Shown here in pieces: positions 1 through 64,000 of a stretch of 64,000 nucleotides of DNA. The notes beneath the pieces are model-generated. The model saw nothing but the letters and a program-made list of their open reading frames with translations. It did no database searches and was not told the origin of the DNA. The translations under genes were made by a program, and so were the position numbers. Every line of letters begins with the position of its first letter. The first letter of the stretch is position 1. The stretch is from the NCBI GenBank assembly GCA_946699065.1, contig CAMPDV010000909.1, forward strand, positions 100,085-164,084, written 5' to 3'. The stretch is from Loxodes magnus (taxonomy: Eukaryota > Ciliophora > Karyorelictea > Loxodida > Loxodidae).

Positions 1-119
1 AGAATTAACGATCATCTTATCAATTTTACTAAAGATTTTATAATTTTAAGCCTTATACTTGATATGAAAATTTTAACAGAATCTTATGAAATGTCCAGGC
101 TTTATACAATACAAGCATT

Positions 120-720
120 TAGGTCATTTTTACTTCTTTATTGTCTTTGATAGCTGTAAATCTCGCTCAAATTCCATAAAATCATTATTGGACAAGCTTT
201 AAAAAAGCTTTCTTTGATTTCGGCAAATCGACTTATCTTTTTTCTGTTTGTTCAATTTGAATACAAATAATAATACAAAGAATTTTAATTATTTAGATAA
301 TTTAGCCTCTTCAGAGACCCCTTTTTACGTCCGATTCTACATTGGATGGCTTTTTTCTCCGGAAAAGCTCGGCGAGCAGACTTGTCGTTGGTATGCTCGT
401 AATGTAGAAGTTCTTGATTTTTAATTTTGTTGGGCCCAATTCGTTCTGAAAAAAATTGCTTTAATTCAAGGTGATCCTCTTTCTCTGTTGACTCTTATCA
501 TTCTCTGGAATATTTTCTCAAAATGGGAGGGTTGTGGAAAGGGACAAAGTGGCACAAAAAGACTTTTCATAACTTATGCACTTGGCTGATCTGAATTTAC
601 AGTTTGTGAGTATCATGAGAGTAAATCGCTATGTACCAACAGGAATTCTATTTCCTCCATTGTCCTATTGCTACCATAGTTCCTTTTCTCTGATCGAATT
701 CATATTATCTCTGTGAGAAC
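120..720 (+). pseudogene. Non-LTR reverse transcriptase fragment
   Basis: Read with UAA/UAG=Gln and UGA=Trp, one frame runs from about 137 past 560. It carries a motif-A-like FIVFDSCKS (137 onward, catalytic Asp in FD) and, in the same frame at 461-500, LIQGDPLSLLTLI. The latter matches the QGDPLSPLLF motif of non-LTR retrotransposon reverse transcriptases. The YADD box expected about 40 residues later is damaged: near 575-590 there is TYA, then a few extra bases, then ADL. The fragment has lost its fingers region and its 3' domains cannot be aligned. It is probably a dead LINE; a T1 hairpin about 550 bp downstream on the same strand could be its 3' end. Composition is a little richer in G+C than its surroundings. 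Confidence 0.6.
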
Positions 721-1274
721 TTTTTTCCACTTCTGACTAATTCGAAGCTTTTTTCACCTTTTCGGGCTTCCTAATTATAGAAGCTCCGACCTAGAATACA
801 ATAGGAATATGCCCTTCTTCAGATACATGGCCAATCCAAAGAGGCTTTCCACGTCCATTTTGTAGTTTGGCCTCTTAAGCAATGGTATGGCTTGACAAAG
901 CCCGAATCTGCGTGAAAAAATTATTATAGGAGGAAGTCATAACAACTACATACTTTCCCCTAGATCCTTCAGCTACTCTCTAAACGTTGATCAAAGAAAT
1001 CTACACCCCAAGAGGCTTAAAAACCATTTTTCTGAGATATGATTTGATCTCAAATTCCTTCGAATTTTAGTTATGGATGCCTTGCAGGTCTCACACAAAA
1101 TCGAACATTTTTAGCAGACCTTTTTTTATTGATCAAATTGTATATTAATCCCTTTCATATAAATATAATTACTAAATTAAGTTTTTATATTAATTTTGCT
1201 ATTTATTAAAGTCATACTTGATATTAAGCTCGAAATGTGCACTCTAAGCATTTTTAATGACAATGCTATTTTTT

Positions 1275-1316
1275 AAGAGATGCGCGCCAGTAAAGTGCTA
1301 CGCGCTCTTTAATCCA
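1275..1316 (+). repeat. T1 3'-tail hairpin, copy 1
   Basis: This copy of a roughly 40-nt motif found nine times in the window folds as AGAG.../...CTCT with an inner GCG/CGC stem (AGAGATGCGC ... GCTACGCGCTCT). It is followed by TTTAATCC and an AT-rich stretch, as in other copies. It lies downstream of the reverse-transcriptase relic on the same strand, which fits the 3' end of that element. That link is inference. Confidence 0.6.
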
Positions 1317-1882
1317 AGTTTTTTTTATTAATTTCTTACTTGCTTAAGATTTCTAGGAAACATTTTAATATGACTATCCTAACTATATTTGTCTTTTGTG
1401 TTTGAGATTTTTTAAGATAAAATTCCATTTTTATATAATAAAAATTTTGAAAGTTTAGAAAAAATATATTTATTCTTTAGATGAATTAAGTAATTTAAGT
1501 ATTAAATAAAATCTTAAAATCTAAAGTTATTAGTTATTAAATTAAAATTATTAATAAATAATTTGAAAATAGTAATATATTTTTACTAAACTTCAAATGC
1601 TTTGACTATTATTTTGTTTTAATTAAATAAATATTATAATTATTAAATGTTTTAAATTATCTAAAAGTAAGTATTAAAAAATTGTTAAACTATATTTAAA
1701 ATCTTATGAATGTATAAAAATTAAAATTCTAAAAATAAGATTTAAAACAATTTTTTATTAAAATTAAATAAATTTAGTTTAAAGTATCATTTATAATTTT
1801 ATAAATTATTTGAGATTAAATTGATTGAAATTATATAAAGTTTTAAAGAACAAATTTAAAGATTTCAAGCAATATGTTTTCT
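1317..1882. other. AT-rich spacer, nothing recognised
   Basis: Very AT-rich sequence with homopolymer runs. I see no motif, repeat copy or structured RNA here. Confidence 0.5.
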
Positions 1883-2180
1883 ATGTAGGTAAGTAAACAT
1901 AAAATCCAAAGATTTAAATAAGAAATTAAAAAATTGATTAAATCAGTATTATGCCATCCGATGAAGAATGCTTTTAGAAATAAAAATGTATTTAATCAAA
2001 ATAAGAAATTGAAGTTAAGTTCAACAAAATTTGTATATTTTTATAAAATGAGAATTTAAAAAGAAAAACTTATCTAATAAAAGGGAGAAACAGATATTAT
2101 AAATCTTTAACTTATTTCGAACGAAAAATTAAATATATATGATGAATGATAATTAAATATCAAATGTTTAATAATTAAAC
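1883..2180 (+). pseudogene. Zinc-knuckle subfamily 2, N-terminal fragment
   Basis: This stretch aligns over about 300 bp with the reverse complement of 17040-17326, the start of the subfamily-2 gene there. The protein reads MQVSKHKIQRFKQE at the start, and both copies share the later segment QKGETDIINLQL. It stops being alignable near 2180, before any knuckle, so it is a 5' fragment. No function can be assigned beyond membership of that gag-like family. Confidence 0.55.
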
Positions 2181-2229
2181 AATTAATACATTGATATATG
2201 CAAGAAAATCTTAAAAATACAATAAAGAC

Positions 2230-2657
2230 TAAAAGACATAAGAAAAATAAAAAATTTCTTCTATTGCTAGTTTTGAGATTAATTATTCTAGTCTTGTGAA
2301 ATATTCAAAATGCGTTAAGGTCTCATTCTTTGGTCAAAACTCTCGATTTTATTTGCTCCGCAAATTCAATTTTCACCATTAGCTTCTAATTGTTTTTCTT
2401 CAGCTTTTGACCTCTTCTTGGAAATCCAGCACCACTTTAATCAGTTAATCAGCGTTTATTTACTTTTTTGTGATGAGATTCGAGATTTCCAAACACATTA
2501 TACTTTTAGCTTATTTTCTAGGCTTTTCTTCAGAGGTGGAAGACTTATCCTGATGGGTAAATTTTTTTGACACCCTTTTTTGGTCCTAACCTTACTTGGA
2601 TGCTTTTAACTCCTGTTTTTTTGGAGCCATGAAGAATCCTGGTTTGAATCCTAACAT
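2230..2657 (-). pseudogene. Zinc-knuckle subfamily 1, 5' half (G3)
   Basis: The minus strand starts MLGFKPGFFMAPKKQEL and continues through a Ser/Glu-rich linker (HQDKSSTSEEKPRKQAK) into the coiled coil containing QLIKVVLDFQEEVK. The 58-kb and 19.9-kb copies have the same order. It then loses frame (one base missing after EEVK), but the DNA still matches the next conserved block, ERDLNAF followed by a UGA that encodes Trp in the family. The zinc knuckle itself is absent. A dead, 3'-truncated copy of the gag-like element. Confidence 0.65.
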
Positions 2658-2724
2658 ACTTTTTTAATATTTACATAAAAGCTACCAAACTATCAAATAT
2701 TACTCCTTAAATTTCAACAAATTC

Positions 2725-3650
2725 TCAAGTCTTTTTACTTCATAAAACAGAGTATAGCTCAGAAATTATTTAGTAGCAATTTTGCAAGTTATAAAAAATA
2801 AATAAAAGTAGCAAGATGTTCTTTCTAAATAAAACTAAACATTTAACAAATATTATTTCATAGATTTCACTTTATTACCTTTTAAGACTACATAAAGATG
2901 AAACATTTAAATCTTTATTTTAAATTATTTTTAGAAAGCTAACAAATTCTGATTTTAATATTTATTTTTTATTTAATAATATAAATAGTGATAACTTTTG
3001 ATATTTAAAATCTTGAAGAAATTTACCTAACATTTCTAAATAGATATATAGAACGTTGAAGACTGTAAAAGATTCTTGAATTCATTTAAAAATAATAGAA
3101 AAGGAAAGTTCTTTTAAGATACTATAGATAGAATAAGTTAAATGACAATTGCATACTTTTATTTTGAAGATATTGATAATGAAGCAAGTTGCAATTATAC
3201 TTATAAAATATTGTATAAGCTTACGATAAAGGAATAGCTTCTTTATACAAATTTGAACCTTTTGCTATAATACTAATATTACTTATAATATTATTACTAT
3301 TACTATTATCTCTCAGAGAATTGATATAACAACATTGATTTTTGAGATTTGGTAAATATATATAATGGAAGCGTTTTAAATTAAAGCATTCATATTTTTG
3401 CATACATGAAGATTTGAATGCCATTAATTATTTTTAATTATGTGAAACTCTGCAAGATCTTATTTAGGATTCCAGATCTAAAAATCTATGTTCTAGTAAA
3501 GAAGTTAACATATAAAAAAATCTATCTTAGCTTTAATCTCTAAATTATAAAACAGTTAAAAGAAATCGATTTTAGTAATAATAGCATTTCAAAAAATTAT
3601 CTAGAAGATAAATTTAGTTTCACAAGTGAAATAATGAACGGCAAAAAGGA
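2725..3650. other. AT-rich spacer, nothing recognised
   Basis: No motif or repeat family member was found. Short standard-code frames here look accidental. Confidence 0.45.
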
Positions 3651-3654
3651 ATAA

Positions 3655-4005
3655 ATAAATAAATTAGATTAACATGGCTTTACCATTATGTGGTTAACCG
3701 CAAGTAAATAAGATATATCTTGAAAAATGGAGCCATGGCAGATTTTGTTTCTTACGAATACCAAAGCAACGCTCAACTATCATCTCACTTCAGATTCAAA
3801 GTTAAATAGCCATCATAATCAAAGTTCGTTCCGTTCAAGATTTCAGAATAAGCAAAAGCAGTGGAAGATTTAGTCGATTATGGGTACTTAATTCTCCAAC
3901 CTCTGATTAAGCTATTATTTCCTTCATCTCTAGATTGATGGCTTAAGTACCTTTGGAGATCCACCCCATTAAAGCAAGCTGAAATTTGGGGGCCACTATC
4001 TTAAT
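3655..4005 (-). pseudogene. Coding-like fragment of unknown family
   Basis: On the minus strand a segment reads plausibly as protein: GWRIKYPQSTKSSTAFAYS, then DYDGYLTLNLKWDDSWALL with UGA as Trp. Aromatic and acidic spacing and higher G+C than the flanks suggest a real exon or relic. I do not recognise the domain. The part encoding GWR..YPQST matches, as DNA, two plus-strand segments at 50740-50985, so at least that piece is repetitive. Confidence 0.35.
3850..3925 (-). repeat. S4 repeat, copy 1
   Basis: The reverse complement contains CAGAGGTTGGAGAATTAAG, then TACCCATAATCGACTAAAT and CTTCCACTGCTTT. The same order recurs at 50740-50810 and 50925-50985. Function unknown. Confidence 0.6.
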
Positions 4006-4014
4006 ATTTATTTA

Positions 4015-5186
4015 ATATAACGAAGTTGAAGTGGAAGAAGAAAAAAAATACAAGCAATTTATGAAATAAGAATAATGTTTTTAATTTATATAAAACTGTT
4101 TTATAATTTATATGAAAATATAATATAGATATATTCATTTATATTAATTAATTAATTATATTAAAACTATTATTTTTTTTAATTTAAATGCTCAAATTAT
4201 TTATATCTTCTTCAAGCTTTATATAAACTTTTAATTTTTAAATAAATTTGCAACATTTTAATATTTCAACATATTTTTATTAAATATAAATTTGATATTA
4301 AACTAATTAGGTTTATTAAACTTTATAATACAAAATTTTACTAATTTAAATTTCTAAAGAAATTTATATATTTAAAATAAAAAATTGTTTTGCTTATATA
4401 AATTTATATAAATTTAACTATCTAAACTAAATTAGCTTACACTATTTCTTTATCTTGCTTTATAGATAATTCAGAAAAAAATTTAAAACTTTTATTGTCT
4501 ATAAATAATTTCTTTAAAGCTTTTCTATTTTTTTTATTGTAGAAAAGTTTTTTTACTGTTTTTTATTTTATAAAAGCATTTTCGGTTTTCATCTTATTTT
4601 CACATAAAGCCAAATTTTAGCTTAATTTTCATTGTAAGATAAAATTTATATTTTTTCTTTTTTCTTTATTACTTTTAAACAATTAAAAATTCTTCTTTTC
4701 CAATTTTAATAATATTTTTATCATAGTCTTTATAATATTTCTTTAATTTTTTCTTATTACTATTTATTCATTTCCTACTGTTCTAAGCTTTTAAGCGTTT
4801 AACATTCCCTTAATTTTCCATAAAATGATTTAATTCAAATTTCGTCCTAATCGAGGCGAAATTTAATAATTTTTGTTTTTCCTTGCTAAAAAATTAGTTT
4901 TTATTCTAGAATTCTCACTTTTATCAACTGATAATTTAATCTATTGTTTTTTCTAAATTAATATAGCTTTTTAGAATTTTTATGAATGACTAATTTCTAA
5001 AAATTTACTTTGTCGGATTTAGTATTACTAATTTTAGCTATACTTTTAACTCTTCGTATAGTTAACCTTTCGATGCTTATTATTTGCTTATCTATAAAAA
5101 AAACTTAAAAAAGAAGGTAGTGATTCAATATATTCTGATTTTTTTTTCTTTTTTAAGGCATAAAATTTTGGCAAGTTAATAGATAT
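4015..5186. other. AT-rich region 3' of kelch copy A
   Basis: On the minus strand, downstream of kelch copy A, there are lysine/glutamine-rich segments (e.g. SLEQQEMNKQQQEKIKE near 4760-4800) that could be a decayed coiled-coil neighbour. In the other kelch copies a zinc-knuckle gene sits in this position. I found no knuckle here. Confidence 0.3.
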
Positions 5187-6845
5187 TCATACTTTTTTTT
5201 GATGTAATAAATCATAGGTGATTATATAAGAAAAATAATTTTTTTAAGTAAAATAGATAATTTTTAATATTTTTTAAGATTAAAAAAGTTTATTACTATT
5301 TTATCTACTTTCTCTTCTAATTATTTCTGCATGCAAATTATTAGTTTCAACTTTCATAATTTATATATAATCTTCTTAACTATATGAATACATAATGGCA
5401 AAAACATAATTTTCTTTTTATTTTACTTAAAATAGACAATTACCTTCTATAGGAAGAAGTGCTTCTTACCAATTAAAAGCATTTTTTTTATAAATTATTT
5501 TTGATTGCTTATTATTTTTATGATTACCTCCTAATATTATTAAAGGATCTAAACATATAGCTGAAACACTAATAGGACTTGGTAGCTAAAATTCAATCTA
5601 TGTTCACTCATCTTTTTAAATATTGTATCTAAGTATATCTTTTGACAATTAATTTTCTGAATTTTTTCCTCCAAAAGAATATATATTTTCTTCTTACTTA
5701 TCTGTTGCAAGTGTTTAACTATGAATTCCATAGGGCATTTAAGAACTTCATTTTCAATTATTTTCACTTTCTAATCTTAAACATTCTACTGTATTTAATG
5801 TATTTTTATCTGCCCCTCCTGCAGCAAAAATAATACCTTAAGCTGCAGCTAAACCCTAGCAAAATCTTGCTACATTCATATCATTTAATTACTTAAAATT
5901 TCCTTCGAAATCCACTTATCAGGTAGTTTTTATTACTTAATTATTTGTTTTTCCACCTACTATATATAGTTTATTTTTATAATCTATACTTCTTTAATAC
6001 GTAGGAACTTTTTATTGTATCTTAATTAATTTATATTCTTCCCTTATTATATCAAATAAATGTAAGTTGCAGGTATCTCTACTAAATTAATGAAGATAAT
6101 TTTAAAAGTCTTGATTTTAATAATTTTATTCTTAACTTTAATTTAAAATTCTTATATTTTATTTGCTCTCTTCTTATTACTGTTAGCTTTTCTCTATTAC
6201 TTCTTATGTTTTTTCTTTTCAATTCTTATAAACAAACTCAAAAGCTTAACCCAATTACTTAAGCAATTATTCTTTATAGTCTTCTAATTTTTATATTCGC
6301 TTCTTTCCTTATTTTTATACTTTCTGATAATCCTCTTGAGTTAGTACTTCATTTTTTTCTCTTTAGTCATATATATTAATTTGGCCTTACTATTTTATAA
6401 TATATTCAAGTTTCAAGACTTTTTAATTTATGCTTCTAATGCTTTATTATATTTAATTTTTTACTTGATTAGTTTTGTTAAATATATGGCTATTCAATAG
6501 AACTAAAGTCTATTTACAAATAATAGAATGCTACTAGTTTATCTTTAATAGTTATAATTTCAAGTTTATTCTTTAAGATTTTAACGTTTCTAAGGTTTAT
6601 TTTATTTTTTATTATAACTAAGTTGTTAGTTTTTAGTCATTTAAAAGTTGTTCGTTGCTTTTTAAATCATTAGGGTTTTATAAAGAAACTAATTAGCAAA
6701 TAGGACATTTATTCTGTTTATTTTTTCTGAAATCTGCTGCCAAACAGATAATGCAAACTGAATGACTGCAAGGTAAAATTTTAGGAATACCAAGTTATGA
6801 ATCAAATTTTTCACTACAAGATATACAAATATCTTGATTCTACAT
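5187..6845 (-). CDS. RING-kelch protein, copy A (extended C-terminus)
   Basis: Probable RING-type E3 ubiquitin ligase with a kelch substrate-binding domain; the activity is inferred from the family. The start ATG (6843-6845) opens MQNQDICISC. The C3HC4 RING spans residues ~7-53: CxxC, then CSH, CIIC and CPIC. A Gln/Lys-rich coiled coil follows (~70-230), then kelch repeats with IVGG, AAGG, SFGG and ILGG turns. Kelch Trp residues (TTW, NNW, DEW) are written UGA, and Gln is mostly UAA/UAG. Colinear with copy B: the codon where B stops (515) is UAA here (5301-5303), so the frame runs 37 codons further to a UGA at 5187-5189. Either the protein is longer or UAA terminates in this context. No frameshift was seen. 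No introns needed. Confidence 0.8.
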
Positions 6846-7059
6846 TTTAACTATTTTAGCTAATAAAAATAAATTTTATTTTATTTTAATTTCATCATAA
6901 TTTTTTATTGCTTATATATAATTTCTTTATTTTATCTTCATTTGAATAATCTTAGATAATTTTATTAATTAAAATAAAAATTCTAGAAATAAAAAATTTT
7001 TTATTTTTTTATTGTTGATATGAAATTTAACGTATTTTTGATCTTTTTAAAATGAATTA

Positions 7060-7960
7060 CAACTATTTTTAGGAAAATAATTTTTTTTTAAAGTTCTCTT
7101 CCTAAATAGCTTTTTAGATTCCATTGATTTAAACTAGTTTGCTTGCAGAACAATTTATTTCTATAAATTGAGTTTCTTCCTTCATAGCTTTCCATTACAT
7201 TTTTAGTTAGCATATTAATATCTTTTCAAATCTACTTACGGATTATCTTTTTTATCTGAAGTTTTTCCAGAGGTACATTTTCTACTAAAGATTTTGCATT
7301 TTTTCTTGAATGCTTTTACTTTGGTCTATATTTTTTCTATTTTCATCAAAATCGTTTAGTTGAGCAATTAGGCTTGTTGTTACGCCATATATTATAAACT
7401 AACTCTATTTTCTTTACCCCAGCTTCTTGATATTTATTTATTTTTGTTTTTTATTATATTTAGCTTTGTTGTGACAATAACCACAAATTTTAGTCTAATT
7501 CTTCCATCTTTATTTAGAGCTATTTCTTGGAGTTAAAGCAGGGTAAATATATTTTTTCCTAGAGTGAAATTTGATGTGATCTTAGGGCTATTCAAACTTT
7601 TTTGTCAGTTCCTTGACATTTCTTATTTAAGAAAAATTTTTTAGAGGTTTATTTCTCTTACATTTTTTAAATTTTGCTCTTTTAAAAATATATTAAGGAT
7701 TTTTATTTAGATTATTATGTTTTTGCTTTGCTTTCTATTTTTTCCGATTTCAAAATTTGTGAAGATAATGTTTATATATTTTTTCTATCATAATTGGAGT
7801 TTTCCTAATTATGACCTCCATGCTAAGAAAAATCTCTCTAGTATCTTACTTTGCTTAAGCAAATAATTTGTCTAAAAAACTTGGTAATTTTTAATATTGT
7901 TTTGATTAATTCTATTTACCAAGCGCAGTTTCCTCAATTTAATTAAAAAGATTTTAAATA
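7060..7960 (-). pseudogene. Zinc-knuckle subfamily 1 relic (G18)
   Basis: The minus strand shows a Gln/Lys coiled-coil stretch (LNQTILMKIEKIQTKVKAF) and, further on, KCNGKLWRKK. The latter resembles the post-knuckle motif CN..G..Y.KK of the family. A possible decayed knuckle (ICGYCHNKAK) lies nearby in another frame. Frames shift at least once. Assigned to the gag-like family on these motifs only; the 5' end is not defined. Confidence 0.4.
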
Positions 7961-8044
7961 AATTGGTATTAAAGTTCAGCAATGCTTTAGTCAAGCTATT
8001 AAAATTATTAATATTATTCAAAAAAAAATTTAATAAAAGCTTCT

Positions 8045-8870
8045 TATTTATGGATCCTGCAATTTTGATATTTTAAAGAGTAAATATCATTATTATTCAT
8101 ATTTCAATTTTTTAAATCATTCTTCAAGGTAATAATTAATGGAAAATAATAACTACGTAAATCAGAATCTCGAATAACTAGGAAATCTGCAAAATTATCA
8201 GAGTTTAGATGTTGAGTTGCTAATAAGTAGTAATTACAATAAAATTAGTTAATAGCTCTATGAATGAAAGTGTTAGATTCTTATAAATTTAAAATGTTTA
8301 ATTCATTTGATGATATAAAATCTAGAAATATTTAAGTATTATTATTTATTTGAAAATAGTTATTACCATGATTAGGAAGTAAAACATTAAAATCACTACA
8401 AAGAATAGTAGGAATTTAACTGTTAAAATTTATTATATTATTAAGGTTTTCTTACGCTATATCTTTATCTATATTTAGATTTTTGTTCATTTGCATATAA
8501 CATATTGCAATAAGCCAGTTTCCAATTTTAACACTTACAAAATATCCAGGAAGTTTTAAGAAATTAAATTTGATTTAGCAAGAATCAAGTTCTTTTTCAG
8601 CAAGCAAGCAGACATCACCACCTCGATAATTAACATTTTTAAATAAGAGTGGTATTGTTCTTTAGCAATAGGAAAATAAGTTTATTATGTTAAACCTTCG
8701 CTTATTGAAAAAATAAAAATCGTCTTTGATCTAAATAATCTCAAATAAGTATTAATAATTTTCAATTTTATCTATACATTTTAATGTCTTTATTATAAAT
8801 GTTAAAAAGAAAGTTATTTAAAACTTTAATTTTAATGCCATTTCCAAAAAATTAACAATTTAGTAATTTC
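8045..8870 (-). pseudogene. AP-endonuclease domain of a non-LTR retrotransposon
   Basis: The minus strand reads as an exonuclease-endonuclease-phosphatase domain, the nicking enzyme of APE-type LINEs. In order: GIKIKVLNNFLFNIYNK, FEIIQIKDDFYFF (the position of the catalytic E in the family's Q-E motif), RGGDVCLLAEKEL, PGYFVSVKIGNWLIAICY, and CSDFNVLLPN (the GDFN box, here SDFN). One frameshift lies near 8800 between the first two blocks. The catalytic histidine end (SDH) is not visible and the reverse transcriptase expected downstream (lower coordinates) was not found. It is a relic, but the central 170 residues are uninterrupted under the ciliate code. Confidence 0.65.
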
Positions 8871-8874
8871 CTTT

Positions 8875-11060
8875 ATGTTAGTTGATTTAAAATATTTATA
8901 AGAATAATTTTGATATACTTAATAGAATAAATGCTTGCTAAATTAAATTCACTTAAATTATTTGAAAATAAATTAAAATTTTAGTAAAATGAAACTAAAT
9001 CTTATATAGCAGCTGAATTATGACTAAGTAAGCTTTATACTCTTAATAGAATAATTTATAGAATGCTTAGTTTATTTGTTAAACTTATAAGTTTTAATAG
9101 TAATTATAATTTTTTATTTTACAGAATTGGCAAACTTTAATTAAAATTTTAGTTGATATTAATATAAATTAAGAAATAAAATAAAGACTACGATATTTAG
9201 AAAATATAGAATCAAAATTCAAAGCATAGTAAAATTATCTTTCCAAGTGAATCATAAAGCAAGATGTATATAGGATAATAATAGAAAAAATAAAGAATAC
9301 TATATTTATTAAAATAAATTAAAATGCAGGATATGCTTAAATAAAAAATTATTGGTGATTTAATTATGTTTAGCAAGAAGTGATTAAAAATTTGAAAGAT
9401 CTCAACGCATTCTTAGCAAAAAAAAATTAAAAAATTATCAAGAAAATAAATTATTTAGCCATTCGAAAATAATTTATAGATAATCTGTAAGCAAAAAATT
9501 AAATTACTTTTTTTTATAAAATTTAAATAAATATAATTTAAAAAGATGACTGAAAGAATTGAAATTTTTTTTTAAATTCCAAAAAAAGAAAGAAATAATG
9601 TTTTAAAAATCATATAAAATAAACTGAATAGTAGCATATTATTTTAAACTAACTTTATAAAAGCTTAAAAAATAAGCTTAGCTAGTATAACCTTAAATAA
9701 TCTCTAAATTTTCATAATTTAACGAAAAATCTTTAGGAAATTTAATAAAAGTAGTAAAGATCTAACAGGAAATGGCATAGAAACTAAAGGAGGAAAAAAT
9801 AATGGAAAGCATTAAAAAATATGAAAAAATTGATTTAAAAATCGAACGACGAAATTTAAATACCTTTTGAACTATAAATAATATTAGAACAACAAATTCC
9901 TTCTTTAATAGAATTACTACAGCTTTAATTAAGTCCAATTGTATTATTGTTTATTAAATCTTCTTTGCTCTTTCTGAAAATGTTGATAGCTTTATTCTTA
10001 TTCTTTTTTTTCATCTCAATCCTTTTCTCTCTCTTTTAAAATAATAAATCAAATATTGTTTTAGCATTTACCATATTATTATATTATTTTATTCTATTAT
10101 CGATTCACGTAATTCCATTCCTCAGCCCAATTCCCTATAAATCTTACCTTCACACTCGCAATATACTAAACTCAATTTAATCCAAAAAAATTTTCTCTTA
10201 TATCCTTTAGTAAATACTATCCTTGTCTTAACAGATATCCTATCTTTTTACAGTATCAAACATCTTAAGAAATTTTTCTAACTTTAGGTATTAATTGCCC
10301 CATACTCTTTCTTAATATCCATAGTACCTCCATTGATTTATTTTTATTGAATTATTGATTGTGAAAATAAGGTAAACCGACTAATATTCTCTTTTATTTA
10401 TATGATCTTCATATTTACCTTAAATATTTCGAATTTGTAGTTAATTTCCATTTTTCATAATTATTTACTTTTAGAATCTTTTTTTGAATAATAACAAGAT
10501 TATAATAAATTCATTTAATTCCGTGAATTAAGTTTTTGGGATAAAATTCTCCAAAAAGATAATGTTTAGGGTTTCTTATTTTTTTCTCAGTATAAGATTA
10601 TCTATCCTATCTTTATTTATTTTCACTTTCTATTACTTAATAAATGTTTTGAGTATATCTTATTAAATTTATGAAGAAATAAAAAATTTAAGACTTTCAT
10701 AACAATTTTTTACTGAATATTTATGAAAACAAATAATCACTAAAAATATAATTTATTAATAATCTAAAATGAAATTACAAATATCTTCATTTAATTAATA
10801 AAAAAGTAATTACTTGTAAAGCATTAATAATAAATCTTATAAATATAGTATCAAAATAAAAGCATCATATTTAGAGTTATTTAAATACTTAATTTAAACA
10901 AACAATCATTAAATAAAAAATTACAATTTATTATGTTTACTTAAATTAGTTTTATTAGAAATAAAATTAAGTTTACTTACTTTAATTTATAGCGTAAAAG
11001 TAAATTAAAAAATATACTAAGCATATAAATTATTTATTAGAAATTTATATTTAATAACTA
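8875..11060. other. AT-rich region, nothing recognised
   Basis: Lysine/asparagine-biased frames occur on the plus strand at 9300-9900, but none carries a motif I can name. Confidence 0.4.
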
Positions 11061-11061
11061 A

Positions 11062-11390
11062 GATTATAGAGAGTGTAGCACCTCAATGGCGTGCAGCTCA
11101 TTTAATAACTTTTTTTTAATTTAAAAAGTATCTTCCTTTAAGTTTTCACATTGCTAGCATTCCCTTGTGAGTTTTGTCTTTATAGAGCAGTAAACGGAAT
11201 GCTACCCTAAGTGATCTTATTTTTTTGGCCTCTTATAGCCTTTTTTTACTCAATGCCTCTAGTTCTGAATACTCTCTTGGCTTCTGCCAAGATTCTTGCT
11301 CGGATTCTAACAATGGAATAGTTCTTGGTACCAGAGTTTAAGTCAATCTCAGTTGGAGGATTCTCTTTCTAATTTAAATTAAATTGCTTG
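11062..11390 (-). mobile_element. SINE-like element S1 with T1 tail
   Basis: On the minus strand the element starts about 11385 with TTTAAATTAGAAAGAGAATC and CAACTGAGATTGACTT. It continues through GGGTAGCATTCCG and CAAGGGAATGCTAGCAATGT and ends in a T1 hairpin (11062-11100). Two relatives are at 48164-48490 (-) and 62925-63142 (+). It has no coding motif and is richer in G+C than its surroundings. No clear target-site duplication was found. It could be a SINE using the 3' end of a LINE, or the 3' end of a longer element. Confidence 0.6.
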
Positions 11391-11500
11391 TATAATAATG
11401 TTTAAAATAAAAAAACTGAGATAGAAACAAATATTTACTTTTATTTATAGTTGTAATAACAAGATGGATAGTTTTTAGAAATTTTAATCAATAAAGATTA

Positions 11501-11880
11501 TTATAAATCAGTAGCACTTTGTTGGCGCGCAGCTCTTTCAATATTAATATTTAATATTAAAAAGTATTATCATACTTCTTGTTGCCATTCTAGCTGTTCA
11601 ATGAGTAACGTCAGCTTTTCCAAATAAGGAATCTGTTTATTAAAGATTATTCTCGAATCTTGATTTTGAAAAAGATCCAAATAAGAATTAGTAATTAAGT
11701 CATTAATTGTCCCATCAGTCAAACATTCATACTGCTAGTGAGAACCTTCGGGCAAGTTTGGCTTATCTCTTCCGATCTTCAACACCTTCCCATGGCGGCA
11801 TCTAGTGAGTGATTACTCGCAATGCAGTATACACTTCATCAGATTGCCTTCTAATTCTCTTGAACGTAGCTGACATGCAT
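11501..11880 (-). mobile_element. SINE-like element S2 with T1 tail
   Basis: The minus strand contains AAGGTTCTCACTAGCAGTA, CTTATTTGGATC, TCAAGATTCGAGAATAATC and AAAGCTGACGTTACTCATTG, then the T1 hairpin (11501-11538). The same blocks in the same order occur on the plus strand at 30440-30765, and the central part recurs at 15117-15185. It lies directly beside an S1 element in the same orientation. Confidence 0.6.
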
Positions 11881-11884
11881 ATTT

Positions 11885-14325
11885 CTGATTATATAATAAA
11901 TATTATTTTAATCTTTAAAATATTTATAAAATAAGTAATTTATTTATGAAAATTACAAATTTTAGTTTAATATTTATTTATATTTATTAGCTTATAAGTT
12001 TAAATTTTATAAATAAAAAATTGAATAAAATATAACTTTAATAATGTTTATTTTTCATTATTTTTTATGATAAATTATTATCTCAAATGAAATGTACTTA
12101 GTCATTAATTATTAATATTTTCCAAGATTTTACCAATAAATATATCAAGAAAAATTTTAAAGTAAATCCAAATAGTAAGCACATTCGAAGATTTGTCTAA
12201 CGTGTCTTATACTCCACATATGCAGAGCTAATTTTTCACAAGATAACGATAAAAATTTAAGTCATAATGAAAAACTATAAGAATGAGTTCGCAATTTAAT
12301 AAATGAGATGATTTCTTGCCTATATGTCTTGCTAAATTTAGTATAATTTATTTATGCAATTTCCCGAGTCCTTCAATTACTCTCAATATCTGTTTAGTTG
12401 GTATGTCTTTATAGCTTAAAATTTCTTCTTAATAACATTTTTTTCTATTTTTATCTATTTTTTTACATAGTTCTCAATAGAAAGTTAGTTGAAATAATGA
12501 TTTGATCGACATTATTTATTCCATAAAACCAAAAGATTTTTTACTACTAAAAATAAAATATTATTATTTCCAATTACATTCAAATAGTTTTTCTATATCA
12601 GATTTTGGATAATTTATAGTTTCTTTCTGTAATTTAAAGTAGAAACATAAAAAATGTTTTGTCATAATATGATCAAATGGAATTCAATTAAAATCTAAGT
12701 AACAAGACTCATATAAACACAGACAAGTGACTGTTAAGCTTTTTTCTATTGTCACATTCTCTTGTTTATTTTTCCTTTCACACTACTTAGTTCTCTCATT
12801 ACAGTTAAAAGCATAAGCTTACTTCCATATTCAACCTTAATTAACGTGAACATGCGTCAAAGTGTTGTTAAAGTGTATGGGAGCACCCTTCTTATAACGG
12901 TTTAGAGTATAATTATATTTCTTATTTGAATCCAAATAGTTTTAAGTTGTCTGTTTTAAATGACTAATTCAATGTTTTTTTATATAAAATGACTCCAAAA
13001 TATGTTACTTAATTCCTATATTTGATCTATTAGCCTTTTTTTTCAGATTTAATTCAATATTTCTCACTTTTCTTTTTTAATAAATTGGAGAGCTTCACAC
13101 TTACTTTGTTTATCTATAGGTAAATCTGTTGTAAAATTTTGTTGCATTAATCATTTAACTATTACATTCTCTTTTCAGAGCAGGAAAGAAGTATTAAGTC
13201 ATATTCCCAAGCTCTACATGCAAAGTTAATTTTATGCAAATTAATTCCTAGATGAGTGCTTCATTTTTACAAATCTGATAAAGTCTTAATTTAAAATTGT
13301 GCTTATTTATTGCCATATTTTATTTTATGAAGTTTGCTTAAGATTATTTAATCAGAATTAATCTAAGAATTGACATTCCAGCTCGACCCTAATTCCTCAT
13401 TTTATATATTGTAAAATAAAATTTGAGTTAATGTAATTTAAAATTTCTCAATGAATAATATCATTTATTATCAATTTTTTGAAATTTGAAATCATTTTTT
13501 TCATGAAGATATTATTTGACTCTATTATAGTATTAGAAAGGAATCTGCTGTTGGAGTAATAATTAATCAATTAATTTTATAAAATTATATTTAATCTTTT
13601 TAAACTATATATATAAAAGTAAAGAGTATACTTAACTTGAGGGTTTACTTTAATTTTTTACATATTCTTCTTTTTTATGCTTTAAATTTAAGAAATATAT
13701 AAAGCAAATTAAGAATAATACAAAGGTAGTAAAACTTAAAAAGAATGTAGAAAAACTATTTTTTAATGATGAACTGATATTAGATCAGAAAATCAAAAAA
13801 ATTAAAAACTTAAACGAAAAAAACATTTTAAAGCATAATTTAAAAAATAGTATTATTTCTGAGTTAAATAAATTAAATTTAAAATATTTTATTTATAAAT
13901 CTCAATTTTTAAGCATTATATCTAATTTATGTATTAATTGCTAAAAATTCCACATACACATTTTTTTTATAATAATATCAATTTAAAAATATTTAATTTT
14001 TTAATTAGTACTGAAAACAAGGCTATCAAATAAATTTTATTTTAATATATTATAATTCTATTTAATGTGTTACTTAATAATGCTTGCAAATGTAACATTT
14101 TATAAAAAAAGAAAAGTAAAAATTTAATTAAAGAAATTTTAATAGCTTATTTATTTTATTGCTATATAATTAATTTTTAAGTACTGTATAGCTTTAAGTA
14201 TTACTTTAATAGATAAAATGATGTATCAGTACAAAACTTTAAATGAAAATATGAATATTTGTACTTTTTTATTTATAAATTAATTCATAATGTTATATCT
14301 TTTTAAGAAGCAAATATATATGAAG
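11885..14325. other. AT-rich region, nothing recognised
   Basis: Sequence near 12210-12340 faintly resembles 13190-13330 (CACATATGCAGAGCTAATTT versus CTACATGCAAAGTTAATTTT). The match is too weak to name a repeat. No genes were recognised. Confidence 0.4.
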
Positions 14326-14340
14326 ATCTATTCTTAAATT
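14326..14340. repeat. Target-site duplication, left copy
   Basis: ATCTATTCTTAAATT here is repeated exactly at 14652-14666, on the other side of the S3 element. Confidence 0.8.
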
Positions 14341-14651
14341 AAATATAATAATTAATTAATTTCAACTAAAAAAGTTTTTGGACCGGAAGCTTCTTTCTGA
14401 TTGCACGACCCGATGCTCTCTTTTTATGGAATAACAGGGATATCCTGTTGTACTCCAGGCACAGCTGCTAGGGAGCTCCATCGCTATGAGCAGCCAGACT
14501 TCAAGTCCCTACCAAGAGCGGATAATCTCAAATACAGCGTTCCCTTCAGAAAATGACTCTTACCAGGGACTTTCTCAGTGACAGGAAAGGAACTTGCTCC
14601 TAGCCATAAAGCCAGAAAGTTTAGTCACGAAGGTCATTCTCAGCTCCCACC
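14341..14651 (-). mobile_element. SINE-like element S3, 311 bp, complete
   Basis: Flanked by perfect 15-bp direct repeats, which mark a target-primed insertion. On the minus strand it starts GGTGGGAGCTGAGAATGACC and ends in ...AGTTGAAATTAATTAATTATTATATTT, an ATT-rich tail. It is much richer in G+C than the host sequence. A near-identical copy is at 23820-24117, its 3' two thirds forms the end of the element at 19.86-20.86 kb, and diverged relatives lie at 24150-24370 and 30100-30340. One frame is open (MVGAENDLRDQTFW...) but, with no fixed stops in this code, that means little. I found no RNA polymerase III boxes I would defend. Confidence 0.75.
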
Positions 14652-14666
14652 ATCTATTCTTAAATT
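14652..14666. repeat. Target-site duplication, right copy
   Basis: Exact copy of 14326-14340 flanking the S3 element. Confidence 0.8.
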
Positions 14667-14699
14667 TAGATAAAATAATAATAATAAAATTTAAAAGGC

Positions 14700-15110
14700 T
14701 TTATTTGACAAACTCAAAAAACTATTTTAAAAACCCAGGAAAATGGAATGATAATAATAATTGATTAACGTGGAGTCGCCTTTATTTGGTTTTCCACGAA
14801 TTAATACTTTTTTGTTTACAAAAAGAAACTTCGAATTGTCTGGGTCAAGTTTATCATAATTCCTCATTATCTTTAATTTGCTTTTTCTAATTGTTTCTGA
14901 TAGGTCAATTACCATTAATTTCTTATTGAACTCATTAACTGCATGTTAAATATGCGGAGCTTCTCTATTTAGTTCGAGTTTTTTCTTTCTATAAAGTTTT
15001 CCTTCAAAATTGCAGTAGATTCTGAAAATATTTTCCCATTGATTTTCTATGATTCTCTTTACTTTAAGTCTAAATTGAAAGCATTAGATTCAAGATTCTA
15101 AAATAATCTT
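14700..15110 (-). pseudogene. Zinc-knuckle subfamily 2, C-terminal fragment
   Basis: The minus strand starts in the post-knuckle motif RIYCNFEGKLYRKKK, continues NREAPHIQHAVNEFNKK and LSETIRKSKLKIMRNYDKL, and ends near FVNKKVLIRGKPNKG. The first part aligns with the 16.1-kb gene (RIYCNQEGKLYKKK ... QQAINEFNK) over about 90 residues. The knuckle and everything before it are missing, because an unrelated zinc-knuckle relic and an S2 fragment adjoin. A 5'-truncated copy, as is usual for LINE-mobilised sequences. Confidence 0.6.
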
Positions 15111-15116
15111 TAATAA

Positions 15117-15185
15117 GCAGATTCCTTATTTTTAAAAGCTGACGTGACTCATTGGACTGCTAGAATGACAACTAAGAAGATGCAA
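15117..15185 (+). repeat. S2 fragment
   Basis: Contains AGATTCCTTATTTTTAAAAG, CTGACGTGACTCATTGGACT and GCTAGAATGACAACTAAGAA, matching the central part of the S2 elements at 11.6 kb (reverse complement) and 30.65 kb. Confidence 0.6.
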
Positions 15186-15189
15186 GTGC

Positions 15190-15710
15190 AATGAAACTTA
15201 CAAAATTATCAAGCATAATAAACTACAAAGCTACAATAAAAACAAAAGAGGCTAAAAAAAGTATTTAAAAATAGTACAATTTAATAAAAGAAAATTTAAT
15301 ATATAATGAAGATTGAAAGAACCACTGGAATAAAAAATGTAGAAAAAAAAGCCAAAATTAAAAAATTATGCTATTGATGTAATAGTAAATTTCATCTATG
15401 AAGAAAATGTTCTTCCTTTTAGAGACTTAAGGAACAATCATGACAAAACCATAAAAGAGTAAAATAAAAAAGGCAAAAAACTAGATTTGATGAGGAAGAG
15501 CGGAGAGGTATAAAGATTGAAAGGAAATATGGGTTCAGAGGAGCTGGGATGAATAGCGAAAAGTGATCACGACGAACTGAGCAAAACATGAGAAAGAAAA
15601 GACTCTCAAGTTCCAGAATTTGATAAAAACTGGATAATTTTAACTCAAAAACTTTCTTTAAGTTGTGATCTGTATGGCAATGCAAATATTTTTATTAATA
15701 ATAATAATAA
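15190..15710 (+). pseudogene. Zinc-knuckle subfamily 1, knuckle and C-terminal part (G19)
   Basis: The plus strand encodes a Gln/Lys-rich lead, then KKLCYWCNSKFHLWRKC (about 15360-15415). This is a perfect CCHC knuckle (C-x2-C-x4-H-x4-C) in which both Trp codons are UGA. A basic tail with EEERRGIKIERKYGFRG follows. The nearest in-frame ATG is 15306-15308, but the coiled coil expected upstream is short, so the copy is probably 5'-truncated. An in-frame UGA near 15664 is a likely stop. It is followed within about 30 nt by an (AAT)n tail (15693-15711), like the complete elements at 28.3 and 57.8 kb. Confidence 0.6.
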
Positions 15711-16075
15711 TTTTATATTTTATAATTTTATAAAGTTTAAATCTTTTAGTGATTGATAAAATTTTTAATTCTAAAATATTTTCAAAATAAAAAAAAATTT
15801 ATTATTTTTATTAAAAAAATTACTATTTAAAACTTTCAAATTCATAAAATTTATTAAATAAATTGTTGTTTAATTAATAAAATTATAGTTCATTCAGTAT
15901 TTAAGGCCAAAATTTTGAAAATTTATTTTAAACTGTAATGGATGCTATAGTAAATTTTTTAAAATGTTTGTAACTTTAAGGTATTCAATTAAATTTTTGA
16001 GTAGACAGAAAAGATGAATTCTTTTATTATTTATATTTCTTTTTTCAAGTAACTTTCTATAATAATAATTGATTA
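15711..16075. other. AT-rich spacer, nothing recognised
   Basis: Low-complexity A/T runs and no motif. Confidence 0.45.
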
Positions 16076-16079
16076 TAGT

Positions 16080-17326
16080 GGGTCTGCCATTTTTAGGCTA
16101 ACCTCTTTTTAAGTTTAAAGTTAGGTATAAGTATCAACTTCAAATCTGTTTGGTTTTTGTCTATCATAGATCTTGGTTATTTTTAAATTGTTATTTCTGA
16201 TCTTTTCCGATAGGTCGAATCCCAGCCACTTTTATTGAATTCGTTAATTGCCTATTAGATATAAGGAGTTCACTCTTTAGTTGTAGTTTTTTTTTTATAC
16301 AGTTTACCTTCCTAATTGCAGTAGATTCTGCAAATATTTTCTCATTGATTTTCTATGATTCTCTTTTCCTTAGGTCTAAATTTGAAGCAGTTTCTTACTT
16401 TATGTCCAGGTCTCTTGCAATATCAACATGTCATGATTTTCCGATAGGGTATATAAGTAGTTGGGATATGCTATTCTACGTCCATTGGAGCATTCATCGA
16501 AAGCTTTGATAGGAGTATGCTTTCCGTCAATTCTGCGAATTGATTGAATTTAGTTTCTAATTATTCTATTTTAACATTTTTTTCTTATTTATTTCCAATT
16601 TTTTTATCTCACACATTGATCATTAGAAATTCAGTTTTCTTTTCTAGTTCGAATACTTGTCTTAATAAGTTAAAATTTTCTTGTTGCATGACTCTGAGTT
16701 CTTAAAGTATTTTTTAATATTCGTTGCTTGATTAAGATGAAACCTTTTAAGAAGAGACTGATGACAAGAAATTTTCTATTTTTTTAACTTTCAATAAAAT
16801 ATTGATTTTTAGCATGCCCTTCATTTTATATTCACTATAATATATTTCGATTTTAATTCTTTATTTTCTTACATCAATTTTTAATATAGATCCCTCATAA
16901 GTATTTATAAGGCTTCTCTTCCAATTTTTTATTTTATACCTTTTATTCTTTATTGTATTTTTTAAAGATTTTCTTGTTTATATCCATGTATTAAATGTTC
17001 AATATAATTAATTTTAAACTATTAAATATTTTATATATAATTATTATTCATCATATTTATTTAATTTTTCGTTCGAAGTAAGTTAAAGATTTATAATATC
17101 TGTTTCTCCTTTTTGTTAGATAAATTTTTCTTATTAGATTATCATTTTTTATAACAAAATCTATATAAATTTTGTTGAATTTAACTTAAATTTCTTCTTT
17201 TGATTAAATATATTTTCATTTCTATAAGAATACTCCACCAGACAAATTCATACTGATTTAATCAATTATTTAATTTCTTATTTAAATCTTTGGATTTTTA
17301 TGTTTACTAACTACATAGAAAAATAT
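16080..17326 (-). CDS. Zinc-knuckle protein, subfamily 2 (possible nucleic-acid binding)
   Basis: The likely start is the ATG at 17324-17326 (MQLVNIKIQRFKQE). A weakly conserved N-terminal half leads to a coiled coil (MQQENFNLLRQVFELEKK; QLETKFNQFAELTESI), the segment MNAPMDVEQ, and then a perfect CCHC knuckle CWYCKRPGHKVRNC whose first Trp is UGA. The motif RIYCNQEGKLYKKK and a basic tail ending near KKRLAQKW follow. A knuckle of this type binds single-stranded nucleic acid in gag and ORF1 proteins; that role here is inference. The gene lies 210 bp downstream of kelch copy B on the same strand. The frame is well supported from ~16720 to 16090; further upstream at least one frame change may exist. 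The stop is not certain. Confidence 0.55.
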
Positions 17327-17535
17327 TAAAAGTAAGCAGCGACTTTATAAGTTATAATTCTTTTTCCTTTCTAGCTAACATGAAATTTTTTACTCTAATA
17401 TAATGTTAATTATTTTTTTTATGATGCAAATCATAAATAAGATATAAAAGCTACTTATAATTTTAAATTTTACTTTTAAAAGTTAGAAAGATAATTTTAT
17501 ATCTTAAATTAAAATATTTTTATTTTTATTTTATT

Positions 17536-19080
17536 TCATCTTCTTTCTCTTCTAATTATTTCTGCTTGCAGACTGTTTATTTCAACTTTCATAATTTATG
17601 TATAATCTTCTTAACTATAAGAATACATAAATGCAAAAACGTAATTATCTTTTTACTTTACTTAAAAAAGGCAATTACATTCTATAGGAAGAAATCCTTC
17701 TTACCAATTTGAGTTGTTTCTTTTATAAATTTATCTAGATTGATTATTGAGTTCATAATTACCTCCAAATATTATTAAAGGCTCTAAATTTATAGCTGCA
17801 TTGCTATTAGGTTATGGTAATTAAAATTCAAGCTATGTTCATTCGTCTTATTTAATATTATATTTAAATATTTCTTTAATGAACTAAATTTCTTACTTTA
17901 TTCCTCCAAAAGAATAAATATTTTCTTCTTATTTATCAGTTACAAGAGTTTAACTATTAATTTCATGTGGTAATTAAGAACATTATTTTCAACTATTTTC
18001 ATTTCCTAATCTTAAACTTTCTACTGTATCTAAAATAATATTATTATCATCAACTCCTCCTATTGCAAAAATCCTTCCTTAAGCTGCTGCTAATCCTTAA
18101 CTACATCTAGCTTCATTCATATCCTGTAGTTACTTACATCTACCATCATATTCCACTTATCAAGTTGTCTTAATTACTTAATTATTTATTTCTCCTCCTA
18201 CTAAGTAAAGTTTATTTTCATACTCTACACTTCTTTAAAAAAGTGGAACCTTTTATTAAATCTAAACTAACTTATAATCTTCTTTTTCTATATCAAATAA
18301 ATGCAAATTATAGGAATCTGAAGTGAAGTAATGAATAAAATGATGAAGTTTTTTATTCCTTTAATCTAAATTTTAATTTAGAATTCTCATATTTTATATA
18401 CTCTCTTCTTATTATCCTTAACTTTTTTCAATTATTTCTTATGCCTTCTCTTTTTTGTTCCTAGATACGGAGTCAAAAATCTGTTCCATTAGATTTATCA
18501 ATTAACTTTTATATTATTCTAATTGTTATATTTATTAATTTCCTTTATTTTATACAGTTTAATAATGTTCTTAAGTTATTACTTAGCTACTATTTCTTAG
18601 ATCATTTATATTAATTTTATCTTACTATTTTAGAAAATATTCAAGTTTTAATATTTTTTCATTTATATTTTTTATACTTTATTTCAATTCAGTTTGAACT
18701 ATATTGCCTTGATTAAAGATATGGCGATTTAAGAGAATTAAAGCTTATTAAGCAATAAAAGAATGTTATTAATTAATCTTTTATAGTTACTATTTCAAGT
18801 TTATTCTTTAATACTTTAACATTTCTAAGTTTTACTCTACTTATTATTTCTACATTATCATCTATTTATATTTATTTAAAAGTTGCTCGTTGTTTTTTAA
18901 ATCATTAGGATTTTATTTAGAAACTGCCTAGCAAATAGGACATTTATTTTATTTGCTTTTTCTAAATTCTGCCGACAAGCAAATAATGCAGACAGAGTGA
19001 TTACAAGGTAGAATTTTAGGAATTCAAACCTATAAGTCGAATTTTTCAGAACAAGATTTACAAATATCTTAGTTCTACAT
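17536..19080 (-). CDS. RING-kelch protein, copy B (intact, 514 aa)
   Basis: Probable RING E3 ubiquitin ligase with kelch domain. One uninterrupted frame runs from ATG (19078-19080) to UGA (17536-17538). RING C3HC4 at residues ~7-53: CKSCSEKF, LPCNHSVCIICLS, KCPICQA. Coiled coil ~70-235, very Gln-rich. Kelch repeats ~240-470 with LVGG, AIGG, SFGG and IFGG turns and aligned Trp (TTWQV, NSWKQC, DEWTQL) written UGA; SNWQEG uses UGG. At residue 19 a UGA stands where copy C has GGA (Gly). The C-terminus ends RRERR. It is TRIM-like in layout (RING, coiled coil, substrate domain) but has no B-box that I can see. No upstream regulatory signal recognised. The start is supported by colinearity of copies A, B and C. 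Confidence 0.88.
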
Positions 19081-19084
19081 GATT

Positions 19085-19415
19085 ATTATTTTAAGGTAAA
19101 AAAGTAGTTGAAATATAATTAGTTTTTTTATAATTTAAATAAATTTAAATAGTTTTTAGTTTTATTAATATAATTAATATTTTTTAATTCTAATAATTAA
19201 TTTAAAATATTAAAAGTAATTATAGTTTTCTATTTTTCCTTGTTTATTATATAATAGCTACTATATTTATTTATTTTCATTAGTTTATTTCAACTTTTTT
19301 ATTTATTTATTTAATATGCTAGCAAGTTTAATTTTTTAAAACCAAACATAATTTAAAGCAGATTAGTTTCTTAGATAAATATAATTAAAAATAATATTAA
19401 AATAATAATTAAAAA
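19085..19415. other. Divergent intergenic region between kelch B and zinc-knuckle gene
   Basis: About 335 bp of AT-rich sequence between two divergently transcribed genes, present almost unchanged in the other arm (25224-25558). It should hold both promoters. No TATA-like or other element can be singled out in such AT-rich DNA. Confidence 0.4.
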
Positions 19416-19856
19416 ATGGAGAGTTGGAACAAAGGTTTTCTTATCGAAAAGATTACTCGTAATACTACTGATCAATCTTTCTAAAATTAACAACTAAGAT
19501 TTAAAAGAAAAAATATTGCTAATTATCAGTAGAAAAATAACTACCTGCAAAAATTACTAAAAAGAGGCATACATTTAATCAACTAATTAATTTAGACAAG
19601 GAATAACTCCTGTAGATTATTTTCGACTACACTGATAAAGTCGAGAATCTCGAGCATTATGTTATCAGATTATAACAAGATTTATAAGATCATGTGGACG
19701 ATGAGAAGTCACACACTGAATTTGTTACAAAATAGTATATTAATAACAGATATCAAGAAATAGAATGCGATATTGTTAGACTAGATGAATAAATGGGAAT
19801 ATACTTTTAAAAATATGAAAATGCCTTTTAGCAAGTTAAAGAAATTAAGCAAAGGT
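19416..19856 (+). pseudogene. Zinc-knuckle gene, 5' part (left arm, truncated)
   Basis: ATG at 19416 opens MESWNKGFLIEK. The main frame, two bases on, reads FNQLINLDKEQLLQIIFDY, DKVENLEHYVIRLQQDLQDH, TEFVTKQYINNRYQEIECD and QVKEIKQR, a clear coiled coil. A GT-AG intron of about 38 nt (19529-19566) would join the two frames, or there is a frameshift. The identical right arm does not decide between them. The gene breaks at 19857 where a subfamily-1 element starts. The right-arm copy (24440-25223) continues instead into its own zinc knuckle. Confidence 0.6.
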
Positions 19857-20862
19857 TAGGATTCAAACCAGGATTCTTCGCGGCTCCTAAAAAGTAGGAG
19901 TTAACGAAATCCTAGAAGGGCTAGGACTAGGAAAAGGGTAACAAAAAGGTCACTCATCAGGATGAATCTTCCACCTCTGAAGAAAATCCTAGGAAATAGA
20001 CTAAGAATATTATGCGTTAGGAAGTCTCGAATCTCACCACATAATAGTAAATAAGCTATCATTAGCTGATTAAATGGTTCTAGACCTCTAGGAAGAGGTC
20101 AAAAAGTTTAAGAAAGACAATAAGAAGTTAATGGAAAAACTTGAACTTTTAGAGGAAATAGAATCGAGACTCATGACTTAAGAAAGAGACCTTAACGCAT
20201 TTTGAAATATATCACAAGACTAGAGCAGTTAATATCAAAACTAACAATAGAAGCAGAAAGAACTGATCAGCAAATTAGAAAAAATAGAAGAAAATCAAAT
20301 TGCAGCTTTAAATGGAATTGAAAGAATAAAGGAATGATCCAATGATAATTGAAGGTGAAAATAACTCAAGATTTAAACATAAACTACAAGTAAAAAGATG
20401 TTATTACTGTAATTCTCAAAAACATCTGTGGAAAAGATGCTAGAAATTTCTCAATTTCAAGTAAGAATATTGGAACTATTAGAAGTAGTTAGAGAACAAA
20501 AGGAAGAAATAATAATAAATAAAGCTATCAAGAGAAAGAGAATGATTATACTGTAACTAATTTGGGGAAATTTACAAGAAAAAAGACATCTAGCATCTAG
20601 GTGAAAGAAGAATTAAAGGAGAACATGCATGACAAGAAGAAGAGTTGTAGACCCTGGTCAGAATCATTCTCTGAAGGGAACACTGCCTTTGAGATTATCC
20701 GCTCTTGGTAGAGGCTTGAAGTCTGGCTGTTCATAGCGATGGAGCTCCCTAGCACCTGTGCCTGGAGCACAACAGGATATCCCCGTTATTCCATAAAAAG
20801 AGAGCGTCGGGTCGTGCAATCGGAAAGGAGTTTCCGATCCAAAATTTTTTTTAGTTGAAATT
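19857..20862 (+). mobile_element. Subfamily-1 zinc-knuckle retroelement with S3 tail (G1)
   Basis: The element starts at the family's usual first residues (LGFKPGFFAAPKKQEL; the initiator ATG of copy G3 is AGG here). A Ser/Glu linker follows, then the coiled coil. One base is missing near 20062 (AAATGG against AAAGTGG in G2 and G3), shifting frame before VLDLQEEVKKFKKDNKK and ERDLNAF-UGA-NISQ. After another shift comes the CCHC knuckle RCYYCNSQKHLWKRC (~20398) and WLYCNQFGEIYKKKD, whose Trp is UGA. The 3' end (20646-20862) is the S3 sequence, in frame with the knuckle. Dead by frameshifts. It marks the break between the inverted arm and the spacer. No target-site duplication found. Confidence 0.65.
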
Positions 20863-21325
20863 AATTAAATTTTGCGAATTGATAGTATAATAAAAAAATA
20901 AAAAAAGAGTATGCAACAATCTTTTTAAATAAGAAAAGAAAAAGTTAAAAAACATAAATAATAAACTTAAATATAGAAATTTCTAAAAATTTAAATTTAA
21001 TAAACTTTTACGATATAAATTAAAAAAATTTAAACGTTTATGAATTTAATTTAGTCATTAGTTAATCATATTGTAAGAATAAAATTATAATTTAATTTAT
21101 TAACTTAAACTATAAGATAAGAATAAATAATATAATAATCTAATTTCATTTTTTCTTTAGAACTAAAAGTTATAATCTTTTAAATAATAATAATTATGAT
21201 AAAATAATATTTTTAATATTTTGAGTTTGATTTTAATAAAATATTTGATTTTATTTTAATAATTTTAAATTTTAAAATTAAATTAAAAAATAAGAGAAAT
21301 TCTATTATAGAAAAAATTATTTGCT
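20863..21325. other. AT-rich spacer, nothing recognised
   Basis: Long runs of A and T with no motif or repeat copy. Confidence 0.45.
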
Positions 21326-21329
21326 CTTT

Positions 21330-22000
21330 TCAGATACTTTTATCGCTCTCCGAACTACCCAAAAGTATGAAACTAAATAGATTAATAGAAATGTTCAAAA
21401 GGGGTTTTTAATAAGTTCTGAATCTCAAAAATCTAAAATTTCTTAGAACTTTTCTCTATAGGTTTCTTCTTGATTTTTTTGTATATTCTTGCCCTTTTGC
21501 TTCACAATGATTCAGTCTTTTTCCTTGCTTAATATAAGATACATGACCTTCCCGAATAATTACTAGAAAAATTTAATTATTTTAAATTTTTTAAGAACTT
21601 TCCTTAACATTATGATCAGGTACAACTCTTTTCCTTTTCTTCTAAAGCTCCCTTTTAACTATTTAGATTTTATTAAACACTTCATTAGCTTCAGTATGTT
21701 ACTTAGATTTTTTTATGAATATTCTACATAATTACATTCTTATGATAATTTTTATTTGCTAAATCTAGCAGAATAGTCATTTAAAAATTTAAAGAAAACT
21801 TAATTTTACTTAACCTGATTGCTTAAACTGTCTTAAGCGTTCTAAATATCCTCCTAAAATAATAGGTTTTAGTTTATTGTTTTTAATATCAACCTTTAAG
21901 TTAAGCACAGCTTAACAAATTGTTTTAGTTATTTTTTCTGCTTTTTCATAATCTTTTGTTTATAAATTTCTGAAGTTCCTTTAGAGGTTTAGGGATTTAA
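21330..22000 (-). pseudogene. Zinc-knuckle subfamily 1 relic (G17)
   Basis: The minus strand contains HCEAKGQEYTKKSRRN, which resembles the post-knuckle motif of the family, preceded at the right distance by KRVVPDHNVKESSQKIQ, a possible knuckle without its cysteines. The base composition is slightly richer in G+C than the neighbouring spacer. Weak assignment. Confidence 0.35.
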
Positions 22001-22004
22001 AAAT

Positions 22005-23815
22005 TAGATATTTTTATGGTTTTTATCTATTTCAGAAAAATAAATTTTAGAATTTATTTTTAATAAGAGAAATAAAATGAAACAAATTACAGTATAATAT
22101 ATGTATAAAATAAACATAATCTAACTAACACTTAAATACATTTTTTCTAATAACAAAGAAGGATTTTCTCATAAGTATCAAAGATATATTGTAAATATTA
22201 ACTAATTAGCTAATTATAAATAATAATCAATAATTAAAAAAATATTGAAAATATCAAATTTTTTTATAATAGATGAATTAAAAATTAGGAAATTTGTATA
22301 AAATATATTTAATTAAAATTTTTAAAATTAAGGAAAATTTGAAAGAAGAACGTTTGCTCATTTTAAAACGGGATAAAGAACTAAATTATCTCATATCTAG
22401 ATGATTAAATTACAAAGTTAATTAAAAAAAAAATAATAAGTTAATATATTTTTCCAAAAACAGAAACAAAAATAAAAATAATTTTAAACTTTTTAAGCCA
22501 AACTTTATTATTTTTTATTTAAATAAGTGGATTTAAAATTTATTCTTTAAAAACAATAAAATCAAAGATTAATTTAATCAATTATTTTTTACTTAAAACT
22601 TTTTAAAATAAAAAATTAATTGATTATTTTACTAAAATTAGTATTTTTTTATTTTTAAAGAATAAATTTTTTAATTTAATAGCTTTTAGATATTTTTATA
22701 AAGATGATAAAAATTTTCAATATAGAAAACTGTATGCAATGATTTAAAAATTCTTAATTAATTAATTTAAAAAATTTATTCTCATTATTATTTTTAAAAT
22801 TAATTGAATAGCTTTTTTATAATTTTTTTATAACTAATTTTCTTAAATATTTTTTAAAGTTTTTTGTTAAACTTTTTATTTTTATTTCGTTTCGGTTAAG
22901 AGAATTTATTATTAAAAATAAAAAATTTAAATCTTCCATCTTTTTATTTAGGATTTTATCTTAACAAATAAATACAAATCTAGTTTTAAAAAATTAGGAA
23001 AAAGAATGCGTTTAACTGTATTTAAATAAAATATTAAAAAGAATATTAAAGGAAAAGCAAAAAATTTTAAACTTATAAAAATTTATTTTTTTATTTATTT
23101 TTCTTTTATAAATTTAAAAAATGATGCTTTTGAGTTTAATTATTAGAAAAAATACATTAAACACTAAAAAAATTAAAAAAAATGATTTTAAAAAATATGA
23201 AATCCTTTAAAATATGCAAAAATTTTAAATTTAATTAGATTAAAATAATATAAAAAAACCTCAAAGTAGTAAAATTTCATATAAAATAAATAATAAAAAA
23301 TGTATAAATAAAGTTAAATTTTATAAAATTTAAAGAGAAAGCAATATAAACATAAAATTAAATAAATTCATTATAAATGAATCAAATACTTAAAAACATT
23401 TTAGATAACTTTCTTTTTGTAATTTATGAGGAAAATAAAATTATAAATTTTTTCTAATTTATTAGATAAAAGAATAAATAGATTAAAATTAATAATGGAT
23501 AATTTAGTAATATTTATACAATAATTATTAAAAAATAAAAAAAATATGGTAAAATATTATCAAAGAGGCTATGATATGAAGTAACATAAATGATCATTAC
23601 CTTCGTCATATTTTCAGGTAAGATTTTTCATTTCTTTAGTTTATTCTTTAATTTCTTTTTTCTACTTTTTTCTACTTTTTTATATAACTATTTCTATCCA
23701 TTCAACTCTTTTGATTTTTTTCATCACAGACCATCTACTAGCTCTTTATCTACTTAGGAGTAATTTTATGTAGTTATGGTTTACTTAAATTATTATCCTT
23801 AGAGGAATAATTAAA
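22005..23815. other. AT-rich core of the inverted-repeat spacer, nothing recognised
   Basis: One of the most AT-rich stretches of the window. No gene, repeat family member or structured RNA was recognised. Confidence 0.45.
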
Positions 23816-23819
23816 AAGA

Positions 23820-24117
23820 TGGTGGGAGCTAAGAATGACCTTCGTGACTAAACTTTCTGGTTTTATGGCTAGGAACAAGTTCCTTTCCTGTCGCTGAGAA
23901 AGTCCCTGGTCAGAGTCATTCTCTGAAGGGAAAACTGTTTTTGAGATTATCCGCTCTTGGTAGAGGCTTGAAGTCTGGCTGCTCATAGCGATGGAGCTCC
24001 CTAGCACCTGTGCCTGGAGTACAACAGGATATCCCTGTTATTCCATAAAAAGAGAGCATCGGGTCGTGCAATCGGAAAGGAGTTTCCGGTCCAAAAACTT
24101 TTTTAGTTGAAATTAAT
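23820..24117 (+). mobile_element. SINE-like element S3, second copy
   Basis: From GGTGGGAGCTAAGAATGACC to AGTTGAAATTAATTAAAT it is nearly identical to the reverse complement of 14341-14651. It has the same 5' start and an equivalent 3' end, supporting these as element boundaries. I see no convincing target-site duplication. The open frame on its minus strand is a shadow. Confidence 0.7.
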
Positions 24118-24149
24118 TAAATTACTTCTTTTAATAAAAAAAGGCGTGA

Positions 24150-24370
24150 GTAACATTTAGATCTGTCTTAATATATCACAAAACTTTGGGAGATTGCTAG
24201 TTGGATTCGAGATCTTGAAGAGAAAGTATCTGAGTGCCTATCTGGCCCTGGTAAGCTTAAATCAATAGATATGGAGTATGTAGTCCCTGATTGTAGAAAT
24301 AATCAACAGAATATCCCCGTTATGTAGATTAAAAGACACTTAAGAATAAACAGAAAGCGAAGTTATGCAA
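24150..24370 (+). repeat. Diverged S3-like repeat (S5), copy 1
   Basis: Shares GAGATCTTGAAGAGAAAGTA and AATCAACAGAATATCCCCGT with the reverse complement of 30100-30340 (GATCTTGAAGGGAACGCATC; AATCAGCAGAATATTCCC). It resembles S3 at GAAGGGAACGC and at ACAGGATATCCC. It is probably an old member of the same superfamily. Confidence 0.5.
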
Positions 24371-24402
24371 CTTTAAATACTCAATGTTAATCATTATCTT
24401 CA

Positions 24403-24432
24403 TTATAAATTAAATTAAATTAAATTAAAAAT
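24403..24432. repeat. Short tandem repeat (TAAAT)n
   Basis: About five units of TAAAT. Seen from the minus strand it is an (ATTTA)n run just after the end of the zinc-knuckle frame at 24440, so it may be the 3' tail of that gene or element. Confidence 0.6.
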
Positions 24433-24439
24433 ATTAAGG

Positions 24440-25223
24440 TTAATGGATTGTTCCCTTAAAAGATCCATTACCCCCTTTATTACCTTTTACAGGATCTCGG
24501 ATTCCCCGGTGTCTCCACCCAAGTTCACTTCCGAGCTTTCCGAACGGTCTTGGAGTTATCTTCTTACGTCATAATTAACCATCCTAGCAAGGATAAAACA
24601 TGGTCAATTCATTTCAAATCTTTTTTCTAATTTCCTTATTTCCCTAGCATCTTCTTCAAAGATGATATTGACTGCCACATATGTAGCACTTTTTTTAAAG
24701 TATTTTTCTTAAGTAATGGGTTGTTCTTCTATTATCATTGAATCTTGATTTTTTTATGGCTATTAGCTCTCTAATTTCTCTACCCTTTGCTTAATTTCTT
24801 TAACTTGCTAAAAGGCATTTTCATATTTTTAAAAGTCTATTCCCATTTATTCATCTAGTCTAACAATATCGCATTCTATTTCTTGATATCTGTTATTAAT
24901 ATCCTATTTTGTAACAAATTCAGTGTGTGACTTCTCATCGTCCACATGATCTTATAAATCTTGTTATAATCTGATAACATAATGCTCGAGATTCTCGACT
25001 TTATCAGTGTAGTCGAAAATAATCTACAGGAGTTATTCCTTGTCTAAATTAATTAGTTGATTAAATGTATGCCTCTTTTTAGTAATTTTTGCAGGTAGTT
25101 ATTTTTCTACTGATAATTAGCAATATTTTTTCTTTTAAATCTTAGTTGTTAATTTTAGAAAGATTGATCAGTAGTATTACGAGTAATCTTTTCGATAAGA
25201 AAACCTTTGTTCCAACTCTCCAT
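24440..25223 (-). CDS. Zinc-knuckle protein with short linker (right arm)
   Basis: Shares its first ~140 codons with the left-arm fragment (coiled coil DKVENLEHYVIRLQQDLQDH ... QVKEIKQR). It then continues in frame through VEKLESQQPQKNQDSMII and QEKYFKKKCYICGSQYHLW to a perfect CCHC knuckle (CYICGSQYHLWRRC, Trp = UGA), then PCQDGQLWRKKITPRP and a Gly-rich tail (GNKGGNGSFKG). Knuckle plus post-knuckle motif match the gag-like family. Likely a nucleic-acid-binding protein (inference). The N-terminus has the same intron-or-frameshift question as the left arm (reverse complement of the 38-nt GT-AG stretch). No UGA ends the frame; UAA codons at about 24445 may terminate it. Divergent from kelch copy C, 335 bp apart. 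Confidence 0.6.
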
Positions 25224-27181
25224 TTTTTAATTATTATTTTAATATTATTTTTAATTATATTTATCTAAGAAACTAATCTGCTTTAAATTATGTTTGGTTT
25301 TAAAAAATTAAACTTGCTAGCATATTAAATAAATAAATAAAAAAGTTGAAATAAACTAATGAAAATAAATAAATATAGTAGCTATTATATAATAAACAAG
25401 GAAAAATAGAAAACTATAATTACTTTTAATATTTTAAATTAATTATTAGAATTAAAAAATATTAATTATATTAATAAAACTAAAAACTATTTAAATTTAT
25501 TTAAATTATAAAAAAACTAATTATATTTCAACTACTTTTTTACCTTAAAATAATAATCATGTAGAACTAAGATATTTGTAAATCTTGTTCTGAAAAATTC
25601 GACTCATAGGTTGGAATTCCTAAAATTTTACCTTGTAATCACTCTGTCTGCATTATTTGCTTGTCGGCAGAATTTAGAAAAAGCAAATAAAATAAATGTC
25701 CTATTTGCTAGGCAGTTTCTAAATAAAATCCTAATGATTTAAAAAACAACGAGCAACTTTTAAATAAATATAAATAGATGATAATGTAGAAATAATAAGT
25801 AGAGTAAAACTTAGAAATGTTAAAGTCTTAAAGAATAAACTTGAAATAGTAACTATAAAAGATTAATTAATAACATTCTTTTATTGCTTAATAAGCTTTA
25901 ATTCTCTTATCTTTAATAAAGGCAATATAGTTCAAACTGAATTGAAATAAAGTATAAAAAATATAAGTGAAAAAGTGTTAAAACTTGAATATTTTCTAAA
26001 ATAGTAAGATAAAATTAATATAAATGATCTAAGAAATAGTAGCTAAGTAATAACTTAAGAAGATTATTAAACAGTATAAAATAAAGGAAATTAATAAATA
26101 TAGCAATTAGAATAATATAAAAGTTAATTGATAAATCTAATGGATCAGATTTTTGACTCCGTATCTAGGAACAAAAAAGAGAAAGCATAAGAAATAATTG
26201 AAAAAAGTTAAGGATAATAAGAAGAGAGTATATAAAATATAGGAATTCTAAATTAAAATTTAGATTAAAGAAATAAAAAGATTTGTAATTTTATTCATTA
26301 CTTCACTAGTGATTCTTATAATTTACATTTATTCGATATATAAAAAGAAGATTATAAGTTAGTTTAGATATAATAAAAAGTTCCACTTTTTTAAAGAAGT
26401 GTAGAGTATGTTAATAAACTTTACTTAGTAGGAGGAGAAATAAATAATTAAGTAATTAAGACAACTTGATAAGTGGAATATGATGGTAAATGTAAATAAT
26501 TAAATGATATGAATGAAGCTAGATGTAGTTAAGGATTAGCAGCAGCTTAAGGAAGGATTTTTGCAATAGGAGGAGGTGATAATAATTAAATTCCTATAAA
26601 TACAGTAGAAAGTTTAAGATTAGAAAGTGAAAATAGTTGAAAATAATGTTCTTAATTACCATATGAAATTAATAGTTAAACTCTTGTAACTGATAAATAA
26701 GAAGAAAATATTTATTCTTTTGGAGGATTAAAGTAAGGAGAATAGATTATAAAAGAAATATTTAAATATAATATTTAAAAAGATGAATGAATATAGCTTG
26801 ATTTTTAATTACCATAATCTCTGAGTATTGCAGCTATTTGTTTAGAACCATTGATAATTTTAGGAGGTAATTATGAATTCAATAAGCAATCTAAATAAAT
26901 TTATAAAAGAAATAACATGAATTGGTAAGAAGGATTTCTTCCTATAGAATGTAATTGCACAACTTAAGTAAAAGTAAAAGATAATTACATTTTTGCATTT
27001 ATGTATTCTTATAGTTAAGAAGATTATACATAAATTATGAAAGTTGAAATAAACAGTCTGCAAGCAGAAATAATTAGAAGAGAAAGAAGATGAAAAAAAT
27101 TAAAATTAAAATATTTTTATTTAATTTAAGATATAAAATTATCTTTCTAACTTTTTAAAGTAAAATTTAAAATTATAAGAA
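24805..27181. repeat. Inverted duplication, right arm
   Basis: Reverse complement of 17455-19857. The arms are separated by about 4.9 kb. The 24805 edge lies inside the coding sequence of the zinc-knuckle gene, exactly where the left arm is interrupted by a retroelement. The right arm is therefore probably the ancestral arrangement at this edge. Confidence 0.85.
25559..27093 (+). pseudogene. RING-kelch gene, copy C (10-nt deletion)
   Basis: Near-identical to copy B. ATG 25559-25561, RING CKSCSEKF ... CNHSVCIICLS ... KCPICQA, kelch part with IKTTWQVEYDGKC, LAAAQGRIFAIGG, NSWKQCSQLP and DEWIQLDFQLP, ending RRERR and UGA (27091-27093). Copy B has ten extra bases where this copy reads CTCTTATCTTTAAT (about 25909), so the reading frame is lost in the coiled coil and kelch is out of frame with RING. 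Unless programmed or a sequencing error, it cannot make the full protein. The kelch half remains clean in its own frame, so inactivation is recent. Confidence 0.8.
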
Positions 27182-27309
27182 ATTTTTATATATTAGATAT
27201 TGATTATATTAATAAAATTAAATTAAAAATTTTGTCAGAATTTTATATTTTTTAAAAAGAAAAAGAATAAAAATATAAAATATTATCACCTTCTTTCTAA
27301 AACTATATT

Positions 27310-28300
27310 ATGTAGGCAAGTAAATAAAATTTAGATGATTTGAAAAGAAAAGAAAATACAAGGTAAATAATCAATAATACAAATTTCGATAAGTAATTCC
27401 TTTAGAAACGAATCAAAGTTAAAATGAATTAAAGAAGAAATTTATTTAAGTTATATAAAATATTTAATGAATTTTTTGCTACTAAAAAGTGAGTATTCTA
27501 GAATAAGAAATAATCTTATATAATAAGAAATAAAATTTATCTAATTTATCTAATTTAAAAGAAAAAAATTAAATAGATAAGATAAAAGAAATATGATTGT
27601 TCAATTTTCAAAAACTTAGAACTACAGAAATTGAACATTAAATATATGAATAGCAATAATTTAAGAAATACGTTAAAAACTATGATTTAAAGAAACGATC
27701 AAAAAGTTAGAATATAAATATTATATAAAAAATTGAAAATTTTCTTGTAAAAAGTCTCTTTTAATAATGATTAATCACTTTCAGACTAAAATTAACAAAT
27801 TATACATAAAGAACTCAAAAATATAAAAGAAGAAAATCAAAAATTTAAAGATTCGTATAAGAGTTCTAAGGAAAAATTAGAAATATTATTTCTAATACAT
27901 AAGAATCAAAATTGGCAATAGATATTCAGCAAATGTGAGAATCGAGTAATTATAAACTAAGTTCAATTAATTTGCAGAGTTGACGGGAATTTTAATTCTT
28001 TAAAATATGTCGATATATGACCCTATGGATGTAGAATTTATAGATTAATCGAATCAAAATTAATTTTATAATAGAATGCTTTAAAGCTGTAATCCTGATA
28101 TTACAGGAGTATTGGCCATAATATGGTAAGATAATGCTGATATTTTAACGAAAATAATAATAAGAAAATTTAAAATAAAGACAATCGTTCAGTAATTTAT
28201 ATTATACTTCAAAAGACATTATACAGGACGAAAATTTATAGAAATAGTGAAATTTTAAGAGATATAACATTAGCAAAAAAAAATAAGAAATGAGAAATTT
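27310..28300 (+). pseudogene. Zinc-knuckle subfamily 2 copy without visible knuckle (G14)
   Basis: Starts MQASKQNLDDLKRKENT 217 bp after kelch copy C, the same arrangement as copy B and the 16.1-kb gene. Later it shares TKFNQFAELTGILIL and DPMDVEF with that gene (there TKFNQFAELTESILL, APMDVEQ). Beyond this the sequence differs (QSCNPDITGVLAIIWQDN) and no CCHC knuckle is seen. Several frame changes are needed. It ends where the 28.3-kb retroelement is inserted. Confidence 0.5.
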
Positions 28301-28302
28301 TG

Positions 28303-28317
28303 GGTAGTGAACTTGAT
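28303..28317. repeat. Target-site duplication, left copy
   Basis: GGTAGTGAACTTGAT, repeated exactly at 29210-29224. Confidence 0.85.
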
Positions 28318-29209
28318 AATAATAATAATAATGAAATTAAAATGTTCAACAGTGCCAATCTGAACACCGTTTAAAATAAGTTGTTTTATCAGCAACACTT
28401 CTCATCATTCTTGACTTTCTAATGAAATTATCTTCACTAAGGTCTTCTCAGTTTCTTTGATTTCTTGTTTTTATTATTTCAAAATGTACTTCACATTATT
28501 TTCTTCTGTAAATATCTCCATGCTAGTTACAATAGAGCCTCTAGTATTTTTCTTATTCTTTACGCCAAAATTTTCTCTTGAAATTCTAAAATTTTTAGCA
28601 ATTCTTGTACAAATGTCACTTACTCTTACAGTAGTAGCATTTCTTCCTTACTTATCTGATTGGTTTTCGATTTATAACCTCTTTTTATTCTATCTCCATC
28701 TAATTTGTCTAATTAGTTATGTTTGTGCTAATATTCTGTTGCTTAATAAACTCCAACTCTTGTTTTTATACGATATTTCCAAGCCTTGCTGTTTCTTATC
28801 TATGTTCAGTTTAAATGTTCCAATATGCTTGGAGTTCCCTTTCTTAGTTAATAATTCTAATCTCTAAGTTATCTTATCCAAGCGATAATAAGTTTCTTAG
28901 TTCTTAATTTTCCTACTTAAACACTTTAATCTCTTCCTAGAGATTGGATATTTCAAATACTAACTGTTAAATATTGATTTCCTTTTTAATTATCTTTGAT
29001 GGAAGTTCTTTTCCTGTTATTATATTAGATTCCTTTCTTTTTATTACTTTAGGAGGAGTTTATTATAGTTTATAGGTTCTTTATTAGTTTTGTAAGTGAG
29101 GAGAAGAAGACTCTTGATACTTTTTTTATGCCTGCTTTTTCTCTAGAGCTTTTTTCTCTTCTTTGCTCAAGAAAAAGCCGGGAACAAGATTTTAAGACTC
29201 CATTTTTAT
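28318..29209 (-). mobile_element. Complete 892-bp zinc-knuckle retroelement (G4)
   Basis: Bounded by perfect 15-bp direct repeats. On the minus strand it starts only six bases before the ATG and ends in an (ATT)n tail just after the UGA stop. Between lies a single ORF. There is no reverse transcriptase or endonuclease, so if mobile it must use an enzyme supplied in trans. A short hairpin (GTTCA ... TGAAC, 28345-28367) lies at the 3' end. It is inserted next to the G14 relic, in opposite orientation. Confidence 0.8.
28346..29203 (-). CDS. Gag-like coiled-coil CCHC protein, 285 aa, intact (G4 ORF)
   Basis: One uninterrupted frame from ATG (29201-29203) to UGA (28346-28348) under the ciliate code. 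Order: N-terminal MESQNLVPGFFLSKEE; low-complexity Gln/Ser/Lys linker; coiled coil ~90-180 (QQLVFEISNLQEEIKVFKQ); ERELQAYWNIQ, where Trp is UGG at 28820-28822 but UGA in the 19.9-kb and 58-kb copies; CCHC knuckle KKCYYCKSKWHLYKNC with UGA as Trp; motif RLYCNQHGDIYRRKQC; basic tail. One further internal UGA lies about 30 codons before the end. Likely an RNA-binding nucleoprotein of a LINE-dependent element (inferred from knuckle, coiled coil and insertion structure). 3' UTR only about 15 nt before the tail. Confidence 0.78.
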
Positions 29210-29224
29210 GGTAGTGAACTTGAT
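29210..29224. repeat. Target-site duplication, right copy
   Basis: Exact copy of 28303-28317. Confidence 0.85.
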
Positions 29225-30095
29225 TGAACCAAAATTCGAATTATAAAAAAGGGATTAACAAATAGGTTTGTCTTTCGGAAAACGATCCAAACGAAGAATG
29301 GAAATTTAAAATTTAACAAGATAATTAAATTTAACATAGTGATGAATTTATTAAAGGTGGAATCATTTTATTTAATTATTATTAATAAAAATAACTAAGA
29401 GCATCTGAATCTAAATATATATAGAAAAAAAAAGCATGGAATTGAATTACAACAAAGTTAAGTTAAGGTTTTATAGAAAGCAAGAAATATGTGGAGATGC
29501 TTAAAAACAAGAAATAGAAAGATAAATAGGAAAATTTTACTTTTTTATTTAGAAAAAAATAGAAAAAATTAAATTAAAATAACCTAGGAATGCAAATATT
29601 TCAAAATCCTTTATTAATGACAACCATTACAGATATAAATATAATTCAGTAAGCTGATTGAATTCAAATAGTTAATTGATCTAAATAATTTTACATAAGA
29701 AAAATCTTTTTATTTAAAAAATGTTTGCCTTAGAAATGTAAATAATTTTTTATGTTAATAAATTAAATAAACCTAAATAAATCTAGTATTAACTTTATGA
29801 TTAATAAAAAATTTTGAAATATTGAAAATGTAGTAAATTTATAAATAAAATAATTATAAAAAATTATAATAATGTTTAGTTTTTAAGATAATTAAAATTA
29901 AAAGTTTTTGTGCTTTTTCAAAGTAGCTATAAATGATATTGGAAATTTAAGTTTAAGTTATAAGTATTTTATTGAATTTTATTAATCAAAAAAATTTAAT
30001 TAAATAAAGGTATCTTGCATTAATAAAAATTTATGTGTTATTTTTAAAATTGGTTCCTTAAAAATACATATGAAGTAAATAAATCATTAACATTT
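29225..30095. other. AT-rich region, nothing recognised
   Basis: The first 120 bp are less AT-rich and may be the rest of the sequence hit by the G4 insertion. Nothing identifiable follows. Confidence 0.4.
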
Positions 30096-30099
30096 AGAG

Positions 30100-30340
30100 T
30101 TCGAGGAAAGATAAGTTATCCCCATGCTGTATTCTTTTAGCATCTTCTTGACGGATATATGGGAATATTCTGCTGATTATTTTCTACAAGCAGAGATTAC
30201 CATGTATATTTATGCATACTCAATGATCATAGAATTAACGAAAGCTGGATAATCTCCAGATGCGTTCCCTTCAAGATCTTGGATCTTTCCAAAGATTATT
30301 CTAAGGATTTTAAGTATTATCAGAGAAATGAAAATATTAT
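30100..30340 (-). repeat. Diverged S3-like repeat (S5), copy 2
   Basis: The minus strand contains AAGATCTTGAAGGGAACGCA, GGAGATTATCC and AATCAGCAGAATATTCCC. These align with 24190-24340 and, more distantly, with S3 (CTGAAGGGAACGC ... GAGATTATCCGCT). Confidence 0.5.
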
Positions 30341-30374
30341 TCCCATTATTATTTTAATTATTATATAATAATTA

Positions 30375-30765
30375 AACGGATATCGACTGTGGCTGGGAAA
30401 ACCAGTAGATAATTTGGTGAATTATATATTTTTATTGTAAGTAATCTCACACTAATACCACCAAGGGAAGAGTGGACTAGCTCGAAAGAGACAAGTTTAA
30501 CATTCCCAAAGGTTCTCACTAGCGGTACAAATGTTTGCTTGACGGGCTTACTGGTGACTTAACAGCAAATACTTATTTGAATCCTTAATAAGATAACTTG
30601 AGCATTTGTTTCAAGATTCGAGAATAGTCTTTAATTATTAGCTTCCCATTTCGAGAAGCTGACGTGACTAATAGGACTACTAGAATTTTAACAAGAAGTA
30701 TGAAAACATTTTTTCTTAATATTAATATAGAAAAAGCTGTGAACCAATTAGGTACTACACGCTCT
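30375..30765 (+). mobile_element. SINE-like element S2 with T1 tail, second copy
   Basis: AAGGTTCTCACTAGCGGTAC, CTTATTTGAATCC, CAAGATTCGAGAATAGTCTT, GAAGCTGACGTGACTAATAG and then a T1 hairpin (30731-30765) in which the inner GCG/CGC pairs are GTG/CAC. The order is the same as at 11501-11880 on the other strand. The 5' boundary is uncertain. Confidence 0.6.
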
Positions 30766-30886
30766 TAAAGCAAATTAATACATAAAGCTAAATAAAATTA
30801 AGTAAAAATCAATTTTGATAAAAGGATTAAATTTAAATCTAAACTAGTTTTGTTATAATATATTTATAAAAAGGTAAGACTTAGAT

Positions 30887-32392
30887 ATTTGTGCTTCTTG
30901 TAATGAAAAATTCGAATCACAATTAGGAATTCCTAAAATGTTACCTTGTAATCATTATGTTTGCCTTATCTGCTTGGTAGTAGAATTCAGAAAAAGCAGA
31001 TAGAATTTATAGCCTATTTGCTAAATAGTTTCTAAATTCAATCCTGAGAATTTAAAAACCAATGAACAATACTAAATAGATTAAAACAGATACCTTAGGA
31101 AAAATGATAACTACTATAAGCCGTAGAAATGCTAACGACTTAAAGGAGAAATTTTAAATAATAGCTGCTAAAGATTAATTAGTAGAATACTTTTATTGTT
31201 AGTTAAGCTTTAGTTCTCTTAGATCATCATATCTTTAGTCAAATCAATCAAACTAAAATTTCAATATAATAAATCATAAAAACAATAGACAGGAAAGTAT
31301 TAGAACTTCAGTATATTATGAAAATGCAAGACTAGATTACTATACACGATCTAAGAAATATTAACGAGACAATAACTTAAGAAGAATTGTAAAATATCTA
31401 AAATAAAGGGAGTTAATAAATATAAAAGTTAGAGGAAATTAAAGATAGAATGATAAGTTATTTAGGGCAGACTTTTGAGTTTAATTTTAGTAAGGAAAAC
31501 GAAAAATATAAGAAATAGTTGAGAACAAATGAGAGAAAAAAGAAGAAAATTAGTAAAATATAAGAGTTTTTAATTGAAACTTAGAATAAAATTATATTCA
31601 TTAATTTAGTAAAGATTCCTATAATTTACATTTATTTGATGTGATAAAGAAAGATTATAAGTTAATTAAGATACAATAAAAAGTACCTATATATTAAAGA
31701 AGCGTAGATTATAAAAATAAACTATATTTAGTAGGAGGATAAAAAAATAATTAGGCGGTAAAAACAACTTGATAAGTGGAATATGATGGTAGATGTAAGT
31801 AATTAAATGATATGAATGAAGCTAAATATGGTTTAGGGTTAGCAGCGGCTTAAGGAGCTATTTTTACTGTAGGAGGCATTGGTATCGATGAAATAACTTT
31901 AAATACAGTAGAAAGTTTAAGAATAGAAAGTAGAAATAAGTGAAAATGATGTTCTTAAATATCAAATGGAATCTATGATTAAACACTTGTAACTGATAAA
32001 TAAGAAGAAAATATTTATTCTTTTGGAGGATTAAAGTAAGGAAGATAGATTATAAAAGAAATATTTAATAAGACGAATGATTTTACTTGAACTATATTTA
32101 CCAAATCCCATTTTTGGCTGTGCTATATGTTTAGATCCTTTTATAATAATTGGAGGGAACTGTGAACTAAATAAACAACTAAATTAAATTTATAAAAGAA
32201 ATAGCATGAATTGGTAAGAAGATTTTCTCCTCATAGAATGTAATGGCATTACATAAGTAAAATTGAAAGATAATAAAATATTTACCTCCATGTTTTCATA
32301 TAATTAAGTTGATTATATATAAGTAATGAAAATTGATATAAACAGTTTGAAAGCAGAAATAGTTAGAAGAGAAAGGAGATGAACAAAATATG
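30887..32392 (+). pseudogene. RING-kelch gene, copy D (degenerate)
   Basis: Clearly homologous to A-C, ending RRERR-UGA (32390-32392), but damaged. The start ATG is AGG. The seventh RING cysteine is lost (NLQPIC where others have NKCPIC), and GGTA or G-to-A changes spoil other sites. A deletion removes most of the FKYNIQKDEW block after KEIF, and frame changes occur in the coiled coil. Preserved parts include TTWQVEYDGRCKQLNDMNEA (Trp = UGA), TLVTDKQEENIYSFGGLKQG and SMNWQED. Older than copy C. A decayed zinc-knuckle relic follows on the same strand. Confidence 0.75.
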
Positions 32393-32519
32393 TATTTTTA
32401 TGTTTTTTTTCTTTAAGTAATAAATAAATTGTCTCTTTCATTTGAAAGGTAAAAAATTAAAAATAATTAGATACTGTTTAATAATTCTTTTTGATATAAA
32501 TCATTATAAAAAGATCAAA

Positions 32520-34270
32520 ATAAATGAATATATTTGCCAAAAAAAATGTTGTAAAAAGAGGAAAAATCTTGGTTAGTTTGATCTCATCACTTTCTAGTTA
32601 AATTATTAAAAGTGAAATTTTAAAATTGACTGTCTATGAATTAGATTAATATAACATCCAGAAACAAAAAAAGTAAAATAATCTGTCGAAGTAAAATTCT
32701 TTGTGTAATATCAAGAGATACTCATATAGAATAATCGAGATAAAATATTAAGGAAACGGACAAAAACAGTTCAAAATGTTTAATAAATAGGTCTAGAAGT
32801 TGAGTATCCAAAAGAGAAATTAGATATTAAAAAAAGGGGAAAGTACTTGATTTTACCTCTTCAAGCAAGAAAGAATAATAAATTTATATGGTTATAAAAA
32901 TTTTAGCGTTCGATGATTTACTTAAAAAACTGGCAATTTAATATTTGAAGATTAAAATGAGAATAATTTTTAAGAGAAACAAAAGACCTTGATATAATAG
33001 AAGAAATCGAAACGATATCGGAAGAATAGAACGATAATTCAACAAAGAACGACCTGGAATTGAAACAGACAGAAAAAGAAGGTTAAGAAAAAATTATAAA
33101 TATACGAAGTTTTATAATAAAGAATAGAGAAAAATTATGATGAAAGCTAGAAAAAAAATGCGATGAAAGTTATAAAATAATAAATTTAAAAAATTATGAG
33201 GCCCATATCTTCTAACCAATCAAAAATAGAAAAATTTAAGGACAAGAAAATTTCAAGAAAGTTAAACACAAGAATAATCTATCGATTATTTTTGAAACTG
33301 TAAGAGAAAAAGAGCTCCGCAAGTTGATTCACTTAAAGAGATAGATAAGCTTTGATTAAAACTTAATTACAATTAATTTTCTTTTGTATGCTTTTTTCAT
33401 AAATTAAGTTTCTAGATGAGAATTATAAAAGAAAATTCGAAGAATATGTTGGTGGATTTTAATAATAATTAAAGAACTACTAAAAAAGACTAAAATAATA
33501 AAATATGAAGTAGCCCTATATATTAAAATGAGTTAAAAACATAATTTTCATTTCATGAGAATGGAAGTTAAATTTGATGAGCTTATAAGTGAATAATTAA
33601 AATTAAAATAACTTAGAGTTGCGATAATAATCATTTGATTACATTAAAACAAATTAAAGATTTTTAGAATAAAAAAAGATAAAAATATACAAAAAAAATT
33701 GAAACTAAAATAGGAAGAATAAAATTAAAATTATCCAAGAAAATGTTGAATCAATATGGATGTAGGAGAAGAAGAAATAGAAAAAGAAAGAAATATTATA
33801 GATTAAAATGAAAATAAAATATAGGATATGTTTAAAGCAAAGTGTTATAAATTATGTTAAATATAACATTAAATAATTTATAAAATATGAATCATTTTAC
33901 CAAATTAAACAAAAATAAGTAAAATTAAAAAAAGGCTAAGTTGGCATTATACTAAGATATCTCTTATTTTTTCAAAATCTAATAGAGAAGTTTTGATAGA
34001 TTAATGTAAACTTTGGTAAATTTACAAGGATATGATAATAAAATTTAGAAAAAAAATTGTTAAAAATGAAGAAATTGTTTTTTATCTCGATTTATGAGAG
34101 CTAGGAATAAATATTATTCTGAATTATGTAATAATATTTAAAAGGAAATTAATATTCCGTTCTCAGAAACAAAAGAAAAATATTAAAAAATTAAAATAAT
34201 TGTATAAAAGTAAAAATAGCTGTAAAACTACATCAGCTGTCAAGAATTTTATAATGTAAGAAGTGAAAAT
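32520..34270 (+). pseudogene. Degenerate lysine-rich, possibly zinc-knuckle, neighbour of kelch D
   Basis: A long Lys/Glu/Gln-rich, coiled-coil-like stretch lies downstream of kelch D, at the place where copies B and C have subfamily-2 zinc-knuckle genes. Near 33833 it reads KAKCYKLCQIQH, and then DQCKLWQIYKD, a weak echo of knuckle plus CN..G..YKK. The spacing of the knuckle is wrong (C-x3-C-x3-H). The assignment rests mostly on position and is tentative. Confidence 0.3.
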
Positions 34271-34854
34271 AAAGAAAAAAGTTAAAAACTATGATAGAAA
34301 AACAACCAATTTGCAGTTCATAGACGCATCTAAGAAAAGAAATCAATAGTTTCTCTCCATAGATTATCGCAATAAAAAATTTTTCTAGAAATTAATAATC
34401 TATCATTATAGTTATATTTCGACAATAGCTAAATTAACTATAAAATCATATCGTCTCTTTATCTATAGATAAATTTTATTTTCAATACATATGTAAATAA
34501 TTTATATTGTAAATTTTGTTCAAAAATAGAAAAATATTGTTTATTTAGTTGTTTAATTATTTTATAACGTAAATATACTAGTAGCTTGATAATTATTATG
34601 AGAATTAGAAGTAGATTCATATAAAAATAACTTTTCTCATTTTTTAGTTTTTTTTATTTTCATTAACATTTTATGAATTTTGTGATTCCTTTTGAAGGGT
34701 AAAAATCAAAAGAAAGTTTAAACTCACTAAATAAGAACTTATCTCAAAATTATTTCTTAAAGTCCTTTATTTAATTTTTTGCCTAGATGATTTAAATTAA
34801 AGTTTGATTAAAAATGAAATAGATTAATAAAGTTATATATTTAAGAAGTTTTAT

Positions 34855-35811
34855 TCAAGTCCATTATCAGTATATTTCTTTCCACTAGCATTTTACCAAG
34901 TCATACCTAAATAATTAACTGTCTGATCTAAATTAGTATATGCTGCTACCACTTAAAGTAGGTTGAGTGTAATCAAATCCTAGATCCCACGGAAATTAAT
35001 TTGCTTAAATAATTATTTATTTTAAATCAAATATTTAAGTCTATAACTCTGAATTATTGGCATAAACAAGGAAGTATTGAGCTGATGGAATAAAAATTGC
35101 TGAAGATTCTGCTTATTAAGTCAGACTCTAGTTACATAAAAATCATTCGTTAATCTTGTTGTCGTATTGCTAAATTTTATCTTAATATCAATTTTGTTAA
35201 ATATTCCAACCTCCAAATACGTAGATTTATTTTTCTTATTAATCGCATCCAAAAGCGAAAACAGAGTTTAAAATTTATTTTATTGTTTTAAAAGTTTTAA
35301 AACTCAAATTAAAAATTTCGCATTCAGACACATCGATGTATTTATTATCTTACTTTTAAACTCCAGAAATGATGTAAGCATTGTTTTTCTTATCGTAATT
35401 AGTTCTGTGAAAGTATCTTTAAAATTGCATTTTAAAATCTTGAGTTTTTTACGTTTGGGAATAAAACTAAAATCTATTTTATCCAATATCTTTTCCACCT
35501 GAGATTAGTAAGCTTTGCTCAGTTATTTATTCTATATGGCTAAAATCTTGATTAACTTTATCAATATTTAGCGTCTAGTTCTAGATTGAATTATCCTTGA
35601 CTAAATAGGTCTTTTTATTACTAGTATTTTTGGAGATAGTAGAAATCATTTTAAATTCTCTTCTCCGAGTTAAATTTATGCATATCTCATATTTAATAAC
35701 TCCTATTCCAACCTTTGCAAACAGATCCAGACCTTTCCCTCCTTTACTGTTTCTTAAAAATTTCCTCAATAATAATATTTAAATGTTCTAGCTAAACAGT
35801 GTAGATTACAT
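34855..35811 (-). CDS. Kelch-type protein without RING (copy E)
   Basis: ATG 35809-35811 (MQSTLFSQNIQILLLRKFL) opens one uninterrupted frame of about 314-318 codons. Kelch-like blades: LLISGGKDIGQNRFQFYS, AYIISGVQKQDNKYIDVSEC, FAFGCDQQEKQIYVFGGW, NEWFLC and QYFLVYANN, with UGA as Trp in QNWYQ and NEWF. It aligns end to end with the 53.8-54.9 kb copy (FAKVGIGVIKYE against FAKFGIGIMKYE; DYTQPTLSGSS against DYTQPCLSSKE). Two UGA codons close together (34867-34869 and 34855-34857) are the stop candidates. Kelch domains bind proteins; the partner is unknown. The start may lie further upstream, since the paralogue has an N-terminal hydrophobic segment. Confidence 0.7.
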
Positions 35812-35965
35812 TTTTAATAAATGAATAGTAAGGATATTTTATTAAGCATTGTTATGCTATTTGAAGTAGTTAAAGAAACGTATTTTTTCTCTTAAATCGC
35901 AGGTTCTATATGAGTATAGTTATAGAATTAGAGACTTGATAATATTAATTCAAATAAACCAAAAG

Positions 35966-36036
35966 GGCTGCTACGGGAATTGAACCCGTGACCTCTCGCA
36001 CCCAAAGCGAGAATCATACCACTAGACCAAGCAGCC
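35966..36036 (-). tRNA. tRNA-Pro(UGG)
   Basis: The cloverleaf is complete: acceptor GGCTGCT/AGCAGCC (7 bp), D arm TGGTCTAGTGGTATGA, anticodon stem CTCGC/GCGAG with loop TTTGGGT (anticodon UGG), and T arm ACGGGTTCAATTCCCGT. A TTTT run follows the 3' end immediately (35961-35964 on the plus strand as AAAA), a typical RNA polymerase III terminator. No intron. Confidence 0.95.
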
Positions 36037-36039
36037 TCT

Positions 36040-39000
36040 TATTAATATAATGTAATAAAGTTTAAAAACTTAAATCTCTTCCTAATCTATTGCTAGCTAC
36101 AACTTTATCTGGCTACTCTGATCTAATAAATTTAATTATCTAGTAAAAATAAAAAAATAAAATACTAAAAATAAAGCGAAAATAGAGTGAAATATACTTT
36201 TAATACTTAGAAAACTTTAGTTTCTATTTTTGGCAAAATTAATTTTTAAACTCAAAATCATATCATAAACGCATAAAACCTATTTAGCAAGGAGTTTCAT
36301 TCATCAAAATATAGAAATATCTAAAAGCTTTCTTCATTATTTATATCTAAATTCCTTTTTTCTAATTTAAGTTTTACACTTTTTCATTCAGCTTCTATAT
36401 AAGTTATCTTCTAGACTTATTATATGAACGATATTTTCGAATAGCACTTAGTTAAAAAAGCTCAATAAGGCTTATTGTAATTAATTAAATAAAATAAGAA
36501 TATTAGTTTCGTTTCATTTCTAAAAATAGTTATTATATTTATATATTTAGGTGAGTTATGCTAGATACAACTCCTAGAATTATTGGAAGCTTATTTTTAT
36601 ACTATTGCAAATTAAGTTTAATTCTCTTAAAATTATAGAATTTGGTGTAGATAGTTTGAAGCATTCTTTCATACTAGAAATCTAAATAAATCTTAAAAAA
36701 TTGGAGAAGATCCTGGAAGTCAATTCCAAATAAAAATTCCTGAGAGTTTGAAAATTTTATGAGCAATTTTTGGATGTTCAAATTATTGTTTTTCCAAATA
36801 AGAGATCACACTAAGATGACATAACTACTATCAAACATCTGAAAAAATCATTAATAAAGCTATTTCCTTTTTCGAAAAAAGCTTATTGATGACTTAATTA
36901 TAATGATTTATAAATTGTTACTATCTTAATTTATCTTAGTAGAAATTATCCTTATTGATAGGTTGTGTATTTATGCCTAAGTTCATTAAAGGATATTTAA
37001 TTTTCTTGGTGTTAAAGATTGTCTAATTAAAACTTCAATTATTTTAGTGAATTTTAAACTACTCTAAAGGAACTTTTTCTCCCTTATAAATCAGTAAGTT
37101 TTTATATCATAGCACATTTATTTTTTATTAATGCTTCTTACTTAGAAGCTTAATGCTTTATAAAAACGAAGTCTCTAATTAACTTTTTTATTAAAGTTCC
37201 ATCAAAATTATTTATCTTCATTTTATAAAGGAAATTTTACATTTAGTATATTAAAGATAAGAACAAATTTAACAAAGATCCTAGGTTTTTAATTTAGCTT
37301 CTGAACTATATGAAAGACTTTAGAAATTATCTATTCTTTCAATATTAAATTCAGTCCTTCATTCTGTAAACAAATTCTCTCTCGATGCTTATCAATCCTT
37401 GAAAGCTAAATACTAAGTAATTATTTTAGTTTCTGAGTAAAAAGTAAATCTCTTTATTTTGGGGTTGAGTCTGCTAATTTACTTTCAAGCTAAATCCAAA
37501 AAAAATTTGCAAAGCTTTTGATTATTTTGGTGCGAATTTTAAAAAGATAAATCACTTACGTTCAAGTTAAATTACATCCCTTTATTGGATGGGAGAGCAA
37601 TTTCAGTTATATAACCATTACAAATATTCCTAAAGTTATTCTTAGAAACTATAAAAGAAATTAGAGATAAAGGCACTAGGATAAGGATCTTTATCTTATA
37701 CTCTCGTAGTTAGATTTTATTCCTATATTTTAGTTTGGAATTAATTAACGTAAATTACGCTTCTTTTGTTTATTTAATTTTTAATAGCAAATAGAGAAAA
37801 AACTTCTTCATATCCGCTGATAATTATGAGTAACTAGAATATACAATAATGACTAGAGAAAAAAAGTTATTTTAGCTTTACAAGTCAATAATTGGTTAGA
37901 TGATACATAAGCAAAAAATAATGATCTCATTGAGAACAAAATTAAGTGGTTTGAAAAGGGATATGGAGTTGTATAATATAGGAAATACATTGAAAAATAA
38001 ATGAATTAAATACTCCATTCATCAAAGTATAAATGATAGAGATATTTAAAATTTATAATTTGAAATTGAAAAAATGTTTAAATTTGCAGCGCATCATCTT
38101 AATTTTAAAATTTTTGAGCAATTGGTGTTTTAAATTTATAGAAATCCTGGTTAATTGTACGGAATGCGAATGAGAAAAATTAGACTCTATAAATCAAACT
38201 CATTTAATTTGAAGCATAATATAAGATTATGGTAGCTTTAAAATATTTCTTTATCTATTGAAAATTAGTTTTTTTAACTTTGATCTCTGTTTTATTCAAG
38301 ATTCTTGATTTTTTCAAGTGTAGAATTTTTTAAATTTTCAGATATTAAATTTTTTGATTTTTCTAAGTCTTTATTTCTAATCTATCTTTGAACACTCTTC
38401 GCATGAAAATTTCTCTTTCTTTTCTAATATTTCCGATTTTATTTGACAAACTAAACTTCAAAGACTATTTTTGCTCTTATATTGTAAATTATATATCCAA
38501 TAATAATAAATTGGTTTTTAAGAAATAGTAACTGTGATATTTATCATTAGGTAAGATGTTTAGTTTTTAAATTTTTAGTTTTTCCTTTTAAAATTGCAAA
38601 GCTAAGACTAGAATTATCAATGCTTTTATTTAAATTTTAGATATTTTATAACCTAATCTCCCCATAAAGCGCCTGTGGTTCATAAGTCTTTAGCTTCAGT
38701 TTTTTAATTTCCTTATAATTTCTCTTTAAGATAGTAATTTTAATCTTCTCTTTTCTTTATAGTTTATCAAGTTTTATTTATCTCTTAGAAGAAGCAAATA
38801 ATCAACGGATAAACTTGATCAAGCAAGTTTAAAATTTTTTTATTTAGAAGTCTTTTTCAGCCATTTATCGAGCAAGGCTAGTAGTTAGTTGTATATTTGC
38901 TAATGGAATTGTATGGCAAGAGACTACACTAAAATATTGAAATCGCCTAACTAATCCTCTTTAATCAGCCTTAATAAATAATATTATACTCCATTCCCAT

Positions 39001-42000
39001 AATTTAAGCCCATCAATAAAGAAATCTAGTAAACTTTAATTCTTAGCTAAATGCAATATAAATTTGATATCCTTTGCTAGTACCTAAAATAAAAAATATA
39101 GATACTTGAATAAAAAAGGATTAAGGTTTATTCTAGCTCTACTATAAAAAAGAGAAAACGCTTCTTAACTAATTTTATGAAGAAGTTTATTCAGTCTAGA
39201 AAGAACAAAACTAGGAGAGGATTGTTAAACTTTCTTAGGCATATGATACTAATAATTAATTGCTCTTTTCCAAGAAGCATAGATATCATTTATTTTATTG
39301 TCTTTATATAGTATTTTTTCTCCCTCCTTTCCTTTTTTTAAATACTCATAAAGAAATGAAAATTAAAAAAAGATATAAAATAATAAAGTCAATGGAAGTA
39401 TTTTAAATTGCAAGTACTCATAAAACAATATATCAAAGAACCTTAATTAAAGTAAGCAAATTTTCATGAAAAGTAATAAATAAATCCTTTGAAAAAATCC
39501 TGTTTTTTTTCTTATAAAAATTATCTAAATTAAAAGGAGGAAAAAGAAAGAAATGCATCTCAAAATATATTTAAATTATATATCTCTATGAATACAACTT
39601 TATAATCTTAATTTGATAATCTTATCTCATCATTTAAGTATATTTAACGAATAATATGAAAAATAATAAATAGAATAAACATAAGGATAGTATAAGTATT
39701 AAAAAGGTTAAGTTATTAATAGCTTTTCTATTTCTCAAAGAGGAGGAAATTTATTGATTTAGCAATTGAAATAATTCCGCGGAAAGTTATCAAAATAAAA
39801 TTCGATATCTGTTCTAGATTAAATTCTATGAATATGATTTTATGATGAATTAAATCTAAAATGTTTATAAAAAGAATAGAAGCTTAGCCATTTATAAAAA
39901 AGCTATAATTTCATTATTATTCCAAGTTTTTATTTTCTGGAAATTATAATTTTTATCTTTAAAGACTTAGAAATAATAATACTTAGATTCTGCTCAAAAT
40001 ATTAGGTTCAGATAATTAAGAATAATCTGTCTCAATCTAAATAAGATTATTTACTATATTGATAAGTTACTATTTGTGATGCATGATAAGCTAGACTATC
40101 AAATAAAGCTTGATATGCATTTTAATTTATTTATCTAAGTAATTTGGAATAAAACCTATTTAATAAAACAGTTTTAAAAGCCGAACAAAAAAATAAATTA
40201 TTTCGCTTTTTGTTCGATATAAAAAGAAGCAACTTAATGAAAAATTCGATGAATAGAACCACTTTATCTATAAAGCTTCTAAAACTTATATCTGTATGAT
40301 GAAATGAAAAAAACGGAATATCCCTTTACAATTGATAAACTTATTCTAGCTCTAAAAATAAACGCTATCTTCATGATTAGCTTGATATATTTTCCTTTAC
40401 TTTGGGTATATAATTTAATTTTAGTTTATTTAGCCTAAATTAATTAAAAGACTCTTAAAATCAAGTTCTGTATTATTTTAAATAATGCTATATTTACTGC
40501 TAGGGTGTTTTATAGCTTGCTTAAAGGAATATATTTATAATTCTTAGATAAATGAAATGATGAAATTTTAAATCAATGAATTCTTAAATTAAACACTAGA
40601 ATTAAGTATTTAAAGGCGAAATGTTTTAAATTATTATAAACATGTCAAGCTGAGGGGAATTCGCTTTCTTTTAAAGAGTTAATTAACTACTACATTAGCT
40701 GTTATCTGATTTATTGAAGACAAATTAAAGTATTTTGCTTTAAATTGGCTGATTTAGATAGCTACTGCTAGTGTACTAAAACAACTTTAAGAAGTGAGAT
40801 TAACATTAATTAGGTACTTGGAGTTATAACAATCAGTATTAAAAATTTAGATTCAAAACTCGTTTTTAATACTCAAATCACTGAGTAATTTTTGGATTGG
40901 AGGAACGCGGTGGAATTAAATGAATGAAATCTGGTAGAAAACTTACGAAAGTTAAATTTCATAAAATAAAACTTAAATCTCCTGAGTTCATTATTAGAAT
41001 TAAAGAAACTAGCAGCAAAAAAACATAATGATATCGTAATAATTAAATTCATATCCTAAAAGTGTGAAGATAGCTATAGTGTTGTCATTACTACAAAAAG
41101 AATATACGAATTATAGATTTAAAATCTATAAATATATTAAATTTTTAACTTAGGAAATAGATAAAGTTAACAATTTTTAATAAATTGACCATTTGAGAAA
41201 TGAGAGAGTGATATTGTAGAATATGTGGGTTCATTAAGTTTAATGATTCTTTATTTTTATTGTAGTGATATTTTAATTCATTTTTATATTTTATACCATC
41301 AACTTAAAACAATTATTTTTGATCTAAAGCCTAAATTTTTTCTTTTTTTGTTAATTTAGAAATTTATTTATTTACTATAAACTTAAATGGAACTGAGAGA
41401 ACATATTATAGTTGGCTTGTCTTTATGAAAGTGAAATATATATCAGTTTTAATCTGAGGATATTAAGCTTTTATAATTTACCCTTCAAAGATAATAAATC
41501 CAAACTTATATTTATCTGGTTTTATTTAAATGATGGCTTTTATAATTACCATATAAGATAAATATCACACTGATATATGGTTATTCTATTAAGCATAATT
41601 AACATTTTATAATTAAGTACTAAGTCTGGATTATTTCAAGATCTTTGCCTTATAGTAATATTTTAAAATTGGTTACTATTATTAAATTTCCTTAAGCATT
41701 AAAATCAGTTAATTATATTTTTCTTAGGCTTTCATTATTAATTTATTTTACTATTTTGCCCTTCTACAAAAAGATATTCATATAAGCTTATTTGATTTAA
41801 AGTTGCTATTATCTAAATATAATTAAAAGTTTGAATGTCGTAAAACTGAATTGCTTCTTTAAGTAGTACATTAATGCTAATACTCCTGAGATAGATATTT
41901 ATAATCACATACTAAGTAAACTATTAACTGATTATGAAACTCTTTCCTTCTCTTTTTGCTTAAACTAAATAAATTATTTCACCAGCTAAGCCTATATAAG

Positions 42001-42530
42001 CTATTTGATTATACCATTTGTAGTTAGCTTCACTATATTGGCTATTTCTTATTCGTCTTCTATAATTAAAAAGAAACCTAAAAAATGAGTAGACAATTTA
42101 GAAAAAAAATGGTAGAACGAACTTGTACTAAATTAAAATAAATGGATAGTATAAAATTAATTCAATGAATAACCCTCTTACTTGTACCTTCTTCTGTCAC
42201 AAATGGAAAATTTGATTCCTAAAGTCGCAATTAATTTAAAAAAGTTTCATAATCAACAAAATTAAAAAAAATTAAGTCTACACACTTAATATTTTACTGA
42301 ATAGGTAATTTGCAAAACCTCTTAGATTGATATCTCCTGCTATTTAAATGAAATTAGGTTGAAATTTTCTTTAAAGGTTTAAAAAATAAATCATAAGTCT
42401 TTTTCAAAGTAAACGTTAGATTCTTATTTATATACCAATGCTTTAGTTTATTTTATAATTTAATTAGAAATAGGCCAAGAGAAGATCATTGACTGATTTA
42501 ATTGGTTTTATCCAAACTTTTAGTAGTTAA
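36040..42530. other. Long AT-rich region without recognised genes
   Basis: About 6.5 kb in which I found none of the repeat families and no domain motif. Some stretches, e.g. 36690-37900 on the plus strand, read smoothly as hydrophobic protein (PGSQFQIKIPESLKIL), but with three reassigned stops this is not evidence of a gene. A short repeat (AGAATATACGAATTATAGAT) occurs at 41099 and again at 43126. Confidence 0.35.
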
Positions 42531-42534
42531 TATG

Positions 42535-43140
42535 GAAGGGTACTTGGATGTGCGGAAGTTTAAAATGGGAGACGTTTGCTAAGTAGTCCAGTTGGAAGAA
42601 GATTAGTATACTTCATACTAAGCAAAATAGAGGTTTAATGCTTGGAACATAATAATTGAGAACATGAAACGAGATAAATTTAAGGGGATTTGCTTTTGGT
42701 ATTTTTTAAAGGTATAGAATGGGGTATTTCAGTACGAAAAAAATACCCTTTAGCACTGAGTTTTCTTGGTTGGATACTAAAATGATTTAAAAGTTTAAAT
42801 CAATGCAAAGAAATCAAAATAACTCCTGGAAAAAGTTTAGAAACTAATGCTAATTTTAATTTGCATATTTTATTTTGACCATGTGGTGAAATAAAAAGCT
42901 CAAAATCTCCTTCGTAAAATAAATGGAATACCCCCACAAAAAATAAACGAAAGCTGGCAAGAACTTAAAATCAAAATTTCATTCCATTAAGATTAAGAAA
43001 ATATTATGAATGCATTAAAAAGGCACTCTTAAAAGGAAATAAATTAAATAATAAAGACTAAAATAATTAATTTCTTATTTAGATAAAACTAAAATAATCG
43101 AAAGTGATGCGTTATTGCAAAAAGAATATACGAATTATAG
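42535..43140 (+). other. Coding-like segment of unknown identity
   Basis: A local rise in G+C and a plausible frame opening MEGYLDVRKFKMGDVCQVVQ and continuing FNAWNIIIENMKRDKFKGIC. A second frame (GCAEVQNGRRLLSSPVGRRL) looks equally protein-like, so I cannot choose. No family recognised. Confidence 0.25.
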
Positions 43141-43144
43141 ATTT

Positions 43145-46100
43145 AAATCTATAATAATCTAGAGAATTAACTTTGGAAAGAAAAGATTAAAATAAAATAT
43201 TGGTAATAAAAGTTTCTAAACAAGAATAGGGACTTTTATTTCTTTATGCTAACTTTAATTAGACTGTAATGGTTACAAAGATCCATAAAATAAAATCCAA
43301 AATTTTTTTTCACCTTTAGAAGGTGTAAAAGCATTCAATAAGATTTTATTATTCGTTTTGAAAATAAAGATTAATTAAAGGCTAGAGTTCTTTGAGTGTT
43401 CAGCTTCAATAATAGATAAATTCTTCTTGAAAAGATCGAATAGATAATTATTTTGTTTTTAACTTAAATTTTATATTGTCATAGTTTATTAAAAAAAGTT
43501 AAATGATTTAGCTTTGATTTTTTATTCTTATATCGCTTGAATAATTTTAAATCATGCTTTTAATTATTTTTACCAACTATTTCATATATGACTCTTTCTA
43601 TTTCTTTTAAATATTTCTATCACCAATTTTCAAATTGCATCAGCAAGAATTACATGAAATCACTTTAAATTATAAAATCCCCTTCTTTCACAAAATTTAT
43701 TTTCCGTTACTTGTAATGTACATCAATGATATATTAACCAGTTTTTTCAAGTGCTTAAAATCAAAATTTTTTTCTTCTTCATTGAGTTTATCTGATAGTT
43801 TGATTTTACACTTCAGAGTATGATATTTTAAGAAAAATATTCTTTCAGTTTGTATTGAAGTTTTAGAGGAAATTATTAAAAGCACATAATGTTTTTCTAT
43901 TAATTAGGTGTGAAATATTCATAAAATATCTAACTATAAAACTGGCAACAAATATTTAAATTATCAATTTCCTTACAATGCTTAGGTCAAAATTCTAAAT
44001 AATATAAGAAGACTAAGGTTAATAATATGTTTGATATTATAACTAAAATTAGGGATTGGTTTGTACTTTTTTAATCATACACTAGAACTTCACATATAAA
44101 CAAATATTTAAAAATATAGTTAGAGCAAAAAACCAAAATGATAAACAAAATTTTTATCTAAAAGTTAAAATGTAAACTTTAAAAGCCCAAGACAGCTAAA
44201 TAATCTTATAAAAATTAAATTTGATATAGTAAACAATTATTATTGCTATTAACTTTAAGCTAAATCTAAGAAATAAAATTTGATTTGAAAGTCTAAGAAT
44301 AGTTTAAAAAATAAAAGTTAGATTTTACAATTTTATGAAGAATTTTCAAAAGAAATTGATTAAAGAAAGTTGCAACCAGTTATAAATAAAAAATAAATAG
44401 AGATAAATTTCTGGAATTCGAAGAATTCTTTCGGGATTTATGTAAAAATAAAGCCTTAAAGTTAGAAAAAAGGAGCAAATGAAAAGATAAGAATAATATT
44501 GGCCCATGGAATCTAAACAACATTTAAAAATTAAGCAGGAAAAATTTTTATCTTTGGCCAAGCTAAACCATTTACAAATTTTTAAGAATTTTAAATTATT
44601 TTCTTTAGTATATTATGCAATGCACTTGAGAGAATTTTCTACTTTTTTTTCTTTATCTTAATAATTAAAAAAATCTTTGCAAAAATTAATTTTTTTATTT
44701 CTCATTTTCAAATTAATTATTTTCTTTGCATATGCTTATTTGATTAAAGTGAATTTCTTCCTTCATTTATTAAAACCCTCAAACTTAAATTCTAAATTTA
44801 TTTGAGCGTAAATTAAAATATTTCCATAAGTTAAAAAACCCTATGAAAAAATTTTGGTGATAATTTAATTCCAAACAGAATGAAATTATTCAATTAATTT
44901 GGAAAAATGTAATAATCCTTCAAATCTAATATATTTTTTAATTACATAAATCCCTTTTTTCCTTTTTAACTAGCAAGTTCTAAATATGCTATGAGTTCTA
45001 GCCTTTTTTTTCTTAAATTTTTAGTGTGACTTTTAGTTCAAAACTGATATTTCTGAACTAGTAAATCTGATTAAAACTTTATTTATTATAGTTAGATTTC
45101 AACTTCTATTCTTAAAATTTGTCTTAATCTTTTTCTAGCTCTATATAATTAGTAATATTAACAATCTTTAATTCCCATGTAAAAACAAGCAGCTATCTAT
45201 TACTATTAAAGCTACTAATTTTGTTCTTTATATTTATTTATTTTTAATAGTTAAACTACTTTCATCAATTTAACTTCGATAGATATTTCTAGAATTTTTT
45301 AAACCTTCTATAATAACTTCTATATATATTATAGACAACTCTATGACATGTATCTGATATTGTTAAGATATATACTTAATTTATTCAATTGTTTAGATAA
45401 TTTTTCTCATATTGAGACACTTAATATATAATAAGAGTGATTAATGCTCACTATATGATATTAATAGCCCGCTCTTTAGAATATTTTTAACACTTTTAAT
45501 TTTTGAATTGCATTGCTTTTATACTCAAACTTTCCCTTATAAAATCCATTTTTTAATATATTGATAAGCACTTTCATAATTTAGTTATACTATTAGCTTG
45601 GTGCTTTTGAACTAGATACAAAAAAATAAAAAAAGAAATGATAGCTTGCTTAGAAACGTTTTAATTACATGTTAAAACTAAAAAGTGAAAAATCAGGGAA
45701 TCGAATCCGAGTCTCTTATACGGGATTAAGACTCTCCATTGAATAAATTTAGCTATTATTGACTTTATCATATACTCCTCACTATCTTTCAATTCTCAAT
45801 TAATAAGATTTTATCGCAAAGCTAGTTGGAAAATGATTTCATCTCTATTATTTTTTAACTTAAAGAGATTTTGAAAGATTTTAAATAAAAATTTCGCTAG
45901 CTAGTTAGTTAAAATTATCAAGCTAAAAAATTAACTATGTTCTTTAAATTCTCAATCAATTTTATCAAAGTTTAAACATTAATAATCAGATAATTATTAA
46001 AAGCCTTATTCTCTTTTGTTTAAATTTTGTTAATAATTTTGAGAAAAATATACAGACCATATTCAACTTCAATAGTAAATGGATGAAAAATAAACTAACA

Positions 46101-48160
46101 AGAAATATAAATATTTTTAGCTAATTTTTTCATCTTAAATTTAGAAAAATGTATTTATTTTTAATTTTCATTCATTGGTAATCGATAACGATTAACAACT
46201 TTTTAAATTTATCTCTTTTTGATTCTTGCAAATTCAAAAATTTAAAGTTGAAAATTATTTTTATTTTAGCAAAAAAAATTAAAACTTCTATTATCTGAAT
46301 TTTAAATCTAAAAATAAGGATAATTTCACTCATCAAATGAAATCTTTATTTTGAGATTATATAAATAAATAATTTCTTAATTCTAGAACTGGAAAAATAT
46401 ATCCTGATTTTATTATTTCTTTTAAGTATTTAATCGATAACTAAAAAAGTTTTACTTTCATATTAAATTTAAAAAAGTTCATAAATATTTAACTATGTAA
46501 TTAGTGAAATTATCAAAAGTCTCTAGAAGTTAGAATAAATAAATTTGTCCAATCGTAGAAAATTTAAATAGCTGAAGCTTTTAGTTTCTACAATCGTTAT
46601 TAAGTGAAATAAGTTACTTTTCTCTTAAAGGATTTATATTTGTTTGCTTATCCAAAAATTCTACCTTTTTAAATACCTTTTTCAAAAAAACTTGTTCTTA
46701 TAACTAAATTTTATTAATACTTAATTTTACTAGATTAAATGATAATAAACTTTAAAGAAAATTTATGGGGTTTCTTAATAAAATTGCGCAAATAAAGTTA
46801 AAATATTATATTTCAAACTAACTCAAACATAGAGATATCAAGAGGCAAATTCAGATTCATAAAAGTCTGACTCATCACTAAAAAAGCTTACTGTTTAGGT
46901 CTAAATTTAATCTTACAAGACAAAAACGTTCTCATTCTCCGTTTATTAGTTTAATTTATAGTTATTTCTTAACTCTTTAAAAAAGTTTCCTTAATATATG
47001 AAAATAAAGCATATTAGACACTCAATAAAGTTATTCATGAAATATAGAAACTGCAGTCAAATTAATTTGCTTTTGGAAAAGTTTAACTCAAGCAAAATCG
47101 AACATTTTTTAGATTAATATCCTAAATTATTCTGAGAAAAGAAGATATTCACTTGAGATACTAAGTTTATAATATTAGATATATAAACCAGCAGTTGCAA
47201 AAACGGAATCAAATTCATTTATTTGTATATTCTAATTGACTCTTAAAGTTCTAATGAAATATTTGACATAGTTTGCATATTAAGCAATCTAATTCTAGCA
47301 ATTAATTATATAGTTAGAAATGATGAAGTTAAGGTAGGCAAGAAAAGTAAGATAATACAGAAAAAATAAATAAAGACAATTAGTGTCGTTTTTTTCGTGT
47401 CGGTTAAAAACGTTAAAATGATTTCTGTAATTCCAACTTATAAAGGCAGAATAATTAAAATTAAATACTGATATCTTACAAATTTTCTGTATTGCTTTTA
47501 CGAAGTTCTTTAGAGTTTTAAAAATAAAGCTTTCATCACATAAAGAATTATTATCTATCAATACAATGTTACTAAATAAAAAGAAACTTCGATTGATCAA
47601 AATATTATAGCTAAAAAATTTTGGAATAAATTTGCTTAAAGACCACCAAATAAAACTCAGTTCAGAAAATTAATTAATTCATTCAACAATGTGGTAAAAA
47701 TAAGCCATCATATCAAATTATTTTATTGAGTATGCAAGTTTCTAAGCATCAGATACATAATACTCGCTAAAAAGCAAAATATCAAAGAGATACCGAGCAG
47801 AATTCCCACAAAAATTCAATAAGTTGCTGATACCTAAATAAACGACATTTTAATAAAATTAACAAAGGGATTACTTGTAAATAAAAAAAGGATTTATTTA
47901 AGAAAATAGAACTTTCGAAAAGTATATGGATAAAGATTTAAATTTTTAAGCTAAAAAATAAAATAAAAATTCAATTTTAATTCACCTAGAAAATTTAAAA
48001 AAAAGCTTATAAAGAAATTAAAATAAAAAAACTTATTGTAAAAGTTAAAAATCTTTATTTATAAATAAAGGATATTTTATTTATTTTTTTAGAGTAAATA
48101 ACTATGTAAATAAAATTTGAAGTTGCATATTAAAAAAATATTTTGTATTATTCTTTAAGA
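43145..48160. other. AT-rich region without recognised genes
   Basis: No repeat family member or domain was recognised apart from the tRNA-like relic near 45.7 kb. Confidence 0.35.
45690..45770 (-). pseudogene. tRNA-like relic
   Basis: The minus strand carries a T-loop-like GGATTCGATTCCC, a 5-bp anticodon-like stem TCTTA/TAAGA around ATCCCGTA (eight bases, one too many) and ends AAAGTCA/TGATTTT that pair over seven positions. The T stem is imperfect. It looks like a decayed or unusual tRNA; identity not assigned. Confidence 0.3.
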
Positions 48161-48163
48161 AAA

Positions 48164-48490
48164 CTTAGATTGTAGAGCAGTTAGGACTTTAATGGCTCGT
48201 AGTTCTTTTAATAAAGTATTTAAAAGTCAAAAATTTTGATCTGAAGTCTTCCCCATTGCTTTAATTTACATTAAAATTTGTTCCACTATAGTGGTGACCA
48301 GAGTGCTATCCCAATAGAACTTATTATATGACGTCTTTCGATATAAACGCTGCTCGATTCCTCAAGTTCTGCCCTCTTGACTCCTGCCAAGAATCTTAAT
48401 CGGTTCTTCAGAAGCAGGATACTTATTGAACCAAAGTTTTAGTCAATCTCAGTATGAGGATCGCTCCTCCCTATTTAAATTTAATACATT
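48164..48490 (-). mobile_element. SINE-like element S1 with T1 tail, second copy
   Basis: The minus strand starts near TATTTAAATAGGGAGGAGC and ATACTGAGATTGACTAAAAC, contains AAGATTCTTGGCAGGAGTCA and GGGATAGCACTCTGG, and ends in a decayed T1 hairpin (48164-48206). Colinear with 11062-11390. Confidence 0.6.
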
Positions 48491-48644
48491 TTTCCTTTTT
48501 TGCTACCCATTAGATAAATAATTAAATTATAAACCTTTAATAAAATTTACATTATATTTTTGTATTCAAAAACTAAAACTAAATTTTCAATTTCAACAGA
48601 ATGAGGATAAAAATTATATTTATTATTAAATATATAATATATTT

Positions 48645-49000
48645 TAAATAGGGTGGAAAGCCCTTTCCTTCGGATGCTGCTTGGAGGTCCAGCAAGGTAA
48701 CTAAAAAATGAGCACGGACGGAGGATAAATCGGAGAAAGAGAAACCAATAACAAGAGAAGGAAAATTCGACAAGCTGGAAAACTCTGAATGCCAGGAGAA
48801 AACCTTCTTCATCATAGCTCGGGGAAAGATGTACCGTAAGCGTATATTGCATCCTTGCTTTGGAAGAAAAAATTACAGGGACGTACTGCTGGAAGAGAAA
48901 ACAAGGATAAAGAGACCCATAAAATTTTATTTTTCGACATTAAATAAAATTAATTTAAAGAGCTGCGCACCAACGAGAGTGCTACGCGCTCAATAATCCA
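48645..49000 (+). mobile_element. Retroelement 3' part with T1 tail
   Basis: A G+C-rich island on the plus strand. One frame reads KKWARTEDKSEKEKPITREG and later ARGKMYRKRILHPC, the latter resembling the post-knuckle G..Y.KK motif of the gag-like family. No knuckle is visible. It ends in the best-preserved T1 hairpin (48958-48992: AGAGCTGCGCACC ... GTGCTACGCGCTC). Probably the 3' end of a 5'-truncated zinc-knuckle element with a T1-type tail. Standard-code minus-strand frames here are shadows. Confidence 0.5.
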
Positions 49001-49004
49001 ATTT

Positions 49005-50455
49005 ATATATTTGTTTAATTAATACAATTTAAAATAAAATTTTGCATTTTATTTAGAATCTTGATAATTAACCATTTTGCTTAAAAAAAAAGGAATTTTT
49101 ATTAAAGATGTAAATAAACAAAATTTATTTAAAATCGAAAAAATATTCTTTGATACCTATTTTAGTCAAAATAAAAAGTTCTAGAAAGAAATGTTCTTTA
49201 AGATATTTAACTAATGAAATTATTTAAGTGTTATCAATCTTGATAGAGGTTTTTCTAAGGATAAGAAAAATGCTTATCTTATTGTAACTTTAAAAGCTAT
49301 TATATCCCTACTATATAGCTTTAACATATTATATATGCTAAAGCTAGAATTTAAATTCTAACAATCAATATTTATTTATATAAAAATTCTTTAAATAAAA
49401 GCTTATTAAATAAATAAATTCGAAAATTGAAATTTACATATAATAATACTTTTTTGCATAAAATAAAAATTGTTTAATTCAAGATTAATCAGCTTATATA
49501 TTTTAATTTTTTATATTCTAACTTGAAAATAATTTTTAAATTTAATTATTATTACAATAAAATTAAACTTTATTAAAATTACCTTTATACTTTTAATACA
49601 TTTTTTATAATTAAAATTTTTTTTCTACTTCGCACTTAAAATTTTTAACAAAATTATTTTTTAAAAAAGCTTTATTTGATAACTTATCTTTCGAGTAAAA
49701 ATAATTAAAAAGAGTAATCTTTTTTTTTCTTTAAAATAGCAAAAATATGTTACCATTATTTTATCTTTATAAAACTATAAAATTATTTAAGCTTAGAAAA
49801 TTATAAAATATTTCAAATAAATTTTAACTATTTTCCATTTTTTTAATTATTGTAGTCCAAAATATTGCTTATTACAAGCATAAAATAATTTAAATGAGTT
49901 TACTTTTTTTATTTTTATTGACTTTAATAAGTTTCGATACAAAATATACTACACTTTGAATTTTAAAAGTGATAATGTTAAACAATTTAAAATTATTTTT
50001 TATTTGAATTTCTGTGAAAAAGATAAAAGTTAAATTCATTTTGGTTTTAATATGAATAATAAAATACCAAAAGCATGCTTTTATAAATGCTAAATAAATT
50101 TTATAATCAAAAAAATGTTTTTTTTATCAATCTAAGTGAGTAATCTTGCCACTAGTTTTATATATAAGCATAAAATTCATCCTTAAAATTAAATTAACAT
50201 TTAAAAAAGGAATGAATGTAACAATATTTTAGACTAAAAATGTAATTTTATATTGAAGTTTCCAAAAAACCGATATTAAAGATATATTGTAACTCTTTCA
50301 AATGAAAAATTGATGTGTTAGTTTTGTCTACAGAAGATAAGTTGATTAAGTATTTTTATTTTTCAAATAAAAAAAGTAAATGTAGTAATTAATAATTAAA
50401 TAAGCAACTTCTTTTTATTTTCTTACTAAACAAATTTAACTAAATCTGAATCCTA
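49005..50455. other. AT-rich region, nothing recognised
   Basis: No motif, gene or repeat copy was found. Confidence 0.45.
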
Positions 50456-50739
50456 CTATGTTCCTTTTACTAATTATCTAATTACAATATCATAGTACAA
50501 CAAAGTAAGCACTGGACCATGTGAGCTACCTTACATAACTCTATTATTGTATTTTATCTTCCTAGATAAGGTTCCATCTATAAGAAAGGAGGAATTTATG
50601 TTTTTATAGAAAGATTCAAGGGCATTAATAAGTCCTAAAGGTAGCTTGACTCTCCTGAGTTAAACGAAAAGCAATCTTCTTACTATAGTATATATATTTT
50701 TTTAAAACCGCCATAGTTGTTCGAAGGTGAACAGCAAGG

Positions 50740-50825
50740 TCATTTTCATCAGAGGTTGGGGAAGTTAAATACCCATAATCGACTTTATGTCTTCCTCTGC
50801 TTTGGTTTGGCCTCGAGACATAAGA
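50740..50825 (+). repeat. S4 repeat, copy 2
   Basis: CAGAGGTTGGGGAAGTTAAA, TACCCATAATCGACTTTATG and CTTCCTCTGCTTTGG, matching 3850-3925 (other strand) and 50925-50985. Confidence 0.65.
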
Positions 50826-50850
50826 TTCTTAGACCTTCGACACAGACTTG

Positions 50851-50885
50851 GCTTAGTTTAGTTTAGTTTAGCTTAGTTTAGTTTT
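50851..50885 (+). repeat. Tandem repeat (GTTTA)n
   Basis: Seven 5-bp units of GTTTA/GCTTA. It lies between the two S4 copies and is internal, so not a telomere. Confidence 0.8.
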
Positions 50886-50924
50886 AATTCTGGAACGAAA
50901 AAGAAATAATATTGCGAGCATCAT

Positions 50925-51010
50925 CAGAGGTGGGGAATTTAAGTACCCATAATTGACACATGTCGTCCTCTGCTTTGGTGATGCAATGAGACACAATCCT
51001 GCCATGTCCT
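50925..51010 (+). repeat. S4 repeat, copy 3
   Basis: ATCAGAGGTGGGGAATTTAA, GTACCCATAATTGACACATG and CGTCCTCTGCTTTGG. Direct repeat of 50740-50825 at a distance of about 185 bp. Confidence 0.65.
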
Positions 51011-52599
51011 TGGAACTCCAAAAAGTATTAAAAATTACGAGTATTCTAAAATTATATCAGTATTGAACATTTTTATCAGTACTGAATAATTATACCAGAT
51101 TGATCAAGGTTTATAAATATCTGATAATTTTATCAGTAATAAACATTCTTGTCAGTATGAAACATTTTTTAAAGAGCTGCACACCAATGAGAGTGCTACG
51201 CGCTCTATAATCAAATTTATTTATTTAGCAAACATTTTCTCTACATCTTTTGTGTGGCAAGAAGTTTTGTCTTCCCTTTTGCTTATTTGCGATAGGATTC
51301 TATTAATTACTATATTGTCCAAATTTTCATAGTAGTTTATTTCCTTTTCATGAATCCCATCTAGTTTTAAAGAATTAAGTTCTTTTAGACCTTTAATCAT
51401 ATAACCTTTTAGTTAAAGCTTTATCATATATTTTTAGTATAAAGTTCATCAAAAATTAGGTCTTCAATTTTTCCAGTTATACTTGCTTCCTTTTTAAATA
51501 TAGGAATAATGATTGACGTATTAAGTTCTCCAGGTATTCTACCTAACCTCAGCATATTATCCAAGAAAGAATTAAGAATCAAAGTCAGATAATAATCTCC
51601 ATACTTCAATAATTCTCCTTTTATGCCATCTGGGTCAGCTGCTTTTCCATTAGGAATTTATTTTATAATTTCTTAAATTTCCTAAATCGTAAAGAGTTTT
51701 AATTTTTGTAAATAGGAAGGTATTTACTCTTAAGTTTCTTTAATATTTTAATAAACTAGATTAAAATTTTTGTTACTACTGTCAAACAACTATTAAGTAA
51801 GATTTTAATGTTGCTAAAAACGAAGTTCTCTCATGAAGCAACGAATTGGCTTTTAAGCTCTTGATCAAAGTTAATTTGGTTTCTGATTTTTGGATAAAGA
51901 ATCTTTTTCGCTTGTGAGAACATAATTTTTGGTTCTTCATTAGCTTTAGAAATTTCTCCTTTGCTTTATCTTTTATCCATTTTCATAGACGATATTTATA
52001 TTGTTTTCAAAGTTCATTAGCTGATTTCTGAAGATTAAGAACCTATTTATTTTTTATATTTATAAGATAAATAGATATTTCGAAACATTTTTGATTTCCT
52101 AATTCAATATTTTTTGAAAACAATAGATTTCCCTTTAACCTATAAAATTTTAATCATTGCTCACGCTATATTTTAAAATGAAAAGTAGCTATAAAAGTAA
52201 TTCAAATGGACTTAAAAAAAGTTTATGTAGAACAGTTTTAATTAAACATTATAAAATCATTTTTACTGTAAAAAAAGCATTCCATAAGGTTTGCATTTAA
52301 CAGTTTAAAAAATTTTAAATCGAAAAGATGCATAAAATTATTTTTCTGCTACTTGGTCAAAAATTAAAAAGGGATTTTTTTATACTCCATAAAAAATGAA
52401 TATTGAATAAGTAAAAAATAGGAAATTATAAGATTAAAGAAACTAGAAAATAATTGAAAATGACACCTAAGAAATAATCCTCTCTTGGCTCTTTTGTAAA
52501 AAACAAGAATAATAATCTAACATAATTGAATAGGAGCGTCAATAATATTAAGAAATATAATTTAAGGAAGTTTTTGCATATTCTGTGTAGCAACGAAGT

Positions 52600-53260
52600 A
52601 CTAATTCATAATTCGAATTAAAATAGCAAAGATAAAGGATAGAAAAGCTAGAAAAAATGTACAAAAAATTGATTTAATCACTAGATCGTTAATTTCCATC
52701 ATCGGAAGAAGTAATCGATAAATTCGAATTGTAAATAGAAATTAAATTGGAATAAATTGATAAAAAATTTAATGAAATTCTTCAAATGTTTTAATTACAA
52801 TTTTCTAAACTTGAATACGAGATAAAATAACTTTAGGAAAAATAAGAATAATAACAAGTATAATCAAGTTCTTCAATGGAAATCGAAACGGAATATCAAT
52901 AATAAGAGACAAATAAGATATATTCATATCGAAGAAAGATCCGGTGGTACATATGCTAGAAGAATCACTGCTGAAAAATGCTGAAAGAAGGCAGAAATTG
53001 AAAGAATTAATAAGTAACAAATATTAGAAGAACTCTTCTGCTTTTGACCAAAAAGGACAGGATAAATATACAGAAAGAAATTCTATAACTCAAGATTCAA
53101 CGAGAAGAATAACAACTGGAGAAGAAACTTGACGGAAAATTATTTTTTGAGGGAGAGACAAGGAAGTTGGACTGATGAAGTCCTACGACATCCTTTAGCT
53201 TAGGATAGAGCAGGAACAAATAGAAGTTAACTGTGGAGCTCTTCTCTAAGACTATAAACT
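52600..53260 (+). pseudogene. Zinc-knuckle subfamily 1 relic (G7)
   Basis: A Glu/Lys/Gln-rich coiled-coil stretch (52620-52900) is followed by a decayed knuckle (IRWYICQKNHCWKML) and then FCFWPKRTGQIYRKKF, the post-knuckle motif with UGA as Trp. The tail is basic and Arg/Asn-rich. Frames change between these parts. A T-rich tail follows at 53260. Confidence 0.5.
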
Positions 53261-53264
53261 TAAT

Positions 53265-53825
53265 TTTTTTTAATAAAAATTAAACGTAATAATATCAATA
53301 GCAATTTAATAAGCTTTATAGTAAATTTATATAAAGGTTTTAAATTTTAATTTACAAAGTTTTGAATTTTTGGACTATTTAAAAATTAAATTTTTCATTA
53401 AAACTTCTTTTTTCATCTCGTTTCTTACAAAAGTAAAAAGCAGATTAATAAATAAAAACTAAACAAAATGAATTTCTATATTAAATTTTCTTTTATATAG
53501 TATGATATTTAACTATAAAATAAAATAGAACATTTAAAATAAATATTAAATTGCAAATTTTTAATAAAGTAATTGAGTATAAAAATATTATGAAATTATT
53601 ATATAAACATTATTTTATTTTCGAAATCTTTTTGTTACAACAATTTTAAAACTAAATAATCAAAAAAACATAATGTTTTTCTGAAAAATTTTCCATAATA
53701 AAATTTATATAAAAAAGAGAAAAAATACTTGAAATCGTAATATTATGTTCAAATATTTTAATTTTCTATTTTTTTAATTAGTGATTTATTTTAGATATTT
53801 TAATAAATAATTGAAAGATTTATTG
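53265..53825. other. AT-rich spacer, nothing recognised
   Basis: No motif or repeat copy seen. Confidence 0.45.
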
Positions 53826-53829
53826 TTTA

Positions 53830-54892
53830 AAGGCAATCATTAAATAAATTGATAATTCTCCATTTTTCCTTTTTAAAGTCATAGCAAAGTAATTAGCAAT
53901 CGTAATTGTATTAGAAAACTTCTTTTGAACTTAAACATGGCTATGTATAATCATATCCTGAGCTTTTACATTTTGGGCAATTTTCTCCTTATTGCATAAC
54001 TTTTTTTTAATCATAAATTTGGGTAGCTTTGACATTAAGATTTGCATATATCAAAAAGGACTATATTTGTGGAATAAAAATCGATGAGTAAGTTCCTTTT
54101 TGCAACAAGTTTTAATCACATAAGCTTCATGAATTTGTCATGCTATTAAAGCTCTAGATCTAATCAAAGTATTAACACGTTTATGTATAATACCCTCCAA
54201 AAGTATAAATTTTTTAACATAATTAATCACATCCAAAAGCTATGGAAGGATTAATAATAGGTTGAATTTTTTGAATTGTTTAGTTTTTATATCAAACATT
54301 TCACATTCGTTAATACTTGTTCATTGCGGTCCAAATTTAGCACCAGAAATTACAAAAATTTATTCCTTGTGATTAAAACTAGTTTTATGACAGTGTCTTT
54401 AATTCAGCATTATATAGTCTTATACTTCTTTTGAGCTATATATAGTAAATCTATTTTGATATAATTTGGATCCACCAGATATTATAAGAGAATTGCTTGC
54501 AATCTATTCTATCTATGTATAATCTTATTCTGTTTACTTTATATCACTTTAATATTAACTTGGAGAATTAGTAGCAACAGAATACGATAATATTTATTAT
54601 GAATTATGGATAATAGTTGAAATTACTTTAAACTGACGATTGAACTTAAGATTAGAACTAACTTCGTATTTCATAATACCAATGCCAAATTTAGCGAAAA
54701 ATTCTTTAATAACCGAAAGTTTGAGATTTTCTTATAAGTTTCCTTAGAAAAAGTAAATTTAGGATTTTATTCTCTAATTTTTCTTGCATTTTATTTTAAT
54801 CTTTTTTCAGTGAAAAAGATTTCATTTTTTCTGAATAAAAAATTAAATAAAAATGCAAAAAATAAAACAGTTAAATAAGCAAATGTAAGCAT
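53830..54892 (-). pseudogene. Kelch-type gene, copy F (paralogue of 34.9 kb)
   Basis: ATG 54890-54892 opens a strongly hydrophobic N-terminus (MLTFAYLTVLFFAFLFNFLF), a signal anchor, then a basic stretch. After a frame change near 54700 the body follows: FFAKFGIGIMKYEVSSNLKF, NSLIISGGSKLYQNRFTIYS and QIFVISGAKFG. A second frame change near 54285 precedes INPSIAFGCDQ, KIYTFGGYYTQTCQYFDQIQ, TNSWSLCDQ (Trp = UGA) and LIYANLNVKATQIYD. It is homologous over its length to copy E. The frame changes could be undetected short introns, but no GT-AG pair restores them obviously, so I call it a pseudogene. No UGA closes the frame after KWRIINLFNDC. Confidence 0.65.
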
Positions 54893-54894
54893 TT

Positions 54895-55135
54895 TTTAAA
54901 AGTTTAGTATTTAAATTAAAAAAAACGAAGTCAAAAGATATAAACTAATTTAATATTCTGTGGTTAAAATTAGTTTAAACCTTTAAAAAAATTTTAAATT
55001 AATACATTTACCAATAATTTTTATTTAAATACTTCATTTTTTTTTAATTTATTTATCTCTGAAATTGCTTCTTTTATGTTTAAGTTAATATTTTTTTTAA
55101 TTTATTTAATAAAATAAAAGGTTTTTAGAAAAAGA
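54895..55135. other. AT-rich spacer, nothing recognised
   Basis: T/A runs only. Confidence 0.4.
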
Positions 55136-55139
55136 AAAA

Positions 55140-56415
55140 GGTATCTTTAGTAAGTTTTCCTTTCCAAGAGTATCATTTAGGTCACCAGATTCTCTATTTT
55201 AAGGCCATTGAAATTCTAGGGTTATGCTACTTTCAATTATTTTGCTTCTTCTTTCATATCTTACATCACTTGATGGATAAAAGGTATTTATGTTTTTTTT
55301 ATTTTTCTGCGGATCTTCGAATTTTAGTTGCAATTCTTCCAGAGGTATCATGTACTGTTACAGATGAAAAATTTCTTTCTATAATTTTTTCTTCTATCTT
55401 AAGTTCTTTCTATTTCAATTGTATTAATTAACTTATCTCTATAGTGTCGATAATCTTTTAGGATCAAAACTTTTTCTTCTTTATTTTGTTTTCTAAATCA
55501 TAGTTAATTTTTCTTGCTTCATTAGGTCCTTTTCGCTTTATTGCTACTTTATTCACAAGTCTCGGTCTAATTCTTCTATTTTCGTCTCATGTTGTTACTT
55601 TGAGTGGCTTCATGGTGTATGATAGTCTAAATCTGTGGTGTGAATATCAATTTCATGTTTAATTTGATCCAGTTCATTTTATAGTTTCACTAAAGTTCTG
55701 TTTAATTTTTAAATTAATTGAAAAGTTTTTTAGTCCATTTCAAGGAATTTTTTCTTATGTTAAGTCGCACCAATCATCACTTGTCGTAAATTTCCTAATA
55801 CTGATCCATTCCTCATTTTTATTTTTCAGAGGTATCTCCATTTTTTTCGTTGATAGGAATATGTACTTGCTCTTCTGTTTTGCTGGAGTGGATTTGAGTA
55901 TTTCCTGGTTAATATTTCTATTCTTTAGGCATCTTAAACCTTAGGAAAATCTCCCCTGTTTTTAATTGTAAGATAAATGATATAATGTTCGCCTTTCTTT
56001 TTTATATAATGATTTAGTTCACTTATTTCTTGATTTGCTGTTTCTTATTCAATCTGAAGTGGACCCACTTTCGTATTTATAGGTATAAGCCATCAATTAA
56101 GACTCATTTCTCGATTTGATAGTGACCATCAAGCTACCCTAACTAAAATTATTGGGCGTCGAATAAATATCCGTTTTTGATGGCCTCTTATTCCGAAAAC
56201 AGAAAGAGATGCAATTGAGATCTAACATTTTGGTTATACAACTAAGACTTCCAATTAATTTGATAATTGAAGTTAAGCTGCTGAACTCCAATAGAGGGCC
56301 TTAGGAGGCCGTATCCAGCACGAGGGATTGCTATTCCATAACAAGTTCCTCTGAATATGCTAAAAAATTTTATAAGATTCAAGGTCCAAAATTCTAACCT
56401 TCCATTTTTCAATAT
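55140..56415 (-). pseudogene. Zinc-knuckle subfamily 1 gene, long form (G6)
   Basis: The minus strand starts about 56388 with MEGQNFGPWILQNFLAYSEE (UGA as Trp), followed by ~200 residues unlike the other copies (KRPSKTDIYSTPNNFSQGS). A coiled coil follows in a shifted frame (TLVKLQNELDQIKHEIDIHT; KIEELDRDLWIKQQQSEKD). The knuckle is decayed: FFICNSTWYLWKNC has Phe for the first Cys and Tyr for His. The C-terminus contains TLEFQWPQNRESGDLNDTLG. Longer than the complete 28.3-kb and 58-kb elements. Several frame changes. The 56.1-56.4 kb part is rich in G+C. Confidence 0.5.
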
Positions 56416-56419
56416 TTAA

Positions 56420-57395
56420 AAAAATTTGATTTAATTAATTTTTTATGGACTTTAAAATTAATGATGATGGTATTAAAAAAATTATATTAAGTTTAAGAAT
56501 TAAAATCTAGAAAATAAAAAGTCAATGGAAAGTATTAACGTTAATATTATGGTTACTTAATAATAAAAAAATAATAAAGCAACTTTGAAAATAAAGCATA
56601 AGTAAAATTAAAATGCTGCAATCTTAAACTAATTCAAAAATATTTTCTTAAAAATACAAGAAGAACAATTACCTTGATGAAATTAAGTTAGAAGAAGAAT
56701 CTGAAAATTATGATAAAATTCTTTATTAATGTATTTTCCTTTTTTTTAAATATAATAAAATTACAAATTTTTCATTTTTTTCTTTCTTAAAAATTAAAAA
56801 TTAAAAAGAAAATTCTAAAATACCACAAGTATATTAAAAAAATAATTTATATAATATATTAAATATTGAAAGTAGAAGGATTAGTAATTGTGTTTTCACT
56901 TCAAAGAATAGAATAATTATGCATAAAAATAAAATTGAAAAAAGTATATTTTTCTTTGAAAAAGTTTTTAAATTATAAATTAAAATTTAAACGTGAACAA
57001 TTTTTATGCATTTTCATTTTGTATCATGTGCTAAAATTTTAAGACTTATTTAATAATATATAAATACCATATTAAAAGTGATTGGATTAATTTTTAACTT
57101 GATTCTAAAATTCTATAAACCATTGTTTTGAATACTACTGATTTAATTTAAAAGAAAATTCAATTTTTTGCATTATTATTATTCAGCAGCTTAAAGATGA
57201 TTTTATAAGGTTATTATTTTTTTTATTTTGCTTACATTATTTTTTTATCTATAGCTAATAAAGTAAAGTGAACAATTTAATAAAATTTAAAAGCCTTCGT
57301 ATAAATGATTATGCTTTCATTCATATTTTGTCATTTTTTTATTTTTCAAATCTTCCTAAATAAAGTTTTAATTAAGTATCTAATTGAAAATAAAA
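56420..57395. other. AT-rich region, nothing recognised
   Basis: No motif, gene or repeat copy was found. Confidence 0.45.
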
Positions 57396-57398
57396 GTA

Positions 57399-57463
57399 TG
57401 CCGTGCAAATTAAATCAGTGACCACTTAGTTTCACCATCGAGAATCATATTACCATGCAAGCA
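57399..57463 (-). pseudogene. tRNA-Pro-like relic
   Basis: The minus strand TATGATTCTCGATGGTG and GTGGTCACTGATTTAATTTG aligns with TATGATTCTCGCTTTGGGTG and GAGGTCACGGGTTCAATTCC of the tRNA-Pro gene at 36 kb. The stems no longer pair. A decayed copy. Confidence 0.45.
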
Positions 57464-57830
57464 TTCTTAGTATTTTTTCAGTATATTTCATGCAATTTTT
57501 TAAATATTTACACTAAGATCTTATATTTATATTAAAAAAATTATTTTTTATTACATAAAACTAAATCAAAATGCAATAAAGCAAAGCAATACAATTATTT
57601 TAATAACATGAACTTAAAATTTTTGCAAATGACTTAGTTAAGAAGATGATTATGGTAGATTATTATGATAAAAAACTTGCTAAGATAAGTAATTCTTACT
57701 GGTGATTAATTTCAATAAATCTTTTTAAGAATATAGATAAAAATTTATAATTAGTAGATTTATTTAGAGTTTATATATTAATAAGATTAAAATGAAACTT
57801 TCTTCAAGTGTAATAAAATATTAAAAAATT

Positions 57831-57844
57831 CAAATTTTCACAAT
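57831..57844. repeat. Target-site duplication, left copy
   Basis: CAAATTTTCACAAT, repeated exactly at 58810-58823. Confidence 0.8.
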
Positions 57845-58809
57845 AATAATATTAATTTTAAGTTTTCCGTTTTAGGGATTTCCAACCCCGTCAGGAATAC
57901 AGCAGTTCATGCTCCCTGCTGTTAAATATAAAATTTCGGGTCGCCCAATTTTAGCGAGATTGGTAACTCGGATTTTTTCCAGGTTTTCCCTCCTTAACTT
58001 GCATTGGTTCCATCTTAATCTTGTATATTGAACCATCCGGGTTGCAATGCATTCTTTTCATTCTTGCTTCTTCTTTTTTCTTCCTTTGCTGTTCTTTTAT
58101 CCAATAGTTTCTTTATTTCTATTAGAATTTCTAACACTTCCGATAAAAATGTCATACGCTTCCACAGCAGAAACATTTCTTTTTTATTTTGAATTATTTT
58201 CCTTGATTTTTTTGCTCTTTCTAGGCTTCGATTTCCATTTGTATAGCTCCAGTATCGTTTTTACTCTTCTTAAAAGTTTACAATTTCTCTTCTACTTTTC
58301 CGAGTCTGCTATCCAGTTCAGTCTGTTTCTAAAGCAAATTTTAGCATTCGTTAGTCTGACTTTGTGAGATATTTCAAAAGGCGTTAAGATCTCTTTCTTA
58401 GGACATTAGTCTTGACTCAATTCCTTCTGCCATGTCTAGCTTTGCCGTCAGCATATCATTGTCCTTCTTCAATCTCTTGACCTCTTCCTGGAGGTTCAGT
58501 ACCACTTTGATGAGCTACTCCATGCTCATCTGGCCAGAAGGGTTTAACTCTGATACCTCCTGGTGGAGAACAGACTTCATCTGTTTCCTCGGTTTCTCGC
58601 TTGAGGTTGGAGTTTCCGTGTGTATATTATTCAAGGTTGGCTTTCGTTCGTTTTGTTAGATTCCAATTTGTTAGTTCAGTGTTGGTTAAGGTTGTGATAG
58701 AGAAGATTGTTAAGATTATTAAGACTTGGCTTCTTGATTCCTCCCTTCCTTTTTGGCTTAGGAAGAGGTGGTATAGAAGCCTGACTTGGAATCTTCAACC
58801 ATTTTTTTC
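57845..58809 (-). mobile_element. Complete 965-bp zinc-knuckle retroelement (G2)
   Basis: Flanked by perfect 14-bp direct repeats. On the minus strand the element begins seven bases before the ATG and ends with ...AACTTAAAATTAATATTATT. This is the same plan as the 28.3-kb element: minimal 5' UTR, single ORF, short 3' region with a small hairpin (GGGGTTGGAAATCCC) and an ATT-rich tail. It is markedly richer in G+C than its flanks. No enzyme is encoded. Confidence 0.8.
57891..58802 (-). CDS. Gag-like coiled-coil CCHC protein, 303 aa, intact (G2 ORF)
   Basis: One uninterrupted frame from ATG (58800-58802) to UGA (57891-57893). Order: MVEDSKSGFYTTSSQAKKEG; Gln/Ser-rich linker; TPTSSEKPRKQMK; coiled coil ~100-190 (QLIKVVLNLQEEVKRLKKDN, IESRLMSQERDLNAFW with UGA as Trp); CCHC knuckle KKCFCCGSVWHFYRKC whose Trp is also UGA; motif HCNPDGSIYKIK; tail ending EHELLYS. 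The only in-frame UGAs are those two Trp and the final stop. Paralogous to the 28.3-kb ORF throughout. Probable RNA-binding nucleoprotein (inference). The plus-strand open frames in this interval are antisense shadows. Confidence 0.8.
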
Positions 58810-58823
58810 CAAATTTTCACAAT
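58810..58823. repeat. Target-site duplication, right copy
   Basis: Exact copy of 57831-57844. Confidence 0.8.
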
Positions 58824-58824
58824 T

Positions 58825-59580
58825 AATTTTAATTACAACTTCTTTATTATTTGTTAGATTAAAATAACTAAATTTGAAAAAAAAGTATAACAAAAATTCA
58901 TAATTTTTTTTCCTTTTCAATCAAGTTGAAATTATTATTGTATTTCTATAAATTTAGATATTATAGATTTTTTATAGCAATTACACTCATACTTTTTATA
59001 ACTTTACTTCAAGTGAAGCTTATTTAAAGAAAGCTAATTTTATTTATAAAGCACTTTATTACTGTAATTTTTTTCTAATCTAATCTTTTAAATAATCAAT
59101 TTAAAAGTGTGGACTATTAGTATTGTTCAACTATTTTTGGAAAATTTTTGTAATTAATCTCTTTTAAAATTGATCTTTTATTTAATTAATATAGTGTTAA
59201 AAAAAGTGCTAAGAGAATTAATTTTCTGACCTCCTTTCAAAATTTTCATGAGAAATATTTAATGAATACTGATAATTATAAGGTAGATCAAGGATCTTTA
59301 AGATGATAAAAAAACTGAGATTGTAATGCGCATAGTTCTTTCTAATAAAAATTATTACTTAAGATATACAAATATCTAGACTCTATATTTGTAAAATTTA
59401 TTTCATTTAATAAGATTTAACTGAATTTAATTTCATCAACATATTAATAACTTTAAAAACTTATATCCATTTTTTAATTAATTTAGCTATAATTTAATAA
59501 TTCTTTTCTATAGAAATAAAACTTAAGGCTTAAAAAAATAATTCTTAATTAATTTTAACTATAAGGGTTAGGGTCATCTT
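58825..59580. other. AT-rich spacer, nothing recognised
   Basis: No motif; a possible very decayed T1 hairpin near 59310-59345 is not convincing. Confidence 0.4.
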
Positions 59581-59637
59581 TAATTAGAGGAAATGCTTCC
59601 TCAAATTAAAGACAATAAAAGTTTTTATATTAAATAC

Positions 59638-60490
59638 TCAACTGTACATGTCTTCATCTGAATCAATTTCAAACTGAGATAATCTTCTTTCTCTTCAATA
59701 AGTTCATAGAATTGTTCTTCCATCTTCTTGTAATTTTTCTCCAGCTTCTCTAAACAAATTCTAAGGTCATTGTTGTCCTTTTAAAGATATTTATTCTGTT
59801 ACTATTAATTACCAAGATCCTGTTTGATTAGTGTCACACTTGAATCATCTAATATCAGCTTTCTTTCTGTAAATACCTCCAAAGTAGTTACAATATAACC
59901 TCCTCGATGTCCCAAATTATTTACGGTGCTGCTCAAGCACTCTTCTTCACTTCGGACATTACCTCCAAAAATGTCCAGACTTTTGACAACAATAGCAACG
60001 TTTTATTTAAGGGCTTGAATTAAAATTTTTATTCTGTTTACATTTTTTCAATTTCCATCTTTTCTGATTAAAGGTAGTTTTTTTTGATTGGTAATCGAAT
60101 TTTTTCTTTAATTTTTTATTGATTTGCTTCTAGGTTTTTTTCTAATAGTTCAAATTAGGAAGTTAAGGCTTCAATTTAAAACTAAACTTTACTTACCAAG
60201 TCTTGATCTTCCTTTTTTCTATCTTACAAAGAAGCCGAGGATTCAAGTTTTCCGCCTTCAGGATCTATATTTCGGTATTCATTTTCTCAATTAATGATTA
60301 AAGCTAAATAATGTCTTGCTCGTGGGGTTTCTCAAGCTTTTTCAGTTTGCTAGGAAATTCCGTATTTCCCAATCTTTAACAGGAGTAGATTTATCTTTTT
60401 TGAATTCTTGGTTCTTGTTAGTTAACTGAGACTTAAGATTGATCTTTAAGGTTAGAATTCAAGGTTTAGATTCTCGGGTTTTTTTTCCAT
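59638..60490 (-). pseudogene. Zinc-knuckle subfamily 1 gene, frameshifted (G5)
   Basis: The minus strand starts at ATG 60488-60490 (MEKKPENLNLEF). Coiled-coil parts DIIQLQSLIEKMNTEIQILK and ALTSQFELLEKNLEANQQK lie in different frames. The CCHC knuckle KRCYCCQKSGHFWRQC is perfect (C-x2-C-x4-H-x4-C), followed by RLYCNYFGGIYRKKADIRW. The end is acidic, QFEIDSDEDMYS, then UGA (59638-59640). At least two frame changes break it. The 5' edge abuts a partial T1 tail at 60507. Confidence 0.6.
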
Positions 60491-60506
60491 TTTTTTAAAA
60501 ATATTT

Positions 60507-60530
60507 GCTACGCGCTCTATAATCCAATTT
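60507..60530 (+). repeat. T1 3'-tail hairpin, partial copy
   Basis: GCTACGCGCTCTATAATCC plus the usual AATTTATTTATTTA. The 5' half of the hairpin is missing, cut by the G5 element. Confidence 0.6.
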
Positions 60531-60849
60531 ATTTATTTAAATTAAAAAAAGAAATTTGATAAAGACATCTTTAGGAAGATATAATTTTGCAAAAATAGAA
60601 TTTTTAATATTGATCTAAATAATTATTAAATTTTTAAATTCTAAATACGAAAATTATTATTCTTAAGGATTATTTTTTATACTCAAACATTTTTACGAGT
60701 ATAAGTGCTAATTTAATATTTCTAGTTATATCTATTTTTTTTGTTAGGTTACTACAGTTATCATTAATAGTAAATTTTATTTAAATTAGTCCTTTCTTCC
60801 ATTATTTTTACTTTTTGGTCGGCACTTCAGATTAAGTCGTAGAGAGTTA

Positions 60850-61870
60850 TTAATGCTTTCCTTTCTGTCTTAGAATGGTTGGCTGATTAACGTCTTTTCT
60901 ATTTTTTTTTTAGTATTAATTAAGAAGTCTGACCTAATTTAAGCTTAGACATTATCTAAAGAAGAGATGCTTCTGATTTTCTCTTCTGTTTTTGAGTAGA
61001 GAGTGAATAAACCTTCTTAAAGAGAGTCATTCTATATTATAAAGTAATAATAATGATAATTTATATTTTGGTGCTAGTGAAGTATTTTAACCTCTTTCCC
61101 ACAAACTTCAAAAATATTCTTAGGTTTAAAAAAGGTATTAGAGATTTTGAAATCTGTGCCCTATTCCGCTTTTTCTTGGAAGTCTCATTCGTTCTTTCAA
61201 TAATGATAGAATTATATCCTTTTAGTTTTCCCGCATTATTGTAGTAAAACTTTTCTTTTTATTCTTTTATTTTCATTAAATGGTTTCTTTTCTTTTTTTG
61301 TTATATCTTTCTATTTTTTCAATTGTTTTAATTAAATTTCAGCAATTTATAACAAAGATTGCATTTATGTACTTGTATATCACAAAAATAGCATCTCTTT
61401 TTTTCTGAACTTATCTTTTCGCCTTTAATTTTATTAATTCTATCATATCCTTATTTAGATCTTAAAGATATTTTTCTTTTTTTTGCGTTTTTTTTGTTTT
61501 TCAACTAGTTAATCTATTTTGATTTTTATTATCTTTAGTTTTTAATAATAGTTCTGGAATTAACTGCATTGGTTTTACCTTATATTTAAAAAGGAATTAA
61601 GGTATCAATCTTGTGAAATGTGTTTTTAGTAGAATTTCTTTTGTACTCTAGTTATCAATAAATTCTTGTTCTTTTTTCTTACTTTCTTGATCTTCTTGGA
61701 AATTTAGCAACATTTTAACTCATCATTTGAAGTATATCTGCTCCTCAGTGGTTAAAATCATTCTTATTATAAAATATTCCTAAATTATTTCCTAAGTTTA
61801 TCTTCGAATATCAGAGTCATGGTCTAAACACTGATTTTCCCAATTCCTAGAGATTCTATAAATCGCTTGT
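60850..61870 (-). pseudogene. Zinc-knuckle subfamily 1 gene, decayed (G10)
   Basis: The minus strand carries FQEDQESKKKEQEFIDN in the coiled-coil position, a Lys-rich stretch, and a CCHC knuckle with full spacing but poor context (RCYFCDIQVHKCNLC). NNAGKLKGYN follows as a weak post-knuckle motif. Frame changes separate these parts. Neither end could be fixed. Confidence 0.45.
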
Positions 61871-61874
61871 TCCT

Positions 61875-62920
61875 ACTTTTTGTTATTGCTATAAAATAAT
61901 TACATAGACTTATAACCATGCCCCTTTATAAGGAATTAGCAAAAATCAAATATTAAAACTTAAAAATAGTGTTATTAAAAGATTAGATTGCAGAATAGTT
62001 TTAAATAGAAAAAGTAAAAAAGGAAGAAAATAAAAGATCAAACTGTAACAAGAGTAATTAAAATTGATGAGATCGAGATTATACTTATAAAGCATTAAAA
62101 ACATTTATTAACGTCTTCAATTGAAGGAAGTAAACCTTACAGTTATAGATGTACAAAACTCTTTTAGATTAAAATCTTTTTTAGAATTATTTCAAGATCA
62201 TTTCCGAAATTTCTATTTCTAATATCATATTTAGCATGTTAATAATTTTAGAAATTACCATTTTCTTTTATTTCTTTTTTTCTTTAAACATATATTTAAT
62301 TAATACCTGCACAACTATATTCACTATGTATTTGTTTAAAAATTATAATAGCTTTTGTTTTATTTAAAGAGTCTAATTTTTAACTTCTATGGTTAACTTT
62401 TAATAAACCTTTTTTTGTTTTTTAAAGAAGAAAAAAATTTGTTACTAATTTAAATTATTATACAACTGAGCATTACTTCTAATAATTTTTTTAAATAGAT
62501 TTGTAAAATTTTATAAAATGAAGCAGAAAAGAAAGGAGCAATTCTAGAAAATTTACTTTTCATTTTTTAAAATTTTAGCATTTTGATATATTTCTTAAAA
62601 TAATATACAAATAAATTTCTATTTTCTATGACAATTTTAATTTATACCAAAACAATAAAAATAAACAAATCAGTTTGCTTTTATTATTTTTTCTAGTTCA
62701 AACTTTTTTAATTTTTGTATCTAGATATTAAAAAATCGTAATTAGCTTAACTTTAATTTTGAAATTATTTTATAAAATTGAAGATATTGATAAACATTTA
62801 ATGGCTTAGTTTAGAATTTTTTTAACTATAATAACTAAGTTTATAATTTTTTTAATAGTTGCTTTATTTTATTTTTTCATTATGATTTTCATGAAGAAGA
62901 ACAAGAATCTTAGTATGATC
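61875..62920. other. AT-rich region, nothing recognised
   Basis: No gene or repeat copy recognised. Confidence 0.45.
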
Positions 62921-62924
62921 GAAG

Positions 62925-63142
62925 AGTAGACAACGATTGAAGAGGCATTAAGTAACGTTAATAAAAGAAAGATGCCAGATACTAAGGTCTCTTAGGGTAG
63001 CATTCCGATCGTGGCTCTATAGAAGACAGAACTCACAAGGGAATGCTAGCACTGTGGAAGACTTCAGCAAATAATTTTTCAGCTTTAAAAAATTTTTATT
63101 AAAGAGCTAAGGTTCATTGAGGTACTACGCCCTCTATAATTT
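62925..63142 (+). mobile_element. SINE-like element S1 with T1 tail, third copy
   Basis: GGGTAGCATTCCGATCGTGG, CTATAGAAGACAGAACTCAC, AAGGGAATGCTAGCACTGTG and GAAGACTTCAG, then a T1 hairpin (63103-63137). Colinear with the S1 elements on the minus strand at 11.06-11.39 kb and 48.16-48.49 kb; it may be 5'-truncated. Confidence 0.6.
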
Positions 63143-63559
63143 TATTTATTTACTATTTATAAATATTATTTTAGATCTCATTATAAGTTCACATATACAT
63201 ATAATTTTATTAATTCTATTAACGCAGATTTTTTCTATTTTTACAAGATTTATTTGAGATTCGACTTTATTGACATAAAATCAAAAAATTCTAAAAAAGA
63301 TAACAAATGTTTACATGTCATTTGCTAGTTTAGTTAAGAAATAGAAAAATATATATTGATTTTTTTATGCTACTTTAATATGAAGGAGGATTCTTAATCT
63401 TATATCAGTTTATATAAATAGATCTATATTATATATTTCACATTAATATTCTTACATTATAAATTAGAGAATTTTGATTAGATGTTCTTAGTATGATATT
63501 CAGTTTTAATGAATTTGATATTGTAATAACTCTGAATTAAATATTTAAATAGTTTAACA

Positions 63560-63880
63560 TCTCAACTAAATGGATTCTAATTTTATATACAGAAGATGAA
63601 TTAATTAATTTTTTAAATATTAAACATTTGAAAACTCAGGATTTAGGACTTCCGGAAGTTTATAATTACAAGCCAAAATATCCTAACGAAATAAAGTTTG
63701 AGGATTGATATTCTCCGCATTATCTTTAGATAGTGCCAAACCACTATTGAATCTGTAATTCAAAGTTGACGTTGTGAAAGATTAGATTCAATCGTCATTA
63801 TCGAAGCCTCTTCTTCCTGAAATAATTAAATAGGCACGTCGTTTCGCGAAACAATCCAAAGGGCAATTAGCCAAAATAAT
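63560..63880 (+). other. Coding-like segment, unknown family
   Basis: One frame reads ILILYTEDELINFLNIKHLK, DLGLPEVYNYKPKYPNEIKF and EDWYSPHYLQIVPNHYWICN, using UGA as Trp and UAG as Gln. Aromatic content and higher G+C look like true protein. No family recognised and both ends are open; it could be an exon of a gene continuing past the window. Confidence 0.35.
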
Positions 63881-64000
63881 AATTTGGAGTTTAAGCTTCT
63901 TGTACTATTCCTCTTCAGTTCCTATTTAATCATATATATACAGAATATAAAAATTTTAATTGAGAAGAAAAATTTTTTTAAGACTAAAGATTTAAAAGTA

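Follow-up and report, generated by a model that had tools for sequence, protein, structure and literature searches.

To our knowledge, few retroelements that lack a reverse transcriptase (RT) keep a coding gag-like ORF; those known are HAL1 and HeT-A. The Gag of HeT-A has a zinc knuckle. HeT-A forms arrays at telomeres without target duplications, and it is far longer than the units described here. SINEs are non-coding and have a head derived from Pol III transcripts. HAL1 (half-L1) of mammals is described as a non-LTR element without an RT, its only product being an ORF1-type protein (PMC5753468). HeT-A of Drosophila telomeres encodes Gag and no RT, the RT likely coming from TART or TAHRE (PMC5537684). 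LINEs of the stringent type recognise a cognate 3' stem-loop, which is bound through ORF2 (PMC4176376). For the ciliate Loxodes magnus, the genome paper describes a MAC assembly of 706 Mbp and reports LINEs, including the autonomous families rnd-1_family-27 and -19 of 5–6 kb, together with 757 k unclassified repeat copies; the unclassified repeats in Loxodes amount to 366 Mbp (PMC11441545). The main text of that paper contains none of the words 'SINE', 'non-autonomous' and 'zinc'.

The window (the whole 64,000-nt stretch of L. magnus DNA analyzed) contains an RT-less retroelement of 892 bp, here termed element 1, on the minus strand at positions 28318–29209. Perfect 15-bp target-site duplications, GGTAGTGAACTTGAT, adjoin its 3' end (28303–28317) and its 5' end (29210–29224). 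Read on the minus strand, the element begins with the 6-nt leader ATAAAA (29204–29209), which is followed directly by the ATG of an ORF of 285 codons and a TGA stop (28346–29203, code 27). A short 3' part leads to an (ATT)5 tail (28318–28332). Duplications, 6-nt 5' UTR and tail are all as an earlier note on this DNA had read them. That note also held that no RT or endonuclease is encoded, and the single ORF shows no RT or endonuclease domain in Pfam at E values up to 1. Its author knew of no such ciliate element by name, and no description of element 1 was found in the literature on ORF1-only elements and on Loxodes retrotransposons. Element 1 is thus like HAL1 in being RT-less with only an ORF1-type protein, and like HeT-A in having a gag-like gene without an RT. 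It differs from HAL1 in its length of 0.9 kb, its (ATT)n tail and, as shown below, in having as many 5' as 3' ends.

Copies of element 1 were sought in an assembly of 705,730,643 bases. Of 877 first-look candidates from a DNA search, the 40 that were scored are 97–100% identical over nearly the full length. Thirty fetched copies have identical start and stop points and differ in their surroundings. With eight loci from a search with the 3' end, the set comprises 38 copies, which reduce to 29 independent insertions when like 5' flanks are merged. Duplications with a score of at least 12 (12–26 bp) flank 25 of the 29 insertions, compared with 19 of 812 mismatched flank pairs used as controls; four insertions score below 12. 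A stricter first pass, requiring an exact match of at least 9 bp close to the ends, found duplications in 16 of the 29 versus 20 of 552 controls. The flanking repeats on which the earlier reading depended recur at other insertions, and the duplicated sequences differ between sites. Nor is the ORF joined to a downstream RT, as no RT ORF lies within the element ends at any of the 38 copy loci. At 13 of the 38 loci the flanks contain LINE pieces (E up to 1e-5), all of them outside the element ends. Element 1 thus has many insertion sites, duplications of 12–26 bp, a constant 5' end shortly before the ATG, one ORF and an (ATT)n tail. This 892-bp RT-less repeat with perfect 15-bp duplications is confirmed as a real mobile element.

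The copies carry no terminal repeats (LTRs), and the tail is at one end only. With the variable length of the duplications, these properties class element 1 as a non-LTR element, a product of target-primed reverse transcription (TPRT), with an RT of its own absent. A piece of viral gag or of an LTR-retrotransposon, or a DNA-mediated repeat (for example a MITE), would be a most improbable source of duplications of such variable length and of a constant trinucleotide tail confined to one end. A gag fragment would suit the weak PDB matches of the zinc knuckle to retroviral nucleocapsid p10 (E 0.77 and 0.81). The dispersed copies with duplications also set element 1 apart from HeT-A in location; HeT-A builds telomeres at chromosome ends, whereas elements of the present kind are dispersed with target duplications.

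One copy, in locus L012, is inserted in the RT-coding region of a LINE of type A (LINE types are given below). When its flanks are joined, 31 other loci that lack the insert match across the join, with about 83% identity in the eight rows shown, and represent a paralogous empty site. Such joins were built for 19 insertions and matched to fetched loci. Apart from L012, a single weak match (76% over 166 bp) was obtained for L015, and the remaining 17 have no spanning match among the fetched loci.

A copy in L061 has lost an internal segment (query positions 525–664) and still has 19-bp duplications; shortened copies may still be mobile, or the deletion may postdate insertion. In L026 (596–1505), another relative has element 1 inserted at its ATT-rich end, and in the window, element 1 lies about 50 bp beyond a weakly matching relative (plus strand, 28063–28254); the tails of these elements may be preferred insertion targets.

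The genetic code of karyorelicts is described as ambiguous between stop and sense (PMC11441545). When TAA and TAG are read as Gln and TGA as Trp, no codon is a stop, and the openness of a frame alone is weak evidence. The ORF called intact in the earlier note is open only under this reading, but its frame is backed by alignment with a second element of the window, element 2. The correct frame scores 305, whereas none of the eight other frame pairs exceeds 98. Before the last TGA the ORF has two in-frame TGA codons, 196 and 252, read as Trp. Codon 196 falls within the knuckle sequence CYYCKSK-W-HLYKNC, and element 2 has TGA there too; codon 252 aligns with TGG in element 2; Trp positions swap TGA and TGG between the two elements. 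RT matches listed in the genome contain 3 to 9 in-frame TGA codons apiece, as expected if TGA encodes Trp.

Element 2 is an RT-less relative of 965 bp on the minus strand (57845–58809), with 14-bp duplications at 57831–57844 and 58810–58823. It begins GAAAAAA-ATG and terminates TTAATATTATT. Its ORF has 303 codons and a TGA, inferred to be the stop (57891–58802), and the protein is 37% identical to that of element 1 over 246 aligned codons. Identity at codon positions 1, 2 and 3 is 0.52, 0.60 and 0.35 over these 246 codons, in an alignment made on protein, which inflates positions 1 and 2. A second copy in L076 aligns over the full length with 94.9% identity. It has different flanks and, by eye, its own 15-bp duplications with one mismatch. 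A likely third bounded element, in L021, has a tail of the TTTAA type and duplications of 13 bp.

Further relatives are diverged. A blastp search of the 285-aa frame against the six-frame translated window found several (best E 2e-31). A profile built from seven members, six of them in the window, matches ten window stretches besides element 1 at domain E values up to 0.01; of the ten, five were seeds and two are weak (at 28063, E 0.006, and at 55303, E 0.002). Relatives found by both blastp and profile are at 19868–20662 (plus, frameshifted), 15174–15683 (plus), 59809–60543 (minus) and 16156–16722 (minus), the last also seen in a self-comparison of the window. Partial profile matches are at 24557–24712 (minus, E 9.2e-11) and 14934–15092 (minus, E 2.4e-10). 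The relatives at 14934–15092 and 16156–16722 belong to a subfamily with the hairpin of a LINE termed LINE D; in the segment 14751–16389, two copies of this subfamily are separated by about 1.3 kb and match at 75% over 338 bp, and a plus-strand relative sits between their matches. When 11 window places were tested for exact duplications, these were present at plausible ends in elements 1 and 2 only, and a second test of 13 places was positive only for L021; most relatives are therefore old, broken or unbounded by the duplication test.

The protein of element 1 has a CCHC zinc knuckle at residues 189–202 (28598–28639, minus). As the earlier note stated, the knuckle is there: C189, C192, H197 and C202 are invariant in all six aligned window sequences, element 1 included, and R222 and W252 are kept as well. 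Where a coiled coil had been claimed, an AlphaFold2 model predicts a single long helix, residues 78–172 (28688–28972, minus), which is a coiled-coil candidate; pLDDT in blocks is 90–96 for residues 81–160 and lower at both ends. The model continues with the knuckle, a helix (203–219) and a beta-hairpin (223–233) that corresponds to the post-knuckle motif RLYCNQHGDIYRRK (28499–28540, minus), which is also found in the alignment. The remainder is of low confidence. Since the mean pLDDT is 64.9 and the pTM 0.27, use of the model is confined here to the helix, the knuckle and the hairpin. Neither Pfam nor PDB has an informative match to the protein, and zf-CCHC of Pfam does not match it at E up to 1. 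The predicted long helix and the CCHC suggest that element 1 encodes only an ORF1-type nucleoprotein, with putative RNA binding.

Changes among the copies of element 1, counted by codon position, are 81/61/64 for those in a single copy and 3/6/7 for those shared. This comparison among copies gives no signal of selection, as would be expected if the copies are young and drift once inserted. The frame is free of indels in only 15 of 29 sampled copies, in a sample that leans to the best matches. The protein is conserved as a protein between diverged families, and on these sequence comparisons it is probably not a passenger.

These data bear on a reading in which the repeats are passive retrocopies of a host zinc-knuckle mRNA, spread by a relaxed LINE, with a protein that has no role. 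Duplications and a short leader would suit processed pseudogenes, and so would copies that decay without visible constraint. However, the tail is (ATT)n and not poly(A), element 2 has the same architecture at just 37% protein identity, and the conservation at the protein level joins lineages that are seen only as repeats. Sister subfamilies also have covarying 3' stem-loops (see below), and passive retrocopying of this kind is very unlikely. Element 1 is short, high-copy and RT-less, as are SINEs that use stringent LINEs (UnaL2 type), and a LINE 3' stem-loop is present in its sister subfamilies. It fails the definition of a SINE because it codes for a conserved protein.

Four types of LINE were seen, labelled A to D for this analysis: A (L031–L060), B (in L074), C (L072, L075) and D (L073, L077). 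The RT candidates scored were the best 150 of 3403. LINE D ends GTGGtgatCCAAATAAAGGtggtaCCACG-ATAATTTAATTAATT. Family members on the minus strand of the window (stem-loop at 14770–14797, belonging to the relative at 14934–15092) and in L074 have a loop and stem core, GTGG..CCAAATAAAGG..CCAC, identical to those of LINE D. A genome-wide search with GTGG-N4-CCAAATAAAGG-N5-CCAC, allowing one mismatch, gave 995 places, LINE D's included, compared with none for a control. From the places listed, twelve variants other than LINE D's and one LINE-D variant were fetched. LINE D coding sequence is upstream of the stem-loop in none of the twelve and in the one LINE-D variant. A family member is upstream in seven of the twelve by profile (domain E 8.6e-5 to 4.7e-23), and in two more (L083 and L087) the upstream sequence resembles, by eye, frameshifted members; in the other three (L081, L084, L088) no family protein is recognisable upstream.

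Among the 28 distinct variants in the matches listed, 26 form a fifth stem pair that the search had left free (A-T in 9, T-A in 8, C-G in 6 and T-G in 3). Shuffling gives a mean of 13.1 pairs, and none of 20,000 shuffles reaches 26. Four other candidate pairs show no such signal in the 28 variants. The result points to an RNA fold that is kept by compensatory change across a set that includes both a LINE and RT-less units. A 3' end in common with a partner LINE is thus seen for sister subfamilies and LINE D. On sequence grounds, element 1 is a member of a broad family of such elements in L. magnus, other subfamilies of which carry a LINE 3' stem-loop.

In element 1 itself, a stem-loop with a 9-bp stem and the loop CAGAUU is predicted at 28348–28371 (minus). 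The hairpin that had been proposed there stands as a prediction; its folding energy is unexceptional in the window copy (z -0.85). For two other copies z is -2.05 and, in the one whose outer fold differs, -1.03; the 3' end of element 2 has a z of -2.42. No Rfam family matches inside element 1 at gathering scores; the only match in the window is one tRNA elsewhere.

A partner LINE with the 3' end of element 1, which the earlier note proposed to look for, was not found in a genome-wide hairpin search, with the best 150 of 3403 RT candidates scored. The hairpin core occurs exactly at 466 places, none of them with a different downstream sequence. When one mismatch is allowed, 11 places have a different downstream sequence, and all are like element 1 with a small indel. 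The terminal 27-mers of element 1, with two mismatches allowed, occur genome-wide at 576 places (3' end) and 579 places (5' end); the reversed patterns occur at none. There is no surplus of 3' over 5' ends, which argues against both a LINE with a shared 3' end and many 5'-truncated copies, since either would produce one. LINE A was rejected as a partner because its 3' end (GAGCTGCGCACC..GGTGCTACGCGCTC followed by ATTT repeats) does not match that of element 1 by eye; in a blastn comparison of element 1 with 30 LINE A loci, there are only two matches, both at chance level and in the tail (E 0.21 and 0.75). A candidate locus for a full LINE A, C2097, was set aside, as it looks 5'-truncated or rearranged.

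An origin like that of HAL1 was considered, in which an ordinary LINE that is still present gave rise to the unit by loss of the RT part, so that ORF1 and both ends were kept. HAL1 arose from L1 in this way several times (PMC5753468). The RT candidates scored are the best 150 of 3403, and the LINE ORF1s read are those of two families, A and D, which leaves room for such a parent. However, both of these ORF1s, as read from translations, consist of an RRM-like domain and a CCHC. Neither matches the profile of the element family, and that of LINE D gives nothing above chance against member proteins. HAL1 derives from the ORF1 of its partner, whereas the element 1 protein matches neither ORF1 read. 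The sister subfamilies have the 3' stem-loop in common with LINE D, and not ORF1. For LINE C, no CCHC motif is present in the 3.9 kb upstream of the endonuclease motif in L075. A family member does lie upstream of a LINE C endonuclease on the same strand, but the arrangement looks coincidental: the member in L026 (and its duplicate L013) apparently ends in a tail of its own, another copy of it, in L025, is without LINE C, and in L008/L014 the N-terminal part of the LINE C endonuclease is missing. A HAL1-like origin is considered less likely than not.

The preferred reading is that element 1 is, very probably, an RT-less non-LTR element that depends on a LINE and has its own nucleocapsid-like protein. 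We infer the dependence on a LINE from the TPRT-type duplications and tail, the paralogous empty site and the LINE stem-loop of sister subfamilies. The earlier suggestion of a LINE-dependent element or ORF1 unit is upheld by these same features as regards dependence; as regards ORF1, the protein is unlike the ORF1 of LINEs A and D. The RNA of element 1 would be translated from its six-base leader, and the coiled-coil/zinc-knuckle protein would coat the RNA that encodes it. The endonuclease and RT (ORF2) of a LINE would then recognise the 3' stem-loop and tail, and the RNA would be copied into the nick by TPRT. The families rnd-1_family-27 and -19 are in the same genome as element 1 and could in principle supply these enzymes.

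A wider interpretation is possible but somewhat doubtful. The elements may form a separate and diverse class of helper-dependent retroelements, in which each lineage has its own nucleocapsid-like gene, unrelated to the ORF1 of the helper, and the 3' stem-loop was acquired from various LINEs in a satellite-like manner. The protein would provide an advantage in cis, and the class would make up a sizeable share of the unclassified Loxodes repeats. If this is true, a radiation with the helper's 3' stem-loop and a protein unlike the helper's ORF1 would separate two jobs that are usually confounded in LINEs, i.e., recognition of the 3' end by RT in trans, and packaging, for which the protein would prefer the RNA that encodes it. 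Part of the 366 Mbp of unclassified repeats would also gain a suggested identity, in a ciliate that keeps transposons in its somatic genome.

Several other features are present in the window. Degraded LINE C pieces are found on the minus strand, with endonuclease sequence at 7672–8517 and RT sequence at 12579–13290 and 50378–51540 (the LINE C pieces in the last region reach 51983); none is seen joined to a family member. They overturn an initial view, from a motif search and from Pfam on part of the frames, that the window is free of RT. A dispersed repeat of about 330 bp is located at 14338–14688, 23780–24135 and 20649–20871, and also downstream of the LINE C copy in L072. It is SINE-like in size, and Rfam matches nothing in the window apart from one tRNA. 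LINE C at first seemed to share the 3' flank of the relative at 19868; self-comparison of the window shows this flank to be the separate dispersed repeat. A repeat of 2.4–3 kb occupies four places: 16923–19861 and 24777–27722, which are inverted and 90% identical, 4682–7071 and 30771–32566. Pfam predicts Kelch and RING domains on the minus strand within 3600–8300, and the repeat may therefore carry coding sequence. A tRNA-Pro (TGG) gene is located on the minus strand at 35965–36036.
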